A stretch of DNA of 64,000 bases from an uncultured Bacteroidota bacterium (GTDB lineage: Bacteria; Bacteroidota; Bacteroidia; 2-12-FULL-35-15): assembly GCA_903847205.1 (NCBI GenBank), contig CAINDA010000044.1, positions 186,001-250,000 on the forward strand. The letters are read 5' to 3'. The notes under the pieces are model-generated. The model saw only the letters and a list, made by a program, of their open reading frames with translations, searched no databases and was not told where the DNA came from. Made by a program: the position numbers and the translations under genes. Positions 1-64,000 of this stretch are shown piece after piece; within the stretch, counting starts at the first letter, position 1, and each line of letters begins with the position of its first letter.

Positions 1-578
1 TAATTGTTGATGATTTAGGCGGTTTAGAAGCTTATGATTATGCAACCCGACTCGGGCAAAAATGGGGGGTAGGGCAGAAAAAAGAAGATAACGGTATTGT
101 TATATTATTAAAGCCGACCCAGCCTCATGAATTATTTATAGCCCCCGGCTATGGCTTACAGGGCGCTATCCCAGACCTTACCACAAAGCAAATTCGTGAA
201 AACGAAATGAACCCGTATTTAAAAGCGGGGCAAAATTATACGGCTCTTGATAAAGGTACCGATGTTTTAATGTCGCTGTCTAAAGGCGAATACAACTCTG
301 ATGCTTACGGCAAAAAACATTCTAACAAAATGCCCGGCGCAGAATTTATCATTATAATAATTATCATCATCATATTTATTATAATGCGAGCAAGCAAAGG
401 AGGCAATGGCGGCGACAGAGGCGGCTTAAGTATGGGAACCGGTTTTTTCTTAGGTTCAATGTTCGGCTCTGGGTTTGGCGGAGGCGGAGGAAGCAGCAGC
501 AGCAGCGGAGATTCCGGAGGCTTCGGAGGTTTTGGAGGTGGCAGCTTTGGCGGCGGAGGTTCTGGCGGAAGCTGGTAA
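1..578 (+). CDS. TPM domain (YgcG-like) membrane protein, 5' partial
   Basis: The open frame enters from the left edge (frame of base 3) and stops at 576-578; the first internal ATG at 207 is not the real start. Visible residues give the second half of a TPM domain (PF04536; motifs RLGQKWGVGQ, NGIVILL, IAPGYGLQGAIPD), then a single hydrophobic segment made almost only of isoleucine (nt about 348-390), then a Gly/Ser-rich tail ending GGSGGSW. This is the usual YgcG/TPM layout: a periplasmic TPM domain that should follow a signal peptide lying outside the window, a membrane anchor and a low-complexity tail. TPM proteins have been linked to phosphatase activity and photosystem repair in plants, but the role of bacterial members is unclear. 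Family assignment is good; function is not inferred. Confidence 0.85.
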   Translation, partial: IVDDLGGLEAYDYATRLGQKWGVGQKKEDNGIVILLKPTQPHELFIAPGYGLQGAIPDLTTKQIRENEMNPYLKAGQNYTALDKGTDVLMSLSKGEYNSDAYGKKHSNKMPGAEFIIIIIIIIIFIIMRASKGGNGGDRGGLSMGTGFFLGSMFGSGFGGGGGSSSSSGDSGGFGGFGGGSFGGGGSGGSW

Positions 579-590
579 GTAAATAGTTAA

Positions 591-684
591 AAGTTTAAAG
601 TTTGAAAGTAAAAAAAAGAGTTCAGCCAGGGGTGAACTTTATACCATCCAACTTTTCAACTTTAAACTTTCTAACTTTAAACTT
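591..684. repeat. Intergenic inverted repeat with 19-bp arms
   Basis: Arms AAGTTTAAAGTTTGAAAGT (591-609) and its near-perfect inverse at 666-684 (one mismatch) flank the terminator hairpin between two convergent genes. In effect there are two nested hairpins. It may help stop transcription from both sides; no coding potential. Confidence 0.6.
610..638 (-). terminator. Rho-independent terminator of the MauE/thioredoxin gene
   Basis: AGTTCA (619-624) pairs with TGAACT (633-638) around an 8-base loop. Read on the minus strand the stem is followed by C and then a run of eight T, as expected for termination of the minus-strand gene that ends at 691. Confidence 0.6.
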
Positions 685-690
685 AAAAAA

Positions 691-1620
691 CTATTCTTTC
701 AGCCACTTTTCCAATTCACCCTGATCTAAATCCATATAATTAACATTATGCTCTACTGTGCTGTTATTTAACAGGTAAATAGCCGGCATATTTAATCCGG
801 CCAGATAAATAAAACTCCTTCCTAATAATATGCAATGCTGAATATCTTCTGTATGCGTATTTTCAAAAAAAGGTTTTAAATTTTCATCATCGCCATTAAG
901 GACAAAATAGAAGGGAATCTTAGGATTTCTTTCGCGAATGATCCTGATTTTATTCGCCGCAATACGGCAATGCGGACAAGTTAAGCTCATAAATGCAATT
1001 ACATGCTTTCCCTGCGAAAGCGTTTTGGGCGGAACGTTCAGTTTTGCATTATTGTAAAGAGAATCTAATTCAATTTTAAATTTATTTTCAGGTTTAGTAA
1101 GATATGCTTCTGAATAATCGAGCTCAACAGGATTAAGTATAAAAGGCATTGCAAACGATCCTGCTAAAAGCAGCGCATTAATAATTCTCAATTTCCCATT
1201 TAACTCCCAGCCCTTATGATTTTTGTATAAAATAAAAAATACAGCAAGCATGATGACATTTTTTATTAATGCCTCCAATGGCGTCATGCGAATATATGAG
1301 CCAAAACACCCGCAATTGCCTTTATTACCAGTAAAGAACATTAACAAAATGAGGTAGACGCAAAATACCAGTAATACTGCTATCCCTAATTTATATGCAA
1401 TTTTTCGAAGACTGATATTGAATAGAAGAAAAAATCCTATCAAAAATTCAAGGCCGATTAAAATACGTGCAATGAAGGGGGCTGCCTGCCAGTTAATAAT
1501 ACCAATATCTACAAAAGTATATTCGAAAGGCTCAATGGGATATAACTTGGTATATCCCGAAACAATAAAAACGGCACCTAAAAGGGAGCACAAAAAACCG
1601 AAAAATATTTTTTTTGACAT
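691..1620 (-). CDS. MauE/DoxX-family membrane protein fused to a thioredoxin-like domain
   Basis: 309 aa. Residues about 1-150 hold four hydrophobic segments with the DoxX/MauE pattern (SGYTKLYP near the N terminus, then GNKGNCGCFGSY, a conserved Cys pair between helices). After another helix near 145-162 the chain turns soluble and carries a thioredoxin/TlpA-like fold with the redox motif LTCPHC at about residues 213-218 and a cis-proline-like NMPAIYLL near 277-284. Family knowledge: MauE-type proteins pass reducing equivalents or keep periplasmic disulfides in order, so a membrane disulfide carrier joined to its own thioredoxin partner is likely. The CPHC motif differs from the CGPC/CPPC of common thioredoxins. 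Upstream is the terminator of the lipoprotein pair, so this gene probably has its own promoter. Substrate unknown. Confidence 0.8.
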   Translation of the reverse strand: MSKKIFFGFLCSLLGAVFIVSGYTKLYPIEPFEYTFVDIGIINWQAAPFIARILIGLEFLIGFFLLFNISLRKIAYKLGIAVLLVFCVYLILLMFFTGNKGNCGCFGSYIRMTPLEALIKNVIMLAVFFILYKNHKGWELNGKLRIINALLLAGSFAMPFILNPVELDYSEAYLTKPENKFKIELDSLYNNAKLNVPPKTLSQGKHVIAFMSLTCPHCRIAANKIRIIRERNPKIPFYFVLNGDDENLKPFFENTHTEDIQHCILLGRSFIYLAGLNMPAIYLLNNSTVEHNVNYMDLDQGELEKWLKE

Positions 1621-1642
1621 TCGTTAAGATGTGTATAAAATA

Positions 1643-1674
1643 AAAAAGCGCCTCTCCAAAGAAAGGCGCTTTTT
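1643..1674 (-). terminator. Rho-independent terminator after the twin lipoprotein genes
   Basis: Perfect 11-bp arms AAAAAGCGCCT (1643-1653) and AGGCGCTTTTT (1664-1674) with a 10-base loop and T-rich ends on both strands. It sits just downstream of the minus-strand lipoprotein gene ending at 1692. Confidence 0.8.
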
Positions 1675-1691
1675 AATAAATAATCAAATGA

Positions 1692-1952
1692 TTATTTTAA
1701 TGAGCATGTTCTTGTTGTGGTATAAGTAACAGCCACACCCAATATAGTTGTAGTGCCCGTCACTGTAGCATTTAAACACTTTGATTCTGCTTGACTTGCT
1801 GTTGCTTTGTTATAAGTTATAATCTGTGGATCACTTGTTTGTGTCTGTCCATTAGAAACAGTCACATCCGTACAGGTACAAACGCGGTCCTTTTTGCATG
1901 AAGCAAAAGAAAAAGCTGTAGTTACTGCAACAAATAAAATTACTTTTTTCAT
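1692..1952 (-). CDS. Small lipoprotein, paralog of the next gene upstream
   Basis: 86 aa. MKK start, hydrophobic stretch and lipobox FASC with Cys at residue 19, so it should be cut and lipidated. The mature part starts CKKDRVCTC and is rich in Thr/Ser with four further Cys (two in VCTC, plus KCLNA and RTCSLK). Such small Cys-rich lipoproteins are common in Bacteroidota and have no known function. It lies 31 bp downstream of a gene with the same signal peptide and the same CKKDRVCTC start, so the two are almost surely tandem duplicates in one transcript. The extra ~15 residues relative to the paralog are in the Thr/Gln-rich middle. Confidence 0.75.
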   Translation of the reverse strand: MKKVILFVAVTTAFSFASCKKDRVCTCTDVTVSNGQTQTSDPQIITYNKATASQAESKCLNATVTGTTTILGVAVTYTTTRTCSLK

Positions 1953-1983
1953 TTTTTTAAAATTTTTAATTAATTAAAATAAT

Positions 1984-2199
1984 TTATTTTAAAGTGCAGG
2001 TTGTTGTTGATGTTACTCCGTTAGAAGTTTCAGTAGAACTCAAACATGCTGCATTAGCAGGTCCGCTTTTAGATGCAGTGTAAGTTACTACAGTTGTTCC
2101 GCCGCCTGGACTAGTAACACAAGTGCAAACACGGTCTTTTTTGCAAGAAGCAAGAGAAAATGCAGAAACTACTGCAGCAAATAAAATAACTTTTTTCAT
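1984..2199 (-). CDS. Small lipoprotein, first of a tandem pair
   Basis: 71 aa. Signal peptide MKKVILFAAVVSAFSLASC with the lipobox Cys at residue 19, mature start CKKDRVCTC, then a Gly/Thr stretch, and two more Cys near the end (AACLSS, TTCTLK). It matches its downstream neighbour at both ends: signal peptide, CKKDRVCTC and the C-terminal T(R)TCSLK/TTCTLK. The Cys arrangement suggests a small disulfide-held domain on the periplasmic or outer face of a membrane. A promoter-like sequence lies 45 bp upstream. Function unknown. Confidence 0.75.
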   Translation of the reverse strand: MKKVILFAAVVSAFSLASCKKDRVCTCVTSPGGGTTVVTYTASKSGPANAACLSSTETSNGVTSTTTCTLK

Positions 2200-2244
2200 T
2201 TTTTTATAGTTTTAGGGGTTAATTATTTTTGGTAATTACGGGTG

Positions 2245-2274
2245 CAAACTTAATACTAAAATTCAAATGACAAA
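2245..2274 (-). promoter_or_regulatory. Bacteroidota-type promoter for the lipoprotein pair
   Basis: Minus strand reads TTTG (2274-2271), 18-bp spacer, TAAGTTTG (2252-2245), matching the TTTG...TAnnTTTG consensus. The spacer is one base shorter than the usual 19-20. A start site near 2238 would give a leader of about 40 nt before the ATG at 2199. Confidence 0.45.
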
Positions 2275-2575
2275 AAATAATTTTATAGTTTGATGATTTT
2301 CGGATTATACGATAGGCTGATTCAATGAGGAATTAATCTGATAACCAATTTATTAGTTCTCAAATTATTAAGTAAGTATATTCGCTTACTAAGCTGATGA
2401 TTATGAAATAATGTCACTCATCTGTCTTTTTTGCTATGATTTTTCTATTCAGCAGGCTCAATAAACGTTTTTTTTGCAAATCGGCAATGAATTTGTTAAT
2501 TTTTAAACTCATTACCTTTTGTATCATTATTAATTGCCCTCCGCTAAAATAGATTTGCCACACACACAATAATAA
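2275..2575. other. Non-coding stretch leading into the 21-bp array
   Basis: No convincing gene on either strand. AT-rich. From about 2530 there are two degenerate, out-of-phase copies resembling the downstream 21-bp unit (for example CCGCTAAAATAGATT at 2541-2555), and a short CA run at 2560-2567. Confidence 0.5.
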
Positions 2576-2773
2576 ATTAAGCCTTTGCCGAAATAAATTA
2601 AGGCTTCGCTAAAATAAATTAAGCCTTGGCTAAAATAAATCTAGCCTTCACCGAAATAGATTAAGCCTTCGCTGGAATAAATCAAGCCTTTGCTGAAATA
2701 GATTAAGCCTTTGCTAAAATAAATCAAGCCTTCAAAGAAATAAATCAAGCCTAATCAAAAATAATTAAGCCTT
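2576..2773. repeat. Intergenic array of nine 21-bp repeats (type 1)
   Basis: Nine full units plus a partial one start at 2576, 2597, 2618, 2639, 2660, 2681, 2702, 2723 and 2744, each exactly 21 bp with no indels. A typical unit is ATTAAGCCTTTGCTAAAATA plus A; changes are mostly C/T and A/G substitutions. Read on the minus strand, one frame encodes the heptapeptide GLIYFSK/E over and over and is broken by only one stop, in unit 4. There is no start codon with a ribosome site, so I do not call a gene. It lies in the 743-bp gap between the lipoprotein promoter and the sigma-factor operon terminator. Confidence 0.85.
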
Positions 2774-2886
2774 ATTTTTTTGACTGTTATAATTTTATCA
2801 GGTAATTTCCAATAAAAAGGCTTTTAATGGCTCTAAAAACAATAAATGTCTATTAAATTTTAAATATTAATCGGTCGACAATAAAA

Positions 2887-2922
2887 AAAATCCTTCAGCC
2901 GAATAATCAGCTGAAGGATTTT
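2887..2922 (-). terminator. Rho-independent terminator of the sigma-factor operon
   Basis: Perfect 13-bp stem, AAAATCCTTCAGC (2887-2899) with its inverse (2910-2922), a 10-base loop and T runs beyond both arms. It lies 20 bp past the stop of the minus-strand membrane protein gene. Confidence 0.85.
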
Positions 2923-2942
2923 CAATTTTTTTTAACCTACTT

Positions 2943-3308
2943 TTAATTTGCAGGCTCTTTCTTTTGAGGCTCTTCCCACATCCATGATTTGTTGCCGCAT
3001 CTGTTTTTAAACTTTTCCTTTTCTTCAGGTGTCATATTTGCAATGCGTTCCTGCATACGTTGTTTCCAATGCTCACGGCGGCTACCGCAGTGTCCGCCCC
3101 TGCCGAATCTGCCGCGGAAACCTCCGAACAGAATTTTAGACAACACCAAAAGCCCAATGGTCTGGCAGAAGCTGATAACCGGGCCGTGAAAGAGCTCCGG
3201 CACCAGCATGTTCCATAAATGCATTGTTAAAAAGCCAAACAAAAAGCCGAAGAATATAACTGCAGCTGCGATTTTAATCGCCTTAAAAATTCTAAATTTC
3301 TTATTCAT
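2943..3308 (-). CDS. Small membrane protein with charged C-terminal tail, partner of a sigma factor
   Basis: 121 aa. Two hydrophobic segments (about residues 10-32 and 44-62) are followed by an Arg/Gly/His-rich linker (GFRGRFGRGGHCG) and a strongly charged helical tail with RMQERIANMTPEEKEKFKNR. The TPEE(K/R)EKFK pattern is reminiscent of Spy/CpxP-like LTxxQ helices, but that is only a resemblance. The start lies 12 bp after the sigma-factor stop and the pair shares one terminator, so they are co-transcribed. This order, sigma factor then small membrane protein, suggests an anti-sigma or envelope-sensing role, which I infer from context only. Confidence 0.7.
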   Translation of the reverse strand: MNKKFRIFKAIKIAAAVIFFGFLFGFLTMHLWNMLVPELFHGPVISFCQTIGLLVLSKILFGGFRGRFGRGGHCGSRREHWKQRMQERIANMTPEEKEKFKNRCGNKSWMWEEPQKKEPAN

Positions 3309-3320
3309 GATTTCTTTTTT

Positions 3321-3896
3321 TTAATAGGTTAATAATTCGTTATACAGGCTTTTCAAGCGCTCCTTCAGATACATTACTGCATACCGCTTTCGCGAGATAA
3401 CAGTTTTTATTCCGGTGCCGGTAATCTCCGCAATTTCTTTCAGGCTTCTGCCCTCTAGTTCGTGAAGTACAAACACTTCTCTTTGGTTATCGGGCAGTTC
3501 TTCCAGCGCTTCTGTTAACTCCTGAGAAATGAGTTTCAAAAAAAGCTGTTTGTCTGCCGTCGTTTCCATCGATGGAAGTATATCAGCAAGCAATAATGCT
3601 TCGTCATCATCCTGACGGTTTACAGAAATATCATCTAATCTAACTGGTTTCATTTTGCGGTACCAATCTGTTATTTTATTTCGTGCAACCCTGTACAGCC
3701 ATGATGCAGTATTTTCAACAGCATTGCTCTGCACCAGTTCATAAAAGACATCCTGCAGAATGTCTTCCGCATCCTCTAATGCAGGGATGCGGTTATTGAT
3801 GAAAGCTAAAAGACTCCTTCTTTCCTTTTTTATGGTACTGGTCAGAGATTCGTCTTTTTGAATGCTGCCGGCATTATATTGCGCTTGTGCTGCCAT
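3321..3896 (-). CDS. ECF-type RNA polymerase sigma factor
   Basis: 191 aa, normal length for an ECF sigma factor. Region 2 is at about residues 30-90 (ALEDAEDILQDVFYELVQ, then ASWLYRVARNKITDWYRK, the -10 binding part). Region 4 is at about 125-185 (LEELPDNQREVFVLHELEGR, then SLKEIAEITGTGIKTVISRK, the helix-turn-helix that reads the -35). It is first in a two-gene operon with a small membrane protein that could hold it at the membrane. Regulon unknown; I see no shared upstream motif that would show autoregulation. Confidence 0.9.
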   Translation of the reverse strand: MAAQAQYNAGSIQKDESLTSTIKKERRSLLAFINNRIPALEDAEDILQDVFYELVQSNAVENTASWLYRVARNKITDWYRKMKPVRLDDISVNRQDDDEALLLADILPSMETTADKQLFLKLISQELTEALEELPDNQREVFVLHELEGRSLKEIAEITGTGIKTVISRKRYAVMYLKERLKSLYNELLTY

Positions 3897-4417
3897 GTGT
3901 ATTTATAAAGACGAATGAAAAGGCTAAATACTTTAAAAAAAATGAATTTTATTTTGATGCCTGAATTTTATCAGCAGGAAAGAGTTGGATCTGCGACCTT
4001 TCCAATTCATTGCAGAAGCCTCCAGTATTGTCATCCAGAGCTTTTCGCGAAGGATCTTTTCTTTCACCCTGACATTGCTGATGATTAAGAAAGTCCCAAC
4101 TCCTGAGCAAAATGAACGGGACAAATATCTCCATTTATCTTAATCATAACAAAACCTGTGAGGTTATTTAACCTGACAGGCTTTGTTTGAATATTTCAAA
4201 AATAAAAAACGCCCTGCAATAACCTAAATTATCAGCAGGGCGTTAAACCATGGGTGGCGGTTTTTATATTCAGATGCGTATTTTTAATAAAGGTTGCATT
4301 TGATTAAAAGAAGGAAAAATATCAGGAAATTTTATTTTGAGGAACAAACTTTATTTTCCGGAAGGAATATTTATTAAGCATTACAGGACAATGATGACGG
4401 CCGTTTTATAATAAAAA
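3897..4417. other. Intergenic region without a convincing gene
   Basis: 521 bp. Two overlapping short frames at 3933-4134 on the minus strand have no family resemblance and no supporting start signals. The stretch 3960-4135 reads like a dispersed Bacteroidota intergenic element (GGATCTTTTCTTTCACCCTG near 4052) rather than a gene, but I cannot test copy number here. A terminator lies at 4208-4244. Confidence 0.4.
4208..4244 (-). terminator. Terminator downstream of the 1054-aa T9SS gene
   Basis: Arms AACGCCCTGC (4208-4217) and GCAGGGCGTT (4235-4244), loop 17 bases, followed on the minus strand by six T. It is 174 bp past the stop codon at 4418, rather far, but no other gene lies between. Confidence 0.65.
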
Positions 4418-7400
4418 TTAATTATCTTTTACTAACTGCAGGAATCCTTGCTTTTTAATTGCTTCCCCATTCACAGCAGTCACTTTCACAATATAAAAAT
4501 AAACGCCGTCCTGAGCCATTTTACCGCTTTTTGTCCGTCCGTCCCAGCCGCCGTTAAGAGTGTTCCATTCAGTCATTTTTATTCCCCATCGGTCGTAAAT
4601 TGTGCAGTCTAAGTCTTTAACGGCAGTGGTTGTAATAAAAAACAAATCGTTTTTTCCATCGCCGTTAGGCGTAAATATATTCGGGATAATAATTGAAACA
4701 TCATTTGTAACAGTAATGCAGTTATCAACGGAATCAATACATCCAACCATATTTTGAACAAATAATTTAATACAGTAAGTACCGGCATCGGTATAGGTGT
4801 GAGATGGCGCCGGGTTTGATGAAATATTATTCCCGCCAGACGATTGATCTCCGAAATTCCATAAGGACGAATTGCTGTTTACTGATGCATTCGTAAAAGA
4901 TACATCAGTGTTAGCTATAACAATATCAGAAGGAGCAACAGAGAAATTTGCAATCGGTTTTGGAACTATTGTAATCATATTATTGTTTACAGCAGTTCCA
5001 GTGCAATTATTCACATCCGTACAGGAAATGCTTACTGAATAGGTCCCTGCCTGATTATAACAATGCAGCGGTGATGATGTTATGGCAGAATCGCCGTCGC
5101 CGAAATGATACTTCACCGAGCTGCAATTTGTTCCATTGCTTTCGGCAAATTGGATACACAGCGGGAAACAGCCGCTGTTTGTGTTGGATGTAAAGGCTGG
5201 AGAAGGCCGCGGATTTACTGTTTCTATTATAGCATTAGATGCTGCCGGAGATCCCAATACACATGGGGCATTTGAAGTAAGAATGCAAGTAATTGCATCA
5301 CCATTATTTAGTGCCGAACTGCTGTAAACAGAGGAATTACCGCCGGTATTTATTCCATTTAACTGCCATTGATATACAGGTGTGTTCCCCCCATTTACAG
5401 GCACTGCAGTAAAAGTAACTGATGTGCCGGCGCATATTGGACCTAATGGAACAGATGTAATTGTTACAGATGCCGAGGTGCTTGGCGTAACTGATACAAC
5501 AATAGGGTTTGATATTACAGATGTTCCCGCTGCACAGCCTGAATTAGGGGTAAGCATACAGGTTATAGTATCGCTGTTAATTAATGAAGCACTTGTAAAC
5601 ACAGCAGCATTTGTGCCGACTGTATTTCCATTCAAGAGCCAATGATAAAGAGGCGCTGTTCCTCCATTAGTCTGAGCTGCAGCAAATGTTACTGAGGTTC
5701 CGGGACATACCGCCCCTGCAGGATTTGATGTAATATTTATTGATGCGGTGCTTGGCAGCACCGTAACAACTACCGGAATTCTATATGTTCCGGGACACAA
5801 ACCGGCATAGTAAGTTGTTGTTGAAGTCAAACCAGGTATTCTCAACGTATCCGTTCCAATTACAGTGCCTCCTGTCTGTGCGCTGTACCAAGTGAGAACA
5901 GCTGGAATAGCTCCGTTTATGGAGGCAGTAAGCACAGCAGAATCCCCAGAACAAATAGTAACGCTGGCTGCAGAAATAGTATCTATCCGTACAATAGTCT
6001 GGTTAACTAAGCCTGCACCACCTTTGGTAGCGCCGTTTGGAATAAATTCGGTTAATCCATCTGAGTTTGTTGTTCCGCAGCTTCCGCCGGAAGCAGTCTG
6101 CACAGCTGAACCTGAGCTAAGTGCTATATACCCTCCTCCTCCTCCGCCGCCAGGGCCTTCGGCTTCATTCATAGCTCCAAAATATAATGAACCGCGCGTC
6201 AGCATTTGATTACCGCCATGTCCGCCTTTAGCGCTTAATACAATTCCATTCTGTCCAGAAGTATTAAGCAGTATTGTTCCGCCTCCCCCTCCGCCTCCGG
6301 ATCCATCTCTGCCGCTGTAGCTGCTGATTGGAGGCGAAGAATATGAATTCCCTCCGTGAAGCCCATCTGAAATAATAGAATCAGTGCCGCTTCCGGTAAC
6401 AGATCCATAAGAAGTAAAGTAAATGATTCCGCCGCCTGCACCGCCTGCACCGCCTTCGTTGTTATCCTGCTCTCCGCCGCCGCCGCCGCCGCCCATAAAA
6501 ATCCTGCCGCTGGTATAATCCAGCGGACGCCCGCCTAAACCGCCGATATTAAGCCTTGCATAACCGCCCCAGGCTAGATCATAAGGACCTACAACTAACG
6601 CATTTTGATTTGAACCCGAAAAAGTATATCCGCCTCTGCCTCCTCCTGATGAAGAAGAATAAGCAAATCCGGGAGATTCAATGTTCCATGCTGTAATCCA
6701 GCCAGGAACAGTGGTATCAGGATTTCCCTGCCCTGTCCATGACGGAATTGAACCGGCATTTGCTCCCCCGCCGCCACCTGCGTTCCAGATATTACCGCCG
6801 CCGCCGGCATTGGCTGCTGCACCCCGGCAGAATTTTCCTCCGTAAATTGTGTAATCATTGTCGAACCCTGCAATACCCTCACCTTTATTAGCAGCAACTT
6901 CAATGCTGGTGCAGGAATACCATACAATTTGAGACCTTGGAGCTGAAGGCGTAAATAATGCAGCCCCCCTAAAGCCTTTGCCGGATGCGCTTATCTTACC
7001 GCCGCTATTTATTACCGTATTTCCTTTTACCTCAACTGCCAAAACACCTCCGGTAGTTCCATTCCAGACCTGACAGGTTAATACGCCAGGAAAAGCAATT
7101 GTTAATGCGTTGTATCTCGGCACACGCACAATCTGTACTTTCCCGGAAACGGTATAATCATTTATTAATCCGCAGTCTATTGTAATAGAAGAACCATTAG
7201 GAACAGCTGACACCTGACACAATTCATATTTTCCGCAGTTATTATAATTGGTTACGCTGCCCCAAGTAGCATCGTTTGGATTGCTGATTGTCGGCGTTGC
7301 TGTATCTGAATGCCCGAGTATCACAGCTCCCTGCATCTGAATAACCATAATTAAATCGCCGGGGGAAAGACTGCCCGAAAAACGCCCGTTTGCATTTAGG

Positions 7401-7582
7401 CCGCTGGCTGAAACACTCAGGGAAGTATTGCCGATTGATGCATCAGCAGTTAAAGAAGTATATTCATTTATAATCCGGTTTGCAGTATTAATATTCCCGT
7501 TGCCGTCTTTCCCGCGCTGAGCGGAGGAAACAAAGGCACAGAAAACAAAAACGATAAACAGATAGTTTTGAATCTTTTTCAT
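4418..7582 (-). CDS. Glycine-rich secreted protein with Ig/PKD domains and CHU_C (type B T9SS) end
   Basis: I start at the ATG at 7582, which gives signal peptide MKKIQNYLFIVFVFCAFVSS followed by AQ; an in-frame ATG ten codons upstream would spoil it. Length 1054 aa. Order: N-terminal beta-rich region; glycine-rich low-complexity stretch (residues about 200-520, many G5-G7 runs such as GGGGGGGE); three Ig-like modules of the 'CSGDSAVLTA / CPGTSVTF / CAGTSVTF' kind; two PKD domains (HFGDGDSAI and WNFGDQSSGG); final 90 residues NIFTPNGDGKNDLFF ... IYDRWG ... WDGRTKSGK ... DGVYFYIVKV, the gliding motility-associated C-terminal domain. Family knowledge says this end sends the protein through T9SS to the cell surface. 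It is probably a surface adhesin or matrix protein; ligand unknown. No T9SS component gene adjoins it. Confidence 0.88.
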   Translation of the reverse strand: MKKIQNYLFIVFVFCAFVSSAQRGKDGNGNINTANRIINEYTSLTADASIGNTSLSVSASGLNANGRFSGSLSPGDLIMVIQMQGAVILGHSDTATPTISNPNDATWGSVTNYNNCGKYELCQVSAVPNGSSITIDCGLINDYTVSGKVQIVRVPRYNALTIAFPGVLTCQVWNGTTGGVLAVEVKGNTVINSGGKISASGKGFRGAALFTPSAPRSQIVWYSCTSIEVAANKGEGIAGFDNDYTIYGGKFCRGAAANAGGGGNIWNAGGGGGANAGSIPSWTGQGNPDTTVPGWITAWNIESPGFAYSSSSGGGRGGYTFSGSNQNALVVGPYDLAWGGYARLNIGGLGGRPLDYTSGRIFMGGGGGGGEQDNNEGGAGGAGGGIIYFTSYGSVTGSGTDSIISDGLHGGNSYSSPPISSYSGRDGSGGGGGGGTILLNTSGQNGIVLSAKGGHGGNQMLTRGSLYFGAMNEAEGPGGGGGGGYIALSSGSAVQTASGGSCGTTNSDGLTEFIPNGATKGGAGLVNQTIVRIDTISAASVTICSGDSAVLTASINGAIPAVLTWYSAQTGGTVIGTDTLRIPGLTSTTTYYAGLCPGTYRIPVVVTVLPSTASINITSNPAGAVCPGTSVTFAAAQTNGGTAPLYHWLLNGNTVGTNAAVFTSASLINSDTITCMLTPNSGCAAGTSVISNPIVVSVTPSTSASVTITSVPLGPICAGTSVTFTAVPVNGGNTPVYQWQLNGINTGGNSSVYSSSALNNGDAITCILTSNAPCVLGSPAASNAIIETVNPRPSPAFTSNTNSGCFPLCIQFAESNGTNCSSVKYHFGDGDSAITSSPLHCYNQAGTYSVSISCTDVNNCTGTAVNNNMITIVPKPIANFSVAPSDIVIANTDVSFTNASVNSNSSLWNFGDQSSGGNNISSNPAPSHTYTDAGTYCIKLFVQNMVGCIDSVDNCITVTNDVSIIIPNIFTPNGDGKNDLFFITTTAVKDLDCTIYDRWGIKMTEWNTLNGGWDGRTKSGKMAQDGVYFYIVKVTAVNGEAIKKQGFLQLVKDN

Positions 7583-7737
7583 GCGTACTTTAAAAATAAA
7601 CCTCACCTTCAATAAAACCGGTCGCCAATGTAGAGTTTAATATTGATTTTTACAATTGATGCCGACAGATATATGAAGTATGATTCAGCAGATGTTAATT
7701 TTGATGGAAGAGTTGCGCATGGCTGCTTATCGATCGC
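7583..7737. other. Short leader region before the 21-bp array
   Basis: No gene. It should contain the promoter for the minus-strand T9SS gene, but I found no good TTTG/TAnnTTTG pair. Confidence 0.3.
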
Positions 7738-8151
7738 TTATTAGCTAATCGAATAGGTTTATTGGCTAATCCAATGACCTAATAAGCTAATCCCATTGGT
7801 TTATTAGCTAATCGAATGAGGTTATTAGTTAATCTTGTCGGTTCATTAGCTAATCCAATGGCCTTATTGGTTAATCGAATAGGTTTATAGGCTAATCTTA
7901 TTGCTTTATTAGCTAATCCTCTTGCCTTATTAGCTAATCGAATGGATTTATTAGCCAATCCAATTACTTTATTAGCTAATCCGATGAGTTTATTGGCTAA
8001 TCTATCATGCTTAATAGCTAATCGAATGAGCTTATTAGCTAATCCTTTTGGTTTATTAGCTGATCGAATGACTTTATTAGCTAATCAAATAGCTTTATTA
8101 GCTGATCCAATGAGTTTATTGGCTAATCTATCATGTTTATTAAACTTATAG
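7738..8151. repeat. Intergenic array of nineteen 21-bp repeats (type 2)
   Basis: Units run from 7738 in exact 21-bp steps to about 8136 (19 copies), then a partial copy to 8151, with no indels. The core is TTATTAGCTAATC followed by eight more variable bases (gaatgagt, caatgagt, cttttggt). In the plus frame this reads as heptapeptides LLANPMS / LLANRMT. The frame is open from 7942 to 8151, but in-frame stops break it upstream (TAATAA near 7777 and TAG near 7888). There is no ribosome site at 7942. It differs in sequence from the 2576-2773 array but has the same 21-bp period. Confidence 0.88.
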
Positions 8152-8191
8152 GTAGCAACTTGAATTAATTAAATCGCTGAAAAATTTGTTT

Positions 8192-8223
8192 TTTGTTTTA
8201 AAAGAAAATACCCTGTATATTTG
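8192..8223 (+). promoter_or_regulatory. Promoter of the polysaccharide locus
   Basis: TTTG (8192-8195), 20-bp spacer, TATATTTG (8216-8223): an exact match to the Bacteroidota housekeeping consensus. A start site near 8230 gives a leader of about 35 nt to the first ATG at 8265. Confidence 0.7.
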
Positions 8224-8264
8224 GACACTTTAAAAATTTTAATAATCAATAAAATAAAACAATT

Positions 8265-9422
8265 ATGGCCATTAATGTATTTGTCCCAACTTTTAGAATA
8301 GATGAAATATTACAAGAAATTAGGATTTGCCTAGAGAAAGGCTGGACAGGCCTTGGTTTTAAAACAGTTGAATTTGAAAATAAATGGAAAGAATATACTG
8401 GCTTGCCAAATGCTCACTTTCTTACTTCAAATACAGTTGGGTTGCACTTAGCTGTTCATATATTAAAAAAGAAATTCGGATGGAATGATGGTGACGAAAT
8501 TATTACCACTCCACTGACTTTTGTTTCAACAAATCATGCAATCATGTATGAAAATTTAAAACCAATTTTTGCTGATGTCGATGATACGCTTTGTTTAAGC
8601 CCTGAATCAGTAGAGGCAAGAATTACATCGAAGACTCGCGCTGTAATGTATGTTGGTATTGGCGGAAATACCGGTCAATATGAAAAAATAATTGCAATTT
8701 GCAAAAAAAGAAACATTAAACTGATTCTTGATGCTGCACATATGTCAGGTACTTTTTTTAAAGGAAAGCATATAGGGCAGGAATCCGATGTTTCAATTTT
8801 TAGTTATCAGGCAGTTAAAAACTTGCCTACTTCGGATTCTGGAATGATTTGTTTTGCAGACGCAGAACTGGATAAACTTGCCCGTCAATTGAGCTGGCTG
8901 GGTATAAATAAAGATACATTTCAAAGATTTCAGGGCAAAGAGGGAGGTTACAGATGGAAATATGATGTGGAGAATGTGGGCTTTAAGTATCATGGAAATT
9001 CTATCCAAGCGGCAATGGCTTTGGTTCAGATAAAATATCTGGATGAAGATAATAACTATAGAAATCAATTGGCTTCCATTTATGACGATCTGTTAAAAGA
9101 TACGCCAGAAGTGGAGGTGGTTAAAGTGGCAGAAAATTGCCAAAGTTCACGCCATTTATACCAGGTATTTGTAAAAAAACGTGATGAAATTATTCAGCAT
9201 TTTTATGATAATGATATTTTTCCGGGCGTTCATTACATTGATAATACGGAGTATTCAATGTATGCTTATGGCAGTGGCACCTGTCCCAATGCTGCACGTA
9301 GATCAAATGAAATAATATCACTACCACTTCATTTGAAATTGAAAAAAGAAGATTGCATACTAATTGTTGGTGTTTTAAAATCCGGTATTGCAAAATTTTT
9401 GAAAAATAAAAGCCTTGTTTAA
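8265..9422 (+). CDS. DegT/DnrJ/EryC1/StrS-family PLP sugar aminotransferase
   Basis: 385 aa, normal for the family. Family signs: TSNTVGLHLAVHIL for cofactor phosphate binding (about 54-67), EIITTPLTFVSTNHAI (78-93), the Asp that holds the pyridine nitrogen in LILDAAH (D156), and the Schiff-base lysine in SYQAVKNLPTSDSG (K185). These enzymes transfer an amino group, usually from glutamate, to a keto-sugar nucleotide. It therefore supplies an amino sugar for the polysaccharide made by this locus. First gene after the promoter; a GTG-start flippase gene follows 20 bp later. QAVKNLPTSDSG differs a little from the common HPxKxxTTGEGG, so the substrate cannot be named. Confidence 0.88.
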   Translation: MAINVFVPTFRIDEILQEIRICLEKGWTGLGFKTVEFENKWKEYTGLPNAHFLTSNTVGLHLAVHILKKKFGWNDGDEIITTPLTFVSTNHAIMYENLKPIFADVDDTLCLSPESVEARITSKTRAVMYVGIGGNTGQYEKIIAICKKRNIKLILDAAHMSGTFFKGKHIGQESDVSIFSYQAVKNLPTSDSGMICFADAELDKLARQLSWLGINKDTFQRFQGKEGGYRWKYDVENVGFKYHGNSIQAAMALVQIKYLDEDNNYRNQLASIYDDLLKDTPEVEVVKVAENCQSSRHLYQVFVKKRDEIIQHFYDNDIFPGVHYIDNTEYSMYAYGSGTCPNAARRSNEIISLPLHLKLKKEDCILIVGVLKSGIAKFLKNKSLV

Positions 9423-9442
9423 AAAAGCCCAAATTAAATAAA

Positions 9443-10981
9443 GTGAGTAGCTTAGTTAAATCGACTATTATTGTTACTATATTAAATGGAGTTGGCTTGT
9501 GCTTGGGATTTCTGAGTAATTTGGTAATTGCGGCCAAGTTTGGTGCCGGTCGCGAAATGGATATTTATCTTGCAGCTACCGCCTTACCGCTTTTTGTTAC
9601 CTCTATTCTTTCTGGTTCGCTAAGTATGACTTTTATTCCAGTATTTGCAGAATATAGGAATAAAGACATTTCTGAAACGTGGAAAATTGTAAGTACGTTT
9701 ATAAATATAAGTGTTATTACAACTTCAATTTTAACTTTCATTGGGATTTTTTTTGCCAATTCAATAATGAAATTATTGGCTCCTGGTTTCACGGGAGAAA
9801 AAATTGCAGTTTCAGCTAATTTACTTTGCTGGTTAATGCCTACAATAATTTTGGCTGTAATTAACGAGTTAATGTCAAGTGTTTATTATTCTAACAATAG
9901 TTTTGTTATTCCTTTATTCAATAAAATTATTAATCCATTAATCACAATGATTTATGTTTTAATATTTTCCTTCTCTTTAAGCACCAAAAGTTTGGTGTTT
10001 GCTTCATTAACAGCTATGTTTATACAAACATTATTATTGGGAATTGGTTTTGTGCGTAATAAAGAATTTTTTTATTCGTTCATTTTAAAATACAAACATC
10101 CCGCAGTTTTAAAAATTATCAAGTTGATGTTGCCATTAATTGTCGGCATGATTATTTATAGAGCTATTCCATTGTTTGACAGATTTATAGCCTCTAGTCT
10201 GCCCGATGGCAGTATTTCTTATCTCGGTTATTCTTCTAAAATTTATTTTTTGCTTACAGGAATAATTACTTCAGGGATTTCACTTTCTTTGTTCCCATTA
10301 ATGTCAAAATTGGCTGCTGAAAACAATATAGTTTTACTTAAACAAAATATGTCGAAGGGAATTCGCTTTTTGTTTTTTTTAAGTATCCCAATAACTTGTA
10401 TATTCGGAATTTACAGTAAAGAGATTGTTCAATTATTATTTGAACGAGGAGCATTTCATAACCAGGATACAACATTTACGTCTATTGCTTTATCAATATA
10501 CTTAATGGCTTTACCAGTTGCTTCCATTGGTACAATTGTCGCACAGGGGTATTATGTATTGCAAGATACAAGGACTCCTGCAATTATTGGCGTTCTTGAA
10601 GTTTTTATCTATATCGGATTGGCATTTTTGTTATTGCCATTATTTGGTTTTTTATCGATACCGCTGACCTTCGTGTGCTATTTTTATATTTCTATGATAA
10701 ATGGTTTAATCGTTCGCAAAAAATTAGGAGGAACTGGAGGACAAAAAATTTTACACTCATTTTTGCAGCACACACTTATAGCAGTTATAGCAACAATTAT
10801 AATTTTTTACCCTATATGCCTTTTTTCAAATCTGATAATAAAAAATATATTTATAGCTTTAGGATTTATTTTGTATCTGATTTTAAGCAAATATATTTTA
10901 AAATCCAAAGAGTCATTATTGATATGGGAAAAATTAGTTGTCAATGGGCTTCGTAAAATAATTGCTTCTAAAAATACTTGA
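9443..10981 (+). CDS. MurJ/MviN-family lipid-linked oligosaccharide flippase
   Basis: 512 aa with about 14 hydrophobic segments, starting at GTG. The N terminus has the MVF-family signature: NLVIAAKFGAGREMDIYLAA, then ATALPLFVTSILSGSLSMTF and IPVFAEYR. A second copy of the pattern occurs near residue 330 (LLFERGAFHNQDTTFTSIAL). MurJ flips lipid II, but members inside polysaccharide clusters are thought to export the lipid-linked repeat unit in place of a Wzx protein. Position between the aminotransferase and glycosyltransferases favours the second role. I give no gene symbol because whether this is the cell's lipid II flippase cannot be told from this window. Confidence 0.8.
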   Translation: MSSLVKSTIIVTILNGVGLCLGFLSNLVIAAKFGAGREMDIYLAATALPLFVTSILSGSLSMTFIPVFAEYRNKDISETWKIVSTFINISVITTSILTFIGIFFANSIMKLLAPGFTGEKIAVSANLLCWLMPTIILAVINELMSSVYYSNNSFVIPLFNKIINPLITMIYVLIFSFSLSTKSLVFASLTAMFIQTLLLGIGFVRNKEFFYSFILKYKHPAVLKIIKLMLPLIVGMIIYRAIPLFDRFIASSLPDGSISYLGYSSKIYFLLTGIITSGISLSLFPLMSKLAAENNIVLLKQNMSKGIRFLFFLSIPITCIFGIYSKEIVQLLFERGAFHNQDTTFTSIALSIYLMALPVASIGTIVAQGYYVLQDTRTPAIIGVLEVFIYIGLAFLLLPLFGFLSIPLTFVCYFYISMINGLIVRKKLGGTGGQKILHSFLQHTLIAVIATIIIFYPICLFSNLIIKNIFIALGFILYLILSKYILKSKESLLIWEKLVVNGLRKIIASKNT

Positions 10982-10984
10982 TTT

Positions 10985-11563
10985 ATGAAAAAATTTACAA
11001 GAGAGGAATTACAAAAATTAACAAAAAATAATTCGGGGAAAGTTAATGTTGATTTAGGTTGCGGTGCTCGTAAGCGAGAAGGGTATATTGGTTTAGACTC
11101 AGCATCTTTAGAAGGGGTGGATATTGTATGTAATATCGAAGAGGGTTTACCTTTTGAAGATAATTCAATTGATGAAATCTGGTCAAGTTTTATGTTTGAA
11201 CACGTTTCAAATCCAATTTTTTTATTTCAGGAATTATTTCGAATATGTAAAAACGATGCAATAATTGAATTTAGAGTTCCATATTATCAGTCGATTTCTC
11301 AATATAAAGATCCCACACATAAAACGATAATCACTCCCGAAACAATGCAATATTTTACCAATGATAAATGGTATGGGTCAGATTATGGAATCAATACAAA
11401 TTTCAAAATGCTTAATGTTGAGTATGAGTATTTTCCGCCTTTTGTTAGGGTGAACCGGATTTTCATTACAAAAATTTTAATATATCCTTTTATGGTTTTT
11501 GCCAGAAGGTTTTTATGGAATGTAGTGCATAATATTACAATTAAAATGCAGGTGATTAAATGA
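10985..11563 (+). CDS. Class I SAM-dependent methyltransferase
   Basis: 192 aa. Motif I VNVDLGCGARKREGYIGLD (about 20-38) binds S-adenosylmethionine. A motif II-like acidic residue ends GVDIVC, and LPFEDNSIDEIWSSFMFEHV (56-75) is the usual post-motif region of the Methyltransf_11 group. It starts 3 bp after the flippase stop and overlaps the next gene by 4 bp (ATGA), so it is tightly coupled in the operon. Likely it methylates a sugar or the end of a glycan chain, which in some O-antigens sets chain length, but the substrate is not evident. Confidence 0.82.
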   Translation: MKKFTREELQKLTKNNSGKVNVDLGCGARKREGYIGLDSASLEGVDIVCNIEEGLPFEDNSIDEIWSSFMFEHVSNPIFLFQELFRICKNDAIIEFRVPYYQSISQYKDPTHKTIITPETMQYFTNDKWYGSDYGINTNFKMLNVEYEYFPPFVRVNRIFITKILIYPFMVFARRFLWNVVHNITIKMQVIK

Positions 11564-12639
11564 AAATTCTTTTTTTTACATTAGGCAATGAACTTGTTGC
11601 AAGTAGCCGTACCCGTGTTTTTCAATACCTTCCCCATTTAAGAAACAAAGGGGTTGTTTGTAAAATTATTCAATACCAAAGTGGATTTGATTATTGGTTG
11701 CTCAGCAATTTCAAAAAAGAAACAATATTTCAAAAAATTATTTTTGCAGTTTTGTTTAAAGGGCTAGGCATTTTCCATTTTTTCTATTCTTTTTTTGCGG
11801 CTATGCGGTTAATTGTGCTTGCAAAAAAGTATGATATATTATTTATCCAAAAGGCATTGCCACCTGTTTGGGTGCAAAAAATAGTATTTAGGAGAAACTC
11901 TAGAATAGTTTTTGATTTCGATGATGCTATATATGCAAATGAAGCTGCATATGATGTAGAACGATTTAATTTTATGTGTTCATGTATAAAACTTGCTGTT
12001 ATTGAAAATGAAAGCACAGAAACTTACATGAATTCAAAAGGCATAAAAACGCTTAAAATTACAGGTCCTATTGATTGTGGGAGATATAAACCAAAAACAA
12101 ATTTAACAAACTCTCCGGCTATTACTATTGGCTGGATTGGCAGTGGCTCAACCACAGGATTTCTTCAATTGATTGAAAAGGCATTGAAGCAGATTTCCAA
12201 AAAATATCCAAATGTGGTAATAAATTTTATTGGCTCTTCAGGTTTTAAGATAGATGAATGCCGTATTGTTTCAGAAAAATGGTCGCTTGAAACAGAAGTG
12301 CAATTGCTCGAGAAATTTGATATTGGAATAATGCCTCTGCCAGATAACGAATGGACACGTGGTAAGGGCGGATATAAAATTTTGCAGTATATGGCAATGG
12401 GTATTCCCAGTATTGCATCTCCTGTTGGTGTTAATAAAGAAATCATTATTCAAAATGAAACAGGCATTCTTGCCGAATCAGAAGAGGAATGGTTGACTGC
12501 TTTTGAAAAATTGATTACAGAACATGATTTAAGTATTCAACTAGGAAATAATGCAAGAATTCGTGCGAAAAATAACTATTCTTTTGCAGCCAGTACTCCG
12601 GTTTTATTAGATGCAATCAGGAAGTTGATATTGGCTTAA
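11560..12639 (+). CDS. Glycosyltransferase, GT4-like (GT-B fold)
   Basis: 359 aa. N-terminal Rossmann half MKILFFTLGNELVASSRTRV; then RIVFDFDDAIYANE (about 112-125), typical of a sub-group of GT4 enzymes; C-terminal half with ITIGWIGSGSTTGFLQ and the donor-binding region EKFDIGIMPLPDNEWTRGKG, then GIPSIASPVGVNKEII. It overlaps the methyltransferase stop by 4 bp. It should add one sugar from a nucleotide donor to the growing lipid-linked unit on the cytoplasmic side. Which sugar cannot be read from sequence. Confidence 0.85.
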   Translation: MKILFFTLGNELVASSRTRVFQYLPHLRNKGVVCKIIQYQSGFDYWLLSNFKKETIFQKIIFAVLFKGLGIFHFFYSFFAAMRLIVLAKKYDILFIQKALPPVWVQKIVFRRNSRIVFDFDDAIYANEAAYDVERFNFMCSCIKLAVIENESTETYMNSKGIKTLKITGPIDCGRYKPKTNLTNSPAITIGWIGSGSTTGFLQLIEKALKQISKKYPNVVINFIGSSGFKIDECRIVSEKWSLETEVQLLEKFDIGIMPLPDNEWTRGKGGYKILQYMAMGIPSIASPVGVNKEIIIQNETGILAESEEEWLTAFEKLITEHDLSIQLGNNARIRAKNNYSFAASTPVLLDAIRKLILA

Positions 12640-12699
12640 TTCTCTGATCAAACAAAAAATTGTTGAGGCAAAAAAATTCATGAAAATAAATTTCGGAAA

Positions 12700-13686
12700 A
12701 TGATTGATAATAGAAATATATTAATAACAGGAGTCGCAGGTTTTATAGGGAGTCATTTAGCAGAATATTTTTTGCATGAAAAATATAATGTAATTGGAAT
12801 TGATAATTTTGATGATTTTTATGATAAATCTGTCAAAGAAGCTAATCTGTTAAAAGCCCTAGGTAATCCGAATTTTTCTTTTAAAAAAATTGATATTACA
12901 AATAAGTCAGAACTAAAAACTATTACTGAACAAATTGATACCGTAATTCATATTGCTGCTAAAGCTGGTGTAAGACCGTCCATAAATAACCCCAATGAGT
13001 ATATTCAAACAAATATTGTAGGTACTGAAAATATATTGGAATGGATGAAAGAAAGAGATGTAAAGAAACTTGTTTTTGCTTCATCCTCTTCTGTATATGG
13101 AAACAATACCAAAGTGCCCTTTAATGAAAATGATAATGTAGATTATCCGATATCTCCTTATGCTTTCACAAAAAAAGCCTGTGAACTCATTAATTACACC
13201 TACCATCATTTATACAATTTTAATATTATCAACTTACGTTTTTTTACAGTCTATGGCGAGCGCCAACGACCTGATTTAGCCATCCACAAATTTACTAACC
13301 TGATTCTGAATAATGAGCCGATTATTATGTATGGCGATGGAGAAACAGCAAGAGATTATACTTATATAAAAGATACGATTAGTGGAATAGCAGGTGCACA
13401 TAATTATTTGCAAAAGAATGATCAGGTATTTGAAACCGTAAATTTAGGAAATAGTAATCCCATAAAGTTGAAAATACTGATACATACGTTGTATCAATTA
13501 TTGGGCAAGGAACCTAATATTATCAGGAAACCGATGCAGGAAGGAGATGTAGAATGTACGTATGCAGATATTAAAAAAGCCCAAGAATTGTTTGATTATA
13601 CTCCTAAAACTTCTTTAAATGAAGGGTTACAGAATTTTATTAGCTGGATAAAATCAAATAGGATTACTATTTCTCAGTTAAAGTAA
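12700..13686 (+). CDS. UDP-glucuronate 4-epimerase-like SDR enzyme
   Basis: 328 aa. Rossmann motif ILITGVAGFIGSHLAEYF (about 7-24), catalytic YxxxK in SPYAFTKKA (Y154, K158), SSSSVYG just before it, and the signature TVYGERQRPDLAIHKF (about 188-203), which is characteristic of UDP-glucuronate 4-epimerases. The reaction is UDP-glucuronate to UDP-galacturonate with tightly bound NAD. It is about 60 bp after a glycosyltransferase gene and implies a uronic acid in the polymer. UDP-glucose 4-epimerase or dTDP-glucose dehydratase are less likely because of the RPDLAIHKF motif. Confidence 0.86.
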   Translation: MIDNRNILITGVAGFIGSHLAEYFLHEKYNVIGIDNFDDFYDKSVKEANLLKALGNPNFSFKKIDITNKSELKTITEQIDTVIHIAAKAGVRPSINNPNEYIQTNIVGTENILEWMKERDVKKLVFASSSSVYGNNTKVPFNENDNVDYPISPYAFTKKACELINYTYHHLYNFNIINLRFFTVYGERQRPDLAIHKFTNLILNNEPIIMYGDGETARDYTYIKDTISGIAGAHNYLQKNDQVFETVNLGNSNPIKLKILIHTLYQLLGKEPNIIRKPMQEGDVECTYADIKKAQELFDYTPKTSLNEGLQNFISWIKSNRITISQLK

Positions 13687-13797
13687 AATACAATAAAAGT
13701 AGAATCAGAATTTTTTATAGAACAGCATCTTCCAAAATAAATACTAAAATTATGAAGTCTACAGATAATTTCTACTACATCATTTATACTTTGTAAA

Positions 13798-14910
13798 ATG
13801 GGGACGATAAAAAAAAAAATTATTTTTATTATTCCCGGTATGCATGGTGGTGGTGCTGAAAGGGTGTTTTCTTTATTAGTAAGGCATATTAATAGGGATA
13901 AATATATTCCTGTTTTGGCCTTGATTAAAAAGGAAGGAAAATTTCTTAAAGATATTCCAAGTGATGTTGAAATCATTGACTTAAACTCAAATAGAGCGAG
14001 ATACGCATGGTGTAAAATTATTAAACTATTGTGGAATCAAAAACCGGATATTGTTTTCTCTACATTGGGTCAAGTGAATCTTATGCTGGCATCTCTTAAA
14101 TTTTTATTGCCTCGAAAAACCAAATACATTGCCAGGGAAGCTAACATAGTTAGTTTCAATATTCCAAATGAAGGTTCTCCAATGTTATTTTATATTTTTT
14201 ATAAAACGTTTTTGAGGAAAATGGACTTAATTATTTGCCAATCACAAGAGATGAAATTGGATCTGCAAAAAAATTTTAGAGTTCCAATAGAAAAAATGAA
14301 GGTAATTAATAACCCAGTAGATATTAATGAAATCAATATAAAAAGGGTTGAAGAAACAGAACGTATTAATGAAAAAAATTATTTTTTAGCAGTTGGCAGA
14401 TTGGAACCTCAGAAGGGATATGATAGACTTATCCAGGCATTTTCATTGAGTCCTTTATTAAATGCACATTTATATATTATTGGTAAAGGAGGTGAAGGTT
14501 CTTTAGAAGAAAAATTAAAAAAACAAGTATCAGATCTTAATTTAAATAATCGAGTTATCTTCCTTGGATTTCAGGATAATCCATACAAGTATATGAATTC
14601 GTGTAAAGCATTGATAATGACATCGCATTATGAAGGGTTTCCGAATGTTGCCATTGAAGCAAATGCTTGTGGTGTTCCGGTAATTGCTTTTGATTGCCCT
14701 GGAGTGAGGGAAGCAATTGTTGATGGAGTGAATGGTTGGCTAGTGGAACAGGATAATATTAATAGTTTGGCTCAAAAGATTGAACAGGTATCAGCAATGG
14801 AATTTGATAAAAATAAAATCCTGGAATATGTTATAAATAAGTACAAAGTAAATTTGATAGTAAATAAATACGAACATGTATTTGAAGAAATAAAACAAGT
14901 AACTAGTTGA
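13798..14910 (+). CDS. Glycosyltransferase family 4 protein
   Basis: 370 aa. Starts with IIFIIPGMHGGGAERVFSLL, the GGAER motif common in capsule and O-antigen GT4 enzymes. The C-terminal half has NYFLAVGRLEPQKGYDRLIQ, then LIMTSHYEGFPNVAIEANAC with the EGFPxxxxEA donor-binding signature, and GVPVIAFDCPGVREAI. It adds a sugar by a retaining mechanism. It follows a 111-bp gap with no clear promoter or terminator and its stop overlaps the next start (TGATG), so it belongs to the same operon. Similar in domain plan to WbpH/WcaL-type enzymes; donor unknown. Confidence 0.9.
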   Translation: MGTIKKKIIFIIPGMHGGGAERVFSLLVRHINRDKYIPVLALIKKEGKFLKDIPSDVEIIDLNSNRARYAWCKIIKLLWNQKPDIVFSTLGQVNLMLASLKFLLPRKTKYIAREANIVSFNIPNEGSPMLFYIFYKTFLRKMDLIICQSQEMKLDLQKNFRVPIEKMKVINNPVDINEINIKRVEETERINEKNYFLAVGRLEPQKGYDRLIQAFSLSPLLNAHLYIIGKGGEGSLEEKLKKQVSDLNLNNRVIFLGFQDNPYKYMNSCKALIMTSHYEGFPNVAIEANACGVPVIAFDCPGVREAIVDGVNGWLVEQDNINSLAQKIEQVSAMEFDKNKILEYVINKYKVNLIVNKYEHVFEEIKQVTS

Positions 14911-15449
14911 TGTCGGGTAAACAGAATCCAAATTATAAAATATTTCAGGACTGGAAAGTAAATAAAAATAATATAAAAGGCAGAGTGGTTCTGCTTTTAT
15001 ATAGAATTGCTAGGTTATTTCGTCATGCTCCTGTACCCATTATGTTGATTGGCTTACCTTATTTAGTTTTTTACCGGATAGTAGTGGAATGGTTCTTATG
15101 TATAGAATTACCATGGAATCTTGAAATAGGGAAAAACACACAGTTGTTTCATGGACAGGCATTGGTAATTAATGATCAATCTAAAATCGGAGCTAATTGT
15201 ATTCTCCGCCAAAGTACAACCATTGGCTCTAAAATGCTTGCAAATGGTAAAACGTATGCACCTATAATAGGAAACAATGTAGATATAGGTAGTAATGTAG
15301 TGATTCTAGGAAATGTTACTATTGGTGATAATGTTATTATAGGTGCAGGCTCAGTAGTTGTAAAAAATATTCCTGATAACGCTACTGTGATTGGAAACCC
15401 TGCGAAACTACTATCTCTTTTTTTGTTACTGCAAAGTCTATTTTATTAA
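14910..15449 (+). CDS. Hexapeptide-repeat (LbH) sugar O-acetyltransferase, serine acetyltransferase-like
   Basis: 179 aa from the ATG at 14910, which overlaps the previous stop by one base; the TTG three bases upstream is less likely. A hydrophobic N-terminal part (RYRIARLF-like region and PIMLIGLPYLVFYRIVVEW) precedes left-handed beta-helix repeats: QSKIGANCILRQSTTIG, APIIGNNVDIGSNVVI, GNVTIGDNVIIGAGSVV, ending ATVIGNPAKLL. The layout matches WcaB-like acetyltransferases of polysaccharide loci more than CysE, which is longer. It would put an acetyl group from acetyl-CoA on a sugar of the repeat unit. The tail LLSLFLLLQSLFY is unusual and hydrophobic. Confidence 0.82.
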   Translation: MSGKQNPNYKIFQDWKVNKNNIKGRVVLLLYRIARLFRHAPVPIMLIGLPYLVFYRIVVEWFLCIELPWNLEIGKNTQLFHGQALVINDQSKIGANCILRQSTTIGSKMLANGKTYAPIIGNNVDIGSNVVILGNVTIGDNVIIGAGSVVVKNIPDNATVIGNPAKLLSLFLLLQSLFY

Positions 15450-16834
15450 TGAGCGGAAAAATAAATATTAAGGCGAATAATTCAATTTTAATTCAATTTT
15501 ATTTAATTATAATTGGTGTATTGGCGTTGTCATTTCTTAGACCTTTTCTTTTTATATCTCTTCCGTTATTAGCAATTAGCTTTATTATTTTATTCAAAAC
15601 ACGGTATTCTATAAACGTTTTATTTTTGGGCGCATGCATTTTCGTTACCAGTCTTATTAGCTCGTTATATGTTCATGAATTTAATGTAAGCAATGCTATT
15701 TTATCTTTTTACTTTATTTGTCCGGTTTTTCTGATTTTTTTTTCCGGAATAAAAATGGTGGATAAAATGCGAGATTCTTACTTCGAATATTTTATGAAAA
15801 TTTTGATGGTAATATTAATTGCAAATGATTGCATAGGATTTATTCAATTTGCGATCAACCCAAGGTCGGATGACTCTTTTGTTGGATTTTATGGGATTAA
15901 TGGTTTGGGATTGCACACATTGTCATTGATAAATTTTATAGTAGGTGCCTATTATTTTTTCATTTTCCAATACCATAAAACTAAATTTAATTTAGGATTA
16001 TTTATTTTTTTTTTTACATCGGCCTTCTGTTGCTTTTATGGACTTGGTTTAATTGTTTTCGTATTATCTATTTTTGCATATAAATTTTCCTTTAGAACAT
16101 TTTTAAAATCAATTGCTATTCTTATTTTAATTGTTAGTCTTGTTGTAACATTGTTTTATTTGTTCAGAGCAAGAACCCTTAGCTACAATTATGGTAATAT
16201 AGAAAAAGTGGCGCTGTTTTTTAATTCTAAAATTTCTAAAGAGGATGAAGCGCAAATTCCCAGGAAAATAATTTTATACAAAAATTACATAAATGTATAT
16301 CCAAAAGATTTTGGACTTTTTATGTTTGGAAGTGGTCCGGGAACATTTAATAGCCGTACGTCTTTTGTATTAAATGGTGATTATTCTCGAACCGGACTCT
16401 TTGAAAGTATTTTAGGCACCCATACCCCTGCCTATGCTCTAAAATATGTTTATCCGTTATGGAACTCAAAAGTAGTTTCGCATAAATTTTATACGGATGG
16501 TACACGTAATGAGCCCTTCTCTTCAGTCATTGCAATGTTGGCAGAATATGGCTTTTTCATTTCGGTTCTCTTATCTATCTTAATTTTTCATAATTACAAA
16601 ACATTAATTCGCAGAATTGATCATACAAACCTCTCTCCAGATAATATTGCTAAATCTCATATTTATAGAAACTATATTAAATTCATTTCATTATTTATTT
16701 TGTTAAATTTATTTACAGACAATTTTTTGGAATACCCGGAAATTATAATCGTATATGTCGTTATTTTCAAATTGATTGATATGGCCATTGTTAAATTGGT
16801 GCCGGAAGTAATTTTGGTTAAAGGGAATAATTAA
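15449..16834 (+). CDS. Polytopic membrane protein, candidate Wzy-type polymerase
   Basis: 461 aa with 10-12 hydrophobic segments and a long outward loop at about residues 250-365 (contains MFGSGPGTFNSRTSF and SHKFYTDGTRNEPFSS). This shape, many helices plus one large loop between late helices, is that of O-antigen polymerases, and its start overlaps the acetyltransferase stop by one base (TAATG). Sequence similarity to named families is not obvious to me, as is normal for Wzy proteins. With the WaaL/Wzy_C-type gene at 18804 the locus has two candidates for polymerisation or ligation. I infer function from topology and context. Confidence 0.6.
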   Translation: MSGKINIKANNSILIQFYLIIIGVLALSFLRPFLFISLPLLAISFIILFKTRYSINVLFLGACIFVTSLISSLYVHEFNVSNAILSFYFICPVFLIFFSGIKMVDKMRDSYFEYFMKILMVILIANDCIGFIQFAINPRSDDSFVGFYGINGLGLHTLSLINFIVGAYYFFIFQYHKTKFNLGLFIFFFTSAFCCFYGLGLIVFVLSIFAYKFSFRTFLKSIAILILIVSLVVTLFYLFRARTLSYNYGNIEKVALFFNSKISKEDEAQIPRKIILYKNYINVYPKDFGLFMFGSGPGTFNSRTSFVLNGDYSRTGLFESILGTHTPAYALKYVYPLWNSKVVSHKFYTDGTRNEPFSSVIAMLAEYGFFISVLLSILIFHNYKTLIRRIDHTNLSPDNIAKSHIYRNYIKFISLFILLNLFTDNFLEYPEIIIVYVVIFKLIDMAIVKLVPEVILVKGNN

Positions 16835-16871
16835 TATTTGCACAATCAGTTGAGTATAAGAAATTAACAGA

Positions 16872-18059
16872 ATGAAAATACTTTTGGTTCATAATACTTA
16901 CCAACAAAGAGGAGGAGAGGATTCTGTATTTGAAGCAGAAATTAAATTGCTTTCGGAAAAAGGTCATACCATTGAAAAAATGGTTTTTGATAATCATTCG
17001 ATCGAATCAGTTTGTGACAAATTTTTAACCGGAATAGGAACAATTTATAATTCTCGGTCTGGGAAAAAAATAGTTGAATTGATTCAGCATTTTTCTCCTG
17101 ATGTTATTCATGTACATAATTTTTTTCCATTAGTTTCTCCCGCTGTTTTTTATGTTGCAAAAAGAAAACAAATTCCAATTGTTATCACCCTTCATAATTA
17201 CCGGTTAATATGTGCAAATGGACTTCTTTTAAGAAAAGAACAAGTATGCGAAGATTGCACAAATAAAATCTTGCCTTTAGATGGAATTTTACATAAATGT
17301 TATCGTGATTCCTTTTTTCAATCAGCTGCTGTTACCTTAATGTCGTCCGTTCATAAACTTTCTGGAACATGGAAAAACTATATTGATTGTTACATTGCAC
17401 TTACTAAGTTCGCCAAAGAAAAATTTATAGATTCGGCATTAAAACTAGTTCCTGAAAAAGTAGTTGTTAAACCCAATTTTGTTTCTGACCCTGGAGAATA
17501 CAAAGGAGAAAGAGAAGACTATTTTTTATTTGTTGGTCGTTTATCAGAAGAAAAAGGGATTCGTATTTTATTAGATGCCTTTAAAGAGGGCAAATTGAAA
17601 TTGAAAATTATAGGTGATGGGCCTTTAAAAAAAATGGTAAAAGATTTTTCACTTCAGCATCCTAATATTGAATTTCTTGGCTTTCGTGAAAAATCATACG
17701 TTATAAATACAATGGAAAAATCGATGGCGTTAATTTTTCCATCCTTATGGTATGAAGGATTTCCTGTGACCATTGCTGAAGCCATGGCCACAGGAACACC
17801 TGTTATTTCCTCTAACATCGGAAGCCAGGGAGAAATAATAGCTGATAATTTTAATGGATTGTTGTTTCAATGTGGAAATTTAAAGGATTTAAATGAAAAA
17901 ATTTCTTTTTTTTATTCCAATGTTGCTCATCTCAAACATCTTTATTTGAATGCAAGAAATTCATATCTTGAAAATTATAATCCAGACAAGAATTATGAAA
18001 CACTAATGAATATTTACAAACATGTTATTGCTAATTATGGAACGAAAAGAAATAATTAG
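16872..18059 (+). CDS. Glycosyltransferase family 4 protein
   Basis: 395 aa. N-terminal half MKILLVHNTYQQRGGEDSVF, VIHVHNFFPLVSPAVFY and VITLHNYRLICANG; an insertion with a Cys cluster (EQVCEDCTNK and LHKCYRD, about 117-140) that occurs in many enzymes of this sub-group. C-terminal half DYFLFVGRLSEEKGIRILLD, then IFPSLWYEGFPVTIAEAMAT with the EGFP..xxEA donor signature and GTPVISSNIGSQGEII. Retaining sugar transferase of the lipid-linked unit. The next gene starts inside its 3' end. Donor not predictable. Confidence 0.88.
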   Translation: MKILLVHNTYQQRGGEDSVFEAEIKLLSEKGHTIEKMVFDNHSIESVCDKFLTGIGTIYNSRSGKKIVELIQHFSPDVIHVHNFFPLVSPAVFYVAKRKQIPIVITLHNYRLICANGLLLRKEQVCEDCTNKILPLDGILHKCYRDSFFQSAAVTLMSSVHKLSGTWKNYIDCYIALTKFAKEKFIDSALKLVPEKVVVKPNFVSDPGEYKGEREDYFLFVGRLSEEKGIRILLDAFKEGKLKLKIIGDGPLKKMVKDFSLQHPNIEFLGFREKSYVINTMEKSMALIFPSLWYEGFPVTIAEAMATGTPVISSNIGSQGEIIADNFNGLLFQCGNLKDLNEKISFFYSNVAHLKHLYLNARNSYLENYNPDKNYETLMNIYKHVIANYGTKRNN

Positions 18060-18795
18060 TTTGAATATTAATACAGGCAGTTATAATAGTGCCATCTCTG
18101 AAATAATCGATTTAGCAAAGAAAAGAATTTCTTCTTATGTCTGTTTTTCCAATGTTCATATGATTATTGAAGGACATAAGAATCCTGAATTTAAAAAGTT
18201 AGTAAATAATTCTACTTTTTCATTTCCAGATGGTATGCCATTAGTTTTTGCATTCAAAGCATTGTATGGAATGAAGCAGGATAGGATTGCTGGTATTGAT
18301 TTTATGATGGACGCATTAAAAGAGTGTAAAAAAAAACAATTGTCGATTTTTCTCTTCGGTTCTACTACCCTCGTATTGGAAGCCTTATCGAAAAACATTT
18401 CAAAAACTTTTCCTAACCTAATTATTGCGGGAAAACTATCACCTCCGTTTAAAGAATTTTCTTCATCTGAAAACGAATTGTTTATTCAAACAATAAATAA
18501 TTCTGGAGCAAATATGGTATTCGTTTCCTTAGGTTGTCCCAAGCAAGAAATGTGGATGGCAAAACATTACGATAAAATAAAAGCTCCGTTGTTGGGGGTT
18601 GGTGCGGCTTTTGAAATTCATGCTAAACTTATAAAACGGGCACCAGTATGGATGCAGAAAACTGGATTAGAGTGGTTGTATCGATTTATTCAGGAGCCTG
18701 GTAGATTATGGAAACGATACATGGTTACAAATTCACTATTCGTTTTTTTATTAATCAAAGAAATTATTGCAGTGAAATTTAAATTTAAAAAATAA
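18037..18795 (+). CDS. WecG/TagA/CpsF-family glycosyltransferase (GT26)
   Basis: 252 aa from the ATG at 18037 (MERKEIISLNINTG); an in-frame ATG five codons earlier is possible but adds only a leucine stretch. The start lies inside the preceding gene by 23 bp. Family marks: YVCFSNVHMIIEGHKNPEF, STFSFPDGMPLVFAFK (catalytic-Asp region), IAGIDFMMDAL, LFGSTTLVLEAL, MVFVSLGCPKQEMWMAKH and a basic C-terminal membrane-binding part (EPGRLWKRYMVTN). GT26 enzymes add the second sugar (for example ManNAcA or GlcA) to an undecaprenyl-PP-linked sugar, so this one probably acts right after the initiating transferase encoded at 23540-24895. Confidence 0.9.
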   Translation: MERKEIISLNINTGSYNSAISEIIDLAKKRISSYVCFSNVHMIIEGHKNPEFKKLVNNSTFSFPDGMPLVFAFKALYGMKQDRIAGIDFMMDALKECKKKQLSIFLFGSTTLVLEALSKNISKTFPNLIIAGKLSPPFKEFSSSENELFIQTINNSGANMVFVSLGCPKQEMWMAKHYDKIKAPLLGVGAAFEIHAKLIKRAPVWMQKTGLEWLYRFIQEPGRLWKRYMVTNSLFVFLLIKEIIAVKFKFKK

Positions 18796-18803
18796 TTAGT
18801 GAC

Positions 18804-20048
18804 ATGAATGTTCCAACATTTTTTAGTCGAAGCAGTTCAGAAAAACGAAATTATTTTTTGTTATTGCTTATCGTTGTTACATTCCCGTATACTTTTAAAG
18901 CGCAAATAAATAGTATTCTAATTATACTTCTCATTGCCAACTGGCTATTGCAAGGCAATTTCATTTCTAAAAATAAATTCACTTATGTTTTTATTTTTTT
19001 TTATATACTTCATATTGTCGGACTTTTTTTTTCCGACAATAGAAATGAAGGGCTTTTTGAACTTGAAAAAAAATTAAGCCTTTTCATTTTTCCATTAATT
19101 TTTTCTAACATCCCTGTGCTTAGCCCAAAGCAAATAAAAAATATTTTTTTAGGATTTGTTATATCATGTTTTACTGCTTCTGTAATATGCCTTTGTTACG
19201 CGCTGTTTCAGTATGTAGCTTATAACGACAATCAATATTTTTCGTACCATCCCTTGGTTCAAATTATTGGTATGCATGCTATTTATATGGCAATGTATAT
19301 TTGTTTATGCATTTTTATCATTGTTTATTATTATGGAAATATTGTGTTTGAAGAAACAGGTTTACTGAAAAAGCTAATTTTCTTTTTCAGTATAATTTAT
19401 TTCGTGGTGTTTCTGTTTTTACTGTCAGCACGAGCTGAAATTGTTGCTTTTTTTATTATTGCATTTGCTGGTATTTTTATTTATGCTTTCAAAAGAAGAA
19501 AAGTGATTCAAGCATTTGGATTAGCGGGCATTTTACTGCTATTTTTTGCAATTTTAATTTATTTCAATCCACAAAATAAAGAACGCTTTAAAGAAGCCAT
19601 TAATTATAAATCACAATATTCAATTGATAAACAATGGGGAGGGAGGGCAGAACGTTTATTGATGTGGGATTGTAGCATGGATTTAGTGAAAGATAATTTA
19701 TTAACTGGTGTAGGTACTGGAGATGCTCAAGGAGAATTAAATACTTGTTATAAAACAAAAAATTATGGAGCACTTCTTTATTATCCAGATACACAATACA
19801 ATTCACATAATCAGTATTTGCAAACAACCATAGATATTGGCATTTTGGGTTTAGCAGTGCTCCTAATTTGTTTTTTTATGGTTGCGAAAGGTGCAATTGA
19901 TGTTAAAAATTATTTGGGCTTATCTTTTATAATTTTATTCGCTATCTGTTCCTTTACAGAATCAATGCTGGAGTCTAATAAAGGAATTGTTTTTTATTCT
20001 TTTTTTAGCTCACTTTTTTTATTTCATCAGTATAAGGAGAGTCAATAA
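18804..20048 (+). CDS. O-antigen ligase/polymerase family membrane protein (Wzy_C type)
   Basis: 414 aa, 11-12 hydrophobic segments. The periplasmic loop between later helices ends with QYNSHNQYLQTTIDIGILGL, the HNxYLQ...G..G signature of the Wzy_C/WaaL domain (PF04932), preceded by RLLMWDCSMDLVKDNLLTGV. Such proteins either join the finished glycan to lipid A core or polymerise units. It starts 8 bp after the GT26 stop and is followed 5 bp later by the MBOAT gene. Whether it acts as ligase or as polymerase cannot be settled, since the locus holds a second candidate at 15449-16834. Confidence 0.8.
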   Translation: MNVPTFFSRSSSEKRNYFLLLLIVVTFPYTFKAQINSILIILLIANWLLQGNFISKNKFTYVFIFFYILHIVGLFFSDNRNEGLFELEKKLSLFIFPLIFSNIPVLSPKQIKNIFLGFVISCFTASVICLCYALFQYVAYNDNQYFSYHPLVQIIGMHAIYMAMYICLCIFIIVYYYGNIVFEETGLLKKLIFFFSIIYFVVFLFLLSARAEIVAFFIIAFAGIFIYAFKRRKVIQAFGLAGILLLFFAILIYFNPQNKERFKEAINYKSQYSIDKQWGGRAERLLMWDCSMDLVKDNLLTGVGTGDAQGELNTCYKTKNYGALLYYPDTQYNSHNQYLQTTIDIGILGLAVLLICFFMVAKGAIDVKNYLGLSFIILFAICSFTESMLESNKGIVFYSFFSSLFLFHQYKESQ

Positions 20049-20053
20049 AAATT

Positions 20054-21442
20054 ATGTTGTTTACTACTTATCAATACGCTATTTTTTTAGTTACACTATT
20101 TGTGTTGTATTGGTCTATTGGGAATAGAAAAGTACAAAACGTGCTATTGCTTTTGGCGAGTTATTTATTCTACGGTTGGTTCACTCCTTGGTTTTGTATC
20201 CTATTATTATCGTCCTCTATTATGGACTATTGCATAGGCTTATGGATGCAGCGTTATCAAGCTCATAAAAAACAATTATTGATTTTAAGTTTAACTACCA
20301 ATCTTGGGATTCTTGGTGTTTTTAAATATTTCAATTTTTTTGCTGAAAATGTTTCAATTGCCTTAACTTCTATAGGCTTTCATCCAGGTAACTTGACTTT
20401 AAATATTATATTGCCAGTAGGTATTTCATTTTATACATTTCAATCACTCAGTTATACGATAGATGTTTATCGAGGAAAGTTGGAAGCAAGAAAAAATATA
20501 ATTGATTTTATGTTGTTCGTTTCTTTCTTCCCTCAATTGGTGGCCGGTCCTATTGAACGAGCGACGCATTTACTTCCCCAGATAGAATCTAATCGTATTT
20601 TTAGTTGGTCAATATTTGGTTATGTTATTCCTTTTTTTGTTCGTGGCTATTTGAAAAAATTAGTAATTGCAGATAATGTTTCAATTTATGCAGATAAAGT
20701 TTTTATGCTCGATCATCCTTCAATGCTCCTCATAGTGGCTGGTGGGCTTGCATTTACTGTTCAAATTTATGCAGACTTTTCTGCTTATACAGATATCGCG
20801 AGAGGCTCAGCTAAGCTATTTGGTTTTGATTTAATGAAAAATTTCGATTTTCCTTACTTGGCAATATCGCCATCTGATTTTTGGAGAAGATGGCACATTT
20901 CATTTTCCTCTTGGATACGCGACTATTTATATATTCCACTTGGTGGTTCAAAAAATAAAACAGTTTTTGGTTTTGCACTCGTATTAATTGTAAGTATGGG
21001 GCTTAGCGGCTTTTGGCACGGTGCCTCTTGGCATTTTGTAATGTGGGGTTTGTATTATGCACTATTAATTTTTATTTATCGTCAATTAGGAATGGGAGGA
21101 AAGTGGCAACCCAAGGGCATTTTTAAAACTTCAATTGCGCGGCTTGTTATGTTTTGTTTCACTGTATTTGGTTGGATATTGTTTAGAACGCCTGACATAG
21201 ATTGGCTGGCAAATGTATTGTTGAACGCAACTACAGGATTAGGTGGAAATGAATTCATCGTTTCATTACAAATTATAGTATTTGTGATTTTTTATTCCAT
21301 TCCATTGCTTGTGTTTGCTTTTCTCGATTTAGTTTTACCTAGTAACAAATGGATTCAAGCCACTGTTTATGCACTTTGTGTAGTTACTATTTGTATTTTA
21401 CTTAGGGATAAGGGACAAGATTTTATCTACTTTCAATTTTGA
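20054..21442 (+). CDS. MBOAT-family O-acyltransferase (AlgI-like)
   Basis: 462 aa, about 11 membrane segments. Motifs: LLASYLFYGWFTPWF at the N terminus, LPVGISFYTFQSLSYTIDVY, FFPQLVAGPIERATHLLPQ, DFWRRWHISFSSWIRDYLYI, and the active-site region GLSGFWHGASWHFVMWG with the invariant His at residue 322 (second His at 327). AlgI/PatA-type MBOATs carry acyl groups across the inner membrane for O-acetylation of exported polysaccharides. The next gene overlaps in context and encodes an SGNH-like protein, the usual partner that receives the acyl group and places it on the glycan. Likely role: periplasmic acetylation of this polysaccharide. Confidence 0.92.
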   Translation: MLFTTYQYAIFLVTLFVLYWSIGNRKVQNVLLLLASYLFYGWFTPWFCILLLSSSIMDYCIGLWMQRYQAHKKQLLILSLTTNLGILGVFKYFNFFAENVSIALTSIGFHPGNLTLNIILPVGISFYTFQSLSYTIDVYRGKLEARKNIIDFMLFVSFFPQLVAGPIERATHLLPQIESNRIFSWSIFGYVIPFFVRGYLKKLVIADNVSIYADKVFMLDHPSMLLIVAGGLAFTVQIYADFSAYTDIARGSAKLFGFDLMKNFDFPYLAISPSDFWRRWHISFSSWIRDYLYIPLGGSKNKTVFGFALVLIVSMGLSGFWHGASWHFVMWGLYYALLIFIYRQLGMGGKWQPKGIFKTSIARLVMFCFTVFGWILFRTPDIDWLANVLLNATTGLGGNEFIVSLQIIVFVIFYSIPLLVFAFLDLVLPSNKWIQATVYALCVVTICILLRDKGQDFIYFQF

Positions 21443-21453
21443 AATTAATTTTA

Positions 21454-22551
21454 ATGAGTAATAATAAATCATACAAGAACCAATCAAACACTAACGCTGA
21501 TGCTAAAGAGGAACCAATTTCATCTTTGAAATTTAGACATTTCCTTTGGATACTTTTTTTGATTGTACTTTGTAATTTATTTTTTTTTCCAATAAATAAA
21601 ACAATTATTAGCCATAAAGTTGATTCAAAAGGTGATTCCTATTCTTACGATTCGTTAGTACAGAAAATGAACATTTCACATCCAAAAGTTATTTTGTTAG
21701 GAAACTCTATGGTTGGAAATGGTATAAACATTGAGTATTTCACTAATTTAACAAAAACAGCAACTTATATACTTTATGTTGGTGGCAGTGAATCGGCATG
21801 GTGGTATTTAGCATTTAAAAATATCATATGTAAATCAAAAAATCATATTCCAACAGTGGCTCTTTTTTTTAGAGACAATGAATTAACAGACCCTACATAC
21901 AGAGTCACTGGTTCATTCAAACCTAGAATTGATATGTTATGCGATAGTAATGAGCCTGTTTTGGATCATTTGGCATACTTTAATAGGATGGCAGATTTTG
22001 ATTTTATGCTCAATTCGTATTGGCCATTGTATCAAAAAAAAGATTCAATAAAGAGAAAAATAGATGTTTTTATTAAAGAAAAAACTGCAGCATATTTTTT
22101 AAATATGTCTTGTAATGATCTGGATGGTGCGATAAAAACAGTATTTGCAGATACAAATATGAACAAGGAAATATTTACCAAATATCAATTTAAAATAGAT
22201 CAAAATGCAAGTTCGGAATTTGATTTTAAAAGAAATGTGAATTCATCCTTTTTACCACAAATTATTTCTTTGGCTAAACAAAACAATATTAAACTTCTTT
22301 TTGTTCGTGTAAAAAAACGACGAGATTTACTTCCTAATAGTCAGCCACCGGAAATATTAGCATACATCCATGACTTAAGTGAATATTTTAAGAAACTAAA
22401 TATTACTTTTATTGATTTTACAAATAATAAAAATATTAAAGAAAAGGACTACACCGAAGGAGATCATTTAGATAATCGTAATCCTCCAATGACTTTTACA
22501 AAATTGGTTGCTGATACACTGCCGCAATTCTATTTAAAAACAAATTATTAA
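21454..22551 (+). CDS. Membrane-anchored SGNH-hydrolase-like partner of the MBOAT protein
   Basis: 365 aa from ATG 21454 (MSNNKSYKN); the TTG at 21439 overlaps the MBOAT stop and is less likely. One membrane segment (about 30-50, FLWILFLIVLCNLFFF) puts the rest in the periplasm. SGNH-type features are VILLGNSMVGNGINIEYF (block I, with Ser in the GNS motif), and near the C terminus YTEGDHLDNRNPPMTF (a block V-like D-x-x-H pattern read as GDHLD). The position right after an MBOAT gene mirrors the AlgI-AlgJ/X and DltB-DltD pairs. It likely completes O-acyl transfer to the polysaccharide outside the inner membrane. The family is divergent, so the catalytic residues are tentative. Confidence 0.68.
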   Translation: MSNNKSYKNQSNTNADAKEEPISSLKFRHFLWILFLIVLCNLFFFPINKTIISHKVDSKGDSYSYDSLVQKMNISHPKVILLGNSMVGNGINIEYFTNLTKTATYILYVGGSESAWWYLAFKNIICKSKNHIPTVALFFRDNELTDPTYRVTGSFKPRIDMLCDSNEPVLDHLAYFNRMADFDFMLNSYWPLYQKKDSIKRKIDVFIKEKTAAYFLNMSCNDLDGAIKTVFADTNMNKEIFTKYQFKIDQNASSEFDFKRNVNSSFLPQIISLAKQNNIKLLFVRVKKRRDLLPNSQPPEILAYIHDLSEYFKKLNITFIDFTNNKNIKEKDYTEGDHLDNRNPPMTFTKLVADTLPQFYLKTNY

Positions 22552-22570
22552 TCGAGTTCTTAAATTATTA

Positions 22571-23446
22571 TTATTCATTTATCTGATTTTTTAAAACATA
22601 ATTTTTTCTTAATAACCACATCAAACCTAAAATGAAACTTGAAATAAATCCTAACCCAATATTAAATAATAAACTTGCTGAAGAAATAGCAGGAGAAAAC
22701 CCAATTATTACTTCAAAACTATTATTAAGTTCCCTTTGTTCTTCAATATTTAATTGAGATTTGTACAGATTCATACCTTCCTGATAAACTTTAACAGGGT
22801 CGATAGACTCCCCTAAAATTATTCCATTCCCCATGCTTCGCGGTAAAATACTTTTATTGACAATGCGTTTTAAACTATCAACTGAAATTATTTCAGTTTT
22901 TATTTTTTCTTCATATAGATCCAAATATTCTTTACTAATTTGTTTTCTTTTGGTTGCATATTCATTAGATTCTAAGAAATTCAAAATTCGTTTTTGAAGG
23001 CTGTCTAAAATCCTTCTATCAAATACTTTTACTTCTATTTTAAAATTGGAAACTTTTAAAAGTGAATCATTATCAGATTCCTTAACTATTGATTTGTATG
23101 AAATGCCCTTTACCTGTTTTGCCATTTTCAGATCAATTCCCAACTTATTGGCAAGAATGGTGTCATTATGAGGTATTACGGTAAGACCGTTAATCAAATC
23201 AGAACATTGACCATTATTTAAACGGCTGTGAGACATCATAAGCTCACTAATATAAACTGGTTTTTTCAAGTAAAATACTCCTATACTTATACCAACCCCA
23301 ACGATGATAAAAGCTATAAGCGTTTTTATGTTTTTAATGAAAAAAAGTCTTAACTCTCTAACAAATCGAAATAAATTCAAAAACCCTTTTTTAATGCTTT
23401 TAAAAACAGAAGTCAAGTCTATTTCTTCAGAATGATTATTTTCCAT
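22571..23446 (-). CDS. Wzz-like polysaccharide chain-length determinant
   Basis: 291 aa. N-terminal cytoplasmic ~45 residues (EEIDLTSVFKSIKKGF), first membrane helix at about 44-63, a periplasmic middle of about 190 residues with coiled-coil character (ILDSLQKRILNFLESNEYAT, then LYEEKIKTEIISVDSLKRIV), second helix near 258-280, short charged end. This two-helix plan is that of the polysaccharide co-polymerase (Wzz/PCP) family, though the usual proline-glycine motif by helix 2 is weak (GFSPAISSASLLF). It is downstream of the initiating transferase on the minus strand and convergent with the rest of the locus (19 bp gap). It would set the glycan length. No tyrosine kinase domain is present. Confidence 0.7.
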   Translation of the reverse strand: MENNHSEEIDLTSVFKSIKKGFLNLFRFVRELRLFFIKNIKTLIAFIIVGVGISIGVFYLKKPVYISELMMSHSRLNNGQCSDLINGLTVIPHNDTILANKLGIDLKMAKQVKGISYKSIVKESDNDSLLKVSNFKIEVKVFDRRILDSLQKRILNFLESNEYATKRKQISKEYLDLYEEKIKTEIISVDSLKRIVNKSILPRSMGNGIILGESIDPVKVYQEGMNLYKSQLNIEEQRELNNSFEVIIGFSPAISSASLLFNIGLGFISSFILGLMWLLRKNYVLKNQINE

Positions 23447-23539
23447 TTTGATTGTATTGTGATGTATGGTATTTATTATTTATAAAAAAATAAACGTTGT
23501 TGATATTAATATTTTTTTTATAGAAAAGCCAAAAGTAGT

Positions 23540-24895
23540 TTAAAAAGCATTATCATCTTTTTTAAATAAAGACGTTAGTGTAAAATAAACTACTTTTAGA
23601 TCTAAATAAAATGTCCAGTTTTCAATATAAAATCTATCCACCCTTGCCCGCATCTTCATCTGGTATAACTCTTTTGTTTCTCCCCGATAACCCATTACTT
23701 GCGATAGTCCTGTAATCCCAGGTTTTACAGAATGGCGAACCATATACTTATCAACCGTTTGAGAATACATTTCGGTATGTTTCAGCATGTGCGGACGAGG
23801 ACCCACTATAGACATGGTGCCCAATAAAACATTGAAAAATTGCGGAAATTCGTCTAAATTTGTTTTCCTTAAGAAAGCCCCTAACTTCGTAAACCTAGGA
23901 TCATTTTTTGTTGCCTGAAGAATATGAGCTTCATCATTTACTCTCATGGTTCTGAATTTAAAACAATCAAATGGTGCATTGTTTAAACCGCTCCTTTTTT
24001 GAACAAAAAATACCGGGCCTTTAGAATCGATTAATATTAGGCATGCTATGATTGGCATAAGCCAGGACAAAATAAAAATTATAACCAGTAAAGAAAAACA
24101 AAAATCAAAACACCTTTTCAAATATTGATTTGGTATTTCATCAAATGGATTTTTACGAATGAGAAGGAGTGGAATTAATTCGAGATAACTTAAAACAAAA
24201 TTATACCCTAAAACACCTGAAGAATCAGGAATAAATTTAATTGTAATCAGGTTGTTTTCTGCAAACTTAATTATCGAATCCAATCTGTCTTTGTCAACTT
24301 TTTCCAAGGAACATATTATTTCACTTACATTATTGTTTAAAACAAAATGTTCAACTTCAGAAAATGTTCCTAAAATTTTTTCATTAGCCGCAGCCTTACT
24401 ATTATTTGAGAAAAAACCTAATACGACAAAACCATATTCAGGACGTTTTTTAATAAATTCTTTTAAATAGATGCTATTTGTACTTAGTCCAACTATTACA
24501 ATATTTTTCTTGTTTTTATCAGTTCGTATTAACCATTTTGATAGAATAAAAAAAACTATAATCCGCCATGCTATAAGCGATATAAAGAGCCAAAGCGAAT
24601 AGTACAAAAATTGGCTGTCCGAAAATTGATTCTTATGAAAAAAACTCATAAAAGCATAAAAGACAAGGAAATAAAAGACAAATAAAGTGCTTAAATTTAA
24701 AATGCCGGTTAGAATTCCGCCAGAGCGGTTAGTGTAATAATATTTTGTAAAAAAAGTGCTTAGGAACCAGGCAATATTGGAGAAGATTATAATATTAGAG
24801 GCATCAGATTCCTGTGGACGAAAAAACAAAATTAATAATATAACATTTATTATTATTAACTCACCTATAAGATTTAAACGAATTAAATATCTCAT
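23540..24895 (-). CDS. Undecaprenyl-phosphate sugar phosphotransferase (WcaJ/EpsE-like)
   Basis: 451 aa. Four N-terminal membrane helices (to about residue 125), a Rossmann-like CoA-binding-type domain (NIVIVGLSTNSIYLKEFI, about 131-148), and a C-terminal bacterial sugar transferase domain (PF02397): YLKRCFDFCFSLLVI, FFVQKRSGLNNAPFDCFKFR, TMRV, LRKTNLDEFPQFFNVLLG, MSIVGPRPHM and VKPGITGLSQVMGYRGET. This is the full-length polyisoprenylphosphate hexose-1-phosphate transferase type. It starts polysaccharide assembly by moving a sugar phosphate, usually glucose-1-P, onto undecaprenyl phosphate at the inner membrane. It leads a minus-strand pair with the Wzz-like gene and has its own promoter at 25014-25044. 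Confidence 0.92.
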   Translation of the reverse strand: MRYLIRLNLIGELIIINVILLILFFRPQESDASNIIIFSNIAWFLSTFFTKYYYTNRSGGILTGILNLSTLFVFYFLVFYAFMSFFHKNQFSDSQFLYYSLWLFISLIAWRIIVFFILSKWLIRTDKNKKNIVIVGLSTNSIYLKEFIKKRPEYGFVVLGFFSNNSKAAANEKILGTFSEVEHFVLNNNVSEIICSLEKVDKDRLDSIIKFAENNLITIKFIPDSSGVLGYNFVLSYLELIPLLLIRKNPFDEIPNQYLKRCFDFCFSLLVIIFILSWLMPIIACLILIDSKGPVFFVQKRSGLNNAPFDCFKFRTMRVNDEAHILQATKNDPRFTKLGAFLRKTNLDEFPQFFNVLLGTMSIVGPRPHMLKHTEMYSQTVDKYMVRHSVKPGITGLSQVMGYRGETKELYQMKMRARVDRFYIENWTFYLDLKVVYFTLTSLFKKDDNAF

Positions 24896-25281
24896 ACAAA
24901 AAATTTTCTGATGGTCTTACTTCTGCAATAATTTTGTGAGCAAAATTCAATACCAATTTTTTTTTTGGAATAGACGCACAATATACAATAAATCAGTTTA
25001 CCCATCTAATTTGCAAAAATAAATCTATTCTTTAAATTTCCAAACTATGCATACAAAATTCGTTGACAAATATAAAAACGAGAAATTATTCAATTATATT
25101 TTAAAAATATTCTTTTGAACGCGATGGTGTTTGATCGACTCAAAAAGAAACTACCTTTGATACTTTACAATTGGCGGTATTAAAAAGAGCTCTAAAATTA
25201 TTAATTTTGCAAGTAAGATATTTCAAGTAAAATTTAAAACAGAACTCGATTATAGAAACAATTTCATTTTTAATTTTATTT
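24896..25281. other. Divergent intergenic region between wcaJ-like and capD-like genes
   Basis: 386 bp, very AT-rich, no gene. It holds the minus-strand promoter at 25014-25044. For the plus-strand gene a lone TAATTTTG at 25202-25209 fits the -7 element but has no TTTG at the right distance. Confidence 0.5.
25014..25044 (-). promoter_or_regulatory. Bacteroidota-type promoter for the initiating transferase gene
   Basis: Minus strand: TTTG (25044-25041), 19-bp spacer, TATTTTTG (25021-25014), an exact match to TTTG-N19-TAnnTTTG. It implies a leader of about 110 nt before the ATG at 24895. Confidence 0.6.
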
Positions 25282-26502
25282 ATGCATTCAAATTTAAATC
25301 TCGATACATTTATTCAAGCGCATGTTATAAAGCGCTCCAAAAGCCTATTGGAGGTAGATTTACTACGTCTAGATGCTGAATTAAAAAAACGTATCAACGG
25401 CAAGAAAGTATTGGTTATTGGAGGTGCTGGCACAATCGGCTCCTCTTATATCAAAGCTATTTTGAAATTTAATATCCGGAGTTTGACAGTGGTGGATATC
25501 AACGAAAATGGGTTGACTGAATTAGTCCGGGATTTAAGAAGCTCCACAGAATATAATATTCCTGAAGATTTTATTACCTATCCGATTAATTTCGGCGACC
25601 GTGTTTTTGAGAAATTATTTCGAAAAACGGCACCATTTGATATTGTTGCCAATTTCGCTGCTCATAAACATGTGCGAAGCGAGAAAGATATTTTTTCAAT
25701 TGAAGCAATGATTGAAAACAATGTATTGCGTGCCCGAAAATTATTAGACTTATTGTTAGAGTTTCCTCCTGAGCATTTTTTCTGCGTTTCAACCGACAAA
25801 GCGACTAACCCCGTGAATATTATGGGGGCAAGCAAAAAATTAATGGAAGAATTAATTATGTCTTACTCTTCTAAAATCCCTATTAAAACAGCGCGTTTCG
25901 CTAATGTTGCTTTTTCAAATGGCAGCCTGCCTCTTGGTTTTCTTGAACGTCTCAATAAAAAGCAGCCCTGGTCTTGTCCGCTAGGGATCAAACGTTTTTT
26001 TGTTTCGCCGCGGGAATCGGGAGAGCTATGCCTTATTGCCTGTATTATGGGAGCTTCTGGTGATATTTTCTTCCCAAAACTGGATGTAGAGAAAGATATG
26101 ATTCCTTTTGATCAGATAGCATTAGATTTATTAAAGAGTTTTGGTTTAGAAGCTGACATTTGTAAAACAGAAGATGAAGCTAAAAATAAAGCAAAACTTT
26201 TAACTGGCAATGAAACAAGTTACCCTATCTATTTTTTTGATTCGAATACATCGGGAGAGAAATCCTTTGAAGAATTTTATACAGGCGATGAACAGGTTGA
26301 TTTAACAAGTTTTATTAATCTGGGAGTCATAACTAATTCTAAAAAAAGAAACCCTAAAGAAATTGACGAAATCTTTAATCAGTTAAATAAACTCTTTGAA
26401 TCCGATGAATTCTCGAAAAGTAATGTGGTCGAAATTTTAAGTGAATATCTGCCCGATTTCCATCATATCGAAAAAGGAAAAGGACTCGATCAAAATATGT
26501 GA
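25282..26502 (+). CDS. CapD/FlaA1-type nucleotide-sugar dehydratase/epimerase (Polysacc_synt_2)
   Basis: 406 aa. An N-terminal ~40 residues precede the Rossmann motif KVLVIGGAGTIGSSY (about 42-56). Then VDINENGLTELVRDLRS, FAAHKHVRSEK, and FFCVSTDKATNPVNIMGASK, in which the usual catalytic Tyr position is Met as in other UDP-GlcNAc 4,6-dehydratases of the FlaA1/PglF group. RFANVAFSNGSLPLGFLERL and GIKRFFVSPRESGELCL follow. The C-terminal ~110 residues (from about 295) extend past the core domain. It should convert UDP-GlcNAc to a 4-keto-6-deoxy sugar, a good substrate for the DegT aminotransferase at 8265. It is short compared with membrane-bound CapD/PglF, having no N-terminal helices. Confidence 0.83.
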   Translation: MHSNLNLDTFIQAHVIKRSKSLLEVDLLRLDAELKKRINGKKVLVIGGAGTIGSSYIKAILKFNIRSLTVVDINENGLTELVRDLRSSTEYNIPEDFITYPINFGDRVFEKLFRKTAPFDIVANFAAHKHVRSEKDIFSIEAMIENNVLRARKLLDLLLEFPPEHFFCVSTDKATNPVNIMGASKKLMEELIMSYSSKIPIKTARFANVAFSNGSLPLGFLERLNKKQPWSCPLGIKRFFVSPRESGELCLIACIMGASGDIFFPKLDVEKDMIPFDQIALDLLKSFGLEADICKTEDEAKNKAKLLTGNETSYPIYFFDSNTSGEKSFEEFYTGDEQVDLTSFINLGVITNSKKRNPKEIDEIFNQLNKLFESDEFSKSNVVEILSEYLPDFHHIEKGKGLDQNM

Positions 26503-26588
26503 TCAATCAGGCGCAAAGTTTATACAGCCCCACAACCAACAATCTTTTCCAAATTAATTTCAATTCTAAATTTTGTTAAAAAAATAAA

Positions 26589-28436
26589 ATGAGTGCATTA
26601 CCAGAAATAAAAACAGATGTAGTAATACTATTTGCAGGGGATTCGGGCGATGGTATTCAATTAACAGGGTCTCAATTTACAGCAACTGCTGCCTTGTATG
26701 GAAACGACATTAGCACATTCCCTAATTTCCCGGCAGAGATAAGGGCACCGCAGGGGACAACTGCCGGCGTTTCCGGCTTTCAGCTTCATTTTGGGAGTAT
26801 TGAAATTTTTACCGCGGGTGATGCCTGTGATGTATTGGTAGTGATGAACGCCGCGGCTCTGAAAGCAGATTTGAAACAGCTTAAACCCGGCGGAATCATT
26901 ATAGTAAATACAGACGGCTTTGATGCAAAAAATTTAAAACTGGCTAAATATCCTGTGGGCGTTAATCCATTACGTGACGGTTCACTTGGCAAATATGAAG
27001 TGTATGAAATTGATGTCACAAAAATTACACGCACTGCTTTAGCCGATTCCGGATTAGGGACAAAAGAAATGGACCGCTCAAAAAACATGTTTGTGCTGGG
27101 CTATATTTACTGGATGTACAATCGCTCTTTAGATAATACGATTGAATTTTTAAAACTGAAATTCAAAAAACAGCTTGAGCTGCGCGATGCAAACATAAAA
27201 GTATTGAGAGCAGGTTTCAATTATGGCGATACAGTTGAAGCACCTATGAACCGCTTTGAAGTAAAACCCGCACCGGTTTCAAAGGGCACGTATAGAAGCA
27301 TTATGGGAAATCAGGCTGCTGCACTTGGTTTAATTGCCGCTTCTCAAAAATCAGGATTAACTTTATTTTACGGCACATACCCCATCACGCCGGCATCTGA
27401 TATTTTACATGAATTATCGAAGCATAAAAATTTCGGCGTAAAAACATTTCAAGCTGAGGATGAAATAGCTGCTGTAACTTCTGCTATCGGCGCATCATTC
27501 GGAGGTTCATTAGGAGTTACGGCATCATCAGGGCCGGGCATTGCCTTAAAGGGAGAGGCAATTGGTTTAGCTTTAATGTTAGAATTACCTCTTGTGATTT
27601 TGAATGTGCAGCGCGGAGGGCCGAGTACCGGCCTGCCTACTAAAACTGAGCAGGCAGATTTACTTCAAGCCTTATACGGACGTAACGGTGAAGCACCCGT
27701 GCCTGTCATTGCAGCATATTCTCCATCCGATTGTTTTGATGCAGCTTTCGAAGCATGCCGCTTAGCTTTGGAATTTATGACTCCCGTTTTCTTTTTAAGC
27801 GACGGCTACATTGCAAACGGCTCAGAACCATGGAAATTCCCGTCAGCAAGGGAATTACCGGATTTGACAGTTTCCTTTGCAAAAAATAATTTAAAAGAAG
27901 GAGAAAAATTTCTGTCTTACAAACGTAATGAAAAATTAGCACGTGAGTGGGCAACACCCGGAACTAAAGGATTAGAGCACCGTTTAGGAGGCATCGAAAA
28001 AGAAAATGAAACAGGTAATATTTCATACGATCCCGAAAATCACGAATTCATGGTAAAGATCCGTCAGGCTAAGGTTGACAAAATTGCAGATTATATTCCC
28101 CTGCAGAAAATTGATAATGGAAATGTGAAAGGAAAATTATTAATTCTCGGATGGGGTTCTACTTATGGTTCAATTAAAACTGCAGTAAAGGAAGCTATTG
28201 CTGAGGGGTTTGATGTTTCGCATGCTCATATAAAATATTTGAATCCGCTCCCAAAAAACTTAGGTGACCTGCTAAGAAATTTTGACAAAGTATTAATTCC
28301 AGAAATGAATAACGGGCAGTTAATTAAAGTAATTCGAGAGAAATATTTGATAGATGCAAAAGGCCTTAATAAAATACAAGGCATGCCTTTTACTTCTGCA
28401 GAAATAAAAGAAAAGATAAAAGAAATAATTGCATAA
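26589..28436 (+). CDS. korA: 2-oxoacid:ferredoxin oxidoreductase, fused gamma-alpha subunit (KorA)
   Basis: 615 aa. The gamma domain comes first (residues about 8-190): ILFAGDSGDGIQLTGSQF, then FPAEIRAPQGTTAGVSGFQL. The alpha pyrimidine-binding domain follows (about 235-600): NQAAALGLIAASQKSGLTLF, GTYPITPASDILHELS, FQAEDEIAAVTSAIGASFGG and SSGPGIALKGEAIGLALMLE, then a transketolase C-like part (LLILGWGSTYGSIKTAVKEA). With KorB it decarboxylates 2-oxoglutarate, or a related 2-oxoacid, to the acyl-CoA and passes electrons to ferredoxin in the cytoplasm. It is followed 32 bp later by the beta subunit. This two-subunit type is common in aerobic Bacteroidota, where it serves the TCA cycle. Confidence 0.94.
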   Translation: MSALPEIKTDVVILFAGDSGDGIQLTGSQFTATAALYGNDISTFPNFPAEIRAPQGTTAGVSGFQLHFGSIEIFTAGDACDVLVVMNAAALKADLKQLKPGGIIIVNTDGFDAKNLKLAKYPVGVNPLRDGSLGKYEVYEIDVTKITRTALADSGLGTKEMDRSKNMFVLGYIYWMYNRSLDNTIEFLKLKFKKQLELRDANIKVLRAGFNYGDTVEAPMNRFEVKPAPVSKGTYRSIMGNQAAALGLIAASQKSGLTLFYGTYPITPASDILHELSKHKNFGVKTFQAEDEIAAVTSAIGASFGGSLGVTASSGPGIALKGEAIGLALMLELPLVILNVQRGGPSTGLPTKTEQADLLQALYGRNGEAPVPVIAAYSPSDCFDAAFEACRLALEFMTPVFFLSDGYIANGSEPWKFPSARELPDLTVSFAKNNLKEGEKFLSYKRNEKLAREWATPGTKGLEHRLGGIEKENETGNISYDPENHEFMVKIRQAKVDKIADYIPLQKIDNGNVKGKLLILGWGSTYGSIKTAVKEAIAEGFDVSHAHIKYLNPLPKNLGDLLRNFDKVLIPEMNNGQLIKVIREKYLIDAKGLNKIQGMPFTSAEIKEKIKEIIA

Positions 28437-28468
28437 TAATTAGGCAGTTCAGCCTTTACAGGAAAGTG

Positions 28469-29491
28469 ATGATAGAAAAAACAGAAATAAAATTAACCTC
28501 AAAAGATTTTGTAACCGACCAGGAAATACGCTGGTGTCCGGGCTGTGGTGATTACTCTATATTAAAGCAAGTACAGACTGTAATGCCCGAGCTTGGCTTA
28601 AAGCGCGAAGAAATAGTATTTATTTCCGGCATCGGCTGTTCGTCTCGTTTCCCGTATTATATGGAAACTTTCGGAATGCACAGTATCCATGGCCGTGCAG
28701 CAGCAATTGCAAGCGGTTTAAAAGCAACACGACCTGAGTTAAGTGTATGGATTGTTACCGGCGATGGCGATTCTTTGTCAATCGGAGGCAATCATTTGAT
28801 ACACTTGCTGCGCAGAAATTTTGATGTGAACATATTGCTCTTTAACAACGAAATTTACGGTTTAACAAAGGGACAGTATTCTCCTGCATCTCCCTTAGGG
28901 AAAGTAACAAAATCAACGCCTATGGGCTCTGTTGCTCATCCTTTCAATCCATTGGCTTTGTGCCTTGGTGCAGACGCTTCTTTTATTGCACGTACCATGG
29001 ACCGCGATCCTGTTCACTTGCGTGAAATGCTGAAGCGCTCGCATCAGCACAAGGGCACATCTATGCTGGAGATTTATCAAAATTGCAATGTATTTAATGA
29101 CGGCGCCTTTGAAGTATTTACCGAAAAAGGAACTAAAAAATCTCACACACTTTTTGTTGAACAGGGTAGACCGCTTGTATTTGGCGAGAACGGAACAAAA
29201 GGAATTAAATTGGATGGATTAAAACCTGTTGTTGTAAATATTGCTGATGTTTCATTAAATGATTTATGGATACATGATGAAACAGATCAGACGAAAGCCT
29301 CCATTCTTATTCGTTTTTTTAATGATCAGGAAGATAAAAATGCCTTGCCCCGCCCATTCGGAGTGTTTTATACTGAAGACCGGTTCTGCTACGAGGATGC
29401 GATGAATGCACAAATATCTGAGGCCATAACAAGTATGGGGAAAGGTGATTTGGATACGCTCATAAGGGGTAAAAACACTTGGACAGTTTAA
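28469..29491 (+). CDS. korB: 2-oxoacid:ferredoxin oxidoreductase, beta subunit (KorB)
   Basis: 340 aa starting at ATG 28469; a GTG codon directly before it is also possible, and GGAAAG upstream could act as ribosome site. Likely [4Fe-4S] ligands are in RWCPGCGDYSILK, SGIGCSSRFPYYM and YQNCNVFNDGAF. Thiamine diphosphate and Mg binding are in VTGDGDSLSIGGNHLIHLLR with the following FNNEIYGLTKGQYSP. It forms the catalytic half with KorA, so the pair is complete in this window. A hairpin at 29584-29619 lies after it. Confidence 0.94.
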   Translation: MIEKTEIKLTSKDFVTDQEIRWCPGCGDYSILKQVQTVMPELGLKREEIVFISGIGCSSRFPYYMETFGMHSIHGRAAAIASGLKATRPELSVWIVTGDGDSLSIGGNHLIHLLRRNFDVNILLFNNEIYGLTKGQYSPASPLGKVTKSTPMGSVAHPFNPLALCLGADASFIARTMDRDPVHLREMLKRSHQHKGTSMLEIYQNCNVFNDGAFEVFTEKGTKKSHTLFVEQGRPLVFGENGTKGIKLDGLKPVVVNIADVSLNDLWIHDETDQTKASILIRFFNDQEDKNALPRPFGVFYTEDRFCYEDAMNAQISEAITSMGKGDLDTLIRGKNTWTV

Positions 29492-29583
29492 ATCCTTCTC
29501 TCCCTTTTTACATATTTTTTAATACATGCCCGTCGAATGTTCAGATATATTTGATTTTTCTAAAACATCTCTCAATTAAAAAC

Positions 29584-29619
29584 CCCTTTAAAACTCTATC
29601 GTCACAGAGCTTTAAAGGG
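29584..29619 (-). terminator. Hairpin terminator between convergent korB and the PHM-like gene
   Basis: CCCTTTAAA (29584-29592) pairs with TTTAAAGGG (29611-29619), extended by CTC/GAG. The minus strand continues with five T, so it fits best as terminator of the minus-strand gene ending at 29649. It may also serve korB. Confidence 0.65.
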
Positions 29620-29648
29620 ATTAATCATTAAGCAGTTTCTTTTTGCTT

Positions 29649-31205
29649 CTATTTAGTTAAAATAATTTTTTTAGTGATTTTCTCTTTAGTTTTATTATCT
29701 GTTACTTCCGCAGTGTACATGCCCGCCGGGAGTTTTTTTACATCTATAGTTGTCTCCGAACCTGAAGTTTCAGACCGAAAAACATTCTGCCCGTTAATGT
29801 TGAAAATACAAACTTTGTATTCCGCTTTTGCAGACAGGTGAATAGTTACTTTGTCTGATGCCGGATTAGGATACACGTAAGCTTTAAGACCTGTCTCCAA
29901 AGGAATTTCCTTTACACTCGCGCTTAACGGAGCAAGAAGAGGGTCATTAGCCAAGATGCTTGAAACATTAATTGTATCATCCCCTGGCTGGTAATAAAAC
30001 CATAGGAATGCATCAAAAAGCATTTCATTGCTGGTACTTGTACCTGCAATTACAAGTGCCGGCGGGCTATTCGGGTTATTAGGGTTATTAACAGTATTGT
30101 CAAATACATGGGTGGACATTAATTTATACCCTGCAGGAACCTTTACCAGATTAGAGAAAGTATAATATCCCTGCCAGTTAAAATCCCATTTTTTTATACG
30201 TATCAGCGGAATAGTATCAGTACCGCTGAATGCATAATTGACTATGCTGGTACATACTTTATGCGAATGAGGAAATGCTGCAAACATTGATAGCGGTGCA
30301 AGTATTGTTCCGCTTGAAGGATAATGAGCACTAAACGAAGTTGTTGTATTTGGCGGAAAATACAAACTCCAATTCTGTAACGGCACTGAATTATAAATAG
30401 GCCGCACACCTGTTGTATTCAATGGATAATAGTACAAACGTATCTGCGTACTGTCTATCTGGCCTGCGGTACCAGTAGGGTAATGTATCTGCAAAACCAT
30501 CTTAGAACCGGCTTTGATCCTTATTCCTGCTTTCAACGGCGCCTCTCCCGGGAATACTGTCGGCGGGGCACCCGGTGCATAACCACCGATTCCAAAATCT
30601 CCGGAAATAGTGAAACAGCCTCCGGATAAATCACTGGTTGTGGTAGCAGAAGTGTCAACATTAACAAGAACATGGTGCACAATAGCCGGGTTGCCAGGTA
30701 CAATTTCGTATGCCCGAAGAATTCTATCTTGAGTCAATCCGGAGGGAATGGAAAAACAAACGTAACTGTCGACAGAAGATGCATTGCTGGTAAAAACCGG
30801 AATTTTCAAAATTGCGTCAGGCGTTCCGTTCAGTTTATAAACAGCATAAATCGGCGCAATCGGCGCTAAAGAAGTGTCGCCTTTTAAAGCACCACCGTCA
30901 ATCCAGATGATGATATCATTTTTTTCCGATTGTGTTATAATCCGTTCATGATCAAAACGGCTGTAAGATGTATCTGGCGACCAGGGAGGCATTTTGCCGA
31001 TAAGTAAATCATGTTTTATGGAAGCCGCCCATGGAAAAGTTTCGCTGTAGTTCATCATTGACTGACCATGCTGTCCCTCATGATGGCAAGATGTGCAGCG
31101 GCTGTAGAATATATGTGCAACATCTTTATATTCTAGCTGCGCATTAACTGAAGAACTAAAAGTAATTCCGCATAATACAGTAAGCAGGGGGTAGATTTTT
31201 TTCAT
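29649..31205 (-). CDS. Secreted cytochrome c / PHM-like copper oxidase-type protein with type A T9SS tail
   Basis: 518 aa from ATG 31205, which gives signal peptide MKKIYPLLTVLCGITFSSS and then VNAQ; a longer frame to 31277 adds an unlikely leader. Next is a heme c-like part with YSRCTSCHHEGQHG (CxxCH, about residue 33-37) and KMPPWSPD. The central region resembles copper type II, ascorbate-dependent monooxygenases (PHM): AIVHHVLVNVD, LQIHYPTG and FPHSHKVC carry the His residues expected for copper binding. The last ~80 residues (VYPNPASDKVTIHLS ... AGMYTAEV ... KKIILTK) are the type A T9SS sorting domain, so it is exported and fixed to the surface. Substrate and true redox activity are unknown; relatives are widespread in environmental Bacteroidota. 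Confidence 0.82.
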   Translation of the reverse strand: MKKIYPLLTVLCGITFSSSVNAQLEYKDVAHIFYSRCTSCHHEGQHGQSMMNYSETFPWAASIKHDLLIGKMPPWSPDTSYSRFDHERIITQSEKNDIIIWIDGGALKGDTSLAPIAPIYAVYKLNGTPDAILKIPVFTSNASSVDSYVCFSIPSGLTQDRILRAYEIVPGNPAIVHHVLVNVDTSATTTSDLSGGCFTISGDFGIGGYAPGAPPTVFPGEAPLKAGIRIKAGSKMVLQIHYPTGTAGQIDSTQIRLYYYPLNTTGVRPIYNSVPLQNWSLYFPPNTTTSFSAHYPSSGTILAPLSMFAAFPHSHKVCTSIVNYAFSGTDTIPLIRIKKWDFNWQGYYTFSNLVKVPAGYKLMSTHVFDNTVNNPNNPNSPPALVIAGTSTSNEMLFDAFLWFYYQPGDDTINVSSILANDPLLAPLSASVKEIPLETGLKAYVYPNPASDKVTIHLSAKAEYKVCIFNINGQNVFRSETSGSETTIDVKKLPAGMYTAEVTDNKTKEKITKKIILTK

Positions 31206-31559
31206 GATTGAAATTTTTATTAGTTTAATATAAATATCAGTATTGATTTTCGGCAAGCTAAATATCCCATTCATCAAGCGGAAGAAATAAATAACTTTTG
31301 CTAATTTAGAATAATAATAAAGAAAAAGAAAGTTTTTTTCGACAATTCACAGAAATTTCACCTTATATCATTTTTTATTTAGGTTAAATTACAGTATGGG
31401 ACATTAGAGGAGCATCGGATTATTTCGATATCGACAAAAGAAAAAATGATCAGTACATACTGCTATCAAATAATTGAGGCAATGTATAACATTAGCCCAA
31501 TGGGCAATGCACAAAATAGATAAGAATAGTTTATTTATTTTAAATTATGGAAACGGGGA

Positions 31560-32171
31560 CTATAGCAGGCTTTTTGCAGTCACGTTTGAATCGGCATAGA
31601 GCCGTCCGATATATTTACCAAGAATGTCAAACTCAATATTCACAATTGTACCGGCCTTAACAGCATTGAAATTGGTATGCTCAAATGTAAATGGTATGAT
31701 ACAAACAGAAAAAGAATTTTTCAGGGAATTCACAACTGTTAAACTCACACCATTAACGCATACAGAGCCTTTTTCAACAGTTATATTATTTTTTGAAGCA
31801 TCGTATTCGAAAGTAAATATCCAGCTGCCGGGGGCTTTCTCTGCCTTAATGCACGTCCCGGTTTGATCTACATGACCTTGTACAATATGCCCGTCAAGCC
31901 GGTCTCCAAGTTTCATACAGCGTTCCAGATTTATACTGCCGCCGATTTTAAGAAAAGACAAATTTGTTTTTTGAAGAGTTTCTGCAATAGCAGTTACAGT
32001 GTAGGAATCATTTTTGATATCCACAACAGTGAGACAAACTCCGTTATGAGCAATGCTTTGATCAACTTTAAGTTCGTTTGTAAATGCGGATTTTACAGTG
32101 ATATGAAGGTTGCCTTTATCTGAATTTAATGCGGCAATCTCTCCAACAGATTCTACAATTCCTGAAAACAT
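31560..32171 (-). CDS. ribE: Riboflavin synthase alpha chain
   Basis: 203 aa, the normal length. It has two lumazine-binding repeats: MFSGIVESVGEI ... SIAHNGVCLTVVDI ... ETLQKTNLSFLK in the first, and LDGHIVQGHVDQTGTCI ... GSVCVNGVSLTVV ... TFEHTNF in the second. It converts two 6,7-dimethyl-8-ribityllumazine to riboflavin plus the pyrimidinedione, as a trimer in the cytoplasm. No other rib gene is next to it and I see no FMN riboswitch in the 66-bp upstream gap. That gap holds the terminator of the previous gene, so the promoter must lie very near the start. Confidence 0.95.
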   Translation of the reverse strand: MFSGIVESVGEIAALNSDKGNLHITVKSAFTNELKVDQSIAHNGVCLTVVDIKNDSYTVTAIAETLQKTNLSFLKIGGSINLERCMKLGDRLDGHIVQGHVDQTGTCIKAEKAPGSWIFTFEYDASKNNITVEKGSVCVNGVSLTVVNSLKNSFSVCIIPFTFEHTNFNAVKAGTIVNIEFDILGKYIGRLYADSNVTAKSLL

Positions 32172-32192
32172 AAATTTATAATTTGCAGCTGT

Positions 32193-32219
32193 AAAAAAAG
32201 AAAGTCTGGCTTTAGACTT
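32193..32219 (-). terminator. Rho-independent terminator of the 895-aa CHU_C gene
   Basis: On the minus strand AAGTCT and AGACTT pair around a 6-base loop (32219-32202), then TCTTTTTTT follows. An outer AAAGAAAG/CTTTCTTT pairing (to 32238) can lengthen the stem. Confidence 0.75.
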
Positions 32220-32237
32220 CCTATTGACAGCTTTCTT

Positions 32238-34925
32238 TTAATGATTGGGTGCAGACTTATCGAGTATGAGCTGAATAAATCCTTTTATAACACGGGGTTT
32301 GATGCCTTCAACCCGTATTTCATTTACAATGCAAGTATAGAAGTAAACTCCGTCGGAGCAGACTTGTTTAGTACTCTTACTTCTGCCGTCCCATAAAATA
32401 GCGGGGTTTGAAGTTTCAAACATTAATAAACCCCAACGATCATATATTTTAATATCAATGTCCTTTACATAGCGGTATGGCAGCGGAATAAAATAGTCAT
32501 TCATCCCGTCTCCGTTGGGAGTAAACACATTCGGCAAATCATACACGGGACAATTATCAACGCAGGTTTTAGTAACTACAGGACTTTCATTACCAGCTGA
32601 ATCCGTTGCTGTAACTGCATAACAGCCTGCAACCGACGGGACACCTTCAAATAAATACTGGTGAATAAAAGTAGTAGTGTTCATATTGGTTGAGCTGTAA
32701 ATCACCTGTAATGCCCCATCTGCAGTAGGAGAAAAATAGATATTATATTGCACTGCATCATGGCAGCAGTAGGTATTCGGATTTATCCAGGAAATTGTAT
32801 TCTGGAAAAGATTACAATCATTCGCAACTGTAAATGTCGGCTGGCAGGGAGGTACCAAGTCAACAGGTTTATCGCATTTTTTTTCAGAACTGTTGTACAA
32901 TGGCCGTGGCAGCGCTGTATCGGAATACCGGCCGACACTTAAAATTTTGTAGCAGTAGTTCACGCCGTTTACTAATCCGGTATCAATGTATGACTGAGTA
33001 ATAGAAGTATCAATTTTCAAAAAGGCTGATGTGCCTGAAGGAGATGCCCGGTAAATATCATAGCGGTAATTAGTCCAGGGTACGAACTCCTGCCAAGATA
33101 AATTAATTTTTTTATCAAGAGGAACTGTTTTTAAATATACTGATGAAGCAGTACTTGTAGAGCCTTTTAATAAGCCGTGAGAATAAAAATCTACACGATA
33201 GGTATATGCCGAATCCTGTGTATCTATTCCAGTATCAATAAAACTGGTATCTGTTAACAGATAAAAAGCCGGCTGCGTATAGCTTGCAACCTGCGAATAG
33301 GCTGCTGCAGCAGGGTTAAATCCTGCGGCCTGCATTAACCGGTATTCATAAGGAGGAGGATTTGCAACCGTATCGAGGTTTGTAATTGTTCCGATAGGCC
33401 TCACCCAATGAATGAAAATACTATCGTGCAAACCGGTGCTGAGAACACTTACATTGGTAATAATGGGAACATCCCTGACCAGCTGTGCACAAGCTTTTGC
33501 GGATGCATAACTCTGCGAGCCATCGGCATAATGCGCTACAATAATATATGAATAATCAATACCGTTTGTTAAGCCCTGCCCGTTATTATTATCAGTAAAT
33601 GAAGCTGCATACTGCGGTACAGAACCTATCTGCGTATAGCCCGAATAGCCTGGAACCCCGACTTCGCAGGGCCCCGGCACCCAAGGCGTGCAATTATTTT
33701 TCCGGTAAATTAAATAACCTAAAAATGGATTATTTCCGGCAGTATCATGGCAAGGTGCAATGTTCCAATGAAGCACCATGCTTGTCCCGCTTGGGCTGGC
33801 TGTTAATCCAGTTGGTGCAGGAGCAATAACCCTTATGAATACAGATTTAAAATCAACCAGCGGATTAGGATTACTGTTTGTGGCTTTAAAAGTAACTAAA
33901 TATGGCAATAACTGAACCTGCGTACAGATGGGATTCCAATTGAATTGGCCTGTGACTGGACTTAGCGAGGGTGTAGATATAAAAGTAGCGGCAGGATTCA
34001 TCTGGAAGGGCCCCCCTGTGGCATTTAAAGTAACAATGTACGTACCTGCATCGTCGGCCTTTACAGGGAAATGCAGATTAGTACCGGCAGCAATACATGT
34101 GTCATTAATATTTCGAATTTTGGGAGGATTATTATTGCAGGGTGCTACGTCAATCTGCATATCCCGCAAAATTGAACCAATATAATATCGGTGACCGTCA
34201 GTAGGAGACCTTCGGTACTCTTTAATTAAAATAGCAATGTTGTACTGGCAGATCACGGGAGGAGTGCACCATACCAAATCTCCTCTCAGCGGATCTATAT
34301 CACTTGCAGCCATATTAGGAGGAAGTGAATAACCGAATATTGCCTGGCCATTGGCATAGCAAGTAGTAAGGCTGTAACTTAAGCTGTCGCCGTCGGCATC
34401 AAAAGCTCCGGGGTTATGAAAAAAACATTCCCCGACACAAGCATTATCTATCGGCGGATTAAGCAATGTAGGTGAGCTGTTTGGACCAAGCCAGAGATTA
34501 ATTACTAACTCTGTGCGAAGAAAAAAGGATTGATCTACAGAACTGGGAATATTACATATCCCCGCGTTACGATTAGGGTCTTCCATGCGGATGACATAAT
34601 TTCCATCTCCGGGATAAGTGTGAGTAGTTTCATAAATATTTTTTTTAGTCCAGGTGGCAATTGTCACCCCGTCAGCAGTGGCACATTGATTAGAAGGCCC
34701 ATTAACCCTCGGAGCAGTGGCACTATCGCCATCGCCGAAATAAACAACCAGCTCACAGCGGTCGGCCTGAGTTGTAAGCGGATTGGTGTTGGTATAAGTG
34801 GTTACAATTATTTTATAAGTTCTTCCCGAGATATACTGATAGGTGATTTCTCCTGCCCTGTTATGAGTACCAAAAACCTTAGTAAAGCTTAGTAAAATAA
34901 TTATTAAAAGAATTAATCTTTTCAT
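32238..34925 (-). CDS. Secreted surface protein with fibronectin-like domains and CHU_C (type B T9SS) end
   Basis: 895 aa. Signal peptide MKRLILLIIILLSFTKVFG, then THNRAGEITYQYISGRTYKI, a start common to a set of Bacteroidota PKD/gliding-associated proteins. The N-terminal third has a PKD-like YFGDGDSATAPRV. Middle domains of about 90-110 residues, with APTGLTASPSGTSMVLHWN, VSVLSTGLHDSIFIHWVRP and KKINLSWQEFVPW, look like fibronectin type III folds. The end carries NVFTPNGDGMNDYFIPLP ... IYDRWGLLMFE ... WDGRSKSTKQ ... DGVYFYTCIV, the gliding motility-associated C-terminal domain. It should be moved to the surface by T9SS. Role probably adhesion or matrix; no partner gene nearby. The gene has its own terminator and is upstream of ribE on the same strand. 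Confidence 0.88.
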   Translation of the reverse strand: MKRLILLIIILLSFTKVFGTHNRAGEITYQYISGRTYKIIVTTYTNTNPLTTQADRCELVVYFGDGDSATAPRVNGPSNQCATADGVTIATWTKKNIYETTHTYPGDGNYVIRMEDPNRNAGICNIPSSVDQSFFLRTELVINLWLGPNSSPTLLNPPIDNACVGECFFHNPGAFDADGDSLSYSLTTCYANGQAIFGYSLPPNMAASDIDPLRGDLVWCTPPVICQYNIAILIKEYRRSPTDGHRYYIGSILRDMQIDVAPCNNNPPKIRNINDTCIAAGTNLHFPVKADDAGTYIVTLNATGGPFQMNPAATFISTPSLSPVTGQFNWNPICTQVQLLPYLVTFKATNSNPNPLVDFKSVFIRVIAPAPTGLTASPSGTSMVLHWNIAPCHDTAGNNPFLGYLIYRKNNCTPWVPGPCEVGVPGYSGYTQIGSVPQYAASFTDNNNGQGLTNGIDYSYIIVAHYADGSQSYASAKACAQLVRDVPIITNVSVLSTGLHDSIFIHWVRPIGTITNLDTVANPPPYEYRLMQAAGFNPAAAAYSQVASYTQPAFYLLTDTSFIDTGIDTQDSAYTYRVDFYSHGLLKGSTSTASSVYLKTVPLDKKINLSWQEFVPWTNYRYDIYRASPSGTSAFLKIDTSITQSYIDTGLVNGVNYCYKILSVGRYSDTALPRPLYNSSEKKCDKPVDLVPPCQPTFTVANDCNLFQNTISWINPNTYCCHDAVQYNIYFSPTADGALQVIYSSTNMNTTTFIHQYLFEGVPSVAGCYAVTATDSAGNESPVVTKTCVDNCPVYDLPNVFTPNGDGMNDYFIPLPYRYVKDIDIKIYDRWGLLMFETSNPAILWDGRSKSTKQVCSDGVYFYTCIVNEIRVEGIKPRVIKGFIQLILDKSAPNH

Positions 34926-35154
34926 GATAAAGTAGTATGAAGAAAGAGAACTCTAAATTACTGATTTTATTTTATATTTCACATAGAATACTTTTATCAT
35001 TAACATTGCGAAAGGTTTTACCTGAGTTTTTATGCGAGTAATACTTTTTTTATGAAAGAGTAGTATAAATCATTGACTTTTCATTTCTCAGAATAAGAAT
35101 TAAAAAACATTGGATGAAATTTAAACTAGCTTTTCTCCCTGAATTTAAACATTT
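34926..35154. other. Intergenic stretch, no gene seen
   Basis: 229 bp, AT-rich. It must hold the promoter of the minus-strand CHU_C gene; I found no consensus promoter pair. Confidence 0.35.
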
Positions 35155-36044
35155 TTTTTTCGATTAAACAAAGCAGCTTTGACTGCACTTGGCTGTATTT
35201 CTCTTTATTCATATGGGTTTAGCAATTGTATTATTCCTGCAAACGGCGAAAAAAAAGATTCATCGCAAGTCATTGAAAAATTTCGAAAAATCAAAATATG
35301 TTTAGATTATTCTAGTCTTAATACTTTTAACGGCAGAAAAGATACCAGCAAGATCCCGATTTTATCTCCCCATTTTAAATATACCGGAAAAAGAGGTTTT
35401 TCACAGAGGTAAGTCTAGTAAATGTTCCGAAAGGAAAAAAAAATTTTGATTAGCTTGATGCAAACATTGGATGGAATTTCGACTTATCCGAAAACTGGGA
35501 TGCTGGTGCAAGTTTTGCTCATTATTTTTATGATGCAAAAGTTGCGAGGATTAAAGCAGCCGTTTCTAATCATATAAATCTTAACGCAGGCTATGATTGG
35601 GATATTTTATATTCAACACTGGATTTGAATTGGGATAGAGGCAATAACAAATTCCCTTCTAAGGAGAAAATTCTTACCCAGAAATCAAATGATTATTCTT
35701 TGATTTTTTCTAACTCACACGTATTTTCTATTGATGATTTACTGAAAAAAGGTGATGATTTTTTTATTACCCCTGAAGCCGATGTTTTATGCGGTACACA
35801 AATTTTTTTAGTAAAGCATAAAGGCAAAACAAATCCAACAGATAAGATTTATCAGAAACAAGCTGCAAAATTTAACTTAACAGGTTATTTGCTGAGTTTA
35901 GAATTAAAATACAAAATAAAAAAATTCACATTGGAGTTAACTCCGACTTATATTATTCCAGAAAATGTTCCTGCAGGAGAATCTTCAACACCTTATTTTG
36001 TAATGAATGCTTCCGTTTATTTTACTTTTAAAAAGAAGAAGTAG
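35155..36044 (+). pseudogene. Decayed outer-membrane beta-barrel protein gene
   Basis: Three conceptually joined pieces read as one barrel protein. Piece 1 (to 35412) has a signal-like start (LTALGCISLYSYGFS) then LDYSSLNTFNGRKD and HFKYTGKRGF. At about 35395-35402, in a run of T, the frame must shift by one base to continue FTEVSLVNVPKGKKNFD. An in-frame TAG at 35451-35453 then interrupts it. Piece 3 runs on in the same frame to 36044 with DANIGWNFDLSENWDAGASF, GYDWDILYSTLDLNWDRG and a C-terminal strand ending NASVYFTFKKKK. Alternating aromatic/hydrophobic strands and the final F-rich strand are typical of outer-membrane barrels. One frameshift plus one stop argue for a pseudogene; sequencing error could explain one but hardly both. 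Family not identified. Confidence 0.6.
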
Positions 36045-36066
36045 ATTTATAATCTGATATCCACTT

Positions 36067-37233
36067 CTATTGCCTTTTGCTTAAAACAATAGATTTGGAG
36101 ACTATTTCAGAGGAAGTGCTTAATTTACACAGATAAATTCCTTCTGCTAAATCTGTTGCATTAAATGGTATTTGATAAGTTCCTTTTTCTTTTACTTCAT
36201 CAAGCAGTATCCGCACAATTCTTCCTGTATTATCATATACAACCAGATTTATATTTTCTTTTTTTTCAATGCTGAAGTTTATTATAGTTGTATTATTAAA
36301 CGGGTTAGGTGAAATTACTGTGCTGATATTTGGCAAAGCAGCATCCTGAATACCCGATGCAGGCGGGCATACAGCATTATTCAGAGTAGTCCAATGCTGA
36401 TTTGTATAAGGAACGCAGTCGTGCCTGTAGTACCACCAAAAATATCCCCCGATATATTTTGGAGTTGTAATATTCATAGAATAATATCTTGAGATGAATG
36501 AATCTTTAGCTGTTTCTAATTCAGTTCCGCATTCACCCATCCCTAATTTCGAATTAGGAAAAATAGTGTGAAGGCTGTCGAAAATATGCTGCCAATTGGG
36601 CTGGTAATTATTGCAGGAGTCTTCATAGTAACTCACCAAAACATAGTCAAGCCCTGATTTCATTGCAGCAGGGACATAATTATATACCCAAGAAAACATT
36701 TCATTTTGAGCAATAGAAAAACAAGGCTTGTTATAAAAAAGAGTTAAGGCTGTTTTTTTACCTCTGCTTTTTACCATATTATATACCGAAAATATTTTAG
36801 CTTTCACCGAATCTGAATCGCCAAGCCACTCTCCGTTTACTTCATTTCCAATCTCCCATATATCAATTTTGTTTGCAAAAGCATTCACATACTGAGTGGC
36901 TTTGTTTAAATTATCCGCAACCGTAAAGGAATCAGTGTACCAGCTGTCGAAAATTTCTCCCATTGTAAAAGCTGCATTATGAATACTGTCAACTGCATCT
37001 GCATAGTAAGATGGGGCGGTTGGTTCATCAAAAGCAATTCTCACTGTCATTTTTTTGCAGTGCCTCCTGAGCGAAGTGCAGATACTATCTACTCCAGAAA
37101 CATCATCTATAGTGAGGCCGTATATTTTTGATGTGTCAACAATCTGCTGAGAATAGCTTTTATCAATCAAAACAGCCTGTCCGAAGAAAACCAAAACCAG
37201 AACTTTAAAAATAATCTGCCTTTTCATAAGCAT
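36067..37233 (-). CDS. Glycoside hydrolase-like secreted protein with type A T9SS tail
   Basis: 388 aa; ATG at 37233 or, equally good, 37227 (MKRQIIFKVLVLVFFGQ). Signal peptide, then a domain with TIM-barrel character. DIWEIGNEVNGEWLG (E131) resembles the acid/base 'NE' of clan GH-A, and SKLGMGECGTELE (E234) could be the nucleophile, about 100 residues later as in that clan. Aromatic YFWWYYRHDCVPY near 264-276 could line a sugar cleft. The last ~80 residues (ISPNPFNNTTIINFSIEK ... NTGRIVRIL ... GIYLCKLST ... KSIVLSKRQ) are a type A T9SS domain. So this is a surface or released enzyme or sugar-binding protein, family unnamed. Confidence 0.7.
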   Translation of the reverse strand: MLMKRQIIFKVLVLVFFGQAVLIDKSYSQQIVDTSKIYGLTIDDVSGVDSICTSLRRHCKKMTVRIAFDEPTAPSYYADAVDSIHNAAFTMGEIFDSWYTDSFTVADNLNKATQYVNAFANKIDIWEIGNEVNGEWLGDSDSVKAKIFSVYNMVKSRGKKTALTLFYNKPCFSIAQNEMFSWVYNYVPAAMKSGLDYVLVSYYEDSCNNYQPNWQHIFDSLHTIFPNSKLGMGECGTELETAKDSFISRYYSMNITTPKYIGGYFWWYYRHDCVPYTNQHWTTLNNAVCPPASGIQDAALPNISTVISPNPFNNTTIINFSIEKKENINLVVYDNTGRIVRILLDEVKEKGTYQIPFNATDLAEGIYLCKLSTSSEIVSKSIVLSKRQ

Positions 37234-37336
37234 GTTTGTTAAACTTTTAATTATTGATCAAGAAAATATTTATAATGATGTCTTAATTATTTTCACAAAT
37301 ATAAATTTAATTATTTATTTGCTGCTCACAGCAAAA

Positions 37337-37696
37337 TCAATGCATGGCAGCAAATTTTTTCTTCAGCTCCTTTGTAAGCCCTGAAACCACGAGGTTATAT
37401 GAATCTGTAATCCATTCATGAAGCAGCTTTGTGCCTGCGGAGCCGTCCAAAACAACTGTATTCCAGTGTTTTTTGTTCATGTGAAACCCCGGCTTTACGC
37501 ATGAATAATGCTCCCTGAGTTCAATTGCTTTTTCCGGATCGCATTTAACATTAAATTCTAAAGGTTTTTCATTTAGGCCGGTCAGCAGAAAAGCTTTGCC
37601 CATTACTTTAAACACCAGTGTTTCTGCATCAAACGGAAAACTTTCTTCAACGCCTTTTTTAGAAATGCAGTATTCTCTCAGCTCTTCTATATTCAT
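37337..37696 (-). CDS. MmcQ/YjbR family protein
   Basis: 119 aa, normal for the family. Typical start NIEELREYCISKKGVEESFP and FDAETLVFKVMGKAFLL, then LEFNVKCDPEKAIELREHY and VKPGFHMNKKHWNTVVLDGS. The fold is CyaY-like; the family is often labelled DNA-binding from the double-wing arrangement, but no clear role is known. It sits between dacB (68 bp) and the glycosidase-like gene on the same strand, probably by chance. Confidence 0.9.
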   Translation of the reverse strand: MNIEELREYCISKKGVEESFPFDAETLVFKVMGKAFLLTGLNEKPLEFNVKCDPEKAIELREHYSCVKPGFHMNKKHWNTVVLDGSAGTKLLHEWITDSYNLVVSGLTKELKKKFAAMH

Positions 37697-37765
37697 ATCT
37701 AATTAATTTTTTGACGGCAAAAAAATTCCTCTGTCTTCTTTTTTTTAATTTTATATTTATCAAAC

Positions 37766-39361
37766 TCAAGGCAGATCAGCCATCAGCACAAATAATTTTT
37801 CGAATTTATCCTTCAGTTGTTTCTCCTCCCATTGCGTATTGTTAGCAATCATGGCAAAGCAGAGCATTTTACCGCTTTTGGTTTTTACATATCCGGCATA
37901 AGATTTCACACGCGACATTGTTCCGCTTTTCGCATGAAGATTGCCTTCTGCAGCAGTACCGCCTGCTAATTTCCTTATTGTCCCTGATTCGCCGGCAACA
38001 GGAAGTGAATTATAAAATGCCGGAAATACAGCACTGTCTTTCGCATATACGCGAAGCATTTCAACAAGCTGGTGCGTGGTAACTGTATTCATCCGGGAAA
38101 GACCGCATCCATCTGACATGCAAAATCCGCGAAGATCAATGTTACGGCTCTTCCAATAGTCGCAGAAAATATTTACACTGCTGCCGGCATTTCCAAAACC
38201 TTTCTGCTGAAGCGAAACAGCGCGAAGAATACTTTCGGCATAAAAATTCTGGCTCACCTGGTTAGTATGATAAACAATTTCAGAAAGTTTTGGAGAGAAA
38301 AAAGACGTAATTAAAATTTTTGTTTTTTCGGAAGATGGTTTTACATTATTCAATCGGCGCAAACGCATTGTAGAAACAGAATCCCGCAATCCAATACCAT
38401 CATCCCACAATGCAGATTTTAATGCCTGCGCACATAACAAGGCCGGGTCGGGAATAGAGGCACGCTCCTTCAGCAATTTAGAAACTTCTCCAAGAACTGT
38501 TCTGTCAAACTGAAACGGTGCACCTAAAACATAGGCATACGATTTTTCAACAGCAGGATTAAGCAGCACTTGATTATATAATTTCATTCCCGGAATTATT
38601 GGCGACGTAGAGATACGCAGCTGCCCGTTGTGGTTTACAACAAAAAAATCAAATACATTTTCATGGATATTTAATCCGCATGAACCTGCCCCGTAATTAC
38701 TCTGCACATCGCTCCAGGTCCATCCGCTCGGAATCGGATCGCGGTCAAACGATTCAGCGTCGCCAATAATAGATCCGGCAATACTGTCAATTCCCATTTT
38801 TTTAATTGCAAACGCCCACTGCTCTGCTGTTTTGCTAAGGTTTCCTCCGAAAGTTTCAGAGCCCAGAGTAGGATCTCCGCTTCCATGAATATAAATATTT
38901 CCATATAATATTTTTCTTTTCGGATCAATACTGCCATCATATTGCAGCGAAGTTGAAAAGCGGTAATCCGGGCCAAGTATAGAAAGTGCGGTTCCTGTGG
39001 TAATTATTTTCATTACAGAAGCCGGCATCAGCGCATGATCAATATCTACTTCGCAAACCGCTTGCCCGCTGTCTGCATCAGCGAGATAAAAACTCCAGCC
39101 TCCGCCAAAAAGCATTTTCGAGTTATTTATAGAATCAACATAAGCATAAAGTTTTCCGAATGCAGATGTATCAATCACAACCGGCTCCGGTGCAATGTTT
39201 ATGACTTTTGCGGTTAAGGTATCTTTGGTTACGGCTTCCGCCGAATGTATTGAATAAGTACCGATTGTAAAAACAAAAATAGTTCCCAGAAGCACCAGGG
39301 GAAGAAAGATGAGTGCAACAATTTGCTTAATTGTGAGTGTTTTGTTGAGGAAGCTTTTCAC
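37766..39361 (-). CDS. dacB: D-alanyl-D-alanine carboxypeptidase/endopeptidase (PBP4 type)
   Basis: 531 aa. One N-terminal membrane segment or signal anchor (about 13-35, IVALIFLPLVLLGTIFVFT). The penicillin-binding motifs are SxxK in MPASVMKIITTG (S115 nucleophile, K118), SDGCGLSRMN (the DGxGLSRxN motif of class C PBPs; Gly-Cys here, Gly-Ser in most) and KSGTMSRVKSYAGY (KTG-like box). Between SxxK and the second motif lies the long insertion of PBP4 proteins (GSGDPTLGSETFGG, IGDAESFDRDPIPSGWTWSD). It trims stem peptides or cuts crosslinks of peptidoglycan in the periplasm. No accessory genes beside it. Confidence 0.93.
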   Translation of the reverse strand: MKSFLNKTLTIKQIVALIFLPLVLLGTIFVFTIGTYSIHSAEAVTKDTLTAKVINIAPEPVVIDTSAFGKLYAYVDSINNSKMLFGGGWSFYLADADSGQAVCEVDIDHALMPASVMKIITTGTALSILGPDYRFSTSLQYDGSIDPKRKILYGNIYIHGSGDPTLGSETFGGNLSKTAEQWAFAIKKMGIDSIAGSIIGDAESFDRDPIPSGWTWSDVQSNYGAGSCGLNIHENVFDFFVVNHNGQLRISTSPIIPGMKLYNQVLLNPAVEKSYAYVLGAPFQFDRTVLGEVSKLLKERASIPDPALLCAQALKSALWDDGIGLRDSVSTMRLRRLNNVKPSSEKTKILITSFFSPKLSEIVYHTNQVSQNFYAESILRAVSLQQKGFGNAGSSVNIFCDYWKSRNIDLRGFCMSDGCGLSRMNTVTTHQLVEMLRVYAKDSAVFPAFYNSLPVAGESGTIRKLAGGTAAEGNLHAKSGTMSRVKSYAGYVKTKSGKMLCFAMIANNTQWEEKQLKDKFEKLFVLMADLP

Positions 39362-39765
39362 GAAGCTAAAGTAGCATTATTTTATTTATCGGGAATATGG
39401 GTCAATGCCACCTCTAATATCTCTTTATGAAGGTTACGAAAATGTTAATTGTATTAATTGGACTAAAAAAACAATGCCTCAATTACACTTTCACCTTCTT
39501 TATATTTTCTGGAATAGCAATAATGGCAGTGTGGCTTCCATTAAAACAAATCGAGGGGTATGAAAGCAATTAAAAATACCGTTTTGAGATTTTTATTTTT
39601 TTAAGCAAGGAAATATCAAGTAACGATATTGAAAAGAGAAAATGCGCACGAAAACATAAATGAATATGGCAAAACAACTACAACCTGAAAATGAACTAAA
39701 GTATTATCTCTAATCCATGAAGGTATTGTTTCATTTCATAAAACTCATCACGTCTTTAATGAAAA
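39362..39765. other. Intergenic region, no gene seen
   Basis: 404 bp between the PorP-like gene and dacB, both minus strand. It contains short frames only (for example 45 codons from 39428) without family resemblance or ribosome sites. It should hold the dacB promoter and the end of the adhesin/PorP transcript; I found no strong hairpin with a T tract. Confidence 0.4.
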
Positions 39766-41145
39766 TTAATTTTTCATTTTCACGTAAAACAAAGGCTTGT
39801 CATTACCTGTTTCCTCCCCGGCTTCATCAATTACTTTTATCAGTAAATCTATTCGAGTAACTTTTTTCGCTAACGAGAATTTTTGTTTATCAAAAATCCA
39901 TTTTTCATTCATTCTGACTTTTGAAATATCATTTTTAGTTATCAATTTAGGAGTATCCCCCAGTCTTACTAAAGAACTTTTTACTTTTTCAACTGACATT
40001 GGCACATTCGTTAGGATATCGTAAGCCTGCACTTTACCGCTGATAACAGCGTCAACAACATTATTAAATATTTTTTGTTTATCTACATTTTTATTAAGCG
40101 AATTCCAATATTCATCATCATAATCTACAGGCTGAATAAAAGCTGTTGATGATTGAATTTGTTCTGCCCAAAGTTCTCCCTTTGAAGTATCGGCAGTAAC
40201 AGTATTTTTTTTAGTAAAAACATAACCTAATAAAAATTCAGTTGAAGAGCCGGTATATGTTTTTATATTACTAATTCCGATATCATACGCATAGCCTAAA
40301 CATAAATTTTTGAACCTTACACCTCCGCTCACAGCAAGAGCATAGCTGCTGTGGTAGGTAAACCCTATCCAGCCTATTTTTTTCCAATCAAGAACAGTAT
40401 TAAAATCGTATTGAAGCGGGGCACCGCTCACGCTGCGCACATAAACCAAGGGAAATAATGTTATGCCCTTGTCTTTTACAACATCAACTACATACTTTAT
40501 AGATCCTTGGTAATGGCGAGCTAAATCAAAAAGACGAGGGTCGCCGTTAATGGAACTGTAATTCATTTTGTTTGCAAGTATCTGAGGTACAGAAAAACCT
40601 ATTTCTAATTTTTTTATTGAATATAATAAACCGAAATCAGTATTAAAAACGGCTTTGCTCTGTTGTTGCTGCAATAAATAAGGGTCATCTTTATCACGCA
40701 TAATCGCTTTTGCATAATCAATTTTGTTATCAAGAATCCCCATAGCCAGACCAAAAACCACTTTTTGGTCCTCGCTGATTTTTATTCTATAAGAATAAGT
40801 TAAAGCTGCACCGGTCTGACTGATAATATCAGTTGAATAGGTATAAAATTTCATTCCCAATCCTATATTTTTATCTTCAACAGGTCCGTCTATCGTTAAA
40901 AAGCTTGTCTGTGGCGCGCCTTTTATACTGGTCCATTGAGACCTGTGAGTCAAATATGCACTCGTTCTTTGATTATTTCCGGTATATGCCGGATTCAGCA
41001 CAAGAGGATCGGAATAATACTGGCTGCTGAAAGGAACCTGCTGTGCAACAATCCATGAATCTTTCCTTAACAAAGGAGAGAAAAAGAGCAGGACAGAAAT
41101 TATGACTGCCCCCTTGATTTGTAGATGTTTTGTTTTCATTTTCAT
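39766..41145 (-). CDS. PorP/SprF-family T9SS outer-membrane protein with a C-terminal GldN/PorN-like extension
   Basis: 459 aa. Signal peptide to about residue 34 (ending WIVAQQ). Residues 36-313 are a PorP/SprF barrel: QVPFSSQYYSDPLVLNPAYT, GNNQRTSAYLTHRSQW, IGLGMKFYTYSTDIISQTGA, LCLGYAYDIGISNIKTYTG, STEFLLGYVF. Normal members end soon after this. Here about 145 residues follow, and 345-459 (nt 39766-40113) resemble GldN/PorN of the T9SS ring: NNVVDAVISGKVQAYDIL, then RMNEKWIFDKQKFSLAKKV and DKPLFYVKM, compare the family's EDWFFDKQ...PLFW pattern. PorP/SprF proteins help display type B T9SS cargo, and this gene lies 65 bp after the giant CHU_C gene, as sprF follows sprB. The barrel call is firm; the GldN-like call rests on motif memory. 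Confidence 0.85.
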   Translation of the reverse strand: MKMKTKHLQIKGAVIISVLLFFSPLLRKDSWIVAQQVPFSSQYYSDPLVLNPAYTGNNQRTSAYLTHRSQWTSIKGAPQTSFLTIDGPVEDKNIGLGMKFYTYSTDIISQTGAALTYSYRIKISEDQKVVFGLAMGILDNKIDYAKAIMRDKDDPYLLQQQQSKAVFNTDFGLLYSIKKLEIGFSVPQILANKMNYSSINGDPRLFDLARHYQGSIKYVVDVVKDKGITLFPLVYVRSVSGAPLQYDFNTVLDWKKIGWIGFTYHSSYALAVSGGVRFKNLCLGYAYDIGISNIKTYTGSSTEFLLGYVFTKKNTVTADTSKGELWAEQIQSSTAFIQPVDYDDEYWNSLNKNVDKQKIFNNVVDAVISGKVQAYDILTNVPMSVEKVKSSLVRLGDTPKLITKNDISKVRMNEKWIFDKQKFSLAKKVTRIDLLIKVIDEAGEETGNDKPLFYVKMKN

Positions 41146-41160
41146 TTTTTTTATCCTTCA

Positions 41161-41194
41161 CCTCACCTCCTGCATAAAAGTTTTATGCAAGAGG
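41161..41194 (-). promoter_or_regulatory. Hairpin covering a strong Shine-Dalgarno before the PorP-like gene
   Basis: Minus strand: CTC-rich arm and TGCATAAAA pair with TTTTATGCA and GAGG (CCTC 41166-41169, TGCATAAAA 41171-41179, TTTTATGCA 41181-41189, GAGG 41191-41194; plus-strand letters). The stem takes in the first part of AGGAGGTGAGG (41171-41161), a full match to the 16S anti-SD, 15 nt before the ATG at 41145. Strong SD sequences are rare in Bacteroidota, so this site may control translation of the second gene of the pair. There is no T tract after the stem, so it is not a normal terminator. Confidence 0.55.
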
Positions 41195-41210
41195 CGAAAC
41201 GAAAATTAGT

Positions 41211-44200
41211 TTATTTTTCATGGAAAATCGTGATTCCGCCTGTATAGAACTTAGTTGAATTTTCAAACTTGAGGAAATAATAGTATGTACCATCTGGTAA
41301 AGGCTTACCGCTCATATTTGAACCATCCCAAGTATTTTGATAATTCGTTGATATATAAACCTGCTGACCTTCAACATTAACAACTGTTACCTGAGTATTT
41401 GGATAATTTTCAATATTTAAAATAATCCAAGTATCATTGTTTCCATCACCATTAGGCGTCATCACGTTAGAAATTACAACTTTGTAATCCACATCAATCG
41501 TAACAATTACTGTATCTGAACTCACACAGCTATTGGCATCCGTTACTGTAAGGAAATAAGTTGTAGTTTCCGTTGGTGTTGCAGTTGGGTCAGCAATAGA
41601 AGGATAATCAAGTCCTGCAATAACTGCAGAAGTAGAAGAAGTCCAAAGGTAGTTACCTCCTCCCGATCCATTGAGTACTACAGAACTGCCTAAAGCAATG
41701 GTTGTATCTCTGCCAGCATTTGCAATAGGGAGAGGAAAAACAACAACAGAAACAGAGTCGGAATTACTGCATGAACTGGAATTTGTTACATGAACCGAGT
41801 ATGTACCGCCCGAATTTACTACAATCCTTGAAGCAGTTGAACCATTACTCCACAAATAACTCAAACCTGCCCCAGTCGCAACACTCAGTGTATCCTTTCC
41901 GCCAAAACAGAATTTCATGGATCCGGTGGAAGAAATGTGCGGATCAGGTAAAGCATTTACTGTATAATTCTGAGTTAAAGTACTTATACAGCCTTGATCT
42001 GAAGTAACTGTAAGTTTCACGCTGTAAGTTCCTGCATTATTATAAGTAATAAGAACGGGCTGGCTGGTAGTGGTGGAAGTGTAGGTTGTATCACCAAAAT
42101 TCCAGTTATTTTGAACTATTGTTCCGCTGCTTACGGTTGATCCATTTGTAAATACCGATGTTTGTCCAAAGCAGACAGCAGGAGCCGTAAAGGCTGCAAT
42201 TGGATTTGGATTAACAGTAATAACCGCAATTAAGGATGTATCTGCTGAACAAACACCACTTTTCACCCATGCTCTGTACCATGTAGTAATTGTAAGATTG
42301 TTATAAGTGAAGGTTGGTGTTGGAGTTCCTGTGCTGGTCCATGTTAATCCGTTATTTGTAGAAGACAGCCAGCCTTGTATTACACCCGTATAACCATTCA
42401 AATTCAGTGTTCCATTATTCAAACCGCTGCATACTGAAGCATTACTTGTAACAGTACCGCCGACTGAAACAGGATCCACAGTAATTGTTACAGAGGATGA
42501 GTTTACCTCTTGGCATACCCCTCTTTGAACCACCGCATGGTAAACTGTTGTCACAGGAACGTTGCTGTAAGTCTGTGTTAAAGATGTATTAGTAATATTA
42601 TTCCATGTATTGCTGCCGTCTGTCGAATATTCCCATCTTACAACACTGCCAGTTTGGCCGCTCAGGGTAAGCACCCCTCCATTTGAACCGCTGCAAACAG
42701 TTGCATTGCTTGTTATTGTACCGCCCACAGAAGGAGGATCTACAACAACTGCAACATCAAATGTCAGCGGGTTTGAACAGACACCAGCTGAAATTGTGTA
42801 AGTGTATGTAACACTCACTGCCCCTGCTGTAGTATTCGTAAGCACTTCGTTAGGCGAGTTTGTCCCAACGCCTGCTGCATTGCTGATACCAGCTACGGCA
42901 GCTCTTGTCCAGGAAAATAGCGCACCTGTTGTCGAACTTGTCGGCGTATAATTGAAAACAGAACCGCTGCAGATTAGCGGAGCAGATGGATTGCTGCTTA
43001 AAACTGGCTCTGGATTCACAGTTACAACTACATTATAATTAACAGGACTAGAGCATCCATTTGCAATTAATTTATACATGTAAGTGACATGAAGCGGGGA
43101 TGCTGTTGTGTTAGTTAGTATCTCATTAATAGTGAAATTGCCGCCAGCCGCAGGATTACTTATTCCAATTACTGCTGCCCTGGACCAAGAGAATGACACA
43201 CCTGTTGTTGCACTTGTTGGTGTATAATTGAAAGCCGTACCGCTGCATATTGCAGGAGGATTTAATGTACTGCTTAATGTCGGAAGAGGATTAACAGTAA
43301 CCACTACACTGAAGGTAGAAGCATTAGTACAGCTGTTGCCGCTTACTGTATAAATGTAGGTAACATTTACCGGATTTGCAGTTGTGTCGGTAAGTATTTC
43401 GCTCGGATCACCTGTACCTGTTCTTGATAAGTTACCAATACCTAGAACCGCAGCCCTTGTCCAGGCGAACGATGCTCCAGGAGTTGTGCTCGCGGGCGTA
43501 TAATAGAATGTGCTTCCGCTGCATATAGCCGCAGGAACCAGCGAACTCGTCAATTTTGGAGTTGGGTTAACTCTTACAACAACACTATATGTCAATGGAT
43601 TTATACAGCTGCTTGCTGTTACACTATAAACATAAGTAACATTTACAGCAATTGAAGTTGTATCTGTTAAAATCTCACCTGGATCGCCCGAACCGCTAGA
43701 TGCGGTATTACTGATGCCCGCAATAGCTGCTCTTGTCCAGTTAAATACAGCTCCTGCAGTAGCACTAGTTGATGTGTAATGGAAAGCTGTACCGCTGCAA
43801 ATAGCGGATGGAGTTAAGGTACTAGACAAATTCGGAGTTGGATTTACAGCAACGACAACATCCTCGTTATACTGGCAGTTGTTAGCGGCAATTCTATAAG
43901 TGTAGGTAACAAAATTAGGATAAGACGCAAGGTTAGTAAGCACTTCGCTTGGGTCGCCTGCACCGCTGCCGGCCGGATTGCTGATACCCGCAACAGCAGG
44001 CCTTGTCCACGTAAACACAGAACCTGCAGTTGCGCTTGTCGGTGTATAACTGAAAGTTGTACCGCTGCAAATAGCAGGAGGCGTCAAACTGCTGCTTAAT
44101 GTCGGCGTTGGATTAACAGTGGCAACAACACTGAAAGGAAGAGCATTTGTACAGCCTGCAACAGATACAGTGTAAACATAAGTGGTATTTTTCGGAACGG

Positions 44201-47200
44201 CAGTTGTATTTGTAAGTGTCTCGCTTGGGTTGCCGATACCTGAACCTGCTAAATTACTGATGCCTGCAACTGCAGCCCTTGTCCATGTAAATGTACCGCC
44301 AGGCGTAGCGCTTGTCGGTATATAAATAAAATCTGTACCGCTGCATATTGCAGGAGGAGCTAAACTGCTGCTTAATGCAGGTGTAGGGCTTACCGTAACA
44401 ACTACACTAAATGTTGATGGATTTGTACAGCCGTTTGCAGTTACTGTATAAACATAAGTAACATTTACCGAACCAGCCGTAGTATTGGTGAGGGTTTCAT
44501 TTGGATTGCCATTGCCCGCTGCCGGTGCATTACTTATACCGGTAACTGTTGCTCTTGTCCAATCAAATGATCCGCCTGCTGTAGCGCTGGTTGGTGTGTA
44601 ACTGAAAACCGTACCGCTGCATATAGCCGGAGGAGTTAAAGTACTGCTTAAAGTAGGAGCAGGAGCAACAATAACTGCAACATTATATGTTACAGGATTT
44701 GTACAGCTGTTAGCAGTAGCTGAATACACGTAATTAACGCTAATTGGACCTGCAGTTGTGTTTGTAAGCAATTCATTCGGATTACCTGACCCGAATGACG
44801 CTCCCTGAGCAATACCGATCACTGAACTTCTTGTCCAGCCAAATGATGAGCTTGCCACTGGGCCTGCAGGAGAGTAATTAAAGAACGAACCACTGCAAAT
44901 TGCAGGCGGAAGTAATGTAGTGCTTAATGTAGCAGTTGGATTAACAACAACTACTACATCAAAAGTGTTTGGATTTGTACAGCTGTTAGCAGAAACAGAA
45001 TATGTATATGTAACATTAATAGGCGCAATCGTTGTATTTGTAAGCGGTTCATTCGGGTTGCCTGTTCCGTTTGCAGCTACCTGGCTGATACCCACAACTG
45101 CGGCTCTTGTCCAGGTAAATGAAGCTCCTGGAGAAGTACTTGTTGGAATATAACTGAAAGTAGAGGCGCTGCATATCGCAGGAGGAGCAAGAGTACTGCT
45201 TAATGAATGATTACAGATACAAGCTTTGTTCACTCTGATAACAACATCGTAAGTGGTTCCATTAGTACAAAGGCCGGTGGATAAGGTAAAAATGTAATGA
45301 ACATTTTCAGGATGTGATGTATCCGAAAGAGTAAGTGTTTCGTTCGGAACTCCAGCACCAGCTGTTCCTGACTGAACTATCCATGGGTCAGTAGCTCTGG
45401 TCCAATTAAATGTTACACCTGACATTGCGCTTGTTGGAATATAATTGAAAGTTGTACCGCTGCAAAGCGCAGGAGGAGTCAAGGAACTTGTTAATGCAGG
45501 GGAAGGATTTACAGTAACCACCACATTGTAAGGAGTTGAATTTGTACAGCCGTTCGCAGATAAAGTATAAACATAGGTAACCGTTACAGCACTTGTTGTT
45601 GTATTGTTAAGTACTTCGTTCGGGTTGCCATTACCATTTCCAGAAACATTACTGATACCCACCACAGCTGCTCTTGTCCATGCAAAAATGGTACCTGGCG
45701 TCGGGCTTGTAGGAACATAATTGAAAGTATGAGGCGCTCCGCTGCAAAATGCCGGTGGTGTAAAGCTGCTGCTTAAAGTTGGTATTGGATACACTGTTAC
45801 AACTACATTATAAGTTGAAGCATTTGTACAGCTGTTTGCAGCCAAAGTATACACATAAGTAACATTTACAGGCGTTGCTATAGTATTATTAAGCACCTCA
45901 TTTGGATTGTTTATTCCGCTTGCTGCAGAATTACTGATTCCTATTACGCTGGCTCTTGTCCATGAGAATGATGTGCCTGCTGTTGCACTTGTAGGTACAT
46001 AACTGAAAGATGTACCGCTGCATAATGGTGCTGGAGTCACTGTACTGCTCAATAAAGGGGTTGGGTTGACTGTTACAACAACGTTGTATGTTGATGCATT
46101 TGTACATCCATTGGCAGAAACTGTATAAACATAAATGACATTTATCGGAGAGGCCGTTGTATTAATAAGAAGTTCATTTGGATTGTTGATACCTCCGCCG
46201 GCTATATTACTTATACCTGCTATTAGTGCCCTTGTCCAAGCAAACGCTGCACCCGCTGTAGAGCTGGTTGGAGTATAACTGAAAACGGCACCGCTGCAAA
46301 TAGCCGAAGGGGTCAGGATACTTGTTAAAATAGGTGTTGGGTTTACAGCAACAACAACAGGATAGGTGGTAATATTTGTACAGCCATTTGCTGCAAGTGT
46401 ATAAATGTAAGTTACATTTATTGGAGCAGCGGTTGTGTTATTTAATACTTCGTTTGGATTATCAGTGCCTGTTGCTCCTATATTGCTTATACCAACCACA
46501 GCAGCCCGAGACCAAGCAAATGTTGCACCTGGTGTACCACTTGTCGGAGTGTAAGCAAAAGTTGTTCCGCTGCATATTCCCGGAGGTGTTAGACTGCTGC
46601 TGAACCCTGGTGTTGGATTTACAATAACAGCTACCGTATATGTTGTTGGATTTGTACATCCGTTAGCTACAACTGAATAAATATAATTTACAGTTACGGG
46701 CGGTAATATAGTATTATTAAGTATTTCATTTGGATTTCCTGTACCGGTTCCAGCTAAATTACTTATACCAGGAACAGCTGCTCTCGTCCAAGGAAATGTT
46801 GATCCTGCAGTCGGACTCGTCGGCAGATAGAAGAATGCTGTTCCGCTGCAAATTGCTGGCGGAGCTAATGTACTGCTGAGTGTTGGTGTAGGATTAACAA
46901 CCACAACAACATTAAATACAGAAGTACATCCGTTTGCTGAAACAGTATAAATATAAGTAACATTTACCTGAGAAGTAGTAGTATTGATAAGTACTTCTGA
47001 AACACTTCCAACTCCGCTTCCTGCTGAATTGCTGATACCAGACACAGATGCCCTGGTCCATGCAAATGAAGCACCGGATGTAGGACTAATAGGAGCATAA
47101 TTGAAAGGAGAACCGCTGCATACTGGAGGCGGTGTTAAGCTGCTGCTCAATGCCGGCGTTGGATTCACGATAACAATTACATTAGATGTTGACGCATTTG

Positions 47201-50200
47201 TGCAGCTATTTGCAGTTAATGTATAAACATAAGTAACATTTATCGGCGCCGCTGTTATGTTAGTAAGGGCTTCCAGCGGATTACCGGTTCCTGTGCCGGC
47301 AATATTACTAATACCAGCTATTGCAGCTCTCGTCCATGCAAATGAAGTACCTGCTGTTAAACTAGTTGGCAAGTAACTGAATGTGGTACCGCTGCATATT
47401 GCTGGAGGCGCTAAACCACTTGTCAATAAAGGAACAGGATACACCGTAACAACAACACTTGAAGTTGAAGGATTTGTGCAGCTGTTGGCAGTTATTGTAT
47501 AAATGTAAGTAACATTCACCGGCGCTGTTGATGTGTTGGTCAGCGTTTCATTTGGATTGCCTGCTCCACCGCCTGCTATGTTACTGATTCCAATGACAGC
47601 AGCTCTAGTCCACGCGAACGTCGCACCTATAGTTGAACTTGCAGGAGGATAATTGAAAGAGGTTCCACTGCATATTGCTGAAGGAGTAAGCGTGCTGGTT
47701 AATGCCGGAGTTGGATTTACAGCAACAACTACACCGTATGTCGCAGCATTTGTACAGCCGTTTGATGATACAGTATAATCATAAGTAACGTTTATCGGAG
47801 CTGGTGTTGTATTGGTCAGCACTTCGTTCGGATTAGCAGTACCGCTTGCAAGAATATTGCTGATACCTGGTACTACAGCTCTTGTCCATGAGAAAACAGT
47901 ACTTCCTATTGTGCTTGTTGGTGTGTAACTGAAAGCTGAACCGCTACAGATTGCAGGAGGCGACAAACTGCTTGTTAATGCTGGGGTAAGATTTACTGTA
48001 ACAACTACTTGATAAGTGGATGGATTAGTACATCCATTCGCTGCAACAGTATAAACATAAGTTACATTAATTGGAGCAAGTGTTGTATTATTAAGTACTT
48101 CGTTTGGATTACCGGAACCGCTTCCTGCAATATTGCTGATACCCGCAACTGTTGCTCTAGTCCATGTTAACACCGCACCTAAAGTTGAACTAGTAGGTGA
48201 ATAGCTGAATGCTGAACCGCTGCATATTGCAGGAGGGGCAAGACTGCTTGTTAATAATGGTGTCGGATTCACCGTTACAAGTACATTAAATGTTGCGGGA
48301 TTGGTGCAAGTATTGGCAGAAACTGTATAAACGTAAGTAACAGTTATAGGCGCAGTAGTCGTATTAATAAGTGTTTCGTTAGGATTGGCAGAACCGCTTC
48401 CGGCAAGATTGCTTATTCCAGCAACCACAGCTCTTGTATAAGTAAACACAGCACCAGCTGTTGCACTTAGAGGAGTGTAATTGAATGCAGTATTATTACA
48501 GATTGCAGGAGGCGAAAGAGTACTGCTTAATGCAGGTGTAGGATTTACTAAAACAACTACTGGATATGTTGTCGCACTATTACAGCCGTTGGCAGAAACC
48601 GAATAAATATAAGTTACACTTATAGGAGCAGATGTTGTATTTATAAGTGTTTCGCTTGGATTCCCAGCGCCGGATCCGCCAATATTGCTTATACCAGGAA
48701 CAGCAGCTCGTGTCCATGCAAATGCTGCACCCGGAGTAGGACTTGTAGGTGAATAATTAAAAACACCATTACTGCAAATTGCCGGAGGAGATAAACTGCT
48801 GTTTAAGGTTGGTGTTTGATTTACAGAAACTACTACGTTATACGTTGAAGCATTCACACATCCATTTGCTGTTACCGTATATACATAAGTAACATTCACT
48901 GGAAGAGAAGTGGTATTGTTTAGTACTTCGTTTGGATTTCCAGGTCCGCTGCCAGCTAAATTACTGATACCTGCAACTACAGCTCGTGTCCATCCAAAAG
49001 TTGCTCCAATTGTTGCACTTGCCGGGGTATAACTGAATGCTGTTCCGCTGCAGATTGCCGGGGGTGCTAAAGTACTTGTTAATCCAGGAGTCGGGTTGAC
49101 AACAACAACAACATTGTAAGGAATTGCGTTTGCACATGAATTAGCCGTAAGAGAGTAAACGTAAGTAACACTTATTGGGTCAGTTGTTGTATTGGTAAGT
49201 ATTTCAGACGGATTTCCAGTACCTCCGCTGCCGATATTGGTGATTCCTGCAACTGCAGCTCTGGTCCAAGAAAAAACTGTGCCTCCTGTGCCGCTTGAAG
49301 GTGTATAATTGAATGCCGTTCCGCTGCAGATTGCCGGAGGAAGAAGACTGCTTGTTAATAATGGTTTCGGGAATACAGTAACTATAACATTATAGTTGCT
49401 CACATTAGTACAGCCATTTGCAGCTACAACATATACGTAAGTAACATTCACAGAAGATGCCACTGTGTTAACCAGAACTTCATTAGGATCTCCTGTACCG
49501 CTTCCGGCAGTATTACTAATGCCTAGAATCGCAGCTCTGCTCCAAGTCAATGTAGCGCCAAGTGTTGCACTAGTAGGAGTATAATTGAATGTACTTCCGC
49601 TGCATATTGCGGGCGGAGTCAAGCTGCTGCTTAAGGTTGGTGTTGTATTTATGGAAAGAATTACATTATAGGTTAACGGGTTTATACAGCCATTTGCTGC
49701 AACAGTATAAACATACGTAACATTAACTGCAGATGTTGTAGTATTTATAAGCGTTTCATTCGGATTGCCAGAACCGCTTCCCACTCCATTACTAATACCA
49801 GCTACAACGCCCCTTGTCCATGTCATAGTTGCACCAGAAGTTGGGCTGGTAGGTGTATAATTGAAAGGTGAGCCACTGCAAACTGCAGACGGCGACAAAG
49901 TGCTGCTTAATGTCGGTGTTGGATTTACGACCAGACTGACATTTTGATTATTACTGCAGCCATTTGAAGTGGTAGAGAAAATGTATGTAACATTTACCGG
50001 AGCTGCAGTTGTATTAATAAGTGTTTCATTCGGGTTATTTGTACCGCTTGCAGCGATATTAGTTATACCGGCCACTGCGGCGCGAGACCAGGCAAATAAT
50101 GCTCCTGCTGTTGCACTTGTCGGCGCATAGCTGAATACTGTGTTGCTGCATACTGCAGGAGGAGACAAGCTGCTGCTTAAAGTAGGCGAGAATTTCACAG

Positions 50201-53200
50201 TTAACACAACGTTTGATACTGCAGGGTTTGTACAGCCGTTTGCTGTCACTGAATAAACGTAAGTAACATTTATATCAGCAGCAGTTGTATTGATAAGTGT
50301 TTCATTCGGATTGCCCGCTCCGCTGCCGGCAATGTTGCTGATTCCAGCAACCGCTGCTCTTGACCATGCAAATGTCGCACCGCCGGTTGTACTTGTCGGC
50401 GCATAGCTGAAAAGAGTTCCGCTGCAAATCGAAGGAGGAGCTAAACTGCTGGAGAATACAGGGTTTGGATTTACAGAAACAACAACACTCTGTCCAGGTG
50501 AATTACTGCAGCTATTTGCTGTAGTGATATATGTATAGGTCACATTTACAGTTGCGGTTGTTGTATTGGTAAGAACTTCATTCGGATTGTTTGTACCGCT
50601 GCCGGCTAAATTGCTTACCCCCGCAACAGACGCTCTAGTCCATGCAAAAGCAGAACCAATTGTTGCGCTGGTAGGCGAATAAGAGAATGCAGTACCGCTG
50701 CAGATTGAAGGCGGAGCTAAACTGCTATTCAGCACCGGGGTTGGATTAACTGTAACCACAACACTATAAGGTGTCCCATTAGTACAGCCATTTGCAGATA
50801 AGGTAAATACATAAGTTACATTTATCGGTGCTATGGTTGTATTAGTTAGTGATTCTGAAACATTAGCTACACCGCTTCCGCCAGGGTTGCTAATACCTAC
50901 AACTGCCGCTCTGACCCATGTGTATGAAACACCTGCTGTCGCACTTGTCGGATTGTAGTTAAATGTTGTTCCGCTGCAAATAGCTGGAGGAGTTAAACTG
51001 CTTGTTAATAAAGGTGTAGGAAGCACTGTTACTACTACATTGAAGAATGCAGGGTTTGAACAGCCATTTGCAGACACTGTATATTGATAAGTAACATTTA
51101 CAGGCGAAGCTGTTGTATTAGTGAGCGTTTCATTTGGGTTGCCAGAACCGCTGCCAGCAATACTATTGATACCTACCACAGCCGCTCTGGTCCAGGCGAA
51201 TGCAGCACCTACTGTTGCACTTGTTGGTGCATAACTGAAAGGAGTTCCACTGCAGAATGAAGGCGGTGTTAAACTGCTGCTTAACACAGGTGTTGGTTTT
51301 ACAGATACCGTTACATTTTGGATATTGCTGCAGCCGTTTGCGGTTACCGAATAAGCATAAACAACATTAAGCGGATTAACTGTAGTATTAGTTAACACTT
51401 CATTGGGGTCGTTAGTACCGCTGCCGGCCCCGTTGCTGATGCCAACAACTGTCGCCCTTGTCCAAGGGAATGTAGCGCCGATAGTTGCACTTGTCGGTGA
51501 ATAATTAAAAGTAGTACCGCTGCAAATTGCCAAAGGAGTCAAGGTGCTTGTTAATATCGGATTTGGATTTACTCTGACAACTACATTGTAAGTTGTTGGG
51601 TTTGTACAGCCATTAAAAGATATTGTATAAACATAAACAACATTTATAGGAGCAGTAGTTGTATTATCAAGTGTCTCATTTGGATTATTGAAACCGCTGG
51701 CACTAATCTCACTGATGCCAACAACTCCCGCTCTAGACCATGCGAAAGCTGCACCCCCTGTAGGACTGGTTGGAGAATAACTAAAAGCCGTGCCGCTGCA
51801 AATTGCAGGCGGCGTTAAACTGCTGCTTAAAGCAGGAGCAAGATTAACAGGTACAACCACATTGTACGTTGCCGGATTAACACAGCCGTTTGCAGTAACA
51901 GTATAAACATAAGTAACATTTATGTTGCTCGTGGTTGTATTTACAAGAGTTTCATTAGGATTAGCAGAACCACTGCCTCCAATATTACTAATACCAACAA
52001 CAGTTGCCCTTGTCCAGGTGAATGAAGCTCCTGAGGTTGCACTGGTAGGGGCATAACTGAATACAGAACCGCTGCAAACTGCCGGAGGAGTAAGGCTGCT
52101 GTTTAATAAAGGATTTGGATTTACTGCAACTACCACATTTTGACCAGGAGAATTGCTGCAGCTATTTGCTGTAGAGATATAAACATAAGTAACATTTATA
52201 ATTGCTGTAGTCGTATTAGTAAGGGTTTCATTTGGATTATCAGTTCCGCTGGCGGCAATATTGCTGATACCTGCAACAGCAGCCCTGGTCCAGGCAAATG
52301 TAGTGCCTGGAGTTGCACTGGTAGGAGAATATGCGAATACAGTTGTATTACAAATTGCTGCAGGGGTTAATGTACTCGTTAATATCGGTGTTGGTTTAAC
52401 TGTAACAACCACATTATAAGTTGTTGGGTTTATACAGCCGTTAGAGGTTAAAGTATATACATACGTAACATTCACAGGAGAAACGGTGGTGTTAATAAGC
52501 GTTTCATTCGGGTTACCGTTACCTGTTCCGGCAGCATTACTGATACCAGCAACAGCTCCTCTTGTCCACGCAAATGTTACACCTGCTGTTGCACTTGTCG
52601 GCGAATAAGAGAATGCCGTACTGCTGCAAATTGAAGGAGGAGCAATACTGCTTGTTAATGTCGGGGTTGGATAAACTGTTACTGTAACATCATACGTTAC
52701 AGGATTAATACATGTGTTTGCTGTTACGGTATAAATATAGTCAACATTTAAATTTGCAGCTGTAGTATTAATTAGTATTTCATTCGGATTTCCTCCTCCG
52801 CTTCCTGCTGTATTGCTTATCCCAATTACCGTGGCCCTTGTCCATGCAAATGTTGCACCGGCAGTTGCACTGGTTGGTGCATAACTAAAAGTAGTGTTGC
52901 TGCAAATTGCAGGAGGTGTAAGAGTACTGTTTAATACAGGTATTGGATTTACCGTTAAAATTACATTTTGATTAATTGTACAGGCATTTGCTGAGGTTGT
53001 ATAAACATAAGTAACATTAACTGCTGCAGTTGTAGTATTCGTAAGCTGCTCGCTTGGGTCATTTGTACCGCTTGCGGCAATATTACTAATGCCAGTTGTG
53101 GTGGCTCTAGACCAAGCAAAGGTAGTACCCAAAACAGCACTCGTCGGCGTATAGTGGAATATAGTACCGCTGCATATTGCCGGAGGCGCTAAACTGCTGC

Positions 53201-56200
53201 TTAAGGCAGGTGTCGGATTTACTCTTACAACAACATTATAAAGAGTTGCATTTGTACAGCCGTTAGCTGACACAGTATAAACATAAGTAACGTTTATATT
53301 GGATGCAGTTGTATTAATCAGAATTTCATTCGGGTTATCTGAACCGCTGCCTGCAACATTACTGATACCGGCTACCGCAGCCCTTGCCCATGTGAATGAA
53401 GTACCAGGTGTTGCACTTGTAGGAGTGTAACTAAAAGAAGCACCGCTGCAAATGGCAGGAGGAGCCAATGTACTTGTTAAAGTAGGGATGATATTAACTG
53501 CAACTACAACGTTGTACAAAGTTGGGTTTGTGCAGCCGTTGGCTGCTACTTGATAAACATAAGTAACATTTATTGGAGATGTTGTTGTGTTAGTAAGCAC
53601 TTCATTTGGGTTACCGGTGCTTGAAGCAGCTGCATTGCTTATTCCAACAATCAGTGCTCTGGACCATGTGAATGATGAACCAACAGTTGCGCTGGTCGGC
53701 AGATAGCTGAACGCCGAGCCGCTGCAGATTGCAGGAGGAGTCAAGCTGCTGTTTAATGTCGGCGTTGGATTTACTAAAACAACAACATTCTCTCCGGGAG
53801 CGTCACTACAGCTATTAGCAGTGGTAGTATAAGTGTAAGTGACATTTAAAGGATTTGCTGTTGTATTAGTAAGTGTTTCATTTGCAGTTCCAACACCGGA
53901 TGCCGCCGAATTGCTGATACCTCCAACAGCTGCTCTTGACCACCCGTATGTGGCTCCCGCCGTAGCACTTGATGGGGTATAACTAAAAGGATTACCGCTG
54001 CAGATTGCTGAAGGCGTTAATGTTCCGCTCAATCTTGGAGTTGGATTTACAACAACTGTTACATTGTAAGTAGATCCGTTTACACATCCGTTTGCTGTTA
54101 CTCCATAAACATAGGTAACAGTAACCGGCGAAGCGGTTACATTAGTAAGTGATTCAAACACATTTCCAACACCGCTAGCCGCTGTATTGCTGATACCTGC
54201 AACTGCTGCCCTGGCCCATGTAAATGTCGCACCAGGAGTAGCGCTTGCTGCCGTGTAGCTGAAAGTTGCACCGCTGCATATTGCTGGCGGCGCAATACTG
54301 CTGCTCAATGTCGGCACTGGATTAACTACCACAACTACATTATAAGCCGACAGGTTTGAACATCCATTTGCTGCCAATGTATAAACATAAGTAACATTTA
54401 TAGGTGATGTTGTTGTATTGTTAAGTATTTCATTGGGGTTATTTGTACCGCTGTTTCCAGGATTACTGATACCAATTATAGCTGCTCTTGCCCAGTTAAA
54501 TGTTGCACCAGCAGTAGAACTTGTCGGCGCATAAGTGAAAGTGTTACCGCTGCAAATGCCAGGCGGCGTTAAACTGCTGCTAAGTGTCGGTTTTGGAAGC
54601 ACATTTACCACAACAGGGAAAGTAACAGGATTTGTGCAATCCCCAAGCATTGTAACCTGGTAAATATAAGTAACAGCAACTGTTGTGGCACCTGTGTTAT
54701 TCAGTACTTCATTAGGATTGCCGTTACCGCTTCCTCCTGTATTACCGATACCTGGTACCACAGCTCTTGTCCAATCAAATGAATTACCTCCGTTAGTACT
54801 TGCAGGAGTGTAACTGAAGGCCGTTCCGCTGCACATATCAGGCGGTGTTAATGTACTGCTTAATGTATGATTACATGCACAGGTAGTTACAACAACAACT
54901 ACACTGAAAGTTGTTGGATTGGTACAGCCGTTGGCTGTTAAAGTATAGATGTACGTAACATTAACATCACCTATTGCCGTTTTGGTAAGCGTTTCATTTG
55001 GATTATTGGAACCAAAACTGGCGGGATTAGAAATACCAGGTACGGTTGCTCTTGTCCAAGAAAATGTAGTGCCTGCAGTTAAACTTGTTGGTGTATAGCT
55101 GAAAGGAGATCCTCCGCAAATTGAGGGGGGAGTAACAGAACTGCTTAATGCCGGAGAAGGTTTTACGGAAACTGCGACATCATAGGTTGCACCGCCGGGA
55201 CAGCCAAACGCTGCTACCGAATAAATGTAATGAACAGTTATCGGATTTGCCGTTGTATTTATTAGTATTTCCTGTGGATCGTCAACCCCGAAACTTGCAG
55301 TATTGGTTATACCTGCTACTGTAGCTCTTGTCCAAGTAAATGACACACCTGCCGTAGCGCTTGTTGGTGAGTAATAGAAAATAGTACCCGTGCAGGTTGC
55401 AGGAGGTGTTAATGAACTGGTTAATGTAGGCACCAAATTTACTGCAACAATTACTGTATCATGCCTTGAACAGCCACTGGCAGTTGTTGTATAAATGTAA
55501 CTAACATTTATAGGGTTAGATGTTGTATTGTTAAGAATTTCATTCGGATTGTCAGTACCGCTGGCAGCAGGATTACTAATACCAGCAACAGCAGCTCTTG
55601 TCCATGCAAATGTTGCTAAGGCAGTACCGCTTTGAGGTACATAATAGAAAGCTGATCCGCTGCAGATTGGAGGCGGTCTTAAACTGCTGCTGAAAACAGG
55701 GGTAGGATTGACGGTCACATATATGTCTTGACGGAATAAGCAATTCCCAATATTTGAATAGTCCCAAAACTGATAAGTAACAACAATAGGGAAAGTAGCT
55801 AAGTTGGTAATTACCTCGCTCACATTACCGACACCGCTGCTTGCTGGCTGCAAAATACCGGATACAGCAGGGCGATACCAATTGTAGGTGCTTGGAACAT
55901 TACTTGTTGGGTGGTATGTAAAAGTACCACCGCTGCAAAATGCCGGATTAAAAATAGGACTGGTTAAAAGAGTCCTCGGCAGTAAAGAAACAACTACAGT
56001 GTCTTTATGAGAATTTACACAGCCGTTAACTGCTGTGGTAAAAATATAGGAAACATTAATTGCTGCATTAGTTACATTATCAAGTCCTTCATAAACATTA
56101 CTGTTACCGCTGCCTGCTCCATTTGATACACCAGCAACAACTGCTCTGGTCCAGGTAAAGTTTGCACCGGGTGTGGCACTTGTTGGTACGTATTGAAAAA

Positions 56201-59200
56201 TATAGCCCTGCTGATCGTATGAACAGGTGTTTCCAGCATTTAATGGGCTGTTCAATTTTGCGACTGGGTAAATTGTTTCAACCACATTGTCAAAATTTGT
56301 ACACCCGCTTGCAGTAAGAGAATAAGAATAAGTAACATTGATTGGAATTGCAGCCGTGTTGATAAGTGCTTCAGCTGGATCACCTAGACCGGTTGCTGCA
56401 GCATTACTGATGCCAGGTACGGAAGCTCTAATCCATGAGAAGGTAACACCAGCAGTTACGCTGGTAGGTGTATAATGGAATACAACCCCGCTGCAAATTG
56501 GATTCGGCGTTGTAGGGCTGCTTAATACCGGCCTTGGGTAAACAGTAACAACCACAGGAAAATGAGTTGGGTTTGTACAGCCATTGGCAGTTACTACATA
56601 ATCATAAGTAGTGGTTGCAGGAGCTGTTGTTGTATTAACAAGCGTTTCGAAAGGATTATCAGTACCGCTTGATGCTGAATTTATTATCCCTGCAGCTATA
56701 CCTCTGGTCCATGTAAATGACGCACCGGGAGTTGCACTTGCCGGCTGGTAACTAAAAGACGAACCGCTGCACACGGTCGGTGTAGGACTGCTGCTTAAAG
56801 TAGGTGTCGGATATACTGTAACAATTACATTTTGATTAAAACTGCAGCCATTTGCAGTTATCGTATAAATATAAGGAACATTGATAAGAGCCGTGGTTGT
56901 ATTATTGAGTGCTTCTCCAGGACTGTTTGTACCGCTGTTTGCTGCATTGCTTATTCCAGGCTGTACTTCCCTTATCCAGGAAAATGTGGCACCGGTTGTT
57001 GCACTTGCAGGAGTATAGTTAAAAACAATACCGCTGCAAATAGGAGGAGGAGTAACAGAACTGCTTAATACAGGTTTTGGATATACGGTTACAACAACTA
57101 AAAAATGTGCCGGGTTAGTACAGCCATTTGCTGCGGCCTGATAATCGTAAGTTACAGTTACATCACCGGTGGTAGTATTAATAAGCGTTTCAAAAGGGGT
57201 TCCGGTGCCAGCGCCGGCAGAGTTGCTGATACCTGCAACCACAGCTCTGGTCCATGTAAATGTTGCCCCTGGTGTTGCACTGCTTGGTGAATAATTGAAT
57301 GGAGACCCGCTGCACACAGTTGGTGTTAAACTGCTGTTCAAGGTCGGTGACGGATAAACAGTTACAATTACGTTTTCATTATTACTGCAGCCATTAGCAG
57401 TTGTAGTATAAACATAAGTGACATTTATCGGGCTGGGTGAGGTATTTATTAATGTTTCACCAGGATTGCCTGTACCGGTGGCCGCTGCATTGCTAATGCC
57501 CGGTATTGTTGCTCTGGACCAGGCAAATGTAGCGCCGGTGACGGCACTTGAAGCAGCATAATTAAATACTATACCGCTGCAAATAGCAGGCGGTGTTGTA
57601 GAACTGCTTAATGTTGGTTTCGGAAAAACTGTTACTACAACATTTTCAGGTACCGGGTTAGTACAGCCATTTGCTGCTATGGTAAATACATAAGTAACAT
57701 TAATGGATGAAGAAGTTGTATTGTCCAGAATTTCAAATAGAATTCCAGCACCGCTTCCTGCACTATTGCTAATTCCGGCAACCACCGCTCTTGTCCATGT
57801 AAATGTAGCACCTGGAGTAGCACTCGTTGGCGAATAATTAGATGGTACTCCGCTGCAAGATGAAGGGGTAAGATTACTGTTAAGCGTAGGAACAGGATAA
57901 ACAGTTACAAATACATTTTGGCTGAAACTGCAGCCATTTGCAGTGATTGTGTAAACGTAAGTAACATTAATCGGAGTAGTTGATGTATTAATAAGTGATT
58001 CACCCGGACTGTTAGTACCGCTGTTGGAAAGATTGCTTATACCTGGGACAGCAGACCGCTGCCAAGCAAAGGCAGCACCTGCAACAGAACTTGAAGGAGC
58101 ATAATTAAAAGCGACCCCGCTGCAAATTGCAGGCGGAGTAGTACTGCTGCTTAAACTTGGCACGGGGTATACTGTTACCACAACGTTTATTGGAGTAGGA
58201 TTGGTACAGCCGTTTGCGGAAGTTGTGAAAGCATAAGTGGCATTAACAGCAACGGATGTTGTATTATTAAGAACTTCAAATGGCACTCCAAAACCGCTTG
58301 ATGCTCCGTTGCTGATTCCGGCAGTTACCGCTCTTGTCCATGTAAAGGTAGCACCTACTGTTGCACTTGTAGGATTGTAGTTGAAAGATGAACCGCTGCA
58401 GACAGTCGGCGTAAGACTGCTGTTAAGAAAGGGAACCGGATACACTTGAACAGTAACATTTTCTGAATTACTGCATCCATTAGCAGTTGTAGAAAATACG
58501 TAAACAACATTAACAGTCTGCGGGGAAGTATTGACAAGAATTTCTGCGGGATCACCAGTACCTACAGCAGCTACATTGCTGATTCCGGCAACTGCCGCCC
58601 TTGACCATGGGAAGGTTGCACCAGAAGTTGCACTTGAAGGAGTATAATGAAAAGTTGCTCCGCTGCAAATTGCACCCGGGAACAAACCACTGGATAATGT
58701 AGGAAGAGGATTTACAACAACGTTTACTGTAGCTGTAGAAGCGCTTACGCATCCATTGGCAGTTACAGTATAGATATAGGCAACACTTACTGGAGAAGTA
58801 GTTGTATTATTAAGTACTTCGAAAGGATTTGCCAAGCCAGCTCCTGCCCCATTACTTATACCAACAACAACCGCTCTTGTCCAAGAAAATACAGCACCGG
58901 CGGTTGCACTTGTAGGTGAATAATTGAAAGCTGTTCCGCTGCAGGCTGCAGGCGGTGCTAATGAACTGCTCAATGTTGGAGTTGCGTTAACTTTTACCGT
59001 AACATCCTGATTAAAGCTGCAACCGTTTGCAGTAATAGTATAAGTATAAATAACATTTACAAATGAAGTAGTAGTATTGGTAAGTATTTCATTAGGACTG
59101 TTTGTACCGGTATTAGCCGCCTGGCTTATACCTGGAACAACGGCTCTTGACCATGCAAACGCCGCACCTCCTGTTGAGCTTGTCGGTGAATAACTAAATG

Positions 59201-62200
59201 AAGCACCGCTGCAAATATCCGGAGGAGTTAAAGAAGAACTTAAAAGCGCAATTGGATTAACAGAAACTATAACAGCATAAGTTGAAGCGCTGGTACAACC
59301 ATTTGCATGAACAGTGAATAAATAGGTGACGCTTTTAGCGGTAAGCGTATTATTGTATAAAATTTCATTCGGGTTTCCATTACCGCTTCCCGCTGCGTTG
59401 GTTATCCCTGCAACGACCGCTCTTGTCCAGGTAAATGTGGCACCAATCTGCGGGCTTGAAGGTGTATAGTTAAAGGCCGAATTACTGCACATTGCAGGCG
59501 GAGTAAGCGAACTGTTTAAGGTAGGCAGCGGTGCTATAATTATTGTACCAACTGCAGTGGTCTGAACGCAGGTTCCTGTTGTAGTTATAGTATATGTATA
59601 ATTACCAACCACCACTGAAGAATCCTTTATTGTAAATGTACTTCCGCTGAAACCACCAGTGATACCTGCAGGAAGTCCGGAAACAATTGCACCCGTTCCG
59701 CCTCCGCTTACATTATAAGTGATAGGAATAATAGGAGTATTAAGGCAGACTGTCTGAGCATTGGTACCAGCAGCAGATGTTAATGCGATGGCTGCATCCG
59801 GACTGATTGCCACAGCAAAATTTGGAGAAGCTGTTCCACTGCCGCAACTATTGTTTCCAACAACGGTAAGATTTCCAGCAGTTGCTGTATTTGAATACGC
59901 TACTGAAATACTTGATGAAGTACCAATAATTGTTCCTCCAGTGCCTGAATAACTCCAGGTATAGCTTGTTGCGTTTCCGATACCCGGTACTGAATAGCCA
60001 TACGTTTGTGCATGGCATATTGGGCTTGTTCCACTGATAGTGCCTGCAGCAGCCGGTGATTTTTGAATAGATACAACTACATTCTGGCCGAGGGTTGCTG
60101 AATTATTACAGCCAGTTGAAGGATCTGTTGTTATAAAATTATAGGTAACATTTATATTATTACCGCTGGCATTGGTTAATGTTTCATTAATAATATTTGT
60201 AGCCCCGGAATTAGTGAGAGGAGAAATGTCTGTAACTAAAGGCCTTGTCCATGTAAATGTAGCGCCCGGAAATGAACTAGCTGCTGCAGCGTAAGAAAAA
60301 GGACTTCCGCTGCAAACAGCTGCCGGAGTTAAAGTACTGCTGATTGATGGGCTGGGATTTACAACAACGGTTGCTGTTGTTGGTGTACCGCCTGCGCAGG
60401 AAGGCGTTATAGTAAAAATAACAGTTTGGGGAGAAGTAGTTGTATTGGTCATAATCCCCGAAATATTTCCGGAACCGCTTGACAAACCGGTTACGTTACT
60501 GTTGCTTCTGGTCCAAGTAAAAGTTGTACCCGGAACACTAGGGCTGGTACCTAAAACAATTGTGGAACCAAGGGCTACTCCTGAACATACAGTCTGCACT
60601 GGCGTACCTCCGGAAACTACAACAGCAGTAGCAGGCACATTAACTGCAACAACTACATTCTCACCAGTATTAGAGCAGGAATTTGCAGTAGTTGTGAAAA
60701 CATAAGTAACATTAATTGGAGAGCCGGATGTATTGGTTAATACTTCGCTTACGTTACCAGCAATTGGTCCTACACCTGGCTGAGTGATATTAGCAACAGT
60801 AGCTCGTGTCCAGCTGAATGATGCCCCGCCTGTTGCACTTGTTGGGTTATAATTAAAAGTAGTACCGTTACAGAGGTAAAAAGTTCCCAAACCGCTGCTT
60901 AACATTGGCGTTGGATTTACTGTTACTGACACTGGCTGACCAGTTCCAACACAATTACCTACAGTTGAAGTAGGGGTAACTGTATAGCTCACCACCTGAA
61001 TAGAAGTTGCAGTACTAGTAATTGTATTGTTTAAGGGATTTGCCGACTGAGGTGTAAGACTCTCACCGGTAGTGTTTAAATTGTCGGCAGCAATCCATGA
61101 ATAGGAAGCAGAAATATCACTTGTTAAGGGAATGCTGACTGGTGCTCCGCTGCAAATTGTTGCAGCATTTGAACTGGTCATAGTAGGATGCGGATTTACC
61201 GTAACGTTTACCGTTTGGGAGGATCCTGCCACACAATTAGTCGGCGTAACAGTATAAACAACAACCTGAGCAGAAGTTGTATTGTTTGTTATTGTATTAT
61301 TTAAAGGGCTCGTTGACTGCGTAGTCAAACTTTCGCCGGTTGTGTTTACGTTGTCAGCAGCAATCCATGTAAATGTAGAACCGGCTATACTGCTTGTAAG
61401 AGGAATATTAACTGTTCCTCCGGTACATATTGTTGCAGAACTTGCACTGGTCATTACTGGTGCTGCTACAGTAACTGTAACAGCATTACTTATAACAGCC
61501 GGTGAGCAGGTACCGAAAACCACAACATCTATACTGGCTCCATTTTCACCTATTGCAGGACTTGTAATAGTTAAAGTAGAACCTGTAACACCGCTGTAAG
61601 GTGCAGAATTGGTGAGATTTACCCCGCCTTTTCTCCACTGATAGGTTAATCCAGGGCCTGTTGCAGTAACACTTATAGTATGTGTTCCGGCACCGGGACA
61701 GAATATTGCGGGTGCAACAGGCTGAACAGTAATAGCCGGCAATGCATTTACAGTAAGTGAGACAACACTGCTGGTTACAGAAGGTGCACAGCCGCTTACA
61801 ACTACATCAATATTGGCGGCATTTTCGCCGATTGCAGGACTTGTTATAGTTAAAGTGGCAGTAGTAACACCGCTGTATGGAGCAGTATTGGTAAGATTTA
61901 CTCCGCCTTTTCTCCATTGATAGGTAAGAGCACCGCCAGTTGCAGTTACACTGATTGTGCCTGTTCCTGAACCCGCACAAAAAGCTGCAGGAGCTGCAGG
62001 CTGCACAGTAATTGCAGGCAGTGCGTTTACAGTAAGAGTAACAGCACTGCTTGTAACAGCCGGGGTACAGGTACCGCTTACAACACAAGTTATGCTGGCT
62101 CCATTTTCAGTATTTCCGGGACTTGTAATTGTTAAAGTAGAGGTGGTAACGCCGCTGTAAGTAGCATCGTTAGAAAGACTCACGCCGCCTTTTTTCCATT

Positions 62201-64000
62201 GATATGTCAATCCTGCACCAGTTGCAGTCACGCTGATAGTTCCTGTCCCTGAGCCTGCACAAAACGCCGCAGGGGCAACAGGCTGCACAGTAATTGCAGG
62301 CAGCGCATTTACGATAAGTGAAACAGCACTGCTTGTTACGGAAGGAGTACAGGTACCGCTGATAACAACATCAATACTTGCAGCATTTTCTCCGATTGCG
62401 GGACTTGTAATTGTTAAGACTGCGCCGGTAACACCGCTATAGGGAGCAGTATTTGTAAGATTTACCCCGCCTTTTCTCCATTGATAAGTTAATCCGGCTC
62501 CAGTTGCAGTAACACTAATAGTACTGGACCCAGAACCAGCGCAGAATGCAGCTGGTGCCACAGGCTGAACCGTAATGGCAGGAGTAGTATTTACCACTGA
62601 AAGTGACACAGCACTGCTTGTTACCGTTGGAGCACATGTGCCCGTAACAACAACATCAATACTTGCAGCATTTTCACCGATTGCGGGACTTGTTATAGTT
62701 AAAGTAGAGCCGGTAACACCGCTGTAAGGAGCAGAATTAGTGAGATTTACTCCCCCTTTTCTCCATTGATAAGTTAAGCCTGCCCCGGTAGCAGTTACAC
62801 TGATAGTTCCTGTTCCTGAACCAGCACAGAAAGATGCAGGAGCAACAGGCTGAACTGTAATTGCAGGAAGCGCATTAACAGTAACTGTTACGGCACTGCT
62901 TGTTACGGCTGGTGCACAAGTTCCGCTGACCACACAAGTTATGCTGGCTCCATTTTCTCCGGTTCCAGGGCTTGTAATAGTTAAAGTTGAGGTTGTAACA
63001 CCGCTGTATGGAGCAGTATTGGTTAGAGCCACCCCGCCTTTTTTCCATTGGTAGGTAAGTCCTGCCCCAGTGGCTGTAACACTAATAGTACCACTTCCTG
63101 AGCCTGCACAGAATGCAGCAGGGGCCGAGGGCTGAACGCTGATTGCGGGAAGTGCAACAACTGTAAGCGAAACAGCACTGCTTGTAACCGGAGGAGCGCA
63201 TGTACCGCTGACAACAACATCGATACTGGCAGCGTTTTCACCTATTGCCGGATTAGTAATTGTTAAAGTGGATGTGGTAACACCGCTGTAAGGTGCAGAA
63301 TTGGTAAGATTTACTCCGCCTTTTCTCCATTGATAGGTTAATCCGGCTCCTGTTGCAGTTACACTAATAGTACCTGATGTGGAACCTGCACAAAGCGTAG
63401 CAGGAGCAACCGGCTGAACGGTGATTGCCGGGAGTTGATTTACTGTTACAACTGCACTGCCTGTTTTATTAGCAGCAACCGCTGTACAAAATGTTCCATC
63501 ATCAACTAAACTCGTTACTGTATATGTAGTGGTACTTGATGGAGAGGCAGAAAACGTATAAGGATTAGTGGTTGTTCCGATAACTGAAACAGGAGTTGTT
63601 CCATCAGTATAAGTAAGATCCCAGGTACCCGATCCGGTTAATGCAATACTTATAGTAGTACTTGCACCATTACAAATTGTGGCTGTACCGCTTATTACGG
63701 AAGTTACTTTGTTAATTGTCTGTGTTCCGCCGTCAAAGGCCGATCCAGCTTTGGTACTTCCTGCACCGGTAGTAAAATCTGAGGTAGTAGTTGCGGAAAC
63801 AGTAATGTTATGTCCATTAACCGCAGCTGCTGCCACGTCCATGGTTACAAAGAAATAATATGTTGCATTAAATGAAGGAAAAGTTTGAGACACAGATGCG
63901 AATGTCTGGGTTCCAGGTCCTGCAGGGGCTAAAGTAGAACCTACTTGTGTAGCACCTGATAATGTATTAGAAGTATTATACCATAATTTAAAGTTACTTA
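41211..64000 (-). CDS. Giant T9SS surface protein (adhesin), tandem Ig/PKD-like modules with CHU_C end, 5' partial
   Basis: The frame is open from the right edge to the stop at 41211: at least 7,596 residues over 22.8 kb without a break. The GTG at 63893 is not the start, since the frame goes on upstream (FKLWYNTSNTLSGATQVGST). From the N-terminal side: seven Ig-like modules of about 84 aa (PAITVQPVAPAAFCAGSGTG type); several odd modules; an unbroken run of about 61 PKD-like modules of about 92 aa (consensus LSSSLTPPAICSGTAFSYTP ... FTWTRAAVAGISN ... GNPNE.L.NTT ... NVTYVYTVTANGCTN ... VVVTVNPTP); two GG(T)xTSNAxVCSG modules; a PKD (WNFGDTTYTS); two more Ig-like modules; and CHU_C (NVMTPNGDGNNDTWIIL ... 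WDGSNMSGKPLPDGTYYYFL). About two Cys per module suggest disulfides. By analogy with SprB it should be a long cell-surface filament for adhesion or gliding, displayed with the PorP-like partner. Confidence 0.92.
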   Translation of the reverse strand, partial: SNFKLWYNTSNTLSGATQVGSTLAPAGPGTQTFASVSQTFPSFNATYYFFVTMDVAAAAVNGHNITVSATTTSDFTTGAGSTKAGSAFDGGTQTINKVTSVISGTATICNGASTTISIALTGSGTWDLTYTDGTTPVSVIGTTTNPYTFSASPSSTTTYTVTSLVDDGTFCTAVAANKTGSAVVTVNQLPAITVQPVAPATLCAGSTSGTISVTATGAGLTYQWRKGGVNLTNSAPYSGVTTSTLTITNPAIGENAASIDVVVSGTCAPPVTSSAVSLTVVALPAISVQPSAPAAFCAGSGSGTISVTATGAGLTYQWKKGGVALTNTAPYSGVTTSTLTITSPGTGENGASITCVVSGTCAPAVTSSAVTVTVNALPAITVQPVAPASFCAGSGTGTISVTATGAGLTYQWRKGGVNLTNSAPYSGVTGSTLTITSPAIGENAASIDVVVTGTCAPTVTSSAVSLSVVNTTPAITVQPVAPAAFCAGSGSSTISVTATGAGLTYQWRKGGVNLTNTAPYSGVTGAVLTITSPAIGENAASIDVVISGTCTPSVTSSAVSLIVNALPAITVQPVAPAAFCAGSGTGTISVTATGAGLTYQWKKGGVSLSNDATYSGVTTSTLTITSPGNTENGASITCVVSGTCTPAVTSSAVTLTVNALPAITVQPAAPAAFCAGSGTGTISVTATGGALTYQWRKGGVNLTNTAPYSGVTTATLTITSPAIGENAANIDVVVSGCAPSVTSSVVSLTVNALPAITVQPVAPAIFCPGAGTHTISVTATGPGLTYQWRKGGVNLTNSAPYSGVTGSTLTITSPAIGENGASIDVVVFGTCSPAVISNAVTVTVAAPVMTSASSATICTGGTVNIPLTSSIAGSTFTWIAADNVNTTGESLTTQSTSPLNNTITNNTTSAQVVVYTVTPTNCVAGSSQTVNVTVNPHPTMTSSNAATICSGAPVSIPLTSDISASYSWIAADNLNTTGESLTPQSANPLNNTITSTATSIQVVSYTVTPTSTVGNCVGTGQPVSVTVNPTPMLSSGLGTFYLCNGTTFNYNPTSATGGASFSWTRATVANITQPGVGPIAGNVSEVLTNTSGSPINVTYVFTTTANSCSNTGENVVVAVNVPATAVVVSGGTPVQTVCSGVALGSTIVLGTSPSVPGTTFTWTRSNSNVTGLSSGSGNISGIMTNTTTSPQTVIFTITPSCAGGTPTTATVVVNPSPSISSTLTPAAVCSGSPFSYAAAASSFPGATFTWTRPLVTDISPLTNSGATNIINETLTNASGNNINVTYNFITTDPSTGCNNSATLGQNVVVSIQKSPAAAGTISGTSPICHAQTYGYSVPGIGNATSYTWSYSGTGGTIIGTSSSISVAYSNTATAGNLTVVGNNSCGSGTASPNFAVAISPDAAIALTSAAGTNAQTVCLNTPIIPITYNVSGGGTGAIVSGLPAGITGGFSGSTFTIKDSSVVVGNYTYTITTTGTCVQTTAVGTIIIAPLPTLNSSLTPPAMCSNSAFNYTPSSPQIGATFTWTRAVVAGITNAAGSGNGNPNEILYNNTLTAKSVTYLFTVHANGCTSASTYAVIVSVNPIALLSSSLTPPDICSGASFSYSPTSSTGGAAFAWSRAVVPGISQAANTGTNSPNEILTNTTTSFVNVIYTYTITANGCSFNQDVTVKVNATPTLSSSLAPPAACSGTAFNYSPTSATAGAVFSWTRAVVVGISNGAGAGLANPFEVLNNTTTSPVSVAYIYTVTANGCVSASTATVNVVVNPLPTLSSGLFPGAICSGATFHYTPSSATSGATFPWSRAAVAGISNVAAVGTGDPAEILVNTSPQTVNVVYVFSTTANGCSNSENVTVQVYPVPFLNSSLTPTVCSGSSFNYNPTSATVGATFTWTRAVTAGISNGASSGFGVPFEVLNNTTSVAVNATYAFTTSANGCTNPTPINVVVTVYPVPSLSSSTTPPAICSGVAFNYAPSSSVAGAAFAWQRSAVPGISNLSNSGTNSPGESLINTSTTPINVTYVYTITANGCSFSQNVFVTVYPVPTLNSNLTPSSCSGVPSNYSPTSATPGATFTWTRAVVAGISNSAGSGAGILFEILDNTTSSSINVTYVFTIAANGCTNPVPENVVVTVFPKPTLSSSTTPPAICSGIVFNYAASSAVTGATFAWSRATIPGISNAAATGTGNPGETLINTSPSPINVTYVYTTTANGCSNNENVIVTVYPSPTLNSSLTPTVCSGSPFNYSPSSATPGATFTWTRAVVAGISNSAGAGTGTPFETLINTTTGDVTVTYDYQAAANGCTNPAHFLVVVTVYPKPVLSSSVTPPPICSGIVFNYTPASATTGATFSWIREVQPGISNAANSGTNSPGEALNNTTTALINVPYIYTITANGCSFNQNVIVTVYPTPTLSSSPTPTVCSGSSFSYQPASATPGASFTWTRGIAAGIINSASSGTDNPFETLVNTTTAPATTTYDYVVTANGCTNPTHFPVVVTVYPRPVLSSPTTPNPICSGVVFHYTPTSVTAGVTFSWIRASVPGISNAAATGLGDPAEALINTAAIPINVTYSYSLTASGCTNFDNVVETIYPVAKLNSPLNAGNTCSYDQQGYIFQYVPTSATPGANFTWTRAVVAGVSNGAGSGNSNVYEGLDNVTNAAINVSYIFTTAVNGCVNSHKDTVVVSLLPRTLLTSPIFNPAFCSGGTFTYHPTSNVPSTYNWYRPAVSGILQPASSGVGNVSEVITNLATFPIVVTYQFWDYSNIGNCLFRQDIYVTVNPTPVFSSSLRPPPICSGSAFYYVPQSGTALATFAWTRAAVAGISNPAASGTDNPNEILNNTTSNPINVSYIYTTTASGCSRHDTVIVAVNLVPTLTSSLTPPATCTGTIFYYSPTSATAGVSFTWTRATVAGITNTASFGVDDPQEILINTTANPITVHYIYSVAAFGCPGGATYDVAVSVKPSPALSSSVTPPSICGGSPFSYTPTSLTAGTTFSWTRATVPGISNPASFGSNNPNETLTKTAIGDVNVTYIYTLTANGCTNPTTFSVVVVVTTCACNHTLSSTLTPPDMCSGTAFSYTPASTNGGNSFDWTRAVVPGIGNTGGSGNGNPNEVLNNTGATTVAVTYIYQVTMLGDCTNPVTFPVVVNVLPKPTLSSSLTPPGICSGNTFTYAPTSSTAGATFNWARAAIIGISNPGNSGTNNPNEILNNTTTSPINVTYVYTLAANGCSNLSAYNVVVVVNPVPTLSSSIAPPAICSGATFSYTAASATPGATFTWARAAVAGISNTAASGVGNVFESLTNVTASPVTVTYVYGVTANGCVNGSTYNVTVVVNPTPRLSGTLTPSAICSGNPFSYTPSSATAGATYGWSRAAVGGISNSAASGVGTANETLTNTTANPLNVTYTYTTTANSCSDAPGENVVVLVNPTPTLNSSLTPPAICSGSAFSYLPTSATVGSSFTWSRALIVGISNAAASSTGNPNEVLTNTTTSPINVTYVYQVAANGCTNPTLYNVVVAVNIIPTLTSTLAPPAICSGASFSYTPTSATPGTSFTWARAAVAGISNVAGSGSDNPNEILINTTASNINVTYVYTVSANGCTNATLYNVVVRVNPTPALSSSLAPPAICSGTIFHYTPTSAVLGTTFAWSRATTTGISNIAASGTNDPSEQLTNTTTAAVNVTYVYTTSANACTINQNVILTVNPIPVLNSTLTPPAICSNTTFSYAPTSATAGATFAWTRATVIGISNTAGSGGGNPNEILINTTAANLNVDYIYTVTANTCINPVTYDVTVTVYPTPTLTSSIAPPSICSSTAFSYSPTSATAGVTFAWTRGAVAGISNAAGTGNGNPNETLINTTVSPVNVTYVYTLTSNGCINPTTYNVVVTVKPTPILTSTLTPAAICNTTVFAYSPTSATPGTTFAWTRAAVAGISNIAASGTDNPNETLTNTTTAIINVTYVYISTANSCSNSPGQNVVVAVNPNPLLNSSLTPPAVCSGSVFSYAPTSATSGASFTWTRATVVGISNIGGSGSANPNETLVNTTTSNINVTYVYTVTANGCVNPATYNVVVPVNLAPALSSSLTPPAICSGTAFSYSPTSPTGGAAFAWSRAGVVGISEISASGFNNPNETLDNTTTAPINVVYVYTISFNGCTNPTTYNVVVRVNPNPILTSTLTPLAICSGTTFNYSPTSATIGATFPWTRATVVGISNGAGSGTNDPNEVLTNTTVNPLNVVYAYSVTANGCSNIQNVTVSVKPTPVLSSSLTPPSFCSGTPFSYAPTSATVGAAFAWTRAAVVGINSIAGSGSGNPNETLTNTTASPVNVTYQYTVSANGCSNPAFFNVVVTVLPTPLLTSSLTPPAICSGTTFNYNPTSATAGVSYTWVRAAVVGISNPGGSGVANVSESLTNTTIAPINVTYVFTLSANGCTNGTPYSVVVTVNPTPVLNSSLAPPSICSGTAFSYSPTSATIGSAFAWTRASVAGVSNLAGSGTNNPNEVLTNTTTATVNVTYTYITTANSCSNSPGQSVVVSVNPNPVFSSSLAPPSICSGTLFSYAPTSTTGGATFAWSRAAVAGISNIAGSGAGNPNETLINTTAADINVTYVYSVTANGCTNPAVSNVVLTVKFSPTLSSSLSPPAVCSNTVFSYAPTSATAGALFAWSRAAVAGITNIAASGTNNPNETLINTTAAPVNVTYIFSTTSNGCSNNQNVSLVVNPTPTLSSTLSPSAVCSGSPFNYTPTSPTSGATMTWTRGVVAGISNGVGSGSGNPNETLINTTTSAVNVTYVYTVAANGCINPLTYNVILSINTTPTLSSSLTPPAICSGSTFNYTPTSATLGATLTWSRAAILGISNTAGSGTGDPNEVLVNTVASSVNVTYVYVVAANGCTNVSNYNVIVTVFPKPLLTSSLLPPAICSGTAFNYTPSSGTGGTVFSWTRAAVAGITNIGSGGTGNPSEILTNTTTDPISVTYVYSLTANSCANAIPYNVVVVVNPTPGLTSTLAPPAICSGTAFSYTPASATIGATFGWTRAVVAGISNLAGSGPGNPNEVLNNTTSLPVNVTYVYTVTANGCVNASTYNVVVSVNQTPTLNSSLSPPAICSNGVFNYSPTSPTPGAAFAWTRAAVPGISNIGGSGAGNPSETLINTTSAPISVTYIYSVSANGCNSATTYPVVVLVNPTPALSSTLSPPAICNNTAFNYTPLSATAGAVFTYTRAVVAGISNLAGSGSANPNETLINTTTAPITVTYVYTVSANTCTNPATFNVLVTVNPTPLLTSSLAPPAICSGSAFSYSPTSSTLGAVLTWTRATVAGISNIAGSGSGNPNEVLNNTTLAPINVTYVYTVAANGCTNPSTYQVVVTVNLTPALTSSLSPPAICSGSAFSYTPTSTIGSTVFSWTRAVVPGISNILASGTANPNEVLTNTTPAPINVTYDYTVSSNGCTNAATYGVVVAVNPTPALTSTLTPSAICSGTSFNYPPASSTIGATFAWTRAAVIGISNIAGGGAGNPNETLTNTSTAPVNVTYIYTITANSCTNPSTSSVVVTVYPVPLLTSGLAPPAICSGTTFSYLPTSLTAGTSFAWTRAAIAGISNIAGTGTGNPLEALTNITAAPINVTYVYTLTANSCTNASTSNVIVIVNPTPALSSSLTPPPVCSGSPFNYAPISPTSGASFAWTRASVSGISNSAGSGVGSVSEVLINTTTSQVNVTYIYTVSANGCTSVFNVVVVVNPTPTLSSTLAPPAICSGTAFFYLPTSPTAGSTFPWTRAAVPGISNLAGTGTGNPNEILNNTILPPVTVNYIYSVVANGCTNPTTYTVAVIVNPTPGFSSSLTPPGICSGTTFAYTPTSGTPGATFAWSRAAVVGISNIGATGTDNPNEVLNNTTAAPINVTYIYTLAANGCTNITTYPVVVAVNPTPILTSILTPSAICSGAVFSYTPTSSTAGAAFAWTRALIAGISNIAGGGINNPNELLINTTASPINVIYVYTVSANGCTNASTYNVVVTVNPTPLLSSTVTPAPLCSGTSFSYVPTSATAGTSFSWTRASVIGISNSAASGINNPNEVLNNTIATPVNVTYVYTLAANSCTNASTYNVVVTVYPIPTLSSSFTPPAFCSGAPHTFNYVPTSPTPGTIFAWTRAAVVGISNVSGNGNGNPNEVLNNTTTSAVTVTYVYTLSANGCTNSTPYNVVVTVNPSPALTSSLTPPALCSGTTFNYIPTSAMSGVTFNWTRATDPWIVQSGTAGAGVPNETLTLSDTSHPENVHYIFTLSTGLCTNGTTYDVVIRVNKACICNHSLSSTLAPPAICSASTFSYIPTSTSPGASFTWTRAAVVGISQVAANGTGNPNEPLTNTTIAPINVTYTYSVSANSCTNPNTFDVVVVVNPTATLSTTLLPPAICSGSFFNYSPAGPVASSSFGWTRSSVIGIAQGASFGSGNPNELLTNTTAGPISVNYVYSATANSCTNPVTYNVAVIVAPAPTLSSTLTPPAICSGTVFSYTPTSATAGGSFDWTRATVTGISNAPAAGNGNPNETLTNTTAGSVNVTYVYTVTANGCTNPSTFSVVVTVSPTPALSSSLAPPAICSGTDFIYIPTSATPGGTFTWTRAAVAGISNLAGSGIGNPSETLTNTTAVPKNTTYVYTVSVAGCTNALPFSVVATVNPTPTLSSSLTPPAICSGTTFSYTPTSATAGSVFTWTRPAVAGISNPAGSGAGDPSEVLTNLASYPNFVTYTYRIAANNCQYNEDVVVAVNPTPNLSSTLTPSAICSGTAFHYTSTSATAGAVFNWTRAAIAGISNTASSGSGDPGEILTDTTSIAVNVTYVYSVTASSCINPLTYSVVVRVNPTPKLTSSLVPAAICSGSTFYYTPASTTPGASFAWTRAAVLGIGNLSRTGTGDPSEILTDTTANPVNVTYIYTVSGNSCTNASTFSVVVTVNPLPTLSSTLNPPAICSGTAFNYTPTSATTGVSFSWSRAAVIGISNPAAGGNFTINEILTNTTASPLHVTYMYKLIANGCSSPVNYNVVVTVNPEPVLSSNPSAPLICSGSVFNYTPTSSTTGALFSWTRAAVAGISNAAGVGTNSPNEVLTNTTAGAVSVTYTYTISAGVCSNPLTFDVAVVVDPPSVGGTITSNATVCSGSNGGVLTLSGQTGSVVRWEYSTDGSNTWNNITNTSLTQTYSNVPVTTVYHAVVQRGVCQEVNSSSVTITVDPVSVGGTVTSNASVCSGLNNGTLNLNGYTGVIQGWLSSTNNGLTWTSTGTPTPTFTYNNLTITTWYRAWVKSGVCSADTSLIAVITVNPNPIAAFTAPAVCFGQTSVFTNGSTVSSGTIVQNNWNFGDTTYTSTTTSQPVLITYNNAGTYSVKLTVTSDQGCISTLTQNYTVNALPDPHISSTGSMKFCFGGKDTLSVATGAGLSYLWSNGSTASRIVVNSGGTYSVHVTNSSSCSNSDSVSVVVFPLPIANAGRDTTIALGSSVVLNGSGGGNYLWTSSTSAVIAGLDYPSIADPTATPTETTTYFLTVTDANSCVSSDTVIVTIDVDYKVVISNVMTPNGDGNNDTWIILNIENYPNTQVTVVNVEGQQVYISTNYQNTWDGSNMSGKPLPDGTYYYFLKFENSTKFYTGGITIFHEK
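42755..59535 (-). repeat. Coding tandem array of about 61 PKD-like modules
   Basis: Period about 276 bp (spacing of the PxxCSG codons near 43238, 43514, 43792, 44070, 44338, 44620). Modules are clearly related but have diverged in sequence, so this is an old array kept by selection and not a recent expansion. Most modules carry one Cys in the CSG turn and one in ANGC near the end. Confidence 0.85.
56280..58440 (-). repeat. Higher-order two-module repeat inside the adhesin array
   Basis: Four pairs alternate between a module starting LNSSLTPTVCSG (one residue shorter; ends with ANGCTNP) and one starting LSSSTTPPAICSG (ends ANGCS-x-x-QNV or NENV). The alternation shows that a two-module block was duplicated as a unit. 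Confidence 0.65.
61450..63440 (-). repeat. Seven Ig-like modules near the N-terminal side of the adhesin
   Basis: Seven copies of about 84 residues beginning PAITVQPxAPAxFCAGSGxG, with LTYQWRKGGVNLTN and SGTCAPxVTSSAV. They are more alike than the PKD-like modules further on, so this block is younger or under gene conversion. Confidence 0.85.

Follow-up and report, generated by a model that had tools for sequence, protein, structure and literature searches.

Bacterial VNTR and MLVA minisatellites are loci at which unit length usually varies from one locus to the next within a genome. The arrays described here are likewise non-coding tandem repeats whose changes come in whole units, but differ in that one unit length dominates the genome. 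Iterons and phased operator arrays offer a second parallel, being direct repeats of ~21 bp presented on one helical face; iterons share one sequence that is read by one initiator, whereas the sequences of the present arrays differ from one to the next and the arrays adjoin unrelated genes. The nearest described case that we have found is BrickBuilt of Porphyromonas gingivalis, reported as a 23-nt spacerless minisatellite inside a MITE; its 19 intergenic loci have in common a unit, leader and tail as well as IS5-like terminal inverted repeats, it is not translated, and it is confined to one species and a close relative (PMC4596501). Tandem repeats of 22 and 41 nt are mentioned there as well (PMC4596501). 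The resemblance to the present arrays is considerable, both being spacerless repeats of about two helical turns in Bacteroidota that are intergenic, untranslated and found at many loci per genome, but BrickBuilt has one unit with leader, tail and terminal inverted repeats, whereas here only the 21-bp length is common and the units and flanks are mostly unrelated. A literature search made largely among papers open without subscription found no description of one period common to many unrelated arrays in a bacterium.

We describe here a 21-bp array, array 1, in the window, which is the whole 64,000-nucleotide stretch of DNA analysed, and the set of arrays of the same period to which it belongs in its own genome (G000), that of an uncultured Bacteroidota bacterium, and in its genus.

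Results

Structure and setting of array 1

Array 1 (7738..8142, no strand assigned) consists of 19 full 21-bp units (7738-8136) with the consensus TTATTAGCTAATCCAATGGGT and a partial twentieth unit, TTATTA (8137-8142). Tandem Repeats Finder (TRF) reports 7738-8128 with a period of 21, 18.6 copies and 0% indels, and the identity at lag 21 is 0.698, vs 0.286 (sd 0.023, maximum 0.360) in 500 dinucleotide shuffles. Columns 1-13 (TTATTAGCTAATC) are nearly fixed, with 15 of the 73 mismatches to consensus, and contain the 10-bp palindrome ATTAGCTAAT; the other 58 fall in the variable columns 14-21. A contiguous eight-column block as extreme as this is rare under column shuffling (p=0.0015; p=0.043 for singletons), while the same test on the other 14 arrays pooled gives a weak signal (p=0.023). 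The unit matrix and unit list also carry the trace of a higher-order duplication of six units (126 bp) at 7969..8136 on the plus strand, where the units at 7969 and 7990 reappear at 8095 and 8116 (19/21 and 20/21 identical). A preliminary description of this DNA had claimed nineteen indel-free 21-bp repeats varying in the last eight bases of each unit, and both TRF and the in-register unit list bear this out; its span of 7738-8151 is right at the start and overshoots the end by ~9 bp. Array 1 is thus built of head-to-tail units within the ~10-100 bp range whose copies keep register, and it is non-coding and intergenic, as a bacterial intergenic minisatellite is.

The array sits in a 652-bp divergent gap. 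To its left, and transcribed away from it, is a gene for a secreted PKD/CHU_C protein with a type IX secretion signal (4418..7612, minus strand), the N-terminal half of which is found in 29 of 36 genus genomes, its own included (E<=1e-20). To its right is a DegT/DnrJ/EryC1 aminotransferase gene (8265..9422, plus strand) that opens a polysaccharide cluster continuing with a MurJ-like flippase, a methyltransferase, a glycosyltransferase and an epimerase; at E<=1e-60 the DegT gene matches only its own genome among the 36 and none of the 35 other congeners. Since most genomes of the genus have the left neighbour and the DegT gene has no congener match, the cluster looks lineage-specific. A candidate promoter, TTTG-N20-TATATTTG (8192..8223, plus strand), lies ahead of the DegT gene as a match to the Bacteroidota-type consensus. 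It starts 50 bp after the array ends at 8142 and 41 bp after 8151, the latter being the distance first proposed. At the far end of the window, a 7560-aa ORF (41211-63893) with internal repeats of ~276-282 bp (TRF 47693-48993, 61467-63443) has the looks of a giant repeat surface protein.

Searches of window positions 1-12000 against Rfam returned no known RNA, and array 1 with its flanks had no match among phage and plasmid sequences. Predicted RNA folding of the array is strong (z -5.4 on the plus strand, -3.9 on the minus strand), which we do not accept as a sign of RNA function, since tandem repetition of a palindromic core is enough by itself to give good folding.

Coding and bending

All six reading frames of array 1 are interrupted: across the 19 units the plus frame has three stops, one minus frame two, and the other four frames 18-34. 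Over 17 arrays the frames are no more open than those of column-shuffled arrays, and synonymous changes, compared at the codon level, show no excess (194 vs about 209 expected, row totals summed). The frame-keeping and synonymous bias of a repeat-protein gene are therefore missing, and the earlier suggestion of a decaying repeat ORF finds no support. Phased bent DNA, offered with it, fares no better, in that array 1 is poor in A-tracts (4 vs 27.6 expected from shuffles) and has none of the helically phased series on which such bending would depend; A-tract bending is rejected for this array. What does hold from the preliminary description is the broader alternative of a DNA-level, 21-bp-phased element beside the promoter, array 1 being non-coding.

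A genome-wide set of 21-bp arrays

The search for further 21-bp arrays that had been recommended found many. The sample of G000 comprised 40 stretches of 20 kb plus the window (864 kb, about 16% of the draft), and 19 array loci are listed in it, with periods of 21, its multiples or near-multiples. A uniform detector applied to the same 864 kb finds 18 non-coding period-21 segments in 16 loci, and at other periods between 14 and 35 only two at 16, one at 22, three at 24 and three at 32; listed loci outside its set are the 41-bp and 42-bp arrays (L019, L022) and a short diverged array (L192). In a lag scan, 27 regions stand out at lag 21 vs 2-9 at other lags below 42, and the periods given by TRF and autocorrelation are 21, 41, 42, 62, 83, 84 and 105. 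A second sample, placed without regard to prior hits, held 7 arrays in 400 kb (6 by the uniform detector). Extrapolated to the whole genome, the second sample scales to ~80-100 arrays and the 19 loci in 864 kb to ~120, giving an estimate of ~80-120. Adjacent 16-bp tandem arrays at L033 (1769-2010 and 2652-2736, unit AATTCTCCGGTCGTAA) are an exception to the 21-bp rule in this genome.

Comparison of the units and 600-bp flanks of the 19 loci shows them to be mostly unrelated. No second array in G000 has the core of array 1, there is no unit common to many loci, and leaders or tails with terminal inverted repeats of the BrickBuilt type are absent. Extended flank similarity occurs only in a three-locus family, with short matches elsewhere. 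This family includes array 2 of the window (2571..2773, no strand assigned), whose unit, AATAAATTAAGCCTTCGCTGA, differs from that of array 1, and its relatives at C24:149171-149307 and C14:26697-26875. The C24 and C14 relatives have ~500 bp of flank in common at 70% identity, so that in this one case an array was copied along with its neighbourhood. Repeats at L024 12790-12999 (G000) and L154 18154-18315 (congener G033) carry a CCCCCTTC/GAAGGGGG or CCCCTCTCC/GGAGAGGGG inverted repeat, and may represent a palindromic element dispersed in the genus.

Within the non-coding arrays, units depart from their own consensus by 6-23%. Two-copy 21-bp duplications of normal complexity outside arrays number none in the 864 kb and six in 1.316 Mb of congeners; the arrays appear long or not at all, and there is no pool of young duplications.

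Placement, symmetry and constraint

Gene calls around the arrays are ORF-based, and placement was scored for the 15 of 19 loci with both neighbours callable (L018, L022, L203 and L211 were dropped). Eight of these lie in divergent gaps, six in co-directional gaps and one in a convergent gap, and since divergent gaps make up 17% of intergenic bases the bias is marked (p=0.0015; p 0.001-0.011 with gap edges excluded). The neighbouring genes are diverse, including infB and a histidine kinase, a TonB receptor, UbiD, an AbiJ-like gene, ABC and OmpA. At L016 (9205-11115) a gene with an AbiJ_NTD4 domain adjoins two abutting arrays (21 and 42 bp, with different units) in one divergent gap.

Some units contain clear palindromes, namely ATTAGCTAAT in array 1 and ATTGTTTCAAACAAT, GGGGACTCCCC and others elsewhere. 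With 8000 intergenic 21-mers as background, palindromes are significantly in excess (p=0.002 for 15 own arrays, 0.0008 with three congener arrays), although array 1 taken alone gives p=0.115; a column-shuffle dyad test gave p=2e-7 but is lenient, and we use the intergenic background. Private changes are not concentrated in otherwise variable columns (12 arrays, combined p about 1), a pattern not expected if unit columns were generally under constraint.

Congeners

None of 35 congeners has an array similar to array 1, and similar DNA is limited to one 27-bp match in G032; TRF finds no array where G032 and G034 have weak matches (27 and 33 bp). The uniform detector returned no non-coding 21-bp arrays in 1,315,661 bp of 12 congeners. 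The nearest congeners by rpoB are G008 (87%) and G018 (86%), and 367 kb of G018 contained no 21-bp arrays. Across 80 loci of a GTDB scan (1.39 Mb, mostly Bacteroidota), a TRF-based scan found one 71-bp stretch of 21-bp repeat (L078) and a later lag scan none at 21.

Three congener 21-bp arrays with different units were met in short loci fetched for other reasons, two in G019 (L064 1933-2087; L243 1107-1291) and one in G034 (L247 978-1181). A stricter filter keeps only L243 as non-coding; we judge L064 and L247 to be probably non-coding as well, because several frames are open at once. Two of the three lie downstream of infB, as in G000, such that an array is found there in 3 of the 27 genomes for which 1.5 kb beyond the gene is available, with differing units; as G000 was picked for its array, the independent count is 2 of 26. 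G019 and G034 fall in another clade of the infB tree than G000, and the three arrays speak against a burst private to one species. The unit of L247, downstream of infB in G034, is a near-perfect 21-bp palindrome, CTCAATACGTCACGTATGGAG, and this locus and L033 have the clearest dyads of the array set.

Discussion

The reading that we prefer, with moderate confidence, is that array 1 belongs to the non-coding minisatellites of intergenic DNA and is one product of a patchy burst of array formation governed by a ruler of two helical turns and tolerated in long, especially divergent, gaps. A process present in only some lineages of the genus would duplicate local DNA in 21-bp steps, the ruler being either an enzyme or selection that lets through only insertions in phase with the helix. 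The arrays would then grow and be homogenised in register, through slippage or unequal exchange by some multiple of 21 bp, yielding higher-order repeats of 42, 63, 84, 105 and 126 bp, and would persist where an insertion does little harm, as in gaps that are long and, most of all, divergent. With 10.5 bp to the helical turn, no integral number of base pairs below 21 completes whole turns, and insertions of 21n bp therefore keep promoters and their upstream sites in phase.

Several observations argue for such a burst. There are 18 period-21 segments vs at most three at any other period, and none in the samples of 12 congeners; units and flanks are mostly unrelated, higher-order periods of 42, 63, 84 and 105 occur, there is no coding signal, divergent gaps are favoured, and no general constraint on the units is seen, which fits units under no constraint. 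The near-neutrality of the arrays, like the ruler and the mode of growth, is our inference. Against it stands the absence of two-copy intermediates, which steady slippage should leave; such an absence makes steady slippage less likely than bursts or than a preferential survival of long arrays. The conserved core of array 1 and the mild palindrome enrichment also count against the reading, both being hints of function, the arrays beside infB in three genomes hint at a preference for certain sites, and the enzyme searches described below yielded no candidate for the ruler.

A more specific version, which we put forward tentatively and regard as rather unlikely, is that some members of the genus carry an unrecognised activity that writes DNA to a fixed 21-bp ruler, building arrays in bursts from any sequence present at preferred intergenic sites. 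It is prompted by the occurrence of array-bearing genomes in different infB clades, the lack of two-copy intermediates, and the infB-gap arrays with different units in three genomes. A survey of candidate ruler enzymes (Y1 transposase, Piwi, reverse transcriptase) found no fitting family. Argonaute as a 21-nt ruler is rejected, Piwi occurring in one of the 36 genomes (G034) and not in G000; reverse transcriptase occurs in G000 (4) and G019 (2) and is absent from G034; and Y1_Tnp counts are unrelated to array content (2 in G000, 5 in G019 and 5 in G034, compared with 5 in G018 and 11 in G001).

The alternative that survives best is that the arrays are functional platforms for protein binding, in which cores, often palindromic and repeated every 21 bp on one helical face, would recruit polymerising or DNA-bridging dimers, with copy number tuning the neighbouring promoter and possible roles in silencing, insulation between divergent promoters or chromosome organisation. 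The whole-turn period, the palindrome excess, the divergent-gap bias, the conserved core of array 1 and the absence of short intermediates are all consistent with this. However, the units differ between arrays, so one sequence-specific protein cannot read them all; notable palindromes occur in only about a third, with array 1 itself unexceptional, no constraint is detected over 12 arrays, the neighbouring genes are of many kinds, and near relatives lack arrays in the stretches sampled. We consider a platform of this kind possible, with the odds clearly against it. Less probable still, and in our view distinctly so, are mobile minisatellites of the BrickBuilt or MITE sort, which a transposase would spread within elements bounded by terminal inverted repeats: the P. 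gingivalis precedent and the three-locus family (window 2571, C24 and C14), with its common unit and some common flank, point that way, but the core of array 1 is not met in any other array of the genome, most arrays have neither their unit nor their flanks in common, and Y1_Tnp counts do not track array content.

An artefact, either of the G000 assembly or through loss of arrays from congener assemblies, is very improbable. Contig C24 begins inside a 42-bp array, from which it follows that arrays can break assemblies, and several congener assemblies are fragmented; however, units 6-23% off consensus are assemblable and unlike a copying artefact, and congeners in few contigs (G014 about 7, G017 about 10, G018 about 50) are also array-free where sampled. 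A decaying or real repeat protein with a LLANPMS-like heptapeptide unit has the least likelihood of all, for although 21 bp is seven codons, array 1 has only three stops in its plus frame and ORFs of 113-250 aa cross several other arrays, column-shuffled arrays are equally open, synonymous changes are not in excess, and the peptides are mutually unrelated between arrays, often with several frames open simultaneously.

Returning to the two-turn burst, the common 21-bp period points to a ruler and not to a special feature of the promoter beside array 1. The array is nothing special to the capsule locus, since sequence-unrelated arrays of the same period adjoin unrelated genes elsewhere in the genome, and any effect it may have on the polysaccharide promoter would probably go no further than shifting upstream DNA nearer or farther by whole helical turns. 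Were slippage the source of the tandem repeats, a wide variety of unit lengths would be expected; dozens of unrelated arrays with a two-turn unit suggest instead that DNA length is being measured, either at birth or by selection. How bacterial minisatellites originate thereby becomes a testable question, and next to divergent promoters the arrays supply natural spacers in helical phase.

Follow-up and report, generated by a model that had tools for sequence, protein, structure and literature searches.

A PorP/SprF-type outer-membrane barrel extended by a truncated GldN-like domain, encoded beside a giant gene with a type B sorting domain

The window analyzed is a 64,000-nucleotide stretch of contig CAINDA010000044.1 from an uncultured Bacteroidota bacterium. 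On its reverse strand, an open reading frame (39766..41145, −) starts with ATG, has no internal stop and encodes a protein of 459 amino acids, in which the ORF and Pfam analyses delimit a PorP/SprF barrel, a linker and a truncated GldN-like domain. Residues 1-36 (41038..41145, −), hydrophobic and then AQQ, look by eye like a signal peptide and have low pLDDT in the full-length model. The outer-membrane beta-barrel spans about residues 37-312 (40210..41037, −). Pfam PorP_SprF (PF11751) matches residues 33-308 with an E value of 1.8e-65 (221.7 bits against a cut-off of 22.3) and the NCBIfam PorP-family model TIGR03519 gives 218.2 bits (cut-off 90.55), placing the protein above the curated cut-offs of the PorP/SprF family. 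A short linker, KNTVTADTSKG (residues 313-323; 40177..40209, −), disordered in the model, leads to the GldN-like domain (residues 324-459; 39769..40176, −), which was identified by PF19841, AlphaFold2, Foldseek and a profile alignment to PorN structure 7pvh, and corresponds to about PorN 40-195. Within this domain, GldN (PF19841) matches residues 353-458 over profile positions 29-147 of 228 (E 1.3e-9; 38.5 bits), above the gathering cut-off of 23 for the GldN domain superfamily. A preliminary description of this DNA had proposed a PorP/SprF barrel extended by a tail of GldN pattern. Both Pfam matches uphold this proposal, and the three motifs that it quoted are present: VDAVISGKVQAYDIL at residues 364-378, (N)EKWIFDKQ at 414-421 and KPLFYVKM at 450-457. 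A chance motif match was ruled out by both domains scoring above cut-off, and an assembly or frameshift artefact by the existence of seven intact fusion genes in five species. The PorP/SprF plus GldN-like architecture and its descent can be taken as nearly certain.

The relationship of the tail to GldN is remote at the sequence level. The GldN/PorN equivalog model TIGR03523 (NCBIfam), which describes the full-length protein, gives the tail 16-20 bits (cut-off 85.9), and phmmer found no significant match between the tail alone and PDB sequences. A profile built from the five closest tails alone likewise matched no PDB sequence; detecting the Porphyromonas gingivalis PorN sequence thus requires distant GldN-like sequences in the profile. 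These, among them three canonical GldN sequences of the clade, were added to a wider profile, which did detect it. An HMM built from the fused and standalone tails matches the canonical GldN proteins of the clade at about 1e-8 to 1e-12.

The AlphaFold2 model of the tail (31 aligned sequences, with the distant GldN-like ones, the three canonical GldN included, among them) had a mean pLDDT of 90.3 and a pTM of 0.81. Template-free shape comparison of this predicted model with the PDB (Foldseek) returned five PorN chains (9ots, 7pvh A, 7pvh B, 9mzu and 9myj) with E values of 2e-5 to 2e-4 and probability 1.00. No other match fell below 0.001, the sixth having an E value of about 1. The TM-scores (TMq 0.47-0.56) were moderate, as expected for a remote, truncated relative. 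Thus the tail model has the PorN fold, and the family link drawn in the preliminary description is borne out by Pfam and by structure. Testing the tail against GldN/PorN, as had been suggested, gave a PorN match through AlphaFold2 and Foldseek but not through TIGR03523, and the tail proved to be folded and PorN-like rather than a simple OmpA-like or disordered extension. In the full-length model a barrel is followed by a linker with pLDDT below 50 (residues 313-321) and then by the well-folded tail. The barrel is PorV/FadL-like: it matches PorV chains 8gl6_F and 6h3i_F (Foldseek), the former, its top match, being PorV within a substrate-bound type IX secretion system (T9SS) complex.

Profile alignment to 7pvh, in which chain index and PorKN-paper numbering coincide (D43, W47 and P158-S161 fall on the letters given there), set the tail against PorN residues 40-195. 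In PorN, the loops D43-W47 and P158-S161 occupy pockets of PorK (PMC12421860). Both lie inside the region kept by the tail: the W47 position corresponds to W326, and 158-161 to the KQKF (residues 420-423) that ends the segment EKWIFDKQKF (residues 414-423; 39877..39906, −). PorN also has an N-terminal helix that fits a PorK groove, C-terminal helices (249-279) that hold it on PorK, a PorK crosslink at D220, a PorN-PorN contact at E235/N236 and a PorM crosslink at A241 (PMC12421860). The alignment shows that the tail lacks all of these, the motor contact at A241 included, and with region 9 (E235/N236) a portion of the PorN-PorN interface. In short, the tail shares with GldN/PorN (PF19841, TIGR03523; PDB 7pvh, 9ots, 9mzu, 9myj) the fold of the 40-195 core and both PorK-docking loops, but it is about half as long, lacks both sets of end helices and the motor-contact site, is joined to an outer-membrane barrel and falls below the equivalog cut-off. 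As judged from this alignment, it is a truncated GldN-like core, that is, an incomplete ring subunit. Since the docking loops are retained while the helices and the motor-contact site are missing, the tail could dock on GldK; ring building or a GldN-like motor contact would be unlikely. The idea of a ring-like module fused to a carrier thus stands as regards the fold, but not as regards the ring-locking helices and the motor contact, and docking of the tail to the ring or track appears plausible.

Immediately upstream lies a single ORF encoding a giant protein of 7560 amino acids (41211..63893, −) with dozens of PKD_5/Ig-like repeats, identified by domain search and likely to be the cargo of the fusion protein. 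The C-terminus of the giant protein carries a T9SS type B sorting domain (CHU_C/TIGR04131; 41229..41474, −), with 79.3 bits to PF13585 and 53.9 bits to TIGR04131 (cut-off 35). All seven fusion genes (in the window, in L146 and in five other cases) directly follow a gene of the same orientation whose product has a type B sorting domain at its end, with TIGR04131 scores of 58-68 bits for the six outside the window. SPOR-tailed sister PorPs likewise have a type B gene upstream. Adjacency to CHU_C as a trait specific to the fusion was thus ruled out; the pairing belongs to the carrier family. The preliminary description had seen a dedicated device for the giant neighbour and asked whether other PorPs with this tail always follow CHU_C genes: the sorting domain and the seven of seven fusions agree with both ideas, but the SPOR-tailed PorPs share the adjacency.

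The source genome encodes GldK, GldL, GldM, GldN and SprA, and a GldJ-like protein that scores just below cut-off (451 against 458). A PHROGs search gave no match. The genome also carries a second full GldN gene (contig C45, L169:9967-10824), outside the PorP-GldK-GldL-GldM-GldN operon of C28. Its short PorP paralogues L039, L040, L042 and L052 have cysteine-containing end tails (CPSF, CPKF, CPRL), possibly a counterpart of the cysteine tail of SprF.

The seven fusion genes are found in 5 of the 36 species (genomes) of the genus, and there was none among the candidates scored, a limited number per genome, in 395 class and 396 phylum genomes outside it. Long-frame GldN matches in other genomes were rejected as PorP fusions, being tandem GldN-like or other proteins. 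In the closest fusion pair, dN/dS is about 0.04 for the tail (dN 0.043, dS 1.05) and about 0.03 for the barrel (dN 0.019, dS 0.57); in other pairs dS is near saturation. From these low ratios, the tail is maintained under strong purifying selection. Linker identity is 100% in this pair and 25-58% among most fusions. A neutral fusion, with a tail serving nothing except protein stabilisation, would suit a gene restricted to one genus, but a tail intact in seven copies and about as constrained as the barrel, in a family whose related PorPs carry folded tails too, makes this reading very improbable.

Besides its two full GldN genes, the source genome encodes a standalone protein of 181 residues (L034:1294-1836) with 51% identity to the tail. 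Small GldN-like proteins of this kind (about 165-215 amino acids; mini-GldN below) are common in the genus and also occur elsewhere in the class. All 41 that were checked begin like lipoproteins, 39 of them matching a simple lipobox pattern and two judged by eye. The seven fused tails make up one clade (100/99) of the tail tree, nested within the mini-GldN lipoproteins and apart from canonical GldN. An origin in canonical GldN was thus ruled out. In the barrel tree, the fusions again form one clade (100/99), within long-tailed PorPs that mostly carry SPOR tails; the SPOR label has Pfam support in L065 (30.6 bits, cut-off 21), falls just below it in L059 (18) and elsewhere denotes a sequence motif only. 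Branching orders agree between the two trees save for one weakly placed pair. Since the fusions are monophyletic in both, a single fusion event followed by descent and duplication is likely, and several independent fusions were ruled out.

At the join, which directly follows the barrel, the lipoprotein has lost its signal and lipidated cysteine and retains its mature part; the barrel thus takes the place of the lipid anchor. The best-supported scenario from the trees is that an ancestral SPOR tail was exchanged for the mature part of a mini-GldN lipoprotein. The nearest barrel relatives, the SPOR-tailed PorPs of the genus (e.g. L065 and L059, the latter also adjoining a type B CTD gene), end in a peptidoglycan-binding SPOR domain whereas the fusion ends in a GldN-like one. 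The closest relatives of the tail, such as the 181-residue protein above, are separate proteins with their own lipobox and no barrel, unlike the barrel-joined tail. Mini-GldN genes do not lie in T9SS operons.

Members of the PorP family serve as dedicated carriers and retain type B proteins at the cell surface (PMC9143113, PMC12618676). In Flavobacterium johnsoniae SprF, carrier of the type B adhesin SprB, a CxC motif in the tail forms a disulfide with GldK, which belongs to the moving track (PMC12635249). The fusion resembles SprF in its PorP-family barrel, its predicted dedicated type B cargo and a periplasmic C-tail that would face the GldJ/K/N track, but SprF has a short tail with the CxC-GldK disulfide whereas the fusion has a folded GldN-like one in which, in seven of seven fusions, there is no cysteine. 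In P. gingivalis, PorE links PorP to peptidoglycan (PMC9143113). In this PorP-PorE-PG1035 system a PorP barrel with a periplasmic partner holds a type B protein at the surface, as the fusion is predicted to do; PorE, however, is a separate peptidoglycan-binding lipoprotein, whereas the periplasmic module of the fusion is in cis and GldN-like. In the SPOR-tailed relatives, the wall anchor would be part of the carrier itself, in cis.

We propose that the fusion protein is a dedicated type B carrier in which the SPOR tail was replaced by a GldN-like module coupling it to the GldK/N track. Taken as a whole, carrier role included, this statement seems to us evenly poised between right and wrong. 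The barrel, whose binding to the giant neighbour is predicted, would collect that protein through its type B sorting domain and hold it at the cell surface, a role that fits the sorting domain on the neighbour and on the genes preceding all seven fusions. The tail would dock non-covalently, through the two GldN loops, on outer-membrane-side GldK (or GldJ) of the T9SS/gliding track. The carrier would then be coupled to the moving track without a SprF-like cysteine link. Having neither the end helices of GldN nor its motor-contact site, the tail would ride on the track without building it or touching the motor.

Coupling of the tail to the GldK/J track is, on its own, a possibility that we rate somewhat below even. 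Several observations weigh against it. The N- and C-terminal helices that anchor PorN on PorK are missing, so the affinity of the tail may be low. Placement of the GldK contact depends on a remote alignment, the P. gingivalis PorN being divergent. PorN lies underneath PorK, farther from the membrane, and with a linker of only about 10 residues, reach to the native GldN site may be tight. Finally, mini-GldN neighbourhoods are not T9SS operons.

This last point also speaks for a different function, in which the GldN fold, unconnected with the GldK/N track, was reused as a generic anchor or binding module in the periplasm (for the wall, a lipoprotein or a PorE-like partner). Under this explanation, a tail descended from standalone lipoproteins with non-T9SS neighbours, and lacking the anchoring helices and motor-contact site of GldN (PMC12421860), took over from the SPOR domain, which is a wall-binding module. 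We regard it as unlikely though far from negligible, as both PorK-docking loops are retained, the fusion partner of the tail is a T9SS carrier, the genome encodes the complete GldK-N set and the carrier family elsewhere contacts GldK/PorK (PMC12635249, PMC9143113). Slightly less probable again is binding of the tail to GldN-like proteins (mini-GldN or GldN), which would cluster several carriers or cap the end of the track. Adjacent GldN-fold domains do pack against one another in the PorKN ring (PMC12421860), related bacteria have proteins with two to four GldN-like domains in tandem and the fusion genomes also carry standalone mini-GldN, but what the tail retains stops short of region 9 (E235/N236), which forms part of the PorN-PorN interface.

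Track coupling, by comparison, would be a second, non-covalent mode of adhesin-track coupling: a GldN-like clutch acquired by one domain swap from a SPOR-anchored carrier, in a barrel family with static and track-coupled members. We advance this wider view tentatively, as somewhat more doubtful than not. The SprF-GldK disulfide (PMC12635249, 2025) is the sole answered case of how a type B carrier connects a surface adhesin to the periplasmic machinery. In the fusion, nature has joined a carrier to the domain of a ring/track subunit, which links both parts genetically and makes a second coupling mode a testable hypothesis. The fused tail may let the secretion/motility machine grip its carrier directly, and the SPOR-tailed sisters offer a ready comparison of static and track-coupled anchoring. 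Searches of the open-access literature brought up neither a PorP-GldN fusion nor the small GldN-like lipoproteins; what is new relative to it is a GldN-fold-derived tail on a known carrier family.

Mini-GldN (L034:1294-1836 on contig C51, with about 40 relatives from further genomes) is a widespread family of lipoproteins with a truncated GldN fold, which suggests a use of this fold far outside the T9SS ring. The mini-GldN gene adjoins a large NTPase-like gene (PYPGLRPF...GREEHI) in several genomes of the genus, and TPR-like and Kelch-like genes are also among the neighbours there. Tandem GldN-like domains, two to four per protein, occur in other Bacteroidia (L200:2657-4660, L201:3315-5207, L203:3200-4213, L205:749-3704), some of these proteins having a lipoprotein-type N-terminus. 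Another GldN-domain fusion in the source genome (L033:577-1875, contig C65; 433 residues) joins an unassigned N-terminal part of about 300 residues to a C-terminal GldN domain (62.4 bits). Tail swapping in the PorP carrier family seems to be frequent. L045:679-2388, L085 and L086 are PorPs with a third tail type, a CarboxypepD_reg-like beta-sandwich that scores below cut-off.
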